A stretch of 64,000 nucleotides of DNA, from the NCBI RefSeq assembly GCF_042242105.1, contig NC_092014.1:1361374-1425373 (forward strand), given 5' to 3'. Under the pieces are notes generated by a model. It was given only the letters and a program-made list of their open reading frames with translations, did not search any database and was not told where the DNA came from. How positions within the stretch are numbered: the first letter of the stretch is position 1; each line of letters opens with the position of its first letter. Below, piece by piece: positions 1 through 64,000 of this stretch. The translations under genes and the position numbers were made by a program. Source of the stretch: Pempheris klunzingeri. Its lineage: Eukaryota > Chordata > Actinopteri > Acropomatiformes > Pempheridae.

Positions 1-74
1 CTTCAGACCCTTCACTTCAAATGTGAATACAGTCTGTCAGAATAATGAGGAACGTTTAGTTTAAGTACTAAAAG

Positions 75-665
75 AGTCACTGGTAGGTAGTAAAAGTGTT
101 GGAACTGGTCCAGTAGATCACCTCAGCCAGCAGCCACCAAACGGGCTGCAATGGCTGCAACGTGATCCTTTGGGACAACTGCACCTGATCACAGTAGGTC
201 CACTAAAAGAGCTTGTTTGATCCACTGACAGGCTCAGAGTGTTATTCTAAGTGTGTGACAGCATCATGGAAAGGATCCCTACAGAGAGAGACCTGGAAGA
301 TCCTTTTGGTTTAACCACAAACAGCACACACACCAGACTACATTCACTAAAACAGGGATTTTAGAGAACAGGACACAGGAGCTGCTGCTCTGCTGCTGCC
401 TCCATCAGTCAGTTAGTTTTGACTTCTGTGTTTTAAAGGATTAGGTCAGATCCAACACAATGTTTGTGTAACACACAACAACACAAACTAACTAACCGAT
501 CAAAGCAGCAGTAGACCAGAAGCTACCCTGTAAAATCCCTGTTTTAGTGAATGTAGTCTGGTGTGTGTGCAGAGAGCGATAGAACACTCTGAGCCTGTCA
601 GTGGATCAAACAAACACTTTGAGAGAGGTGATCTACTGCCAGTCATTCAGACACCAGGATGTGTA
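75..665. repeat. Foldback repeat family, near-complete copy 1
   Basis: This is a non-coding dispersed element with long inverted arms. The left arm begins near ACTGGTAGGTAGTAAAAG and the right arm carries the complement of its inner parts (CTGTTTTAGTGAATGTAGTC, then CTGCCAGTCATTCAGACACC). It sits in the acaa1 intron before the first visible exon. The same family recurs about 15 times in the window. It looks like a non-autonomous foldback DNA element; no transposase is visible. Confidence 0.75.
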
Positions 666-740
666 AAACTAGGCCCTGGGTTTAGAAACACTGAAGTTAT
701 CCTTTACTTTCTGATAACCGCCCCCCCCCCCTCCCTACAG

Positions 741-2935
<2,195 letters not shown>

Positions 2936-3198
2936 GAGCAGAACGCTAATCGACACTTCACTGTGATTAAAACCCCTTTCAGACGCCACAGGTGATCCTC
3001 TTTCCGCTTCTTCACCCACGGGACGGCCGCACAAAACACCTGTTAGTTTTCTCCTTCAGTCCACATCCTGCTCTCACGATGCGTTCAGGGTCTCCACTTG
3101 TTTTCCTTCACTTTGGTCGCTAAGATCTTTCATGCAACCATTTCAGGAATTCTTTAAGTATAAGATGAGGAGAAAGATCTAAGTTCACATCTTAAAAC

Positions 3199-3204
3199 AA
3201 TAAA
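3199..3204 (+). terminator. Poly(A) signal, acaa1
   Basis: AATAAA lies 264 bases after the acaa1 stop codon on the same strand, a plausible 3' end signal. Cleavage was not checked. Confidence 0.45.
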
Positions 3205-3514
3205 ATTAAATAAATTCAAGTGCAAAGTGCCATGAAAACCTTAACTTAAGGAGTTTTGTGCCTCCAGCCTGAGACTTGAAATGCTTTTGCTTAAGGATTT
3301 TTTTTTTTCCAAGTCTGTCTAAAACAAAAAAAGCCAACTAAAGTCAGTTGACTTTAACCATGATCCTTCCCTTAACCTAACCAAGCTCGATTGGGGAATT
3401 AGCCCTGAAAATAAATACATTTTTCCACCCAGATTTCCAGTAATTTGTGATGATCGCTGGTATTTTATCCTAGAATGATGGTTCAAAATGGTTGGTGGGT
3501 ACAAACACGTTCAA

Positions 3515-3990
3515 TAGATCAACTTTAACGGGCTGCACCTGATCACAGTAGGTCCACTAAAAGTGCTTGTTTTAGCCACTGACAAGATCCCTACCGAGAG
3601 AGAAGATCCTTTTGGTTCAATCATAAACAGCCGTTATATCGCTCTCTGCACACCCACCAGACTACATTCACTAAAACAGGGATTTTAGAGAATCAGAATG
3701 TGGGAGCTGCTGCTCTAAAGCTGCCCTGATTACTTAGTTAGTGTTACCCAGACATCACTTTCAGACCGAACTAACCCTTAAAACACCAAAGTAACACAAT
3801 AAAACAAACAAGCAAACTGATCGAGGCAGCGGTAGACCAGCAACTCCTGTGTAAAATTCCCGTTTTTGTCAATGGAGTCTGGTGTGTCTGCAGAGAGCGA
3901 TATAAAGGCCGTTTGTGATTATTGGGAAATCCAAAATGTTTTGTACCCACCACTCATTTAGACACCAAATATACCAAAATAGGGTCCAGG
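3515..3990. repeat. Foldback repeat family, copy 4 (divergent)
   Basis: Diverged copy with the GGTCCACTAAAAG, CATTCACTAAAACAGGGA and GTCAATGGAGTCTGGTGTG blocks in inverted order around a core. Confidence 0.6.
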
Positions 3991-4489
3991 TTTGAAAATA
4001 CTGAAGTTCCCCTTTAGTGTATCTTTACACAAACTGTTTTTGTTTGAAGACAGACTTGAAAAACGTGACCTGAGTCCTTTAACTGCACGTCTCAGTAAAC
4101 ATCCGTCACCTCACTTGTGTCTTTCCGGTCTGCCTGCTCTCTCACATGCCAGAGGCACGACGACGGGGTGAGCGTTACTAAATAAATAACGGTACACAAA
4201 CACCTGACAGGCCGGCTGTTTGAACAGTCAGTCAGTGTTCCAGGTTCCAGTCTGAAAGGGGCTTTAGAGGGTTTGAAGGAACCTTTACATTAATCTCCCA
4301 CTGATCTAATGCTGCTAATAAAATACCAGGTGATTGAGTGCCTTTGATTTTATGTTGCTAATCAGGTTTTTTCCAGATTTGTCCTGCTTTAATTGCACCA
4401 GGCCACACTGTTGTGTGCTGCGTTTAGAGTTGATAGTCTCACATTAAAGAGGAACTTTGGTATTTTTAAACCTGGGCCCAATATGTGTT

Positions 4490-4740
4490 ACTGTGTGTCA
4501 CACAAATATTGTCTTGGGATCCAAACTAATCCTGAAAAGTCACACAACAGCACAAACACACTAACTGATGGAGGCAGCAGCTCCTGTGTCCTGTTCTCTA
4601 AAATCCCTGTTTTAGTGAATGTAGTCTGGTGTGTGTGCTGTTTGTGGTTAAACCAAAAGGATCTTCCAGGTCTCTCTCTGTAGGGATCCTTTCCATGATG
4701 CTGTCACACACTTAGAATCATTTTTGGGACCCAGGTTTAA
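4490..4740. repeat. Foldback repeat family, copy 5 (half copy)
   Basis: Carries the right-arm blocks CTGTTTTAGTGAATGTAGTC and GGATCCTTTCCATGATGCTG, nearly identical to copy 2. Confidence 0.65.
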
Positions 4741-5438
4741 AAAATACCAGTTATCCTCTAAATGCCCCACATTAACAGTTTTAACGGAGGCTTTTATTGT
4801 GAAACAACTGTCCTTTAAGACAAAACATGGTCCTATTCTGCACCGCTTGGTTTTTATCTGTGTTAAACAGAAGCTAATGTGACTTCCTGTGCATGTTTGT
4901 GTCAAATCAAAGGACCAAACCAAAACAGCGACGGGGCCTCATGCAAGAATCCTTTTCACGTTGGGATCCTCAGGAGCTGAGACTTTCCTCTGTGTGGATT
5001 GTTTGTATATGACGACATGTTGGAGCCACTGTAGATGAATGAATGACTTACTGAGCTGGTTGAAAGATCTATGAAGGTGAATTATTGATGTGATGTTAAA
5101 GTGTGACTGGACTGGTGCTGCTGAATTTAAGAGGATGATCCGAGTGGTTCTTTGCATGAGGCCCAAACATCGCTGTGATGTGCCTGAATGACTTTTACTG
5201 AGGAGCTGTGAAGAATTCCTCCAAAGTTCTGACTTTCTATGTGTAGAAACTGTGATAATAAAACATTTTGACATCTGAGGCTGCAGGATTCAGTTCTTTT
5301 TACTACAAATGTGGGATTTTCACATAAAAAGCCTGATGTCATCAGGAGAAACCAGACGGATGTCATGTCTCCAGCAGCGTTTCTGTTTTTAGTCCGTCAG
5401 GAAAGTTTGTCTTTTCTTGCAGAAACCTTGAGTCGAAC

Positions 5439-6358
5439 CTACGTGAGCTTCGGTTTCTTCCGAGCCTGAAACTGCTGCGTTTTGCTTTTAATCGACTTGA
5501 CGAGCAGAGACAGGCTGGGGTCCATCGCTTTCTTGGAGTTAACTTCCTGTTGTGTGGCGGCGGTGGTGATGGCCTCCCCCTGTGTGAGCGTGTCCTCCTT
5601 CCGGCGCAGCTCCTCCTCCTCCCGCCTGCGCTGCTTCTCGGTCTGGATGCTCTGTGTGGCTTTAGTCTTCTTGTAGCTCGGGTGGGACGGGTCCAGGTTG
5701 AACAGGTGGGAGGTGAACATGGCCTGGAAACGGGGGTCCTGGACATCCACCTGGACGCACAGACAGACAGACAGAAGGTTTGTGTCAGAAGTGACCTGCA
5801 GAGACTTCCTGCACACTGATAATCCATCTGGATCAGTTACGGTGTTTGTGACCTAAATATCTACACGTGAGCTGAATAACTAACTTTTAAAGTGTCCAGA
5901 GTTGGAGTTCTACCTACAGCACATGGGGCCCTTTCCTTTCTGACTGGGAACTGAATGCATTATATTCATCGACGCTCTCTTCAAATCCACCAGACTCCAT
6001 TCACAAAAGCAGTGATTTTACCTCACAGAACACAGGAGCTGCTGCCTCCACCAGTTCTTCTAACTGTTAGATGTGAAGACACACTCATATCTGCTTAAAA
6101 CTACATTACAGTGTGTTGTAGCCATTGATTCATGCTTAGAGAAGCTAAATGAGTTTCTGTGTGGCTGACACACACAAGCACACACACACACACACGCACA
6201 CACACACACACCTGGAAGTGGTCGTCCTGCAGCGGCTCCTCGCCCTTCTTCAGCAGCCTCTTCCTCTTCTTCTTGCTCAGGTTCTGCTGCTCCACGATCT
6301 TGTCGTAGTTGAAGTGTTTGTGTTTGTCGTCGTCCTCCATCAGCAGAGCCATCTCAGC

Positions 6359-6396
<38 letters not shown>

Positions 6397-9300
6397 TTAC
6401 ATGTTTAGGCTTGAAGAAGTCAAAGTCAGTGAGCATAAACGAGGCGATTCCACTCCGACCTTTTGTCTCTCCAGCTCCTCTTCCTCCTCGGCTGTCCGCT
6501 CCTCTTCCTCCTGCTGCTGCTGCTTCTTCTTCTTCCCCTTCGGTGTCTTCTTCGTGTCTGCAGACACATCAGACAACAGAGTCTCAGTGAGGTCAGAGGG
6601 GATCCGTCTACTTCCTGCAGCGTTACGCTCACTGATGCTAACAAGCTAACGTTAGCTTGGAGAGGCGTAGCCACACACTGCAAGCAGAGGCTCTGACGGC
6701 GCCCCTGTTGCTATGGTTACTCCAGTCGGCGCATTAATCTAGACGGTGAACTGACCGGAACTACTTAGCAGGCGTCCATTATCACTTTTTAACAGACACC
6801 CAGCGGCCAATCAGAGCCCAGGATTCACCCAGTTCTGCCCCCCGATGGTACCAACACGCCCCCTGCTATGGCTCCCGACTGATTGTTTGATTGATTGATT
6901 GATGGTATTGATCACCTGCAGCAGCAAACTCCTCGGCGAAGAAGGGGTCACTGAGGTCGACGTCCGGAGGAAGCTCGTCCTCGCTCTGCTCTTCCTCGGC
7001 CCCGCCCTGACAGAGGAGCACAAACTGATTAGTAACAGTAATAACCAAACTCACACAGGATCAATAAGTCTGATCAGCGGGCCTTAAAATGAAGATGATA
7101 AGTTTTAAATATTTGTCTTTATTACAACATTTTTTCTTCTTCTACTGTTGCTATCTTGCTGCTGTAAAATGCAAATTTACCCCGATGGGGATCAATAAAG
7201 TCCATCTTATCTTAGACTACATATAAAAGAACTATAGTTTGTTGCATATATGAAATTATAGAACTACAAAAAGAAATCTGTTGACATTTTATTGCCGTTA
7301 TAACGAAGGAAAACAAACACTGGCATGTAAAGGCCTTTTCAAAATAAAACACAGAACGCCTTATTTGTGGAAGATTAATAAAAGTAAAAGTAGTCGACTT
7401 TGACAGAAGTAAAACATAAAGCTGCAGCCTAACAGCTTTAACATGAGTAACATAATAATAGTCCAGCGTTATGCAGATGTGACGCATATTTATTAAAATC
7501 AGTAGCACCTTGATCTCCAAAATAAGAGGTGTTACTTTACTTTGAAAGAAAAAATAAATATAAAAATAGCCGTTATTTTTTCCACATGATTGTTTTTTTC
7601 AGAGCTGAAGGGAGCCAGTGTAGAGGGTTGCCGCCGTCTGCCCTAGTGAATAACATTTTTTATTGTGATATTCGATGTCATTACGTCCTTATAATCTAAC
7701 AATCTAATAATCAGTCGTGTTTTCAGCAGCGTCGCCACTTCCTGAAACCCCGGGGAGCGTTTTATGGTCACCTGTCTGTGTTGTTCCACTCACCTGTTTC
7801 CTCTGAGATTTCTTCTGCTTCTTCTTCCCTTTCTTCTTCTCCAGGAACTCCTCCCAGGGCGTCAGCGTGTCCTTCCCCTCCAGCTTCTTCTTCACCAGCT
7901 GCTCCGTCGTCTCCCTCAGCCCTGCAGACAAACAAGACGCACATTTAGAAAACTAAAACCAAAAAAAGCTCCCGCTGCAGCTAACTGGGGGCCGTTTACC
8001 GCTGCTCTTACATTCAGACGTTCATCTCCAGCACTTTAAGAGCAAGTCATTCACCTGTTCAGCTAAAAACTGAGAACAATTATTAGAATAAAAGGCTCTA
8101 AATGACTTTATTCTTTAATATCGCCTCATTTCAAACTCCATTAATACCATTATAATACTATTTACACTAACAGTATTAATATTTCAACTAACAGTTTAAG
8201 TATTTCTAAGAGGATTTTTATTGCAAACTCTAATTAAACAGTGGTGGTGAAAACGCCCCCTCCTACCTGGCACCCAGGTGATCTCCATCTCCATGTCTTT
8301 GTCCTCCTGCAGCTTCTTCTCTTTGTCCTGGATACCTTTCAGCAGCCCTCTGTACATGGAGATCTGCTCCTCGCTTTTCTTCTTCTTCTTCTTCTTCTGC
8401 TGCTTCTTCTTCTGCTGCTCTTCCTCCTCCGGGGGCTCCTCCCTCTCCACCTCCACCTCCACCTCCACGGCGTCTTCGGCCTGTTTTGCTACGACACGAA
8501 CAAGACATCACACCTCAGACCTGCTGCTCCACCTCAGCGCAGAACAAACAGAGAGGCTGTTACGACCGTCTCACCTCCTGCTGTGCTGCCGTTGTCATCT
8601 CCAAACTCCTCCTCCTCCTCCTCTTCTTCTTCTTCTTCTTCTTCTTCTTCTTCGCTGGAGGAGGCAAGGTAGGCGTTGAAGTCCATGTCCAGCAGCTCGC
8701 TCTTGTTAAACTTCCTGTTGAGGGCGGTCACACGGTCGTGGTCCGTCTCGTCCCACGTCAGCTGCACCTGATTGGTTAAACAAAGACCCAGAAGCATCAG
8801 TGTTTCTATTCCTGTCACACTAAAAGATTCCATCAGAAAGAGACTTTTATTGTGAAATATCTGAACAGGAAGCATCGAGTTTAACAGAAAGGACAAAACA
8901 CGTGGAGTTAAGGTGAGTTAGGGTTTCCTTAAAATAAAATCAGTTGCACAAAACACCCTTAAGTATTCCTTTAGATATTTAAGCTTTTCTTTTCATCTTA
9001 ATCTTACACTTAAGGAAGTCCTTAACCTGCTGCACAAAAAGACCTTAAACTAAAAACTAAGGATTAAATCTTAATGCACCTCTGACTCTGTCTCAGCTGC
9101 AACACGGCCGAGTTCATGGCAATAACAGAAAGTTAAGCATCCTGAGAAGAAGGCGTTTGATGTCAGTTTTAGTTTGTGCTTCCCGTTATTGTTTTCCTCC
9201 AGACGTTTAACTGTTTCCTCGTCTGTACAATCCGCTTTTTTGTCTTCTTCTTTGACTACAGGCCAACTTTGTGAATCAGTCTCAAAGGAAACTGTAGACT

Positions 9301-10887
9301 TGTTACGGCTGTAAAATCTCTTTTAAAAAGCACTAAGTCTCTTATCGCCTTCCCTTAACTACGGAAACCTTTTAAGGGATTCCGTGTAGCACCCTTAAGG
9401 GAAGTCTCTCGGCTAAGGAGAGCTTAAGCCTTTTGGCCCCAGGAAGCAGACTGAGCACAGGTAAGAGCAGCCACACGGCTCAGGTTAGGGAGTCTCACCT
9501 GTTGTTTCTGGGACAGTAAGAACAGACACTCACTACAGTTTCAGTGTCTGCACCTGTAGAACACTTCCTGTATCACTGTCAAATTAAAAGCCCTGTAGTG
9601 TTTCAGTGGACAGGATCCATGCATGCATGCTTAGCCGCACAGGTAAAGGTAGGCAGTGTGAGCCGGCCTTCTTCTGTTTAAAAGAGAAGCTGTGACGTGA
9701 CTGTTGTCCTGAGTCAGTGCTGAGGTGCTTTTATTATCTTCTACCTACAGTTTCAGTTGTGTTTTATGCGCCTGTGAAGCTCTTTGAACTGAACCTCACT
9801 CCGTCTTCGTACCTTTGATGTCGTCGTGGCGGTCGAGGTGAACAGTTTGGGCGTGTAGGCCGAGAGGTTCACATCCGTCGCCACGTCTTTGGGCTCGTCC
9901 TCAAACTCGACGTCGTCGGGAATAAACCTGTCCGGTGGAGGTTTGGGTTCACATTCATTCCTTTTCCAGATCTACGCTTACATTTGTGTGTTCACGTCGT
10001 CTCGTCTTACCGGAGGTCCAGGACGGAGCAGCTGCTCTCGTACTCGTAACCGTCACACTCCTGGTAGATTTTAGCGGCGGTGTCGACGGAGTCACACTCC
10101 ACCACGGCGTAGAAATACTTCAGCCGCTTGAACTGGTAGTCACGCCTCTTCTCTCTGTAAACCCTGAGAGGAGACACACACTCCACCAGTCAGAGGAGTG
10201 AATGTGCAAAACCACTATTTGAAGATGAGGAGCTTTTTGCCTTTTTGTACTTATTTGATTTCATCTGTTAGCCACTATTTCCCTGTTATCACTTTGTATT
10301 TAACGTTTGTATTGTTGCGCCAACTTTGAACTGTACTCTGGCAAAGCAATTTCCTTCGGGATCAATAAAGTTGATCTTATTCTTCTTCATGTGTGCATTA
10401 CCTGTGGCAGAATTACACATTACAGACGCTGACATGACATCTTCCAACAGAGAGTCAGGACCTGAGCTACGCTAACGCCCGGTCGCAGGAAGACCAGCAG
10501 GATGAAATGAGACTCTGTCCACGTCTTCACACACACCTGGTTTCATCCCGGCAGACGGTACAGACGATAGAAATTATACTCTTCCAGGTTTCTTCCTGTT
10601 AAAGGGGAGTTCTTCCTCCACTGTGTCCTAATATAACATCTGATGCTGCTCATCCTTCATGTTGAACTCCTCAATCGTTTGGTCTGAGCTGCTCTTTATG
10701 GAAAGAGTCTTGAGAGAACGCTGTTATCAAGTGTAGCTCTATAAATAAAGATTGATTGACAGGAAAGAAGACGATGGTCGTATAAACTACTACAATTTTA
10801 AATAATTTAACAACTATCATGACTCATCCGCAGTGGCAGCCATCTTGAAACCTCAGAAAATGAAACCACAACTAAATGTGTGACAAC

Positions 10888-10948
<61 letters not shown>

Positions 10949-11426
10949 CTCTCCTCCTCGGTGTCGTCCTCTGAGTCGGAGGGCAGAGCTCTCAGCTCCA
11001 GCGGCCCCTGAGTCTCCTCCACCTTCAGCCTCTCCTTGCCGAACTCTGATGGGTAGATCTGGACAGTACCCAGCATGCACTGCTGTTAAGTCTCTCTCAC
11101 AGACAACATCCTCACACTGATGAAAACAGTCTGAACTCCCTCTCACTCTGCTTTTAAAAATGGCGGCTGAAATAAAATAGTTCTTCAGCGCTGCAAACCC
11201 CACCCACAAAGCTCCTGTGTTTTTGAAAAGTACCCCCCCCCCGAGCTGGGACTTCTAGGGGATAAAACATCAACCCAAAGATTATTTTAGGCAGCTGTGG
11301 TTTACTTTACCTTGACTGACAGCACGGCGCCCCCTTTGGGGCTGAAGGAGTTCAGCAGAGCCAGCAGGTCCTTGGCTCTCATGCGGTCCCAGTCCATGTT
11401 ACAGACGGCCAGGCGGGCAGAAACCT

Positions 11427-11487
<61 letters not shown>

Positions 11488-13126
11488 AATAGCAAGTACG
11501 CCAAGTCCAGACTGCGGAGGACGGTCACTCTGCATGTAGAACGGCTCTGAATCCATTAAAATACACATTTACAATAAAACTAAATATGATATTAAACACA
11601 CCTCTGCCTCGTTTGTTTCCGCTTTAAAAACCACAGATTTACACAACATTTAAAACATTTCTTTTTTAGGACACATGCTGTCAAATCGACCACAGATTTG
11701 AAAATTTAAAAACTATAAACTAGCATAAAAGTCTTAAAACTACATCCCGTAACGTGTTTTCTAAATTAAAACTGTTCTTTGTGCCGCTGGCTGGACTGAA
11801 AAGCATTCTGGGATACGTAGTCTATCAGAAGTCCACACAAGTCACCACCTGATGCATCCTGGGTAAAATGGGCCCGTACCTCATCGCCTCGCGGAGCGTC
11901 TTTGCACAGCTCTCCCCAGTCATGTTCGATCTCCTCTTCCTCTTTCCTCAGGATGTCGGCCACATCGTCGTCGTCATCGTCGTCTTCGTCAGAGCTGCTC
12001 TCGATGTTTCCCTTCCCTCTGGCCAGATCCGGCCCGCTGTCACTGTCCTCCTCCGAATCCGGACCGGACTCCTCCTCATCGGATCCGCTCGCAGCATCGC
12101 TCTCCTCTCCTGCATCATCTTCCTCCTCACTGCCGCCTGTGATGCTGTCTCCCTGGTCATCATCATCCTCCTCCTCCTCTCCCGTTTGCTGCTGCTCATC
12201 ATCATCTTCCTCCTCTGTGGAAAATGATAAAAAAACATCACTGCAATGAACGTCACTTCTGGCTCCAGTAAACACAAGATGGCGACACCCGGAGCCAAAC
12301 CTGAGGTCTACTTCTGACACACAGTCTGCCAAGTACAAGTACCTTTACTCCAGTACTAAGTATTAAGTATTCTTGTACTTCCTACGTCTGAGATTGTACT
12401 TTTCATTGCTCCACATTCATCTGACAGCTGCGTTACTTCACAATCACTTCTGGCTAAAAAAAAACCCAAGATGGCGACGGCCATGAAGTCAAACGTGAGG
12501 CTTCAAAACAGTCTGTCAGTTCTAAGCTTCTAAACTTTGCCCTCATAGTGACATCAGCATCATCAACCTTTTTACTGTGCTTCTTCATCGAGTTCATACA
12601 GAGACGACATACACACACACACACGTACATGTCAAAACTAACGGGATCATTTTGGAATATTTAACGCTTTAGAAGAACTAACAGAGCTGTGTTTTATTTA
12701 CTTCATGTGTTGTGACAATGAAAGTCTACGGAGCTGACAACAGAACACCTCCTCACCCTCCTCAATGACTCTGACGCCTCGTTCAGGCGGCTCCGCTTTA
12801 GCTCCTGTTCCTTTCTTCCCGTCTCCATCAGCCTTCAGCTTCTCCTTCACCTTTTTCCCCTCCTTGCCCCTCACACCGTCCTCATCGTCCTCCTCCTCTG
12901 AGTCGGAGAGCTGGTAGAAGCGCTTCAGGTCCTCCGTGGAGGTGTGGTTGATGGGGCGGCCCCGCTTGTCCACCGTGTACTTCACCTTGAAGCGCTTGTC
13001 GTGGAACATGGACTGGAAGCGCTTGTCGATTTTGATCTTGCGTTCTCTCTCCGGCATTTCCCAAAACCTGGGGTCCTTCTGCACCCGGAGGAAGCGCTCA
13101 TCGCTCTGCTGCTTCTTTTTGGACAT
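5439..13126 (-). CDS. esf1: ESF1 nucleolar pre-rRNA processing protein homolog
   Basis: Thirteen coding exons join in phase: 12757-13126, 11880-12214, 11311-11424, 10949-11058, 10011-10154, 9813-9927, 8575-8767, 8267-8488, 7794-7921, 6916-7006, 6460-6557, 6212-6358 and 5439-5750, giving 792 residues (human protein 851). ESF1 is a nucleolar protein needed for 18S rRNA maturation. Diagnostic stretches are [20 protein letters not shown] near the N terminus, [15 protein letters not shown], the RRM-like segment [49 protein letters not shown] and the C-terminal [16 protein letters not shown]. The start is the first ATG after the acceptor at 13146; a 5' UTR exon must lie further upstream. Acidic and lysine-rich runs come from GAA/GAG and AAG codon repeats. 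It is divergent from ndufaf5, the arrangement also known for the human pair on 20p12. Confidence 0.95.
5985..6075. repeat. Foldback repeat family, fragment 6
   Basis: A short core fragment (CCAGACTCCATTCACAAAAG and GAGCTGCTGCCTCCA) in the last esf1 intron. Confidence 0.45.
6180..6392. repeat. Paired CA microsatellites flanking an esf1 exon
   Basis: CA runs at about 6180-6211 and 6361-6392 abut both splice sites of esf1 exon 6212-6358. The acceptor AG follows a GT-rich tract on the coding strand, and the donor continues directly into GTGTGT. Confidence 0.85.
7150..7212 (+). repeat. Retroelement 3'-tail-like remnant
   Basis: A short motif ending GGGGATCAATAAAG followed by a TCTTATCTTA tail resembles the 3' ends of fish non-LTR elements. 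A related tail is at about 10325-10385. The family was not determined. Confidence 0.4.
8900..9440. repeat. Possible MITE with CTTAAGG-rich ends
   Basis: An esf1 intron segment has repeated CTTAAG words. Its left part (ACACCCTTAAGTATTCC) and right part (GGATTCCGTGTAGCACCCTT) look like imperfect inverted ends. No duplicated target site was defined, so the boundaries are approximate. Confidence 0.3.
10325..10385 (+). repeat. Retroelement 3'-tail-like remnant
   Basis: AGCAATTTCCTTCGGGATC and AATAAAGTTGATCTTATTC match the tail pattern at 7150-7212. It lies in esf1 intron 10155-10948, which otherwise shows no coding sequence. Confidence 0.4.
10890..10946 (+). repeat. GT microsatellite
   Basis: About 28 GT units end two bases before the donor of esf1 exon 10949-11058 as read on the + strand. 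On the coding strand it is a CA tract directly after the donor. Confidence 0.9.
11428..11485 (+). repeat. CA microsatellite
   Basis: About 29 CA units lie just upstream of the acceptor of esf1 exon 11311-11424 (GT tract on the coding strand). Confidence 0.9.
12250..12540. repeat. AAGATGGCGAC repeat family fragments
   Basis: Two short fragments in the first esf1 coding intron share CACTTCTGGCT and CAAGATGGCGAC with longer copies at 16885-17130 and 53060-53660. Confidence 0.5.
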
Positions 13127-13569
13127 CACGGCGGCCAACTCCAACCTGACGAATAGAGACAGGACACGTGGTTTAGACTTGATCCTAAAAGTTATGTGGC
13201 GTTAAATGTATGTATGCACTTATCAAATAATGACGCTTTGACTTTTTTCCAGACTTTCTGTTAAAACAGAGGTTTTTCTGTGAATATCTACAGAGGAGAG
13301 TTTAGCTCCTAGTTTTAGTCTTGCGACACACTTCCTGTCTGGTTCAGTTTCATTGTTTCTAACAGCTGTTTTCTGACATGTAGACGACTTGAGTTTCACA
13401 ACATTTCACACCTTTTTTTCCATCACATGTAACAGAAGAAAAGAACGTTCACATTTCTCGACCAAGTTACCGAACACTGTATGTTTAATGATAAAAATAA
13501 TCAGGTATTGAGTCGGCACAAGCATTAAAAACTATTCTGAAGAGACACATAACCGTAATAAACAACTTA

Positions 13570-14106
13570 GGGCGCTTTCACACCAGAGCTGTTTGGTCCC
13601 CTTTAAACGGACCAGAGTTCCGCCTGAAAACGTGGGTCTCAGTTCGCTTGCAAGTGAACCCTGGTGCGGTTCGCTGACAGTGGGAATGCAAACGGACTGT
13701 CCAGCGAACCAAAGAGAGGAAGTGAATTCAAGTACATTCGTCTCATGCACAGAGCAACGTGCTGGACAGCTCGCTGCCTCGCCTGCTGCTCATACGGGGC
13801 AGCTTCTTGTGAAAAACCAGTTAGGTTTGAACACCAAAGTAGAAACAGAAACCCGTAGAGTGCATAAATTTGGTGTAGCTCCACTTTTTGTTTTTGTGGT
13901 TGAAGGGGATGGATTTCTGTTTTCGGTCCTGGCCAATCGATGAGCCGGGTGTTCTTCTTCCTCGTGCTTTTTTTTTTTCTTACACCGCCCCAAACGAGCA
14001 GCTGTTGTAACTGCGTGACGTTGTCCCGGCGGTTTGGTCCACTTTCAAAAGTGTGACAGTGAACCAAACCAAATGAAGGTGTGACCATCCTGCTGTGAAA
14101 GCGCCC
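13570..14106. mobile_element. PIF/Harbinger-like MITE
   Basis: The ends are inverted copies of GGGCGCTTTCACA (left) and TGTGAAAGCGCCC (right). They are flanked by TTA at 13567-13569 and 14107-14109, the 3-bp TWA target duplication typical of PIF/Harbinger elements. The 537-bp interior has no transposase frame. It sits in the non-coding 5' interval between esf1 and ndufaf5. Confidence 0.8.
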
Positions 14107-14706
14107 TTAGCGGTCCAAAGATGTTACCTACACACATTTAATCTGAACGGATGGAAATTGTGATTTTCATCAATTTTTCCATCATAATTATGTTAAACGT
14201 TAAGAGAATCAACTGGACAGCCGAAGATATGGTAATCATACAACATTAGAACACGAGTAACTGATGGTTACTGATGTGAGCCATAGTCTATGGGCTGAAA
14301 ATGTATTGATGAGTAATGTGGTGATCGATCACCGGCTTAGTTACTCACCAAGTAACGTTAAACCAACAGATTTTCTGCCTCCAGCTTCTCGGATGTGTTT
14401 GTGCTGTTTTACAGCTCAATGACTTAAACTTTACCTGAGCAGTTAGACTTTATTCTAAATAAAGAAGAAACATTCATATTAATCAATATTAATGAGTTTG
14501 GGGGCATCATAAAGGATGCAGTGAAGGTTTATTTATTGTCTATTTGTGTATCATGCATCTGTTTTACATAGCTTTTGGTTTTGTATGGCTAAGAGATTTC
14601 TAATCTCAGTGGGACTTCCTGGTTAAATAAAGGTAAATAAAACATAAATAAAACACAACGCTCTTTTACTTCTAAACTCCTTATGCTCCTTTTTCTACGT
14701 GTTACA

Positions 14707-15124
14707 GTTAACACTGGCTAATAACCTGGTTAACACTGGTTAATAACCTGGTTAACACTGGCTAATAACCTGGTTAACACCGGCTAATAACCTGGTTAAC
14801 ACCGGCTAATAACCTGGTTAACACCGGCTAATAACCTGGTTAACACCGGTTAATAACCTGGTTAACACCGGCTAATAACCTGGTTAACACCGGCTAATAA
14901 CCTGGTTAACACCGGTTAATAACCTGGTTAACACCGGTTAATAACCTGGTTAACACCGGTTAATAACCTGGTTAACACTGGTTAATAACCTGGTTAATAC
15001 CGGTTGGGTTAACACTGGTTAATAACCTGGTTAACACTGGTTAATAACCTGGTTAACACCGGTTAATAACCTGGTTAACACTGGTTAATAACCCGGTTAA
15101 CACCGGTTAATAACCTGGTTAACA
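14707..15124. repeat. 22-bp minisatellite
   Basis: About 19 tandem units of 22 bp combine GTTAACACTGG or GTTAACACCGG with TAATAACCTG. Unit variants alternate C/T at two sites. One irregular unit near 14993-15010 contains an extra GGTTGGGTTAA. GGTTAAC and the near-palindromic flanking bases could form small hairpins. Confidence 0.95.
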
Positions 15125-15473
15125 TCAGTCATCAGTCATTAGCTGCAGCTGCTCCTGATCTGCACTCAGACCCGTAAATGACCACAAAATGAGTTGGACA
15201 AACAACAGTTGGACAGTTTTGGACGCTGACGGCTGAACTGTGGTGATAAATAACTGTTAGAACTCGGAGAAGTTTAAATCATTAATGTCTGAAATATGTT
15301 TCCCGGCGGCTCCTCACATGTAAACAAAATGGAGAAGACGGAGAGTGACGGCGGGAAAACCAGGAAGCGGCTAACTGACACTAAAATAAACACACGATAT
15401 ATTAAAAAATACATGATAAATGCGTTAAAGACAACCTTTTATATTCACAAAAATCGTAAAAGTTTACCGATAC

Positions 15474-15620
15474 CTCTCTGCGCTTCTGCCACACGTGTTT
15501 TCCCGGCATGCACCTCTGCCGTGACCTCCGCCTCTTCCCGCCCCTTTGAGTTACGGCGAGCGAAAAGGGACAAACGGAGGAAAACGCGCAACGACAATAG
15601 AGGAACTTTAGAAATCAGTT
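15474..15620 (-). promoter_or_regulatory. Putative esf1 promoter and 5' UTR exon
   Basis: On the minus strand a GC-box-like GGGGCGGG, an ACACGTGTGG element and then a donor (GCAGAGAG followed by GTATCGG, exon edge 15474) occur in order. This would supply the 5' UTR exon required by the acceptor at 13146 in front of the esf1 start. It is inference from position and composition only. Confidence 0.35.
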
Positions 15621-15659
15621 TATGGCAGACAGAACTTCTGAAATACGACCTTTGCTCTG

Positions 15660-16400
15660 CCTGTTAATTATTATAATATATATATTAAATCAACTTCACA
15701 TTGTTTGTATCTAAGACCAAATAGTTTTAATATTATTACATTTTCTCTAATTAATAAATACTCATTTACAAATAACAAAAACAAACTACTGTATTTTGTG
15801 GAAACAGCCAATAATAAGTTAAATTAATTTATATTTTTCAGTGAGGCATTATCTAATATTTTTATTAGTGTAATGCCTTCAGGCTAGTTATTTTCTAATG
15901 TAGTAGGTATAACTAGTAACAAGAGACATTTTGTGGTTCTAGCTTTTCTAATTCATTATTCTATTTAATGTGAGACATTTCCTTTTTTTTCTGTCATACC
16001 GACCTGAAATTCAGAAACATTTATGATGATAATAATAATGATAATAATAATAGTAATGAGAATAATGTTAGTAGTAGTAATTATTCATTTATTTATCTTA
16101 TGTTCCATCTTGTTTTTAATGTTTTTGTGTTTATTTTATGTCTATTTAATGTGGTCATGTCATTTCAAAGGAGCTGTACATAAAGCATTATTACTATTAT
16201 TATTGTTATACTACTACTACTACTAATAATAATAATAATAAATATGATAATAATATATTATTTAAATATAATAATAAATATTATAATTATTATTGTCATA
16301 TACATAATTAAAACAAACAACCATGAGATGAACCACAGTTAATAATCATTATTTATTAAAGTAGTACTTCAGTATTTATTCAGAAGTGTCATTAGTACCT
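15660..16400. other. AT-rich spacer between esf1 and ndufaf5
   Basis: Simple AT-rich DNA with ATAATAATA and ACTACTACT runs (16020-16060, 16195-16245). I see no gene in it. Confidence 0.6.
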
Positions 16401-16584
16401 GAGGTTTGTAGTTCTGAGTCCGGATCCAGACTGGCATCCAGTTCCACAGTTTCCAGTCAGCCTAACAGGATCCAGTTCCGTGTTTTCCTCCCGGAGGTCA
16501 CCCAGAGGAGGACAGGAAGTGTCTCATAACACCTCCATGTGATCCGGAGAGTCTGTGCTGTGATCGGGACCCTGAAGCAGCACC

Positions 16585-19500
16585 ATGAGGACCGGGGTGG
16601 CCCTCAGAGTCCTGCAGAGGCTTCAGGGAGCCGGATCCGCTCCCGCTGGCTGGGCGGCAGGCTGCAGCGGGAGCCGGATCCGGTCCCCCTGCTGCTGCTG
16701 CTGCTGCGGAGCCCAGACCGGGTCACCGCGGCGGGCTGAGCCCCGCAGAGGGCTCTCCGCGTCGGCCAGGGGAACCATGAACGTGTTCAACAGGGAGATG
16801 AAGAAGAGGCAGAAGAACTGGGCCGCGGGCCTGCAGGACGGACACCAGTACGACTACCTGAGGGACGAGGTACGAGCACAGACTCTCTAGTGTCCAGCAG
16901 GGGGCGACTCCACTGGCTCCAAACAGGAAGTGTGATTGGATGGAAGTCAATGAGGAGACTTGTCTCCTGGTTTATCAGCTCAGTGAACAGTTTCTGCTCT
17001 CAGTCTCTAGTTTACTGTCTTCTTCAGTTCATTTAGTTTATTTAAGTTATGGTCCATTTAGAGGACATCACACTTCTGGCTGCAAAAATCCAAGATGGCG
17101 ACGCCCAGAGAGCCAAACTTGAGGCTTCAAAACTGCAGTGGACGAACCAATAGGTGTCGTCCCCAAACTAATAAACAGGTGTCAGCACAGGTAGATGTGC
17201 AGAGTTATGCAGTGCGTTCAAACAGCATGAGGGGAATAACAGATACAGACAGGTGGAATAGTGCAATGAGGTAAAATCAATCAAATGTTCACTGTCAGAA
17301 GGCTGTTGTATAAAAACAGGTTCAACTAATAATGTGTGACTGTGAGCTGCAGGTTGGCGGTCGGGTGGCAGATCGGGTCTATGACATCGCCAGGTGAGTG
17401 TTCTGATGTGTCCCACAGGTATGTACGCAGGGTTCACTGTCCGGCTTTTCTTCTGCTTCCTTCTCCAACGCTGTGCCCTCCTCCTGTCTCCCCTCAGGAC
17501 GTTTCCTCTGGCTCTGGACGTCGGCGGGGGAAGAAGCCACATCGCACAGCATTTAAGCAAGGTAGGCTCTGTCCCATTATTCCCATTCATTGTAGCTCAG
17601 GGCTAACAGGAAGTTAGCAGTTAGCTCAGGGCTAACAGGAAGTTAGCAGTTAGCTCAGGGCTAACAGGAAGTTAGCTGGATCAGCAGACCTGAGATGCTA
17701 GCCCTCCACGCTCCATGGGCCCAACGATGCGGAAGATCCAGGTACTTTTATACCCAGGAAGTCAAACTTTTTGACTTCATGCGCCACAGAGCCTCCATCT
17801 TTACACATCCATGAGTAAGACTGTTTAATATCTGACTATCTGACATTCATTATTTTAGATTTCTAGGCCATATATCTTCATCTTTATTGCATTTATACCG
17901 TTAATTGCTGCCACACCATGTGGCCTAAGGTGTATATTCAGTTTTTACATACAATAAGTCAGTTCAAAGTGCTTTACATGAAGCATTAAAAGGACGTTTA
18001 AACACAAAACAATAGAAGATGAACACAAGCTGAAATAGAACAAGACAAATAGAGAATTATAAGAAGAACCTCCTGTGAAGGTAAACGTCTCTTCAGGCTT
18101 CTCGGACGTTGAGCTGACTTTGCCTGTTGGTGTTTCAGGACGTGGTGGAGCGTTTGTTCCTGACCGACACCTCCGAGAAAACTCTGGTGAGTGTTGGAGC
18201 TAAACGTAGACTCTGTAAAGTCTGTTAGTAGATGAACGGATGGATCCAGGTGGAGGTGATGACAGACACGCCAACATTAGAGACGCTGTGTTTACCTCCA
18301 CTGATTGGTGGTGCTGATAAGCGTCTGTTTTCGTGGCTCTGATCTTCAGGAACTGAGGCGACAGAGCGAGATCCCGACTCACTGCGTCGTCGCCGACGAA
18401 GAGTTTCTGCCGTTTAAAGAAAACACCTTCGACCTGGTGGTCAGCAGCTTGAGGTGAGTGACGTTATTAGTATTTCTCACACCCCCTTTTTACATCAAAC
18501 ATGTTTCAGCATGTGGTGAAAGTTTCCCTTAGAAGTGGTTTCAGTGTTTATGAGGTTTTCACATATCTGAACAATTCAACATGAAAATATGCCTGAAAAT
18601 CAAATCAAATAATAATAATAAAACATAACCAATGAACATATCACATTTCCTATTTATGTGGTCTCACTTTAAAGCTCCTCTCTGTTCATATCCTGGTATC
18701 TGATCACACCTGATCACAGTAGGTCCACTAAAAGAGCTTGTTTGATCCACTGACAGGCTCAGAGTGTTATTCTAAGTGTGTGACAGCATCATGGAAAGGA
18801 TCCCTACAGAGAGAGACCTGGAAGATCCTTTTGGTTTAACCACAAACAGCACACACACCAGACTACATTCACTAAAACAGGGATTTTAGAGAACAGGACA
18901 CAGGAGCTGCTGCTCTGCTGCTGCCTCCATCAGTCAGAGTGTGTTTTTGTGGGGCTGATTTAAAGGGCTAGTTCAGATTCAACACAATATTTGTGTAACA
19001 CACAATGACACAAGCAATCTAACCAACCAAGGCAGCAGTGAAGCGGCATCAGGACATCAGGATATATAAGTTTAAAAGTACTGGAGTCGTTCCTAAACCA
19101 CCTCAGTCACCGGCAGTCCAGTTCCTTTCTAATTAAATGATGATTTAATTATTAATGCTGAATTGAATTGAACTGAATTGTCAAGTGTCACATCTGTAGC
19201 GGAGTATTTTCCTTACGTTTCCTTGTATTTCAGTAAATACTTGAGGAACTAGTCTGGTGATGGCGGTCGCAGCACCACTTCTGTCGTAGCTCACGTTTTA
19301 AGGTTTCCTGTATCCAGTCTCACCTGTTGTTCCCTCTCCTTCCAGTCTGCACTGGATAAACGACCTGCCCGGAGCCCTCAGACAGGTGAGAGTGGGATTG
19401 TTTGTCTGATGATCTCCCACAGGAGGTCGTAGGTTCCTGCGTTTCGAAATCAGTTGGTCACACGATGCGACATTTAGTCACATCTAGTCGTCGTTTATTT

Positions 19501-22023
19501 GCGGTGATAAAAAGACATCCTTTTAGCAAAAAGCCCTTCAGTTGATGGTTCTGTGTTCAGCCTGCGAGGCTCACGTGGGTTAGCTCACCTGCTGACACCG
19601 TCGTCACATGAAGCTCCTGTCCTGCATGTGTGGATGGGAGCAGGAAGTGAGACTGAGGGAAACCTGCAGCACTGAGTTCCACCTCATGACGTAGAAAGAA
19701 GAGAGCTGGTGTGAGTGAAAGCAGCGGTTTGATAACTAACAAGCTAATCAAAAGAATGGCTGGAAAATTCAGACATAAGGGATTCGTACATGAGTCCGTG
19801 CAGAGGTTCAGCAGGCTGGAGCACAATCGTATAAACGTAAGACGAACAGCCGTTAGCAGCTTTAGCTCCTGCTCGCTGTGCTGACTGGACGTCTGAGCTT
19901 CCTGCTGCTGAATCAGTCTGTCGCTGAGCTGCAGCTCTAATTTCGGAGGCCCTTCCTCCGCCACTCTCGTGTGACTAGCTCGCTAGCTTTAGCCTGGTGG
20001 ATCACTCAGGCCATTTATTACCGTCCTCTGACGGCCACAGACTGAAATGAGAGTCTCAGTAAATATTAAAACTTGTAAAATAAGTTGCGTACCTGCCTTT
20101 AAGCCCACTGACGGCCCTCCTCCTCCGCTCAGATCCACCAGGTGCTGAAGCCCGACGGGGTGTTCATCGGGGCCATGGTGGGCGGGGAGACCCTGTACGA
20201 GCTGCGCTGTTCCCTCCAGCTCGCCGAGACCGAGAGGGAGGGCGGATTCTCCCCCCACATCTCCCCCTACACCGCCGTCACCGACCTGGGCAACCTGCTG
20301 GGCCAGGCCGGCTTCAGCATGCTCACTGTGGTGAGAAACACAGCAGCACGAAGCTTCTTCCCTTCATCTGGTGGATCTAGTTTCATATCTGCAATAAACA
20401 AAAGATAAAAACACAGAATTAGATGAAAGATGACTAATATGTAATTATACACTGTATGTAATGATCTGTTTAACTCACTGCAGCAGAAATGGAGATTGAA
20501 TCTGAATTAAATATATTTTAAAACTTACTCTATGAAATAAATGTGCTGCAGAGACGACAACTAGATAAATGATTGGTGACTATGTGGGCATGTATCCATA
20601 GAGACAATAAAAACCTGCACTTTAGCTGCAATGGAAATACACTGAGACTGAAATACGAGATACTGTCTCTCTGTTTCAGGACATCGATGAAGTTCAGGTT
20701 CACTATCCAGGAATCATTGAAGTCATGACGGATTTACAAGGTATGAACTGAAACCTGGGCCATATATGTACGTATTTTGGTGTCTAAATGACTGGAAGGT
20801 ACAAAACAACATTGTCTGACAGCATCATGGAAAGGATCCCTACAGAGAGAGACCTGGAAGATCCTTTTGGTTTAACCACAAACAGCACACACACCAGACT
20901 ACATTCACTAAAACAGGGATTTTAGAGAACAGGACACAGGAGCTGCTGCCTCCATCAGTCAGTGTGTTTGTGTTGTTGTTTGTTCCACAAACATGAGGTT
21001 GGATCCAAACTGAACCTTTAAAAAACACCAAAGTCACACAGTAACACAGACACTCTGACTGATGGAGGCAGCAGCAGAGCAGCAGCTCCTGTGTCCTGTT
21101 CTCTAAAATCCCTGTTTTAGTGAATGTAGTCTGGTGTGTGTGCTGTTTGTGGTTAAACCAAAAGGATCTTCCAGGTCTCTCTCTGTAGGGATCCTTTCCA
21201 TGATGCTGTCACACACTTAGAATAACACTCTGAGCCTGTCAGTGGATCAAACAAGCTCTTTTAGTGGACCTACTGTGATCAGGTGCAGTTGTCCCAAAGG
21301 ATCTGGCTGAGGTGATCTACTGGACCAGTTCCTACACTTTTACTACCTACCAGTCACTCACTAGACAGAAAGCTATTAATTTTCTGAACCCTTTTACATT
21401 TTTTAAACTTTTTATTGACACTCCAGAGATTGTGATGAACTCTTTTGTGTTAATTCCACTAGACTAAAATATGTTTAATTAAAAACGTGGCAGATGAATC
21501 CTGAATCTAAAATGTTTTTCATGTCTGATTTGCTCCCCTCTGTGTCCGTGTGCTGCAGGTATGGGGGAGAGCAACTGTGCCTGGAACAGGAGATCACTGC
21601 TGCACAGAGACACCATATTGGCAGCAGCTGCTATTTATAAAGGTGAGAGAGCTGCTTCACAACACTCCTATGAGGAAGCATACAGCAACCAATTTATTCC
21701 TCATTTTGGTGTCACGGCTGCCACTTCAGAATATATTTCTGATACTTCTCTTTTCTGATATCTGATGCTGCTCATGACTCTTGAATCTTTAATGTTGAAC
21801 TCCTGAATCGTTGGGTCTCTCTCTAATTAAAGAGTTTGTTCTAGACCTGCTCTTTATGCAAAGCGTCTGGAGATAACACCGTGATGAACTGGTGCTGTGT
21901 AAATAAAGACTGACTGAGCTCATCTTTTGTTCACCATCAAACTGACACAAACCTAAAATAGGCACATTTCTGTCAGTGCTCGGACTTTTATCTTCCTCTT
22001 CCCTAAACACAAGCTGCAGTCCT

Positions 22024-22079
<56 letters not shown>

Positions 22080-23509
22080 CACTTGTTTCTCTGTTTGCGT
22101 GATGTCATCTTCATGGCCTGCTGTAGCTTAGCACGAAGACGGGGAGCAGAAGATCAGCTTTGCTCCATGGAAAGTTAAAGCACAGAGATAAAACCTCTCA
22201 GCTCCCAAAATGTTGAACTGTTTCTTTATCTGCAGCTGGATGGCTTGTTGGCCGCTGGTTATTCTTATTATTTATAACGTCTGTTGGTTTGAAAATGTTT
22301 CAGAGATGTACGGCAGTGAGGACGGGTCCATCCCTGCCACCTTCGAGATCCTCTACATGATTGGCTGGAAGCCTCATGACTCTCAGGTGAGTCAAGAGTC
22401 CTGCAGAAATAAATAAGCTGTGAATACAGGATCAGCACGGTGCTCGAGGTTCTTGTCTATTTTATATTTTACTCAGTTTTTTGGTACCGACTGTTTTTCA
22501 ACTGAGTTCAACTGTGTATTAAACAGTCTGGACAGGATTATTATGTTCCTTTAAAAGGAGAATCTGGGCTCTATCTGTCCACATCCTGGTGTGTGAGTGA
22601 CTGGTAGGTAGTAAAAGTGTTGGAACTGGTCCAGTAGATCACCTCAGCCAGCAGACACCAAACGGGCTGCAATGGCTGCAACGTGATCCTTTGGGACAAC
22701 TGCACCTGATCACAGTAGGTCCACTAAAAGAGCTTGTTTGATCCACTGACAGGCTCAGAGTGTTATTCTAAGTGTGTGACAGCATCATGGAAAGGATCCC
22801 TACAGAGAGAGACCTGGAAGATCCTTTTGGTTTAACCACAAACAGCACACACACCAGACTACATTCACTAAAACAGGGATTTTAGCTCGTAGAACACAGA
22901 ACTTTGTGTGACTGGAGCTGTTGGTCTACCGCTGCCCCCAATCAGCTCTTTGTTTGTGTTATTGTGTGACTTTGGTGTTTTGAAGGTTCAGTTTGGATCC
23001 AATACAGTACTTGTGTAATACACAATAACACAAACAGCAGCAGAACCAGACCAGCAACTCCCATGTTCTTCAAGCTAAAATCCCTGTTTTAGTGAATGTA
23101 GTCTGGTGTGTGTGCAGAGAGCGATATAACGGCTGTTTGTGTGGTTTGGTGGCTGCTGGCTGAGGTGATCTACTGGACCAGTTCCAACACTTTTACTACC
23201 TACCAGTGACACTTTTCTGCACCAAGTACTTATACTTTTAACACTTTAACTTGTGCTAAAAACCTTATTAGTTTCTTTCTGTTTATTCTAAATAACCAGG
23301 AACATGACAGTGAAGCACAATCAGACACCACTGCTGGGTTTTATCCATCAGATCCTGGAGCACAGGAGACATTTTTGTACAGAAAACTGGATGAACCGTT
23401 TAAATGTTGTCGTTTGTTTCAGGCCAAACCAGCGAAGCGAGGCTCGGCCACCGCGTCGTTTGGGGATTTATCAAAGATCAGCCAGCCAACCGACACAAAC
23501 AAGCCATAG
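16585..23509 (+). CDS. ndufaf5: NDUFAF5, complex I assembly arginine hydroxylase
   Basis: Eleven exons join in phase: 16585-16869, 17353-17393, 17498-17561, 18139-18186, 18350-18453, 19346-19385, 20133-20330, 20680-20740, 21559-21642, 22304-22386 and 23423-23509 (TAG), giving 364 residues (human 345). NDUFAF5 is a mitochondrial matrix SAM-dependent methyltransferase-fold enzyme that hydroxylates an arginine of NDUFS7 during early complex I assembly. The N terminus (ATG in CACCATGAGG) is Arg-rich and poor in acidic residues, like a mitochondrial presequence. [17 protein letters not shown] begins the conserved part. [12 protein letters not shown] is the SAM-binding motif [19 protein letters not shown] motif III-like, and [14 protein letters not shown] follows. 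Short exons of 40 and 41 nt are kept in phase. Introns carry several foldback repeat copies. Confidence 0.96.
16885..17130 (+). repeat. AAGATGGCGAC repeat family copy
   Basis: Starts near GTGTCCAGCAGGGGGCGACT and runs through AAGTCAATGAGGAG and CAAGATGGCGACGCC. The same order occurs at 53340-53660. It lies in the first ndufaf5 intron. The class is not known. Confidence 0.6.
17595..17680 (+). repeat. Short tandem repeat, about 31-bp unit
   Basis: Three near-identical units each contain TAGCTCAGGGCTAACAGGAA followed by GTTAGC, in an ndufaf5 intron. Confidence 0.85.
18705..19060. repeat. Foldback repeat family, copy 7
   Basis: Left arm and core from GATCACAGTAGGTCCACTAA to CTGCTGCCTCCATCAGTCAG, truncated before the right arm, in ndufaf5 intron 18454-19345. 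Confidence 0.7.
20810..21365. repeat. Foldback repeat family, copy 8
   Basis: Both arms are present in inverted orientation: AACAGGGATTTTAGAGAACA near 20915 and its complement near 21100, extending to CACTTTTACTACCTACCAGT. It lies in ndufaf5 intron 20741-21558. Confidence 0.8.
22027..22077 (+). repeat. CA microsatellite
   Basis: About 25 CA units in ndufaf5 intron 21643-22303. Confidence 0.9.
22595..23215. repeat. Foldback repeat family, most complete copy 9
   Basis: Begins TGACTGGTAGGTAGTAAAAG and ends CTTTTACTACCTACCAGTGA. Both terminal inverted arms are intact over at least 50 bases, with the asymmetric core between. This copy defines the element as about 615 bp. Confidence 0.85.
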
Positions 23510-23633
23510 GAGCATCTGAGGCGAGCCACAGCTGGCACACTGCAGACTGTACATACGATATTTTATTTAAACAGCCGTGTTTTGTAGCTGGGTGTAAAGT
23601 ATGTAGGCGATGAGATGTGATGTTATTCTCTGG

Positions 23634-23639
23634 AATAAA
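23634..23639 (+). terminator. Poly(A) signal, ndufaf5
   Basis: AATAAA lies 125 bases after the ndufaf5 stop, in TCTGGAATAAAGTTG. Confidence 0.6.
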
Positions 23640-23934
23640 GTTGAGCCGTGAAAACAGCGTCGATACAACATCCTCTTTCTACTCAAAAATAAAGGTTGAC
23701 TCATATTCCCAGAAGGGTTGGGGGGGGGCTAGCAGAGCTGTAATGCTGCAGAGGACACATGGAGAGAAAACTAACTCTGGGATGGATGAACGTTTTGCTC
23801 AGACATCAGGGTGAAGTGTGATAAAGCCGCTCTGAAACAGATCCTGTGCACCTAAAAGCCTCTGTAGTCTTGTGTGTTAGCGATGTAATCGATTAGCTGT
23901 CAAATGTTAAATTGATTCAGGCTCAGATTGTTAA

Positions 23935-24305
23935 TCTGAGTGTGTGACAGCATCATGGAAAGGATCCCTACAGAGAGAGACCTGGAAGATCCTTTTGGTT
24001 TAACCACAAACAGCACACACACCAGACTACATTCACTAAAACAGGGATTTTAGAGAACAGGACACAGGAGCTGCTGCTCTGCTGCTGCCTCCATCAGTAA
24101 GTCTGTTTGTGTTACTGCGTGACTTTGGTCTTTTAAACTAAGAATCAGTTTGGATCTAATATAATAATTGTGTAACTCACAATAACAAACAAATGTATTG
24201 ATGGAGGCAGCAGCAGAGCAGCAGCTCCTGTGTCCTGTTCTCTAAAATCCCTGTTTTAGTGAATGTAGTCTGGTGTGTGTGCAGAGAGCGATAGAACGGC
24301 TCAAG
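23935..24305. repeat. Foldback repeat family, copy 10
   Basis: Inner arms and core are present, with the outer arms lost. It lies between ndufaf5 and the Ig receptor gene and is the last copy before a copy-free stretch that reaches about 50.0 kb. Confidence 0.75.
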
Positions 24306-24835
24306 TTCTGCATCACAAATACTTGGTGCCTTTTATACTTTGATTACATTTTACTGATACAAACCTCTGTAGTTTTACTTCACTAAACTCTAACTGCAGG
24401 ACTTTCAAACCACTGGTTAACACGTTAACCCGTCTGTGTTACAGCTCCAGTGTGCACAGACACAGTTACAGTATCAGAGGAATATCCCACAGTACATCAA
24501 CACAGAAAGTCCCAATTTCAGGCAAACTGGGTGGAAAAGAAATGGTGCGACGCGTCCTGCACAGCTCCAGAGCTCCAGTGAAAGCAGCTGGGAGTTTATC
24601 TAACAAGTAAAAGACATAATTCAACATCAACTGGGTGCACACACGGCGACAAAACACACAGTTGTGTTCAATAATAAGTGATTACAAGTGTTGACTTCCT
24701 GGGTGTGATGTGAGTTACCACAGAAACAGTATGTTCCACTTCCAGCCACAACTATATTAGTCATAACTTCCTCTGGGTTAAAAGAGGACGGCGTGCTGGT
24801 GGTGTCTCAGAGAACAGAGTCCGCAGGCTGCAGAG

Positions 24836-26772
24836 ATGCTGCTCCACCTCTGCTTTCTCCTCACTGGGTGCGTCTGTCACGGCTCTGCTGGTAAGAACGT
24901 CTGATTCTAACATCTATTTTATGGGAATTATTCGTCGTTCATTTGCCAGAACAAACTGCTTTGTGACAAATGGTGTGTGGATAAAGAGCAGCCACCAGCC
25001 ACAGAGGGGGGAGGGTTTAACCCCCCCAGAGGAGGACGGACTGCTTGTTATGTGGCCTTCAGGTGACACTGAGAACGAGGTTTGTTTGACGAGGACGCAA
25101 CAGGAGTCCTCTCTTGTGAAATTTCCTCCATTTCTGCTGATTTCTTTTGGCTGGATGACGATGAAAAATGTCGTAAATGTTTTATGGAGGGAACTTTTTT
25201 TTTTATTGCAGATTTTCTCTGCCAGGCTTCAGGAAAGAAAGCAGAATATTTAGTCTGAGCTGTAAAAAAAAAGAACCTGTAACTTGGTAATTCAATGAAA
25301 AGTGTGTAAATGTTTCAGCAGCCACTGTTACTGCAGCTGTAATTCTGGTGCTGCACACATCATCTACTTCATCATCTCCTGAGGATCTAAACACTCAAAT
25401 ACGTTCATGTATTTATCCAGTTTTAGTAAAAGGACACAGATCTCGTGAATTATTCTAATTATTTCCATCAGTAACGAAGTAATCAGACGGTCCAGATCAT
25501 TAAGAGGATAAAAACGTGATGGAAGCCTGATTAAACATCTCCAATCGCTGGAGTGTTAAAGAAAACCCCATGAGGTCGAAACTTTATGGGTATGAACTGA
25601 AATAAAATGACACTGAATGTTTAGTATTTTAACCATTTATTAGACTATTTATCTTCTTCTGCAGCAGACGAAGATGATGGTAGCCACAACAGAATCGAAG
25701 AAACAGAGATAAAAAAAAAGAAAAATGTAAAAATAAAATACAAATATATAAAATATAATCCAAAATATACAAAAAGCCAATTAAAACACATTTTACCAGG
25801 AGGAGTTCGTCCTGCCTTATTGCTGAGCAGTTATTACTTTTATTGAGCCTACAGCACCTCCTGCTGACACCATCAGGCTCCAACTCTTCCCAACTAACTA
25901 AAAACTCAATATTCACTTCACACCATTTAGGTTCTGCTTTCGTCTTATTGCATTTAAAAAAAACAAAGATATAGTTAACCTCTAAAGACCTGGGGTACAC
26001 ATGCATGGACATCACATGTTGGGTTATATTACCATAGTAGTTAATTCTGCTTAGCTGGGGCCGTATGGACATGCATGTGGGAACAATTGTTGATATTTCA
26101 TATTGTTTTTTGCACCGTGATTTTCAAAACATGTTTTGTATGTGTTCTAAATACAAAAGCAGTCAGGAAAAAAAACCTGCTATGTTCAGGGTGGAAATAA
26201 AGAGTTCTGCACAAAGGTGACTTTATTGTGTTTTCTGGACATTAAGACTGATTGTCCACATATGTGGACATAATGTTTCTCTAAAACTACACCATGTAAA
26301 AAGATGATGCTTAGGTTTTATACTTATCAGGGTCCAATAAGCCCAAATAGCAAGGAGAAATAAAAAATGCATATCAAACAAGAGCTCAGGTCTGAAGAGG
26401 TTAAAACAGAGTATAAAATGTTAGATTTGGTTACATTGCTCTCATACTTATTGATTGGTTTCATGTTCCACCACCTTTGTTATCTGATCAACACTCCTTC
26501 CTACTACATCTTAATCAATACATTATATTCACATCATGTGCTGCCTGAGTATTGTTTAGACCAGACATGTCAAACTCAACGATACAATCATATCCGGCCG
26601 CGAGATCATTTCATGTGACTATTAACGACGGCCCGTCGGTAAACAGCACTCCCATCTCTAATACTACAAATCCCACAATGCACTGAACAGCTGCCGCGCT
26701 AGTCCGACCTGTGCAGCAGGTATAATAAAAACCTGTGAGTGTGTTTGTGGAGCTGATGGAGCCGTAATAAAA

Positions 26773-26825
<53 letters not shown>

Positions 26826-28379
26826 ATAAAGACGACACTATGAGACAAAACATGAGGATAAGTAGAAAAAAGAAAATAATAATTACATGTATTTTATACA
26901 TGTAGTTTGTCTGTTTAAAATAATATTTCAGAATAAAATATATATTATTATATTATATCCTACAATAAAATAATCACTTTTAGACTCTTCAATAAATGTT
27001 GAGCCGGTTTAGACCCTGTTTTAAATGTTGGCCCCTTCTTTGATTGAGTTTGACCCCAGTTTCAGAATAATGTGTCACCTATTGTTGCTTCTGACTTTTC
27101 AGACGTCCCCACAGTGACGGTGCTGCAGAGCGCCGTGGCCACGCTGCCCTGCCCTCACGCACAGGGACGTATCACATGGAGCCGCTGGTCAGCCACCGGT
27201 GAAAAGGTGATTCTGGTCTCGGTGGAAAACGGCATCGAGCAGAGAGACGACAGACGCTACGGCTCCCTGGCAGACGGCTCCCTGGTCATAACAGGTGTTT
27301 TAACTAGAAACTCTGATACTGCGACAAAATGTCTTCAATAATAAGAAGTTTAAATCATTAAGTGTCTCATGTGTTTCTCAGACGTTGTTCAGGTCAGTGT
27401 GAGCTGACAGACCGGAGTCTCCTCTAGTGTTTTAAGAAGCAGATGTAATATCTTGACTGTAAGAAACACAAAGTTCTTGTTTTATAAACTTATTCCTGCG
27501 CAGACAAACGCTGACGGCTGGTGGAGACTGACGCACGGACCTCAGCGTCCAATCAAACAATGGTTATGTGTGACACTGTGATGCTCTGCCCTTTAAAATC
27601 TGTTGGAAAACCCAGTTCTTGGCTCCTCTGACCAGAACCAGTCATGAGCCCGGCGCTGCCTGAACCCCAGCGTTGGATTTCACCTGTGAATCTGAATTAA
27701 AGGCTCTTCTGAGACCGACTGAACCGTCCGGCTGATGAAGGGAATAATCTCTGCCGTCCATTAAAGAATGCGGGTGTGTTTCTTCACAGGTGTGACGCCC
27801 GCTGACACCACCATGTATCTCTGTAATGACAGAAAAACGGCGTATCTGGAGGTGACGACAGACGCCAACATGGTGGCCCCCAAAGCTGGACACGTACCAG
27901 CCACACCAAGAGACGCTGGACGGGGTTTTGGCCAGACGGGGGTCAGCGCGGGCGCCTGGAAGGTTCCCGTCGGTGTCGTCGTGGGTGCTGCGACGTTGGT
28001 GCTTTTGGCCGCCGTGACCCTGAGACTCTGCCTGAAGAGGAGAGCGGACAGAAGCACAGACTCGGGCAAAGCCGTGACCCACGAGGGGATTTACGAGGAG
28101 ATCCGAGCTGGCGAGGAGCCGCCGAGCGGCGAGCCTGCTGTCGAGAGTCCTTATTACTGGACGAGCGTCTGTGAAACACCGAGAGGCTCCACGGCAGCAG
28201 ATGACAACCTGTACAGCACCGTGAGCCAGCTGAGAACCAAAGGACGCCGCCATCAGGAGTGTGTGTACTACCTCGCCCAAAACCCTCCACAGGCAGGAAA
28301 CACCAGCGACCGACCACTTCTCAGTGTTGGTGCCTCTGGAAGTGCTGCTGAACAAACCCTGGAGTCTTTCCCCAGATAA
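24836..28379 (+). CDS. Single Ig-domain type I membrane receptor, unnamed
   Basis: Three exons join in phase: 24836-24890, 27103-27294 and 27790-28379 (TAA), giving 278 residues. I cannot name the family member. Residues 1-18 (MLLHLCFLLTGCVCHGSA) form a signal peptide. Residues about 19-105 form one V-like Ig domain with Cys35 (TLPCPH), Trp44 (ITWSR) and Cys94 (DTTMYLC). A short stalk precedes a transmembrane helix at about 142-164 (VPVGVVVGAATLVLLAAVTL), followed by KRR. The tail of about 110 residues holds Tyr in EGIYEEI, SPYYWTSV, DNLYSTV and ECVYYLA. Two fit YxxI/V SH2-type contexts, but none is a textbook ITIM because position -2 is Gly or Asn. The Ig domain is split by an intron just before the DxxxYxC strand. 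The neighbouring NLR suggests an immune setting, by inference only. Confidence 0.75.
24891..25974. other. Ig receptor intron 1, left part
   Basis: No coding exon or recognised repeat is seen. Open frames such as 24921-25253 lack splice context. Confidence 0.5.
25979..26400. mobile_element. piggyBac-like MITE
   Basis: Flanked by TTAA at 25975-25978 and 26401-26404, the exact target site of piggyBac elements. The ends are imperfect inverted repeats (CCTCTAAAGACCT at left; AGGTCTGAAGAGG at right). The interior is non-coding. It lies in intron 1 of the Ig receptor gene. Confidence 0.65.
26565..27055. mobile_element. Degenerate hAT-like element
   Basis: The left end CAGACATGTCAAACTCAA and right end TTGAGTTTGACCCCAGT are the common fish hAT terminal pattern with several substitutions. 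An AT dinucleotide run (26774-26823) lies inside. No clean 8-bp duplication was found. Confidence 0.35.
26774..26823. repeat. AT microsatellite
   Basis: About 25 TA units. Confidence 0.9.
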
Positions 28380-28828
28380 GGACTTAATGACAAACTTCCT
28401 TTTATTAAGGCTTCCACTCTGGTTATGTTCTTATTTCTATTACTGCCTGTTTCACTTTTTTCCTTTTGTTTTTATCTTAAAGGTCTGATTTGATTCATGT
28501 CCTGAACTCTTCTAACCACGTGAAGCACTTTGGCTGTATGGATCAAGTTTAGAACGATCATCTCTGCACATAGTTTATACTAAAGGGCCTCCACAGAGCT
28601 TCTATCGCAATGCTAAGCTGTTAGCATGATTACATTTTAATCACACAGCGGGCAGATAATCAATGAGGCTGAATGGTTCATTTGATTAAACGCTGGAGTC
28701 CCGATAAGGCTTCGCTGGGCCGTCTGGGTCCAATAGGGCCTTCGTACACATGTCACATTTCCATTTCCCACAGGTGGATATAGGTGTATACGTATGTGTT
28801 TGTATACGCACACATACATTTTGCTCCT
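28380..28828. other. Convergent gap between Ig receptor and NLR gene
   Basis: Contains the 3' untranslated regions of both genes. No further gene is seen. Confidence 0.5.
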
Positions 28829-31800
28829 CTATCCAGAGTCCTCAAGCTCCTGGAAGAGATACTTCATGGTCTCCTCCCCTTTGAGGATCTCATAGAGAGT
28901 GTCTTTGGCTTGTGGGCCTGCTTTCGTCACATGCGTAAGAATGCCCCTCATCTGATCTTGTCTGGGTTTCAGTGCTCTCAAAGCATCGTAGGTCTCAATC
29001 AGGATAATTTTCTCACTGTAGAGCCGATCCAGGATGAATCCCGTTTCGCTCACCCTGTCAATCAGAGATGTCCAATGGCGATCCACGAAATGATCCCCTG
29101 ACTCTGTCATGGAAGGTAAAAGCAATGAGCAGTGAATACTGCAAGATGTCATAAGTTAAAATACCAAAAACAAGGAAGTAAAAACTATTAGTGCAGAGCG
29201 ATGGTGTTCAGAGCGACTATGTGAGGTCATCTTAAGATGTCTTTCATTTCTGCAGAATAAATGTCTGGTTTTTTTTTACCTTGTTCATGATCAGTGCTTC
29301 GATTTTGATAGTCCCCTGAAACGCAACACAGACGATAATGCTGGTTAGTTACTGGTAACTGATTAGTTACTGGACTTAAAGGTCCAGAGCAGGTTGACAT
29401 GGTCTAATTGTTTTTCAGACGCGGCCGCTGCAGCTCTTTGTCTTCTTCACGCTCGCCTCCGAGATGTTCGTGTTAGCGTGAGCTAGCGAAAAAACAATGG
29501 CGGACAGCGGGGGGGGTGGGGGTGGGGGTCAGGAGGTTATCAGTGGGCGGGGACAGTCAGCCTGCTGAACGGCTGGAGGAGGTCACGTGATCAACGGATC
29601 CCTTTATGACATCATAAAAGGGGCCAAATCTAAACGGTGTGTTTTCACACACGTTTACTAAAAGACGGAGCAGCAGAAACAGACAGGACGGTTCATTCTC
29701 AGATTCTCTGCACGACGCTGGGGGAACACATCTATGGGACCTTTAATGTTTTGTTGTTTTTTTCCCCCATTAGATTCACACACACACAAAGTGCATATTC
29801 AGCTAAACAAAACAAAGGCAGTTCATAATTTAAATTCTTTAAAAAACCACTGACCTTTGCGAATGGAACAGGTCCAGACAGTTTTTGTCGTACTTTCAAG
29901 CTTGAGGGTGAATTTGTTGTTTGCATTTCCGATGAACACCTCGAAGCAGTTTCTGCTTGAACCATATCTGAACACTCGTTCCTGAATGAAGACAATTAAC
30001 TCATTATTTTCAGTGCTAGTATTTGGATAGTTAGTTTTCTAGTGATTTCAGCTACTCAAAGCGTTTTTACATCACATCCTCATTCACACGCTGAAGCTGC
30101 TTCGGGAGCATGTTGGGGTTCAGTGTCGACATGTTGGACGACCCACACTATCACAGCCGCCTCAATGCTGAGGATCTTTTACTTTCTATGTCTTCATAAC
30201 TTCACACAATTAAATTTAAATTTGACACTGTGAATGCAGAACCGTGAAGTTAAAACAGCTAAAACATACTTTGGGTTCAATCGATGCCTCCTTGTTGTCT
30301 GTTGTGATTGAGAAGCGACTTCCCAATTGAAGCGGCGCATCCGGGCCTGGTTTTCCTATTATTACTGATCCACATCCTTTTAGCTGTTTTTCAAATTTCT
30401 GTGAAAAAAAAATAATGAAAAGATCCTCAAAAATGAAAGAAGCCAGTCCAGAGAGTCATGTTTTGAAGTAACGTCATGATCAGGGGGGTCAAACTCACTT
30501 TAGTTCAGGAGCCCAGCCTGATCTCCAACCTTTAAATAACAACGACTCCAAATGTTTCCCTTTGTTTCGGTACACTCTGATCTTTTTACAAAACATTATG
30601 AACGTCCCGCGGCCGGATTGGACCCTCTGGTGGGCCGGTTTTGGCCCATGGGCCGTATGTTTGACCCCCCTGGTCATGATGATTATGGTGCTTTTCCCAA
30701 ACAATGGAGAACACAGAATAAATCACTGTGAATGAAACAGAAACCTTTCGTAGAACACGATAATGCGGCAGCAGGTACACGTCCAGCGTGAGGAATTCTT
30801 TCTTCGTCTTGCATATCATCACGTCACAGTAAGTCCGAATGCCAAGTTTCTCCAAAATCATGGCACCAATTTTTGAGAAACTTGGCTGGAGCAGCTTGAC
30901 GTGGGATGATGTAACTTCAGGCACATGCTTCAAAACATCTCCACAGGTATCAACGTGTAGAACCGCAAACATGTCCGGCGTGGAGTTTTGATCTGCAAAG
31001 CAGAAATTCAGTGATGAGGAAAATTAAATGCCTCTCTGTGCCACATCCCCGACGGCCCGGACCGCTGCCATTTTCCATCCGTCCACCAGAAAATCTCGGA
31101 CTTTCAGCCCTTTTCCCATCACCTGAACTCTCCACCCACCTCCTCAACTGCCTCTCGGTTCTTATTCATTTCCTTTCATTCATCTAGGTGTGAATCTTTT
31201 AAAACAACATCATAAAATTCGGCCTTCAACGCCACTTCAGGATTAAAAAAATTCACAATTCAAGTAATAATTACACACTGATCTGTCTATTGCACAGTAA
31301 TCTCCACATGAACTTTGTGTTTTGGTCTGTAACCCATTTGGTCGCTTGTCCGTCATTTTGAATTTTGTCCAAATCTGTTTTTTGTGGCTGTGACAACATG
31401 TATGAAACTATTCACAACTACAATAAAGCCAACAGTCCTTTTCCAGTATATGAGCACTCACCTATGCAGATCCAGTGAGGCAGGTGCACCTCCTCCATCT
31501 GTCCAGCTGTGACCGTTATGTCCATGAGGGGCCCTGCTGGCATGTATTTCCTGCTCACAGGGCTCATGTGTTCCTCCCATGATCCAAACTGGTAACTGAA
31601 GCAGACCTTGTCTGTGCAGACCCAGCGCAGCGCGGACACGCTGCATTCATAGTGGCCTGCCTCAGACTGTAGGCTGATTTTTGGGAGACAAATGAGTGTC
31701 AAGAAACAAACAAGTAAATTCTGATGTCACCTGATGTCTCCTCGTCTTATTCGGCACAAACTGCACCATTATTAGCGTAAAACACTTAAATTAGCCATCG

Positions 31801-34220
31801 CTGCTTTTCAGTTCATGTGACGTATGAGCATTGAACTGTAATACTTAAGATGAAATCTTTACCGATAGGTGTCAACCTCACTCCCTTCGCTGACTTCAGG
31901 TTCAAGTTTAGTCCAGGTTCTGGAGTCCTGTTTCAGAGGACAATATAGGTTTTTGGTTTTTTTTTTGGATTGTTGGATCAGCCATTTTTAAAAACTGATA
32001 TAACATACAAGCAAAACCCAAAGAAAAAAAAACTTACCGTTACACCACCACACGCTCCAAGCGTCAAACTCCCAGAAGGCCCTTGTCAAAACACACAGGT
32101 TAAGTTTAAAGGAATGTTACGCCCCACATTGGAAAAAACACATTTTCTTTCTTATGGCACTTTTCCACTAGCACCTACTCGACTCCACTCGACCTGTAGG
32201 GTTTCCCACCAGGTGATAGTTCCTGGTACCAGGTACTATTTTAGTACCAACTTCTCTCTGCTTAGCAAGAAGGAACACCTACCCACTGTCATTTTTCAGA
32301 GGATGCAGAAATACGCAGCACAGCCCACAGCACCGCTATCTGCATGCCGAACTCTCAGATGTGGGCTGACAGCTGAGACTCTGGTCACCTAATGCTGTCC
32401 TCTGAGATGAGATCTGTGTGGTCAACGTCCTCGTCTTGCATTCCTCACGTGGCGCATTACAAGGCCGAGTAATGTGACTTGTGCTGTCTAGATTGACTGA
32501 TGCACCGAAGGAGAAGGTTATGGGTGCGACGTACAACCCCACCAAAGATTTTTTCTGTTAATCTCTGGTAAAGCTGAGGGAGAACAGCCCCATCAGGAGA
32601 AAGATGAAGCTTTTAAGCTCTGCCCACACATCCCTCAGTCCAGAGGGAGCTAGGGCTGACCAGACTGCTGTAGCCACAGCAGTGAGGGGGAGACTAAGCA
32701 GCAGCCTGTCAGAAAACCCTCAGCATTGGGGCAAACCAACCCTCATACCCAGCGGAAGGGGAGGGAGCATGTAACCTACTGCTCCTTGCTTCTTCCCACC
32801 AAGAAATCAAGCAAAATGGAGGTGGAAAAGGGCTCTGAAGTTCATGGGTCAGAGACGCTTTTGATTTCCAGCTTCCCAGGCTCTCTCTCAGTTTCTCTCC
32901 CCTCATGTTCACAGGGAGGAGAGCAGGTAGCACATTGTCACCAAGCACTTCCACGCCGTTCAGACAAAACAGAAATAAAGCAAACACACAGTTACCCGTG
33001 TCAACACCACGAACCAGCCACTGCTCTCCAGCATGGTCCACTCTGGAGGAAGAAACAAAGTCAGCTTGTCAGTGTGACAGAGAAACACAGTGTGAGCTCT
33101 TGTTGTCTGGTCCTACCTGAGAGTCTCCAGTCTCCAGCGTGGATCCTCCAGTCTAGCAGACAGCAGCCTCACTCCTGAGGCTCCTGGATAGTTGTAGCTC
33201 AGGTCCAGCTCTCTCAGATGGGAGGGGTTGGAGCTCAGGGCCGAGGCCAGAGCAGCACAGCCTTCCTCAGTGATCATACAGCCTGACAGCCTGGAGACAC
33301 ACACACAATAAAAAAACTTTCCCGACTAAAACGAAATGTAGCACACAGCCAAACAAAACCACAAGCTGTCATCAAGAAGAGTATTTTTCTCAACAACACG
33401 GAAGAAACCAAATACATGTTTGTTCTGTTTGTTTTATCAACAGGCGAATGCAGTGATACTCAAAAGCAGCACAGTGTGATCTGACCTGAGAGTCTCTAGT
33501 GTGCAGTCTGGACTCTTCAGTCCAGCAGAGAGCAGCCTCACTCCTGAATCCTGCAGGTCGTTGTTGCTCAGGTCCAGCTCTATCAGACTACAGGACTGAG
33601 AGCTGAGAACTGATGAGAGCTCCTCACAGCATCTCTCTGTGAGCCTGGTTTGATTTAACCTGAAAAATAAAACATGAAAAATGTTAATTTACATCAACTA
33701 GTTGAACATACCTGATGCGTTAGATGATATTTAACAGAGTTCAGTAAGCTTATCAAGTGAAAATGTGGATTATTCTTACGATGCAAAGTGTAGACGTGAG
33801 ATTATCTACAATGCAGCAGAGACCAAAAGGAATACATGTCTGTTTTATTTTTTTAAATCATGCAACGTTACAGCGTTGCATCACAGTGTGACCTGACCTG
33901 AGAGTCTCCAGTGTGTAATGTGGACTCTTCAGTCCAGCAGAGAGCAGCTTTACTCCTGAATCCTGCAGGTCGTTGTTGCTCAGGTCCAGATCTATCAGAC
34001 TACAGGTCTTGGAGCTGAGAACTGATGAGAGCTCCTCACAGCATTTCTCTGTGAGCCTGGTTTGATTTAACCTGAAAAAAAGAGAAAAAAAAAATTTACA
34101 TTAACTAGTTGAACATACCTGATGCATTAGATCAGGGGTGCCCACATTTTTACGGCTCGCAAACTACTTTTAAAATAACCAGGTCAAAATTATCTACCTA
34201 CATTAAAAATGCTAAACATA

Positions 34221-34252
<32 letters not shown>

Positions 34253-37200
34253 AGCTTGATGCATTCAATACATTTATGGTCACTACCTTACTCTGATCAC
34301 CTGCACTGAATGGAGCAAATATCCTTCCTGCTTTATTCCCCATCCCAGAGTATCCCTTCTTTAGTAGATATAAATTGGAAGGCTAGCTAGGTCACTCCGC
34401 TTGCTAGAGTTTTGCAGCAGCTAGCGTGTTTGATCGCGCATGTCCCTGCCCGCGACCCATAGCAGAGAAGAGACCGCAGACTGGAGCCCTGAATGACTAT
34501 CAACTTACAAACGCAACTTTTTTTTTTTTTTAAATTATCTTATGCGATTGACCGGTAGATCGTGATCGACGTATTGGGCACCCCTGCATTAGATGATATT
34601 TAACAGAGTTCAGTAGACTTATCAAGATAAATTGTGGAATATTCTTATGAAGCAAATAGAATACACGTTTGTTGTATGTTTGTTTTATCAACAGGCGAAT
34701 GCAGTGATACACAAAAGCAGCACAGTGTGAATTGACCTGAGTCTCGCTAGTGTGCAGTCTGGACTCTTCAGTCCAGCAGAGAGCAGCTTCACTCCTGCAT
34801 CCTGCAGGTTGTTGTTGCTCAGGTCCAGATTTTTCAGACTACAGGACTGAGAGCTGAGAACTGATGAGAGCTCCTCACAGCATCTCTCTGTGAGCCTGGT
34901 TTGATTTAACCTGAAAAATAAAACATGAAAAACATTAATTTACATCAACTAGTTGAACATACCTGATGCATTAGATGATATTTAACATAGTTTAGTAAAC
35001 TTATCAAGGTAAAGTGTGGATTATTCTTACGATGCAAAGTGCAGATGTGAGATTATCTACAATGGAGCAGAGACCAAAAGGAATACATGTCTGTTTCATT
35101 TTTTAAAATCATGCAACGTTACAGCGTTGCATCACAGTGTGACCTGACCTGAGAGTCTCCAGTGTATAATGTGGACTCTCCAGTCCAGCAGAGAGCAGCT
35201 TCACTCCTGCATCCTGCAGGTCGTTGTTGCTCAGGTCCAGATCTTTCAGACTACAGGACTGAGAGCTGAGAACTGATGAGAGCTCCTCACAGCATCTCTC
35301 TGTGAGCCTGGTTTGATTTAACCTGAAAAAAAGAAAAAAAAATGTAACTAGTTAAACATGCCTGATGCACTGGATGATATTTAACAGAGTTCAGTAGACT
35401 TTTCAAGAGAAATTGTGGAATATTCTTACGATGCAAAGTGCAGATGTGAGATTCTCAACAACACAGAAGAAACCAAATAGAATATATGTTTGTTCTATGT
35501 GTGTTTTATCAACAGGTGAATGCAGTGATACTCAAAAGCAGCACCATGTGATCTGACCTGAGAGTCGCTAGTGTGCAGTCTGGACTCTCCAGTCCAGCAG
35601 AGAGCAGCCTCACTCCTGAATCCTGCAGGTCATTGTTACTCAGGTCCAGCTCTTTGAGACTACAGGACTGGGAGCTGAGAACTGATGAGAGCTCCTCACA
35701 GCATTTCCCTGTGAGCCTGGTTTGATTTAACCTGATAATGATAAATCAAAACAAAAACGTTGAGTTTAAAGTATTACCAAAGAAGTAGACCTGTAGTAAG
35801 CAAAAATAGTTTAAAGAGTATCTTCATACTAAATCCACTATTTTGAGTTGTTAAATTACACAGCAGACTGGATGAAAGAGAAAAAAAGTTAGTTAACTTT
35901 AGTTAAATAAATAGAATGACCAAGAAAACACTTCTGCAGTCCATAGAGCTAACGAGGGGTGCAAAGTCATGTAATAATTCTCAGTGGGTTTGTCAAGTGG
36001 AGTTTTGCATTACAAAGTGCAATTTCATCCATTGCTCAAGAAATTCAGAGAAACTTTGTACTTCAGTGTTTTTATTGTAGTCTATACAGTTTAAATCTGT
36101 GGATGTTTTTTTTAAACGTATTAACTTGTATGTAAAGCAAGTTAAAAGTTAAGTCTAACCTGAGAGTCTCCAGACTACAGTGTGGACTCTCCAGTCCAGC
36201 AGAGAGCAGCCTCACCCCTGAATCCCGCAGGTTGTTGTTGCTCAGGTCCAGATCTTTCAGATTACAGGACTGAGAGCTGAGAACTGAGGACAGAGCTGCA
36301 CAGCTTCTCTCTGACAGATTACAGCCGCTCAGCCTGAAGGAGAGAGTAAATGCCGATACTGTCGTCAATGTTAAACATGTCACAAAGAAAGACCGTACAC
36401 ATGTCATACAGTTAGTATCTGTGCACTTACAGAGCTTTTCTGGAGGCTTTGACCACTGGCAGCAGCCTCAGAAGAGCCTCCTCTGAAGCAGAATATTTCT
36501 TCAGGTCAAACTCGTCCAGATCTTCTTCTGATGACAGTAAGATGAAGGCCAGAGCTGACCACTGAGCAGGAGACAGTTTATCTGTGGAGAGACTTCCTGA
36601 TCTCAGGTGCTGTCGGACCTCCTCCACCAGAGAACGATCATTCAGCTCATTCAGACAGTGGAACAGGTTGATGCTTCTCTCTGGAGACAGATTCTCACTG
36701 ATCTTCTCCTTGATGTACTTGACTGTTTCCTGACTGGTCTGTGAGCTTCTTTTCTCTTTCAGAACGTCTTGAAGGTGATCCTGATTGGTCTGCAGAGAAA
36801 GACCCATGAGGAAGCGCAGGAACAAGTCCAGGTGTCCATTTGGACTCTGTAAGGCCTTGTCAATAGCAAACCTGTGGACCTCTGTCACAGATGTTTTACT
36901 GAAGACCGTTCGCACACGTTCCCCAAAGGTTTGTCCTGGCTCAGCCATCACATTCTTGTTTCTGTTAGTCAGTGACATCTCCACATAGAGAGCCGCCAGA
37001 AACTCCTGAACACTCAGATGGACAAAGCTGAATATCTTGTTTTCATCTTTCTTCCTCCCACGTTCCTCTTTAAAGATCTCAGTGAAGACTCCTGAGCACA
37101 CTGAGGCTCCACTGACATCAATGCCACTCTCTTTTAGATCTTTCTCATAGAAGATCAGTTTGCCCTTTTCCAGCTGGTGGAAAGCCAGTTTTGCTAATGA

Positions 37201-40129
37201 GTTAACGTACTGAGAGCACTTTTCTGGGCCGTACTTATCTTTTATCTGATCAATCTGAAACGCCAAGAATTCTGCGTACATCTCAGTCAGGGTCTTGGGC
37301 AGCTCTCCTCCTGCTCTGGTCAACAAATCCTCCAGAACCGTAGCAGTGATCCAGCAGAAGACCGGGATGTGGCACATGATGTGGAGGCTTCGTGATGTCT
37401 TGATGTGGGAGATGATTCTGTCGGCCTGCTTCTCATCTGTGAATCTCTTCCTGAAGTACTCCTCCTTCTGAGGGTCCGTGAACCCTCTGACCTCTGTCAT
37501 CACGTCAACAAAGTCAGAATGGATCTGATTGGCCGCTGCAGGTCGTGTGGTTATCCAGAGACGAGCAGAAGGAAGCAGTCTTCTCTTGATGAGGTTTGAC
37601 AGCAGCTCATCCACTGAGGTCGGCTTTGTCACGTCAAACTTAACTGCCTGAGTTTTATTGGTTGAACAGTCCAGCTGAAGGCGGCTCTCGTCCAGTCCAT
37701 CCAAAACAAACAGGAGTTTGAATTCACTCTTGTCATAGTTGGTGTTTCCTGATGACTGCAGAGATGTAAAGATGTAATTCAGAGCTTCTTCCTTGATGCC
37801 TCTGGTCTCTGTGATACATTGATGAATTAGTTCTGCCAAACTAAACTTTTCTCCCTTCCATAAATTCAGCTGGCGGAAGGTGAAGGCGAATATCAGATGC
37901 ACATCTTGATTGGCTCTTCCTTCAGTCCAGTCCAGCACAAACTTCTGTACAAGAAAAGTTTTGCCAATTCCTGCAATTCCATTGGTCAGCACAGTTCTTA
38001 TGGGTTTATATCTTCCAGAGGGGGGTTTGAACATGTCACTGGGTTTTATTGATGTCTCTGTTCCTGATGGCTTCACCACCGCCTCAATCTGCCTGACCTC
38101 ATGCTGTTTGTTGATGTGTACGTCACCCCCAGCTGTGACGTACAGCTCTGTGTAGATATCATCCAGAGGTTGCTCGTCCTTCTGTGACCACCCCTCTTGT
38201 ACAGAACTAAATCTATCTTGGAAGTTTGACTGAAGCAAATGTTGGTAAAATGAGATTGGTCGTGGCTCTGGTACTGGAACGATCCCACCTGTGTGACATA
38301 GAAACAAATAGTCAAGATTTCACAGTTACAGGTGGAGCAAGTTGTCTGAGTGCTCTAGTAGTCAGAGATTTGCAATTGTGTGTGTTGTTCTGGTTCTGTG
38401 CAGGTGTCTGTTAAAGGGTGGGTTCACCCAAACTGCAAAAAAACACATTTTCTTTCCTAATGTACTGTCCGGGCAGACAGTTCTGGTTTTATTTGCTCAA
38501 GCTTTGAGATATTCTTCTCTGAGGTAGAGTACAATAGAATGGGTTTTCACTAGTGGTGTAACATTTAAATACTCAACAGCAGTGCGTTTCTCCGAAAAAT
38601 ATCCCACTAACTCGGGATGATCCAAAGACGAGCTTACGTGGAATCATTATGAAAAAAATTCTCTCATGTTAGACCGGCGTCTCTCTCCGGTCGTAACAAC
38701 GGAGGATTTTATTGGACAAAATCTCACATCAAGCTCCGTCTGTGTTTAGTTTTCAAGTTTTACCAGTGAAATCCTCCTTTGTTACCTTTAGACACTGTGT
38801 GCATGATGGACGCTGGAAAACAAAATCAGTACTCAGACACTAGTGGCTCAGTCTGAAGTACATAATCAACAACACATTAAAAATATTATCTGGAAATACA
38901 AAGAAAAGAAAAAAGTGAGACTGACCTTGTGGTGGTGATCTGATGTCTGACAGCCTCTGCACCAGATCATGCCTGTTCATTCTCTCTAAAACCATCTTGG
39001 TCACCTCCAGAGCTCCATCAGGTTTGTAGGTGTTCACCATCAGATCCGCGGTGTCCCTCCTCTCTACCCTCTCCAGCTGGGACACTGGGATGGCTCTGTA
39101 GCCTTCCAGCCTGTCAAGCTGCCGCACATGCCATTTGAACTCCTTGAATTCATCATCTCTTAAATCCTCCAGAGCCCTCCAAAGGTCGACTGGGTTCACT
39201 GTAACTGGGTTCAACTGATCCTGCTGAGATCAGACAGTGTTTTCAACCAAAAGGAAAACTGTAACACAAATACATCAGAGCAGCAACTGGAAATCTGATC
39301 AACAACAGAGCCACCACTAGAGTCAATGGGCCTCATTCACCAACATCTTCCTTAGTTTTTTCTGAAGCTTCATCTTAAGAAAAGTCTGCATCAGATCTAT
39401 GATGTCCACACCCGTGTTCGACTCGGCACGGTTTAGGTTGCGTTTCCACCGGCCCTAGTACCTGGTACCTCTGCCAGGGTTCCCAGCGAGCTGAGTCGAG
39501 CTGACAATGCGATGTCACCAGAATGCAGGCCACTGATTGGCCAGGGAGCGGTGTCACTTGATGAGTCATGAGCGCAACTCATTCACAAGAATCAAACCCG
39601 CTGTTTTTAAAACCCCAGAAACAGAGGCCGGGCGTTTTTATTATTTCTGTGAACGAGGTAAATGGATACACGCAAAACAAACGCTTCGTGTCCCTAGTTG
39701 TGTTTGTTTGTGCCGTATACAAATTACGCTACCGGAGTTTCAGCCCGCCTTGCTATGGCGACCCCGCCCACTTTGAAGTGGTACTATTCTGTAATGGAAA
39801 CACAACCAAACCGTGTCGAGTCGAGTCGAGTAGTGCTGGTGGAAACGCGGCTTTACTGTCCTCATGAACTGAAAACTTAAAATGAAACTTACCCTGACAT
39901 GGTCTTGAGCTGACTGTCTGAACTGAGAGACCACGCCAGAGAGCAAAGTGTTGACCTTCAAATCAGGTTTTGTGGTAAAAGGCTTGTTACACAAGGGACA
40001 CCGAAACTGGTTGTTAGTGTTCCAGTGTTGAGTGATGCAGTTCTTGCAGAAGTTGTGTCCACATGATGTGCTGACAGGATCAGTGAGCACATCCAGACAG
40101 ATGGAGCACTGAAACTGATCAGCAGTCAT
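28829..40129 (-). CDS. NLRP1-type sensor: RING-PYD-NACHT-LRR-FIIND-CARD
   Basis: Eighteen or more coding exons join without a frame break into 1596 residues. In order they are 39893-40129 (RING, 1-79: [17 protein letters not shown]), 38926-39220 (pyrin domain, 80-177), 36431-38288 (FISNA and NACHT, 178-797; Walker A GIAGIGKT at 37957-37980, Walker [11 protein letters not shown]), seven 174-nt LRR exons (33117-36333), 32996-33042 and 32038-32081 (linkers), 31863-31927, 31462-31673, 30745-30992, 30270-30398 and 29855-29981 (FIIND), 29280-29315 (linker) and 28829-29103 (CARD, TAG). The FIIND has the HLPH motif and a QPSF-SKIG autoproteolysis site. By family knowledge, NLRP1-like proteins self-cleave in FIIND; loss of the N-terminal part frees UPA-CARD to nucleate caspase activation. 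The ATG at 40129 follows an acceptor, so a 5' UTR exon lies upstream. Joining RING and PYD to NACHT is a phase-based prediction. Confidence 0.85.
30481..30672. mobile_element. Short non-autonomous hAT element
   Basis: Terminal inverted repeats CAGGGGGGTCAAAC and GTTTGACCCCCCTG are flanked by a perfect 8-bp duplication GTCATGAT (30473-30480 and 30673-30680), diagnostic of hAT transposition. It lies within the intron between two UPA exons of the NLR gene and does not touch splice sites. Confidence 0.9.
30874..30879 (-). other. Predicted FIIND autoproteolysis site (Phe-Ser)
   Basis: Codons TTC (30877-30879) and TCA (30874-30876) encode Phe1364 and Ser1365 of the assembled protein, in [15 protein letters not shown]. 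This aligns with the SFS cleavage context of NLRP1 and CARD8, where peptide-bond breakage precedes the Ser. The upstream exon carries the conserved VHLPHW (HLPH) of the ZU5 half. Confidence 0.8.
32140..32260. repeat. Fragment related to the 39.4-39.9 kb element
   Basis: CACTTTTCCACTAGCACCTA, CTCGACTCCACTCGACC and CCTGGTACCAGGTACT resemble the terminal parts of the element at 39411-39856. It lies between an NLR linker exon and the LRR exons. Confidence 0.4.
33117..36333 (-). repeat. Array of seven 174-nt LRR exons
   Basis: Exons 36160-36333, 35558-35731, 35149-35322, 34737-34910, 33898-34071, 33486-33659 and 33117-33290 are each exactly 174 nt with the same phase, encoding 58 residues (two LRRs each). 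The pattern is [20 protein letters not shown] then LxxLDLSNNxLxDSGVxLLSAGL. Introns alternate between two types: one with ATCAACAGGCGAATGCAG upstream of exons 33486 and 34737 (and a variant for 35558), the other with CATGCAACGTTACAGCGTTG for 33898 and 35149. This indicates duplication of a two-exon unit. Confidence 0.9.
34133..34586. mobile_element. Non-autonomous hAT element in an LRR intron
   Basis: Perfect 12-bp terminal repeats CAGGGGTGCCCA and TGGGCACCCCTG are flanked by the 8-bp duplication CATTAGAT (34125-34132 and 34587-34594). Paralogous introns at 33711-33730 and about 35362-35382 carry the uninterrupted site GATGCRTTAGATGATATT or a close variant, so the empty site is visible in the same window. 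A short TA run lies inside. Confidence 0.92.
39411..39856. mobile_element. Small DNA transposon with CGACTCG-rich ends
   Basis: The left part holds TTCGACTCGGCACGGTTT and GCGTTTCCACCGGC. The right part holds AACCGTGTCGAGTCGAGTCG and GGTGGAAACGCGGC in inverted orientation. It fills the RING-PYD intron of the NLR gene (39221-39892). The homologous intron of the upstream module lacks it. The superfamily is not assigned. Confidence 0.6.
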
Positions 40130-40244
40130 GTCTGTACACAATGGGAAAGAAAAGGTTATTTTCAAATTGGTTTAGATTACATGTTTAACAACAACAAAGG
40201 AGATGTCATAAGTGTTCTTTTAAAGCTGGGGGGACGGCGATTCT

Positions 40245-40469
40245 TTGGAAAAGGCAAAAAAAAAAAGCCAGAATTTGAAAAATGCAGCTCCCCCTTTCTG
40301 TCCTAAGCCCCTCCCACCTGATGACCTGTGGAACCTGATGAGTCTGTGGAGGAATAAATGTAGGAACACGCTGAAAAAGATTCAGGAAAAGTTGAAGAAA
40401 CATAAGCAAGATTATAAGAAGCTGAAGGACCAGAACAGTCGCTGGCCCAAACATCATCAGCCTGATTAA
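40245..40469 (+). other. Lys-rich open frame of unknown status
   Basis: A 74-codon open frame ends WPKHHQPD and includes PLPPDDLWNLMSLWRNKCRN then KKIQEKLKKHKQDYKKLK. It lies opposite and upstream of the RING exon in DNA that is absent from the paralogous module near 44.77 kb. I do not recognise it. It may be a remnant of inserted coding sequence or chance. Confidence 0.2.
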
Positions 40470-40761
40470 TGGAAACACAAACCACACAGATCACCAGGGA
40501 GTCTTTTACCAGGTACATTAATTCCTGGAAATAAAAGTTCCTGGAAATGTTGATGGAAAAGAGGCTTTAGTTTTGTATCAACACTGTTTGTAGCACTTCT
40601 ATATTTGTTCTACTGTGAACACTTGCACACTCATTTGTAGGTTTCTGATTTAATGCACTAGCAAACAGCGCAGTGTCAATGCTGAGGCGAGACACGGTTC
40701 AGCTCTACCACGAATCACATTTGTCTCAATGCAAAGATAACAAACAGCTCGCGTTCTTTGA

Positions 40762-40875
40762 CTCAAGATGTTCCGGGAATAACGGCTGATGACCCTGCAG
40801 CCTGCTCAATGGCACCGTTGGAGGTGCGACAGGCAGAAATGCCATGCAGGTAGAACTACCTTACCTGTGCTTACA
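40762..40875 (+). repeat. Upstream copy of retroelement terminal repeat
   Basis: Runs from CTCAAGATGTTCCGGGAATA to CCTGTGCTTACATCTAGT. It matches the 3' end of the element (43497-43647) except for an internal gap of about 30 bases after GGGAATAA and a few substitutions. Confidence 0.8.
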
Positions 40876-43496
40876 TCTAGTTTATCTGGTTTACTGAGAA
40901 GAGAGCAGTTGATGTCCAAGAAAGACTGGTTGACAGCAGGAAAGACTGCACCAGGGGTGGAGGGGCCAGTTACCCACTCCACATGCCCAGGTAGCGCTGG
41001 CTACTTGGACACCCAAGCTAACTACAAGCAGAATAAGAAGAAAACAGCCCATTGGTCCTCCGAGAGACGGGATGGAAGATGGACCAACAAGGACGGACAA
41101 AGGGCCAAAGGATCCTAAGACAATGCAGTTGTGGATGGTGCAACATAACAACTTATCATGGACTGCGTATCCACCAGGGGAAGACAAAGTGTGTTGGTAA
41201 CAGCCGGCCAGCTTGCACTGTGACAGCAGATCAGACAAAGAGGTATCATAGCCAGGTTGAGCACCAGTCTTACCAGCAGATCCCACAGCAGCAGCAGCAC
41301 ATCCCAAGGCAGGAGAGTAACACAGCAAGCACTGAGCCCACAAGAGGACTACCAGAGAAGTACGCCCAGTAACCCAAAGTCAAGTGGTCAAAGGCCAGCG
41401 ACAGAGATGCATGGAGAAACTTGGATGACAGCCTATGCACCACCCTTGAGAACTCGCTAAAAGGGAACATAACTTCAAAACTGAACATCATCGGCCACCT
41501 CATCCATGAGGAAAGGAGAAACCGATTTGGAGACATGCCCAAGAAGAGGCCTGTTCCTAAACAGAGCGTAAGACAAGAAAGGGAAATCTTCCAGTTGGCA
41601 AAAAGAGCAACGCCTTTTGAGGAAATCATGACTTCTTCCATGTACCATCATGCATCCAAAACCTAGTAGCAAAGTACTTCAACAACCTGCATGTCTGCTG
41701 CACAACGTGGGATGTCTCAACCGACTGGCACCGCCTCCAGAAGGGAATAGGAATGGGATGTTCCATCTCTCCCATCCGCTTCACGGCTGCATTTGAGATC
41801 CTCTTGATAGGCGGAAGTCAGATGGTCCGAGGGGTCAGATGTCAGACAGGCCAAAGACTCCCAGCCATATGGTGCTACATGGATGATTTCACCACCCTCC
41901 TCCAAACAGCAGCCTGCACATCCAGACTCCTTAAACGGCTGGAGGAGCTACTAGCATGGGCCCACATGAAGATGAATGACAACACCCTAATCACCGTGGA
42001 TGGTGAAAGAATCCCCCTACTGAGGGAAGAACCTGTGAGAAGCCTCGGTAGGCTGTACACGGCTGACCTCTCAGACAAGAACATGGCCTCAGCAGCCACA
42101 ACTCAACTCCAGGACGGCCTTCAAAAGATAGATCAGTGCTTCCTGCCAGGGAAATTCAAGGTGTTGTGCTACCAGTTTATGCTATACCATCGCCTAATGT
42201 GGCCCCTGAAACTGAGCGACATCACCATGACAAGGGTCCTGAAGCTGGAGGCAAAGGCCAACAACTTCATCCGAAAACGGCTTGGCCTTCCTCGATGCCT
42301 CTCCACCACGGCATTCTTTGGGAGAAACATCCTACAGCTTCCACTGCAGTCAATCAGCCTGAGGTACAAAAAGGAGAAGGTGAGGCTCCTTTTCGAGCTG
42401 AGAGACTCACCTGACCTGGCTATTCAAACTGCCAATCCCCAGGTTCGAACAGGACACAAGTGGCACGCATCCGAAGTAGTGGATCAGGCCATAGCTCGGT
42501 TAAAACACCAGGAGGTCGTTGGTTTCACGCAATCAGGTAGAACAGGCCTAGGGTGGGGAGTGGCGCCAAAGAAGGAGAGCAAGGATCTTGCCAAGATGGA
42601 TGAGGAAGGCTACAAGGTCACAGCCGTGAGCCAACAACATCATGGCAAATAGACCACGTGGGAGGCGGTGACCAACAGGACCATTACTTGGGCTGACATG
42701 TGGGGAACAGGTGAGACTGAGCTTCCGGATTAGAGCCACTTACGACACACTTCCCAGCCCCTGGAACCTCCTCACCTGGTATGGCTCAGAAGAACCCTGC
42801 CAACTCTGCAATTCCTCGAATCCAAACCTTAAGCACATCCTCTCTGGCTGCAAGACAGCACTGACACAGGGCAGGTACAGATGGCGGCATGATGAGGTCC
42901 TGCGCAAGCTTTCAGAGATCCTGGAGGCCCGTAGGCTGGAGGCAAATAAGACCAGCCCACCTACAGCAAAGAAGTGGATCCACTTAATCAGGCCAGGGAA
43001 TGAAGCGCAGCGCTGCACCAAGACCGATCAGTCCCTCTTGTCATTAGGAGGTGAGTGGTAGATGGTGGCTGACCTTGACCACCAGCTGAAATTCCCTGCA
43101 GAGATCTCCATGTCATCCCTCCGTCCAGACATCGTGCTGTGGTCAGTGCCTGCCAGGGTAGTCATCATGGTAGAGCTGACCGTTCCATGGGAAGAACAGA
43201 TGCATACGAGAGAAAGAAGGAGAAGTATGCAGAACTGTCAGCAACGTAGTCTCAAGCTGGGTGGAGACCTTTCACCTTCCCAGTGGAGGTCAGGTGTAGG
43301 GGGCTTCACCGGGACATCCATGCGGCGGCTCCTGAAAACCCTCGGAGTCACTGGTCCCAGAAGGAAGCAGGCTCTCCCAAGATGTTGCAGAGGAGACTGA
43401 GCTTCTGGCTCTGGCTCCAACGGAAGGACAAGGCGTAGGGAAAAGAGGGATCTTAAGCAGGCTGCAGGGGGCGTTAAGGAGACGCTGCTCCACCAC

Positions 43497-43647
43497 CTCG
43501 AGATGCTCCGGGAATAATGGAGCGAAACATCAGTGAAGGGTGGCTCCCGGCTGATGACCCTGCAGCCTGCTCAATGGCACCGTCGGAGGTGCGACAGGCA
43601 GAAATGTCATGCAGGTAGAACTACTTTACCTGTGCTTACATCTAGTG
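43497..43647 (+). repeat. Downstream copy of retroelement terminal repeat
   Basis: Runs from CTCGAGATGCTCCGGGAATA to CCTGTGCTTACATCTAGT. It is the longer partner of 40762-40875 and abuts TGGCTCAG, where homology to the downstream end of the other PYD module begins. Confidence 0.8.
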
Positions 43648-43727
43648 GCTCAGTTTGAAGTACATAATCAACAACACATTAAAAATATTATCTGGAAATA
43701 CAGAGAAAAGAAAAAAGTGAGACTGAC

Positions 43728-44660
43728 CTTGTGGTGGTGATCTGATGTCTGACAGGCTCTGCACCAGATCATGCCTGTTCATCCTCTCTAAAACCTTCTT
43801 GGTCACCTTCAGAGCTCCATCAGGCGTGTAGGTGTTCACCATCAGATCCACAGTGCCCCCCCTCTCTGCTCTCTCCAGCTGGGACATTCTGATGGGTTGG
43901 TAGCTTTCCAAGATGTCGGGCTGCCGCAGAAACCATTTGAATTCCTGTAATTCATGGTTGCTTAAATCCTCCAGAGTCTTCCAAAGGCCCTCTAGAGTGT
44001 TCCTGGCTGCCTGCTGAGATCAAACAGTGTTTTCAACCAATCAAATCAGAGCAGCAACAGGAAATCTGATCAACAACAGAGCCACCACTAGAGTCAATGG
44101 GCCTCATTCACCAACATCTTCCTCAGTTTTTACTGAAGCTTCATCTTAAGAAAAGTCTGCATCAGATTTATGATGTCCACAGTTACCAATTAACCTAATG
44201 TGCATGTCTTTGGATTGGGATGGGAGGAAGCCGGAGTACACAGAGAGAACCCACGCTAGCATGGGGAGAACATGCAAACTCCACACAGAAAGACTTCAGG
44301 CTCAAACCCGGGATTTGAATCCGGGACCTTCTTGCTGTGAGGCAACAGTGCTAACCACAGCACCACCAAGCTGCCTGTCCTCATGAACTGAAAACTTAAA
44401 ATGAAACTTACCCTGACATGGTCTTGAGCTGACTGTCTGAACTGAGAGACCACGCCAGAGAGCAAAGTGTTGACCTTCAAATCAGGTCTTGTGGTAAAAG
44501 CCTCTTTACACACTGGACACAGAAACCGGTCGTTAGTGTTCCAGTGTTCAGTGATGCAGTTCTTGCAGAAGTTGTCTCCACATGATGTGGTGACGGGAAC
44601 ATTGAGCACATCCAGACAGATGGAGCACAGAAACTGATCTTCAGATCTTGCAGCAGCCAT
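43728..44660 (-). CDS. Upstream duplicate RING-PYD module
   Basis: Two exons: 44412-44660 (83 codons, RING; ATG at 44658-44660) and 43728-44010 (94 codons plus one base, pyrin domain). Both are open and have good splice borders. They closely match the RING and PYD exons at 39893-40129 and 38926-39220. The RING reads CSIC, CGDNFCKNC, CPVC: the His ligand of C3HC4 is Asp here (codon GAC at 44574-44576, CAC in the other copy). The PYD exon ends with the same one-base phase, so it could splice to the NACHT exon directly or to the downstream RING exon. It could be an alternative start of the same gene, an extra N-terminal module or a relic; the sequence cannot decide. Confidence 0.7.
44180..44385. 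repeat. Dispersed fish repeat in the RING-PYD intron
   Basis: Contains AATGTGCATGTCTTTGGATT, GGGGAGAACATGCAAACTCC and CCGGGACCTTCTTGCTGTGA, the hallmark strings of a very common fish interspersed repeat. The family name is not assigned. It sits between GATGTCCACA and CTGTCCTCATGAACTG, exactly where the paralogous intron carries a different element (39411-39856). Confidence 0.7.
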
Positions 44661-44662
44661 GT

Positions 44663-47028
44663 CTGCACACAGAGGGAAAGAAAAGGTTATTTCCAAAATA
44701 GTTTAAAATTATATGTTTAGAAACAAAGGAGATGTCACACGTGTTCTTTTAAAGCTGGGGGCGGCAATTCTCTGTGCAGACAGAACAAACAGCTGATGAC
44801 TTTCAGTCAAAGAATGAAAAGCATTCAGGCTGTCAGACTCGATCCACGCTTCATTAGTCGTCTAACACGCCCTCGCTGATGTAAGTGTCGCTCTACTTGT
44901 CTACAATGATGGTCACTGCAGAGGTGAACACACAGACTGTTCGAGGCTTCACGGTCTGAACAGTGGAGCCTCAAAGCTGCATTCTCTCTAATGTCCAGCT
45001 CCAAACAGGAGATAATCACAAATATGTCACAGCTTGTTTTACTTCGGCAAGAAAACCCTTTTATATTCAGCCCATAAGCCCTGTTGTGTCTTCATACTGC
45101 ACATAATACACGTCACTGTTTTTATTTCCTTGACCTTTGAGCAGTTCTGTTGTTATCAGGCTCTTCTGACTTTAGTAGCTGCAGGAGCGAGTCTTATTAT
45201 ACTGAATGTGCCTTTAACCCCTTGTTGACTTGTCGAATTGGCCTCTGTGTCCCACTAATGCTGGTTGAAGCATATTCTGTGTAGACATTATATATATCTA
45301 TATCTATACATCTATCAGTGGGAAAGTTTGCTGTTACAGCAGCTCAAGGGGAAACAGACAAAAGTACACAGTTAAAGAAATAGAAAATTAAATAACAATA
45401 ATATAATATATACAGAGGAAAACCTATATACACAAAGAAACAATTATATACACAATAATTACAAAAAACAACATATACGTACATATATTCTATTCATATA
45501 TACATATACATTATATTACACTATTATTCTATTCTATTCTATATTCAAATTAACAACCTCCACTTAATTTAGCATCTGCTTGAATGCAAAAACACAAATC
45601 ATTTATTTTTTTATATATAATTGTAAATAAGTTCAGGCAGTGAGGGGTTCAATGTCTCACTGTTTACCATAAAATAGTAAACTGTGATTTTCTTCCTTGT
45701 TCTTTTCTAGTTCCGGAAAAGTTACACATCAGGAAGTTACACCCTAAACTATAACCTCTCCTCCGAAGGTTCTCCATTAATTAAAGGTGTGTAATCTTAC
45801 CTGAGTGAGGGGGGGGGACCTGTTCAAGTGTCGTCCAGGTGAAGTCTGACAAACTTTATTCTTCCGTCTGTGGACCAACTGCGACGTCACCAGCAACCGC
45901 CATTTCTTCTTCTACCGTCACAATTATTACGGATTCTTCGTCGTCGTCTTCTTCTTCTTCTACTACAATTACTACCACAACTTCTTCGTCGTCTTTTCTT
46001 CTTCTACCACCACCAAAGACGATCTATAACTTCTGATATATGTCGATATCTTCCAAACCGACTCGGCTACAACTACTACTACCACTACTACTACTGCTGG
46101 AAGTTTAGAACAGAGACGGTCACTTCCTGTCTCCGTGTCACGTGATTCTGCCTCCCTCAGCGCTCTATTTCCTTTATTATTACAATCATCATAATCATTA
46201 TTATTAAATTATTATCAGTAATAGTAGTAATATTGGTGGTAATATTTGTGCAACACATGAAAAAACAACAAAATAACTCACTTGGGACGTTCGACTGAAA
46301 ACATGTTTTTTTTTAAAAAAGACACAGGAAGGGATTTAAATAAAAACAGAAGAGGCAACTAATAATCAAACCAATACAACAAAGCCACGAGTAGGAGCAA
46401 CGACACATCATCACTAAAGTCTGCTTGATTTTTTTTTGTGATAGCAAAGAAAAACTATTTAAGATCACAAGCTCTGAATATATTATTATATTATATAATA
46501 TATTATTAAAGGAATTCTGATTCTGACGTTTAGCCATAGGAATGATGCCTTTTTACATCTAAATGAAATCTTTTGGACAGTGGGCACGACAAAAACAAAT
46601 GTTTTTTATTTTTCCAAAGAACCACAGGTCCACCTCAAATTTAAACCTTATGTTAAGAAATTCTGCCACCGGATAAACTTTACTGATACAGTTTTACTGA
46701 TACATCATGTAACCCTGAAGGACACCTTAATAATCTAATAAATCACTGACAAACCCATGTAGAGAAACAGCTTTCTTCAGGTCCAGAGAATGGTTGTAAA
46801 TGAGAAAAAGAAAATCCGACTGTTGAAAATCCATCAAATTAACATACACCATCTAAAAGTTTAACATTACATTGCAAATACTCTCAACACATATCCTGAT
46901 GAACAAAAAACACTTTACCTTTATTTATTGGATCACTTAAAAACCTCAGATTTCTCCGGATTGTAAATTCCGCAGAGTTTCTGTCAATAAAGATTCATTT
47001 GAAGGAAAACAAACGATCACCTGACCAC
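44663..47028. other. Divergent interval between NLR locus and gas8
   Basis: Presumed to hold the NLR 5' end. A minus-strand donor-like CACTCAGGTAAGATT near 45795-45810 could end a 5' UTR exon, and TCACGTGATT near 46139 looks promoter-like. The rest is AT-rich with TATATA stretches (45270-45550), a run of ACTACT (46065-46100) and no recognisable gene. Confidence 0.4.
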
Positions 47029-47055
47029 GTTGCCATGACAGCGACTCTTGTTTAC
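47029..47055 (+). promoter_or_regulatory. X-box plus forkhead site upstream of gas8
   Basis: GTTGCCATGACAGC (47029-47042) matches the RFX X-box palindrome at 12 of 14 positions, with a perfect first half-site. TGTTTAC (47049-47055) is a core forkhead site of the FOXJ1 type. They lie about 100-125 bases before the gas8 ATG. RFX and FOXJ1 are the known activators of motile-cilium genes, which fits gas8. Binding is inferred from motif and position. Confidence 0.6.
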
Positions 47056-47155
47056 ATGTAGCCGTTCTACATTGCGGCTAGCAAACCAGTTTCAACACTG
47101 AAAACTACCGTTTATTGACACGACCGACACCTGGGAGACTGCACGGTGTGTCACC

Positions 47156-54131
<6,976 letters not shown>

Positions 54132-54317
54132 GCTCCTCCAGGTGTCAGGTTTGCTCTCCTCTGCTCCGCCTGGACACTCTCCAACCAGGACTAGTCCACT
54201 TCTCTACCTTTAGATCATTTCCTCCAGATAAATGTCTCTCCGGTCCTTCAGCTGGAGTGGAGACATGTTTACCAAGTAAACTCTAAATCACAAAGATCAC
54301 TCGTGTTGTTAAACAGC

Positions 54318-54323
54318 AATAAA
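54318..54323 (+). terminator. Poly(A) signal, gas8
   Basis: AATAAA in CAGCAATAAACATG lies 187 bases after the gas8 stop. Confidence 0.55.
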
Positions 54324-54579
54324 CATGTTTTTGTCACATCACTCTTGACTCGAGACGTTTAACCTCTCAAACTGTGATTTTCTTTTGTTACCGTCGGCAA
54401 GCAGGTCATGTTTGTTTGTCCGGAAAACTACTGACTCGAGTAGTCAAGTGTGAGGAATGAACCATTAAACTTAGGAGCAAAATCCGTCTCAGGTACAAGC
54501 AGTAACGATAATAGACCACATTATTCCACCGCTGTCTGTGGCAAAGTGAGCGGTGTGGTGCGACTTAGCCTACAACAAC

Positions 54580-54980
54580 CCAGAAAAGTCCACTAAAAGA
54601 GCTTGTTTGATCCACTGACAGGCTCAGAGTGTTATTCTAAGTGTGTGACAGCATCATGGAAAGGATCCCTACAGAGAGAGACCTGGAAGATCCTTTTGGT
54701 TTAACCACAAACAGCACACACACCAGACTCCATTCACTAAAACAGGGATTTTAGAGAACAGAACACAGGAGCTGCTGCTCTGCTGCTGCCTCCATCAGTT
54801 AGTGTGTTTGAGTTATTATTTGTAACACAAACATCGTGTTGGATCCAAACCAACTGTGTAAAACACCAAAGTCACACAATAACACAAACACACTAACCGA
54901 TGGAGGCAGCAGCAGAGCAGCAGCTCCTGTGTCCTGTGAGGTAAAATGACCACTTTTAATAAATGGAGTTTGGTGAGCAA
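54580..54980. repeat. Foldback repeat family, copy 12
   Basis: Left inner arm, core and part of the right arm (CTCCTGTGTCCTGTGAGG) lie just downstream of gas8. Confidence 0.7.
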
Positions 54981-56214
54981 CAGAACTAGCATTCAAGTTT
55001 TTATTAGAAACTAAAGAAACCAATAGTTGGTGCTAGTTAGCAAATGTTAGCATGCTAACAAGCTGAATGAACACGATGAACACCAGCATCGTGGATGTAT
55101 GATAGGAAGGCTGCAGCTCAGCCCCGCTTCCACTTTGCGATTCGAGCTCCTCCGGCTGGAAACACGGTCAGCGTCTGCTCCCTGTCGTAGATTTTTAAGC
55201 CATCAGGGGTTCAATCTTTGCAAAACGTTTCCAAAGCCATTTATTTGCTGCGTGACGTCGCCGCGGTGGTACGAGCCTGTCACCAACACAGCTGGGCCAG
55301 AGGCATGATGGGACGGACGGCACGGTGCATATTCAGTGGGCCACATGACCTGGAAGACACTGGTTTGGCACCAGGCAAGCAAATAGGTGCTAAGGACGGT
55401 AAACGTGTATGTTAGCTATTAGCGCAGAGCCCCTCTCAGCTGTGCTAGCATGGCTGCAGACGTGAATTTGATTTCCCTCAAATTTTACTTTTACTAAGTT
55501 AACTTCACTTTAATTTGACAAAATATTCATTTTTTTTCTCTCCACATAATTTAATCTGTAAATCTGCCTCTGAAATCAGACAGAAACACAAAATACACTT
55601 TGTTCCAACTATCTACAGCGACAGTGTGACATTTTGGGACGTGGTTACTTCCTGAAGCGCCGATGTCACCTTGAGGTTGCCAGGCAACCAGCAGATACTC
55701 ACCAAGTAGAAATATGGAGTAAAATCACCTCCAGGAAACCACAAAGAGTCGGACAAACACGACATAACACGTTAGCCAGCGAGCCTCAGAGGTGGGCGCT
55801 TTTACCTTCCTGTGTCTTTATGCTAAGCTAAGCTAAGCTAGGATAAGCTATGCTAACATCTCCTGTCTGCAGCCTCATGTTTACCATACTGAGTGTATTC
55901 GTCAAACTATTCCTTTAACATCACTTTTTGTTCACCTGAACACAGAACAAACAGCCTGAGTGTCGTGGTACATTCCCTTTACTGACATTCAGTGTCAATA
56001 GTTCACATTGCATACAAGCACATCGTATAGAAAAACTATGCACATCAACATTTACATCTATTTACACACAGTATGGCTTATGAAGAAGCGGTCAGTGATT
56101 GGCTGTTTTTAAATCAGGCAGGAGTCCAAACCTGCTTCCTGCTCAAACGGCTGCTAACACAAGAGTGAAGGAAGACTTTAGGATGGGAAAACTGTGACAT
56201 ATTCTGGTTTCTAA
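54981..56214. other. gas8-kif16b convergent gap
   Basis: No gene recognised. The open frames at 55099-55415 and 55634-55831 have no domain or splice support. A short tandem AAGCTAAGCTA run is at about 55825-55850. Confidence 0.5.
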
Positions 56215-56775
56215 ATGACTGGGAGGTACAACATCACCTCAGCCTCACTAAAAGAGCTTGTTTGATCCACTGACAGGCTCAGAGTGTTATTCTAAGTGTG
56301 TGACAGCATCATGGAAAGGATCCCTACAGAGAGAGACCTGGAAGATCCTTTTGGTTTAACCACAAACAGCACACACACCAGACTACATTCACTAAAACAG
56401 GGATTTTAGAGAACAGGACACAGGAGCTGCTGCCTCCATCAGTTAGTTTGTTTGCATTATTGTGTGTTCCACAAATATTGTGTTGGATCTGAACTAAACC
56501 TTTAAATCTCCAAAGTCACACAATAACACAAACTACTTAGATGATGGAGGCAGCCGTAGATCAGCAGCTCCTGTGTCCTGTTCTCTAAAATCCCTGTTTT
56601 AGTGAATGTAGTCTGGTGTGTGTGCTGTTTGTGGTTAAACCAAAAGGATCTTCCAGGTCTCTCTCTGTAGGGATCCTTTCCATGATGCTGTCACACACTT
56701 AGAATAACACTCTGAGCCTGTCAGTGGATCAAACAAGCTCTTTTAGTGGACCTACTGTGATCAGGTGCCCCACCA
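56215..56775. repeat. Foldback repeat family, copy 13
   Basis: Both arms are intact from CTAAAAGAGCTTGTTTGATC (56248) to GATCAAACAAGCTCTTTTAG (56727), with a core of about 140 bases. Confidence 0.8.
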
Positions 56776-57244
56776 GTCATATGTTAATATAGAGCCTGGG
56801 TTAAAATCCCAGAGTTGTCATTTAATGTTTTATTCTATAGAATTGTGCCGCTGTCACTACATGAGAGAGTTAATAGAAACGTCACGGCTGTGCGTGGACA
56901 TTAGTTGTGTTTATTGCCAGAGTGACCATCAAGTGTTTCAATCATCAGCTGAGCGTGTGTGAAGGTTCTGCAGTACAAAGTTGTGTCCTTTCTCTAAATA
57001 TATAATGTGGAAGTGAAACTCTTGCTGCAGTTCCTACTTTATCCTGAATGCTAAAGTTTCTACAAGAGCTGAGCAGCACCCGGCAGGTTGGAGAGGAAAC
57101 TGACCTGCAGGTTTGTTTTTTTTTCCTTCTTTGACCTTCTGAGGTGATTCTCCCGAGCCGAGGCCCGGAGGAAAAGGCACCGAGCAGTTTTTAATGTTTT
57201 GGTTTTTCCAGCCCAAGCGCCGGCTCGGATGCTTCGCGGTGAAG

Positions 57245-60200
57245 TCAGCCGGTGCCGTGGCTGCTGTACTCGAAGACGCCCTTCTTGAAGAACGGCGAGA
57301 ACTCACAGACGGCGTGTTTGGTGAGACAGAAACCGCCGTCTGCGTCGGCTCTGAGAGGAGAGCCGGACGACGACAGCATCACCCGGAACAAGTTCCTCAG
57401 ATAACGCTGCGAAGAAAAAACATGCTGCTTAGAACACAGCAGAACCACAGCAGAAGATAGGATTTGTTATGACGGCATCAAAATGACCGGTAGGTAGTAA
57501 AAGTGTTGGAACTGGTCCAGTAGATCACCTCAGCCAGCAGCCAAACAGGATGAACTTCATCATTTGGGGCAACTGCACCTTGAACAGCTGTTCTAGTGCT
57601 CTCCTCAAAGCCACCAGACTCCATTGACAAAAATGGTAATTTTACCTCACTAATCGATGGAGCTGCTGGTGTTCCCCTGAACTGAATGGATAGTTTGTTT
57701 GTGTTATTGTCTGTTACAGAAATATTGTGTTGGATCTGTTCCTGCCCACTAAAAGACATTAAAGGCACAAAATAACACAAACTAACTAACCAATCAAGGC
57801 AGCAGTGAACCAGCAGCTCCTGTGTCCTGTTCTCTAAGATCCCCGTTTTAGTGAATGTAGTCTGGTGTGTGTGCTGTTTGTGGTTAAACCAAAAGGATCT
57901 TCCAGGTCTCTCTCTGTAGGGATCCTTTCCATGATGATGTCACACACTTAGAATAACTCTCTGAGCCTGTCAGTGGATCAAACAAGCTCTTTTAGTGGAC
58001 CTACTGTGATCAGGTGCAGGATTATGTTGAGCCCGTTTGGTGTCTGCTGGCTGAGGTGATCTACTGGACCAGTTCCAACACTTTTACTACCTACCAGTCA
58101 CTCAGACACCAGGATGTGGAATAAAATAAAACAAAACAGAGTCCAGGTTTGTTGATTTCCCCGTCGTGGGGCTAATTAAGGAAAATCTTATCTTGAAAAT
58201 ACCAGAGTTATCATTTAAAATGTCTTGCCTCCAAATGACTCCGGCGCTCGGCGACCATTCGCTCGTCTCTGTTTCCAAACAGTTTTTTAGGAGGGAACTC
58301 GAGAGCCGCCAGCTGAAACAGAGACATCACACACACACTTGTATACAACAGCACACAGCGGAGCCTCAGCAGGCGCTATGGATAAAATGTTAAAGGGAGC
58401 GAATCACACTGTCTCACCTCCGGATACTTTAATTTGAGGCTCTTGTGCATTTCCCGGAAGCGACTGTACCGTCTGAAAACTGTCCACATCTCATCCATCA
58501 CAGCGATCTGATGGAAGAGAGACAAACGTTGGATGCAGCCGTCACTTTCTACTTCTACTCCAGCACATCTCAGAGGGAAATACTGCTCTTCCTGCTGCTG
58601 CTGAACTGATCTGACCGCTTTAGGTTAACAGCTGAGACGACCGGCCCAGCGATGGATGGTCAACGGTCATTTTTCCTGTAAAAACGTTTCCTCTCTGCAG
58701 CTTCTCACATGCTGATTTTCTTGAATCTCTTCGTGGTCATTTGATGGATTTTCCAGTAAGAAATGTCAATAATCTTCATCCATCCATGAAACTAATAATC
58801 ATTAAGTAATTTTTCATGCAGAAAAGCCAAACATGTCGTAGTTTTAAATGACTTTGGATCATTGTGACGACATTTCTCACTATTTTCACCTTTTTTTACA
58901 AACCGAACAATCAATAAAGTGACGGAGAAACAGTTCAAAATGAGCTCCAACAGTAAAATCCTGCTTTTGATGAGGATTAATAATCTGATAGAAGACATAA
59001 CAGTACAAGTCGTGTGTACTTTAAGCATATTTTCCTCATTATACTATTTACACAGTGGTATTAGTACTTGTATTTGGGTATATTTGTGTTTTACTTGAGT
59101 ATTTTCATATCGTTTTTCTTTCTACTTAACTACATTTCAGGGGGAAATATTGTTCTCTGTACTCAGTCCACACATAAGAAGGATGAACAGGTCAGAGGGT
59201 AAATAACTGATGATGATGATGATGATGATGATGAAGAGAGCTGAGCGGACTCACCTTCACCTCGAACTCAAAGTGCTCGTCCTTCCCCTGCCCGCGGAGA
59301 ACGTAACGAGGAATGCTAATTTTAACGGGCTCCTGGAGGCCGTCAGCGCTCGTCGCCAGAGGACGAGAGATCAGGTGCTGCAGAGGAAGGAAGGAAGGAA
59401 GGAAGGAGGGAAGGAAGGAAGGAGAAAGAGGTGGAGAGTAAAAGGTTGACTCAGAAAGAAATCACAGTAATTATCGTGAATTCACTTCTAAACTTGATTG
59501 GGAGTGATTTACTACGATTTCACAACACAATCAGACAAAAAGAATCTCAAAAAGTTCAATCTTTATTTTGCTGTTTACACATTTAACATGTTCTCAATCA
59601 ATATTCCTACACGCTGATCATATTCCTTTGGTCATCATTACAAATCTTTTTCTTCAAGCCGGCAGGTCGCAATTAAAACGTGCAGCTGCAAACTTTTTAG
59701 AGCAATTTGTGCAATTAAGTGACATCAAGAATATTTCCCTTTGAACCATGTCAGACCAAAGATCAAGAATCAGCAACACGGCTAAAAACGGTGAACCGAC
59801 GAAGCCAAAAACCATTTAACATTCAGAAAGACACACACAGACATTTTTTACTGCTTCCTCCAGGATTACAGCAACATATAAACTATAGGAATTACAGTTA
59901 CGATCCTTTTTGTTCGCTCAGTTTAAAGCCACCAGACTCCATTGACAAAAACGGTCATTTTACCTGAGAGAGTTGCTGCTTCTGTCTTTTAGTTTGTTCC
60001 CGTTGTTGTGTGTTACACAAATATTGTGGTGGATCTGAAAAAGCCCTTTAAAACACCAACGTCCTGCAATAACACGAAACTAACTGATCAAGGAATCAGT
60101 TGACCAGCAGCTCCTGTGTTCTGTGATGAAAAATTACAGTTTTTGTCAATGGAGTCTGGTGTTGGCTGAAGCTTTCTTCAGAACCAAATTTTTTTTTTCC

Positions 60201-63200
60201 ATTTGACACCAAAATGCGAACAAATATGTTCTCACAGTTCTCCTTTAATACAACATGATCTGTGCTTCTTCATCTCAAAGGACCATCGAATCAGAATAAC
60301 ATTTGAATAACAGACTTTTATAAAATGTTTAAAAAGATTTTAAAAGCACCTGCACTTTACTTTGGCAAGATTCTTAACTTTTTCAGACAATATCCCTGAA
60401 CTGTTTATCTCCATTAACCTCCTTTAAATAAATAAAGTCAGTGCCTGATACATTTTTCTTTTGGACGCAGGATTGTAAATTCAGGTGAAACTGCCTTTAG
60501 GTGTGTACCTCAGACACACAAATGATTAATCAAGGTCACAGCCTCTGAGGTGCAACCAAAAGACAACTTCCAGGAATCACACTGACTATTGTAGTTGGAG
60601 ACGGAGGGCACGTCAGCCGAAGCTCGCCTGGACTCCATCTTCCTTCCTTGACTTTGTGGTTTGCGAGGTTTAAACGAGATGTCCACCACCAGCCAGTCGT
60701 TATTCTGCCTTGCGAGCACGCATCTGATCTCTGAGCGCTTGCGGAGTTCGAGCCGCTGAAACTGGGGTTGGGTGGGGACGAGACTGGAGCCCCGCGGCAC
60801 CGGGTGAAAGACGCCGTCCTCCTGTAGAAGAACCACGTGAGTGTCCGTCAGGAGGAACTGAAAAATGGCATCCTGGTGCCCACGGGTAGAGTCCATGACA
60901 CTGACGCTGGTGTAGAGGAGAGGATGAACGTCTGCCAGAGAAGGTTTGCCGGGACCATCCATGTTCCCGTGGACGATGTACAGCAGGTCTGCCAGGACCC
61001 GCTTGAATCTGGAGGTGACGTGAAGGCCGTCGTCCAGCACGACGTCAGGAACACTCGACGTCCAATCCAGAGAGAGGGCCATGAGGTCGTCAGAGAGTAA
61101 CGGGTGACCTTCAGTACCTTCGGAGAACTTTTCAGGAGAAAGGGCCTTCAGTAAAGCCCTGCAGAACTCCTGGGTGAGCTCTTTGCTGTGGGTAAAGACC
61201 GCCAAGACGGTGTCTTCGGTGCAGCCAATTAGCCGAACGTGCTGTCCTGCCAAGCTAATCTGAGCCTTCTTGATTTCCAGGAGATTAAAATGGTGAAAAA
61301 CAGCTAAAGTGTCAACTGAATTCCTTTCACTCGTCAGCGCTATTATGCCCTTTTCCGACAAAAGCAAGCACCCTGGCTTTGGGATCGGCTGCTTACGGTT
61401 GGCAATTTTGAGCCAGAAGATACTCGAAAGCTTGCCAACTTCCACTTGAGGAGCCAGAGATTCCAACTCTTCTTGCAGCTTCTGGGCCGAAAGCGACTGT
61501 AGCCGAGACAAAGAGAGCGGCAGCTCAACCAGCCTCTGATGAAACACCTCGGGACACGTGTTTTTGAGAGACGACACCGAGCCTTCGGGCCGCCCCGAGA
61601 CGCCCGGGATCGCAGACACGCCGCAACTCTGAGAAAGACGAAGGGCGCCATCCCTCGACGGGTCAGCCAAACGGATTTTGTTCTCTGTGAGGACGCGAGG
61701 TTCTGGCACCGGCTGGAGCTGCATTCGATGAATCAGTGGCAGATCTCTTGACATCATAGTCACATACTGAGTGAGCGCAACCTTCATTTCACCTACTTGT
61801 ACATTTCGAAGGATGTCCCGTGTGCCTTGTAGTCTTCTACCAGCATCTTTGTACGCTTCAGACAGCTTTACGGTAAAATATCCCAAAGCGTAGCTCCTGT
61901 TGGCCGCCACTTTCACAGCTTCTGCGTCTTGTTTTATTTGATCGTTGACGGATACCTTCGACTGATGATTTGAGCCAGGTGTGTGTTCTACTTGTTCCCC
62001 CGGGTCACATGTTTGGTGTTTGACGCCTTCCTTTGTGCCAGAACAAGAGCGCTCATTAACCAGCAGCTCCCTCGCTCCATGTTCAACCTTTTTACCGTCA
62101 TCAGAATCGCTTCTGTTACCAGTGATGTTCTTGTTTTCATCTAATCTGTTGGTCACGCTGTTTGCTGGGGCGACACAAAGCTTGTGTTGTTCCACATCTC
62201 CGTAAGGCACACCTTCTTTTTCAATCAAGACTCCAGCTGGGGATTCCAGTTTTTCTTTTTTGTGAAGCTTCAAGAGGCCCTTCTCTGGTTCTTCCAACAT
62301 GTTTTCCTGGATTTGAGGAGGAGGAAGAGGAGGAGGAGGAGGGGGAGGAGGGGAGTTTCCCTCAAGCTCCGGGGGAGGGTGGATGCTAGATGACAACCCG
62401 CCGGCTCTCTGTGTGCAGAAGGGGGGAGTCCGTGACTACAACGTCAAGAAGGACGTGAAGGCTCTTTGAATCATACTGAAGTCCATAATGCACCCGAATG
62501 AGAATTACAGTTCCTCCATTACCAGGTGCACAGGTGGGTTGTTAGTGATTCGAAATTAACAGTGTGAAGAGGTTTGTCATGCAAATTAGGTTGAAAAAAC
62601 AACTCAAAACTTTGAATTCCAATCAATCGTGAGCACATAACTATTTTATAACTTCCTGTGTGTGACTGCGTTCTTTACAGAATTCCAGGGTTCGTACAAT
62701 AAGATTCAGGTGCTTTCATGTTGAGGTCGACCGTTTGGATCGAGTGGATCATTAAAGATGATAGAATAACTATAGTTTGGAGCAGGAAAAAGGTTTGTAG
62801 CCGATTTGCTGGTGGATTTAGAAACTGGAGGATGAAGTTGTTGGAGGGTAAAACTACAAACTACAGATTTGTGGGCTGGTTGCTAGTGGTTAGCAAGCTA
62901 GGCTAACATTCACAAAATAAACAAACATGATGTCGGGATAGTTTCATTCCCAGTATAAAAAGAGTTTAATTTTACATGAGTGACTGTCGATGAAGCACCT
63001 AATTAGGTTTAAAAAAAACCATAATCTTCCAAACACAACGCTTAAAATGAAGCATTTTCCAAACTTCTGAGATTTTGTGCGAATCCTGGAACTGGAAATG
63101 TTTCATCTGTCGGTCAATTTTCCATAAATCCACCATCCCAAAGAGGAGATTTTAAGGGGACAACATTCGGCACTTCGACCTTCATCTGGTCAAACATAAC

Positions 63201-63767
63201 TGAAGTGACTGAAATAATAAAAACTAAAATACGTCCCTTCCATTCCTGAGTTTGGCAACACTCGAGGTTTAAAATGGAAAACTCATTCACAAATTCAAGA
63301 TTAAAATCATATTTAGATGTTTAGTGATTGCTTATTGAATGATTAATCACAAAAAGAAGATCCTGGTCTTACCTCATATTTAAGCCTCCTTGGATTAATG
63401 TTTTGCAGCTTTTCATCGTCCTGAAAACAATAAAACTTAACATAAACCCTTGAGGTCAAAACATAATTAATTTTCAAAATAACATTTTTATTATTGATCC
63501 AAAGTATATTTCAAGATTTAAAGTAGATTTAGATCCAAAAAAAAAAAAAAAAAAAAGAGGGGAGAAATAAAAACCAGGTGGAGAAGAAACCAATCAAAGG
63601 AACTACAAGCCAAAGTGATTGATAGAACTGATTGTGTGGATCCATAATTGATTTTGGGAGATTCATGCAGATTACAGAGCAGGCAGCGTCTCATTGGGAC
63701 GTAGAGATCCTGGTCTTACCTCATCTGTTAATCTAACAGAGCTACAGTCGCTACCTTCTTCCTCCTC
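57245..63767 (-). CDS. kif16b: Kinesin-like KIF16B, 3' exons, PX-domain isoform (partial)
   Basis: Visible exons in transcript order: 63720-63767 and 63373-63420 (both 48 nt, acidic or polar), then 59255-59377, 58418-58507, 58229-58312 and 57245-57406 (TGA). All join in phase 0. The motor and most coiled coil lie right of the window. The last four exons encode the PX domain: ISIPRYVLRGQGKDEHFEFE, WTVFRRYSRFREMHKSLKLK (the RRYSxF phosphoinositide-binding signature), ALEFPPKKLFGN and the terminal CEFSPFFKKGVFEYSSHGTG, nearly identical in pattern to human KIF16B. KIF16B is a plus-end kinesin that carries early endosomes by binding PI3P through this PX domain. The intron after exon 58229-58312 begins with GC rather than GT. 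In this isoform the 1.9-kb exon 60510-62408 is skipped. Confidence 0.92.
57485..58125. repeat. Foldback repeat family, copy 14
   Basis: Both outer arms are present (ACCGGTAGGTAGTAAAAGTG at left; CACTTTTACTACCTACCAGT at right), with a diverged left inner arm. It lies in the last kif16b intron. Confidence 0.8.
59207..59234 (+). repeat. ATG trinucleotide run
   Basis: About nine ATG/GAT units lie 20 bases beyond the donor of kif16b exon 59255-59377. Confidence 0.9.
59383..59425 (+). repeat. GGAA-type microsatellite
   Basis: About ten imperfect GGAA units adjoin the acceptor of kif16b exon 59255-59377. On the coding strand this is a TTCC pyrimidine tract just before the AG. Confidence 0.9.
59925..60175. 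repeat. Foldback repeat family, copy 15 (core only)
   Basis: CCACCAGACTCCATTGACAA and its inverted partner GTCAATGGAGTCTGGTG flank a diverged core. Confidence 0.6.
60510..62408 (-). CDS. kif16b: kif16b alternative long terminal exon
   Basis: A single open exon of 633 codons starts after the acceptor TTCTGCACACAG (62409 upward) and ends in TGA at 60510-60512. It enters in phase 0, the phase left by exon 63373-63420, so it can be spliced as an alternative last exon that replaces the PX domain. The protein begins RAGGLSSSIHPPPELEG, then a polyproline run, a low-complexity acidic/Lys part, and from about residue 250 a folded-looking region (KLSSIFWLKIANRKQPIPKP, CLLLSEKGIIALTS, FLLTDTHVVLLQEDG, NDWLVVDISFKPRKP) with alternating strands reminiscent of PH-like folds. 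I do not recognise the domain firmly. Assignment to kif16b rests on strand, position and phase. Confidence 0.7.
   Translation of the reverse strand, partial: RAGGLSSSIHPPPELEGNSPPPPPPPPLPPPQIQENMLEEPEKGLLKLHKKEKLESPAGVLIEKEGVPYGDVEQHKLCVAPANSVTNRLDENKNITGNRSDSDDGKKVEHGARELLVNERSCSGTKEGVKHQTCDPGEQVEHTPGSNHQSKVSVNDQIKQDAEAVKVAANRSYALGYFTVKLSEAYKDAGRRLQGTRDILRNVQVGEMKVALTQYVTMMSRDLPLIHRMQLQPVPEPRVLTENKIRLADPSRDGALRLSQSCGVSAIPGVSGRPEGSVSSLKNTCPEVFHQRLVELPLSLSRLQSLSAQKLQEELESLAPQVEVGKLSSIFWLKIANRKQPIPKPGCLLLSEKGIIALTSERNSVDTLAVFHHFNLLEIKKAQISLAGQHVRLIGCTEDTVLAVFTHSKELTQEFCRALLKALSPEKFSEGTEGHPLLSDDLMALSLDWTSSVPDVVLDDGLHVTSRFKRVLADLLYIVHGNMDGPGKPSLADVHPLLYTSVSVMDSTRGHQDAIFQFLLTDTHVVLLQEDGVFHPVPRGSSLVPTQPQFQRLELRKRSEIRCVLARQNNDWLVVDISFKPRKPQSQGRKMESRRASADVPSVSNYNSQCDSWKLSFGCTSEAVTLINHLCV
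62409..63372. other. kif16b intron before the long exon
   Basis: No repeat or coding sequence is recognised. A + strand acceptor-like site near 62419 is followed by 17 open codons ending DVKAL and a stop; no partner exon is visible. Confidence 0.4.
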
Positions 63768-64000
63768 CTGCGGGGTTAAAGAGCTAAATATCAGTTCAAC
63801 TCGCAATCTGTACCTGCACCTGCTGGATTTCTGGATTCACTCTTTAATTACATGAGCCAAAGATGAACTTTAGAGTGGAAAGATAACAGGTGTAAAAGAG
63901 GGCGTGTCTCTGTTTCACTATTAACAGCTCATGTTATTTTTTTTGGAGCGAAAACCTCCTACCTGATGGAGTTTAAAAGGTATAGTTTGGATGTTTTGAA

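Follow-up and report, generated by a model that had tools for sequence, protein, structure and literature searches.

A predicted NLR gene joining a TRIM-like RING and a pyrin domain to an NLRP1-type FIIND-CARD end in Pempheris klunzingeri

Gene structure and domain order

We analysed a stretch of 64,000 nucleotides of the P. klunzingeri genome, hereafter the window (C3:1361374-1425373), against the 646-Mb assembly in which the genome searches were run. On the minus strand, between 40129 and 28829, 20 exons with GT-AG introns and matching phases can be joined into a coding sequence of 4,818 nt including the stop codon, i.e. a protein of 1,605 aa with no internal stop (Table 1). Omitting an optional 27-nt exon (38812-38786, phase 1-1) shortens the protein to 1,596 aa, which is exactly the length given in the original prediction, made from the sequence alone, for minus-strand exons joined without a phase error. 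The two ends of that prediction (28829 and 40129) and its NACHT exon (36431-38288) are reproduced exactly in the rebuilt model, which also agrees in placing RING and PYD exons 5' of the NACHT exon, on the same strand, with matching phases and no stop.

A Pfam search of the assembled protein (best 25 of 33 families) returned RING-PYD-FISNA-NACHT-LRR-FIIND-UPA-CARD from N to C terminus, recovering every domain of the predicted string in order. Matches in the N-terminal half are zf-RING_UBOX (3e-12), PYRIN (5e-20), FISNA (1e-19), and NACHT (1e-33), followed by NOD2_WH (2e-15), NLRC4_HD2 (1e-34), and LRR_6 (2e-28) in the middle, and by FIIND (2.5e-38), UPA-FIIND (5e-20), and CARD (4e-11) at the C-terminal end. 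The weaker exons of the C-terminal half (44 nt, 65 nt, and the stub at 33042-32996) recur in paralogous genes. Specifically, we rejected the idea that modelling alone had created the 44-nt linker exon, given that three paralogues (L035, L037, and L038) have a 44-nt exon with fitting splice sites, located by blastn in L035 and L038 and by eye, without a blastn alignment, in L037. A second RING and PYD cassette, absent from the original prediction, lies upstream on the same strand.

Table 1. Features of the RING-PYD-NLR-FIIND-CARD gene model and its surroundings, by position in the window
Feature	Position	Strand	Remarks
Possible 5' untranslated exon	45801..45900	-	Ends CAG/GTAAGA at 45801/45800; candidate, by eye
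RING2 exon	44412..44660	-	His zinc ligand changed to Asp (CGDNFC); ends in phase 0
PYD2 exon	43728..44010	-	Start codon lost, as in PYD1; phase 0 to 1
Retrotransposon-like insertion between cassettes	40880..43640	+	Weak RVT_1 match below the Pfam cut-off; limits by eye
RING1 exon	39893..40129	-	79 aa, ATG at 40129; ends in phase 0 at AGG/GTAAGT
PYD1 exon	38926..39220	-	98 aa; without own start codon; phase 0 to phase 1
27-nt linking exon (ASIMHTVSK)	38786..38812	-	Phase 1-1, optional; in-frame ATG
FISNA-NACHT-winged helix-HD2 exon	36431..38288	-	619 aa
Seven LRR exons	33117..36333	-	174 nt each
LRR exons 1-4	36333-36160, 35731-35558, 35322-35149, 34910-34737	-	174 nt each
LRR exons 5-7	34071-33898, 33659-33486, 33290-33117	-	174 nt each
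B30.2 exon stub (VDHAGEQWL...)	32996..33042	-	First 28 nt homologous to start of sister B30.2 exon
Two short linker exons	31863..32081	-	32081-32038 (44 nt), 31927-31863 (65 nt); conserved in other FIIND loci
FIIND (ZU5-like) and UPA exons	29855..31673	-	31673-31462, 30992-30745, 30398-30270, 29981-29855
12-aa spacer exon	29280..29315	-	
CARD exon and stop codon	28829..29103	-	

The RING resembles those of a neighbouring TRIM array

All eight zinc ligands of the C3HC4 RING are kept in RING1 (C8 C11 C23 H25 C28 C31 C44 C47). Its closest relative in the PDB is the RING of TRIM25 with the flanking helix (5eya, 7e-17). The dimer-helix residues of TRIM25 are V68, L69, V72, and F76, and its linchpin is Arg54 (PMC4864278). 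At the four dimer positions, set by eye from the alignment, the window RING has L, L, V, and F, while the linchpin Arg, which follows the last zinc Cys, is replaced by Asn in RING1 and by Lys in RING2. Asn also occupies the linchpin position in 5 of 5 TRIM copies read.

Outside the window, the nearest genomic relatives (among the best 150 of 317 candidates) come from a TRIM array at C3:1.438-1.807 Mb, which contributes 22 RINGs with 73-79% protein identity. Every one of them belongs to an open frame 556-563 aa long, and they lie outside the window edge at distances of about 13-380 kb. At the DNA level, five TRIM copies were compared, with 85-86% homology to RING1 and 89-90% to RING2; the homologous stretch starts with the TRIM splice acceptor and breaks off 12 nt short of the new donor. 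The window gene and these TRIMs share the RING exon acceptor and start context (TGTACAG/AC immediately 5' of the ATG in RING1), with 85-90% identity over the five copies. By contrast, the TRIMs continue into a B-box, coiled coil, and PRY-SPRY, all in one coding exon with the RING in the one copy scanned, whereas no B-box or TRIM coiled coil follows the RING in the window protein (Pfam, best 25 of 33 families). It looks as if the RING derives from the beginning of the coding region in one of this array's TRIM genes. Searches beyond the fish genome gave no useful match to the RING-PYD query in IMG/VR or GTDB contigs, nor to the NACHT query in IMG/VR.

Purifying selection on the RING is not supported, since dN/dS is 0.98-1.67 when it is compared with the five TRIM copies, and RING1 against RING2 gives 1.99.

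The NLR body belongs with PYD-NLR-B30.2 genes

Searching the genome with the NACHT exon placed seven PYD-NLR-B30.2 loci at C3, 0.53-0.93 Mb, nearest among 71 candidates scored (of 125), at 88-94% identity (90-94% in the genome search and 88.8-94.0% by tblastn). We surveyed these sisters in 20 fetched 10-kb stretches, of which 18 surround the sister genes (tblastn, E <= 1e-4). PYD, NACHT, and LRR exons were found in 7 of 7 sister blocks, and RING, FIIND, UPA, and CARD had no match in any of them at this threshold. In all seven, an SPRY match lies 1.4-6.8 kb past the final LRR exon, and the start of the B30.2 exon is present as well. In the window gene, FISNA lies directly 5' of NACHT within one large exon, the arrangement by which the fish NLR-B30.2 group is defined (PMC4852459).

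The window gene shares with the fish PYD-FISNA-NACHT-LRR-B30.2 NLRs (NLR-B30.2 or NLRC3-like), including the seven sisters, the PYD, the NACHT exon with its FISNA, and the LRR exon structure. It differs in that the sisters have a B30.2 domain and a PYD with its own ATG, with RING and FIIND-CARD undetected in the fetched blocks. A C-terminal B30.2 is missing from the window gene: its exon at 33042-32996 matches the beginning of the B30.2 exon over 28 nt, then diverges, and in the model is a stub joined by splicing to the FIIND end. A B30.2-like stub also occurs in a NACHT-LRR-FIIND-CARD paralogue on C23 (80% over 50 nt), so the stub may be older than the window gene. Between window and sisters, dN/dS of NACHT is 0.59-0.89, compared with 0.77-1.18 among the sister pairs computed.

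The C-terminal end is of NLRP1 type

A genome search with the FIIND family gave 33 matches (35 candidates scored) in 22 loci, by our own count and including the window. Five of the other loci were examined with 1.5 kb on each side. Among these, C23:15.20 Mb is FIIND-CARD and C23:4.78 Mb is LRR-FIIND-CARD, with a NACHT 4.5 kb from the FIIND on the same strand; at C21:22.09 Mb, a PYD takes the position of the CARD, and C8:22.17 and C9:1.02 Mb have no CARD within 1.5 kb on each side.

Against solved structures, the FIIND-CARD of the window gene matches 7crw (NLR family protein 1, which we take to be rat NLRP1; 5.5e-33), human NLRP1 (6x6c, 1.4e-26), and CARD8 (7jkq, 3.5e-23), and the catalytic His and the F-S cleavage site align with all three. 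The predicted catalytic residue is H1347 and the predicted autocleavage site lies between F1373 and S1374. The His-Ser spacing of 27, a comparison of residues only, is identical in the window gene and in human NLRP1 (H1186/S1213), rat NLRP1 (H942/S969), and CARD8 (H270/S297), for the pairs given in PMC8081665 and PMC3210808. The order FIIND (ZU5-like plus UPA) and then CARD is that of NLRP1 and other FIIND-type sensors.

The original prediction of an NLRP1-type sensor therefore holds for the C-terminal half, which goes with FIIND-CARD paralogues, and fails for the NACHT half, which goes with the PYD-NLR-B30.2 cluster. Because the nearest NACHTs among the 71 scored are those of PYD-NLR-B30.2 genes (88-94%), the gene is NLRP1-like by its C-terminal end and not by descent as a whole. 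With NLRP1 of mammals, zebrafish, and carp it shares NACHT-LRR-FIIND-CARD, the catalytic His and FS at equal spacing, and the terminal CARD, and it differs in having an N-terminal RING and FISNA.

Taken together, the window gene looks like a three-way chimera of a TRIM-array RING, a PYD-FISNA-NACHT-LRR body, and an NLRP1-type FIIND-CARD end, because the RING resembles the TRIM array, the NACHT is that of the PYD-NLR-B30.2 sisters, and the C-terminal half is that of the FIIND-CARD paralogues.

Comparison with described architectures

Zebrafish and carp NLRP1 are presented as NACHT-LRR-FIIND-CARD proteins without a PYD, and human NLRP1 as having one, with no RING described there (PMC9978379). 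Zebrafish NLRP1 is elsewhere given a C-terminal CARD only (PMC8122782), and the N-terminal PYD of human NLRP1 has been contrasted with the rohu and zebrafish proteins (PMC12436146). RING has been mentioned in other fish NLRs. In black rockfish, FISNA is reported with NACHT, RING, and LRR, and in some cases with PRY, SPRY, or CARD (PMC10648357); for the NLRC3/NLRP12 families of medaka and zebrafish, RING is among the domains listed, in a garbled sentence (PMC8122782). These RING-bearing NLRC3/NLRP12-like proteins are similar to the window gene in combining RING with FISNA, NACHT, and LRR. They differ, as far as the main text of the black rockfish study goes, in that FIIND does not appear there, PYD appears once, in a gene name, and domain order is not stated (PMC10648357).

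We found no paper in PMC naming RING-NACHT, RING-FISNA, RING-PYD/PYD-RING, TRIM-NLR, or RING-NLR fusions, and the literature searched on the architecture or its parts yielded no case of RING-PYD with FIIND-CARD. Within that literature, the suggestion that a RING before the PYD is undescribed survives for RING-PYD with FIIND-CARD. RING in fish NLRs as such, including proteins with FISNA and NACHT, has already been noted in passing, so what is new is that it occurs here together with both a PYD and a FIIND-CARD end.

Loss of the PYD start codon points to a joined transcript

An own ATG (CAG/GCA GCC ACG ATG) begins 9 of 9 other PYD exons read on C3, i.e. those of the seven sister genes, an extra exon at 781469, and one at 1576328 beside a TRIM; this count leaves out a tenth PYD exon on C3 (1776271) and PYD matches on other contigs. 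In both PYD exons of the window the ATG is lost, and an in-frame stop lies just 5' in the intron. With their own start codon lost, these exons need an upstream coding exon that ends in phase 0. Both lie downstream of a RING exon that supplies what is needed, namely an ATG and a donor in the fitting phase (0). Same-strand RING-to-PYD pairs within 5 kb are limited to the two in the window (rows read by eye among the best 150 of 317 candidates).

We therefore consider it quite probable, on sequence grounds, that RING, PYD, and NACHT are joined in the mRNA of one gene, and this estimate rests on the start-codon loss and not on the divergence of the cassettes. That the RING is a chance neighbour, e.g. 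a truncated TRIM, is less likely, because the ATG is lost only behind a RING, is kept in the nine other exons read, and the pair has been duplicated together.

The RING-PYD cassette is duplicated

The duplicated tracts extend over 44774-43642 and 40247-38840, and both copies are open. Each cassette amounts to 534 nt, RING acceptor to PYD donor, and is phase-symmetric, and the RING-PYD intron carries different, unaligned insertions in each copy. As a result of the duplication, three in-frame N-termini are possible, all stop-free: RING1-PYD1 (1,605 aa), RING2-PYD2 (1,605 aa), and both in series (1,783 aa).

The cassettes differ at 19/237 sites in the RING and 51/282 in the PYD, compared with 24/403 in noncoding sequence (10/293 in the intron and 3' flank and 14/110 in the flank 5' of the RING). 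PYD divergence exceeds that of all noncoding sequence (P = 8e-7) but not that of the 5' flank alone (P = 0.23), while the RING shows an excess over the intron and 3' set only (P = 0.033) and none against all noncoding sites (P = 0.33). Of the 34 differences in the aligned core of the PYD, 26 lie in its first half. The PYD may have changed fast or exchanged sequence, i.e. through diversifying selection or gene conversion. Synonymous divergence of the PYD between cassettes is also high, which fits gene conversion. A clean claim of positive selection from RING and PYD divergence was dropped, as the RING excess vanishes once the 5' flank is included. Open frames alone likewise prove little: random substitution, at the observed number of changes, leaves the RING open in 47% and the PYD in 14% of simulations, making stop-free drift weak proof of coding. 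The exons differ by two indels, each of 12 nt and in frame.

Both cassettes could be used, either in one protein as RING2-PYD2-RING1-PYD1-NACHT (1,783 aa) or in turn as alternative N-termini; RING2 would be the weaker one owing to its His to Asp change. This agrees with three stop-free N-termini in frame and with intact acceptors of both RINGs and donors of both PYDs. A 2.7-kb retrotransposon-like insertion separates the cassettes, however, and we regard such use of both as unlikely.

A possible built-in route to functional degradation

From the parts encoded at the locus we infer splicing, ligase activity, self-targeting, and ASC recruitment, which could combine as follows. A PYD-FISNA-NACHT-LRR gene from the cluster on the same chromosome would have provided the body, to which the FIIND-CARD end of an NLRP1-type gene would have been attached via the stub of a lost B30.2 exon. 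The FIIND would cut itself between F1373 and S1374, and the N-terminal fragment would restrain the UPA-CARD. A ligand, or assembly through NACHT, LRR, and PYD, would then cluster the RINGs, allowing them to dimerise like those of TRIM25 and to ubiquitinate the N-terminal fragments. Clearance of these fragments by the proteasome would free the UPA-CARD to assemble and to engage ASC and a caspase.

FIIND sensors become active when their N-terminal part is lost, and in mammals the ubiquitin ligase for this functional degradation of NLRP1 is supplied from outside. In NLRP1, the N-terminal fragment produced by FIIND autocleavage is degraded and the UPA-CARD is freed (PMC8081665), and mouse NLRP1B is activated by a bacterial ubiquitin ligase (PMC9978379). 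That the window gene carries a built-in version, in which self-ubiquitination through the RING on the disposable half triggers the sensor, is the mechanism we tentatively favour, although we would not call it likely. If true, functional degradation of a FIIND sensor would form part of sensing itself, with neither a pathogen enzyme nor an external ligase bringing it about, and a natural FIIND sensor with a ligase fused to its disposable part would offer a direct test of the functional-degradation model. If the parts are joined, a single protein could detect infection and also set off the breakdown that activates it. For the locus as a whole, a single chimeric inflammasome-sensor gene with this self-degradation mechanism is, on balance, the best explanation we can offer.

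Alternatively, the protein may be joined as proposed while its RING acts on other proteins, e.g. a pathogen protein or an adaptor, or builds signalling chains in the manner of TRIM25, with the PYD recruiting ASC and the FIIND-CARD serving as a second output. TRIM RINGs usually act on targets, which suits a RING of apparent TRIM origin, and an intact PYD could recruit ASC. Against this, the substrate-binding B30.2 is gone except for its stub, and clustered RINGs usually autoubiquitinate, so that we find this use of the RING unlikely.

A further possibility is that RING-PYD has a transcript of its own and is made as a small stand-alone protein or decoy, with the NLR body beginning at another site. 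One candidate site is the ATG that lies in frame within the 27-nt exon, from which translation could yield a form lacking RING and PYD. Such a form would be a PYD-less NLRP1 like that of zebrafish and carp, whose NLRP1 is given without a PYD in PMC9978379. Yet the loss of the PYD start requires the RING-PYD join in any case, PYD precedes NACHT as in the seven sisters, whose PYD exons share the donor motif, and the 27-nt exon has no blastn match in the fetched sister blocks. We judge separate transcripts improbable.

Equally improbable is a young, decaying, functionless product of recombination in a rearranging NLR/TRIM region: a RING dN/dS not below 1 except for one pair at 0.98, a changed zinc ligand in RING2, a region rich in duplications, and the 47% (RING) and 14% (PYD) of simulations that stay open would fit decay, but 20 stop-free exons with GT-AG throughout, in-frame 12-nt indels in both cases between cassettes, NACHT dN/dS values of 0.59-0.89 to the sisters, with 0.77-1.18 for the computed pairs of sisters, and the retained FIIND catalytic residues do not.

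Pyrin-like loci on the same chromosome

B30.2 has been described as moving between finTRIM and NLR genes by exon shuffling (PMC2657112), and pyrin has been argued to come from NLR/finTRIM recombination (PMC4852459). The window locus looks like such NLR/TRIM exon shuffling in progress, with a possible pyrin-like PYD-TRIM mirror product on the same chromosome, and it bears on the origin of pyrin and of B30.2 NLRs. Pyrin (MEFV/TRIM20) is likewise a product of PYD/TRIM shuffling. The two differ in what was retained: pyrin keeps the TRIM body without a RING, whereas the window gene keeps the NLR body and gains one.

A search with a TRIM body lacking the RING found at least 24 loci on C3 at >=90% identity (among the best 94 of 474 candidates), of which 22 adjoin a RING of the TRIM array and two do not (1573689 and 1777917). 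Both RING-less TRIMs lie 1.2-1.4 kb downstream of a PYD exon. In the one such locus read, the PYD carries an ATG of its own and is in phase with the TRIM acceptor (join made by eye), so this locus could encode PYD-B-box-coiled coil-SPRY, which is the plan of pyrin.

Divergence between the RING-PYD cassettes

Comparison of the two cassettes in the window (38840-40247 vs 43642-44774) reveals that their PYDs are far more divergent than the intron and 3' flank, with 26 of the 34 core differences falling in the first half of the PYD. Fair divergence between copies is seen in the 5' flank as well.

PYD exons and FIIND genes elsewhere in the genome

On the contig that holds the window (C3), PYD exons also precede TRIM genes that lack a RING (see table). 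The minus-strand PYD exon has its own ATG, and the predicted domain plan of this locus, i.e. PYD-B-box-coiled coil-SPRY, would be shared with pyrin. At the plus-strand locus, homology-search matches give the TRIM body an open frame of 481 aa.

On a second contig, C21, a PYRIN domain (1.4e-20) follows FIIND-UPA in place of the expected CARD (positions 2810-3043 of the fetched stretch L039; C21:22.09 Mb), and this locus is possibly a FIIND-PYD sensor. The same contig carries nine FIIND matches (C21:20138108-20205051), similar to one another and each within a long single open frame (590-4196 aa), which would represent a different kind of FIIND gene.

Neighbouring genes

The sensor gene and the putative immunoglobulin-type receptor exons in the window lie tail to tail.

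PYD-TRIM loci on C3 and neighbouring genes in the window
Feature	Location	Strand	Basis
PYD exon + RING-less TRIM	C3:1576618-1573620 (L032, a fetched stretch, 3621-6619)	minus	
Second PYD exon directly 5' of RING-less TRIM body	C3:1776271-1779278	plus	homology-search matches only
Immunoglobulin-type receptor-like exons with tyrosine motifs	window 27054-28379	plus	judged by eye
Conserved housekeeping-type open frame, presumably ESF1-like	window 12701-13201	minus	by eye
Same type, presumably NDUFAF5-like	window 20084-20405	plus	by eye
Same type, presumably GAS8-like	window 48162-48527	plus	by eye
Same type, presumably nischarin-like	window 60513-62435	minus	by eye
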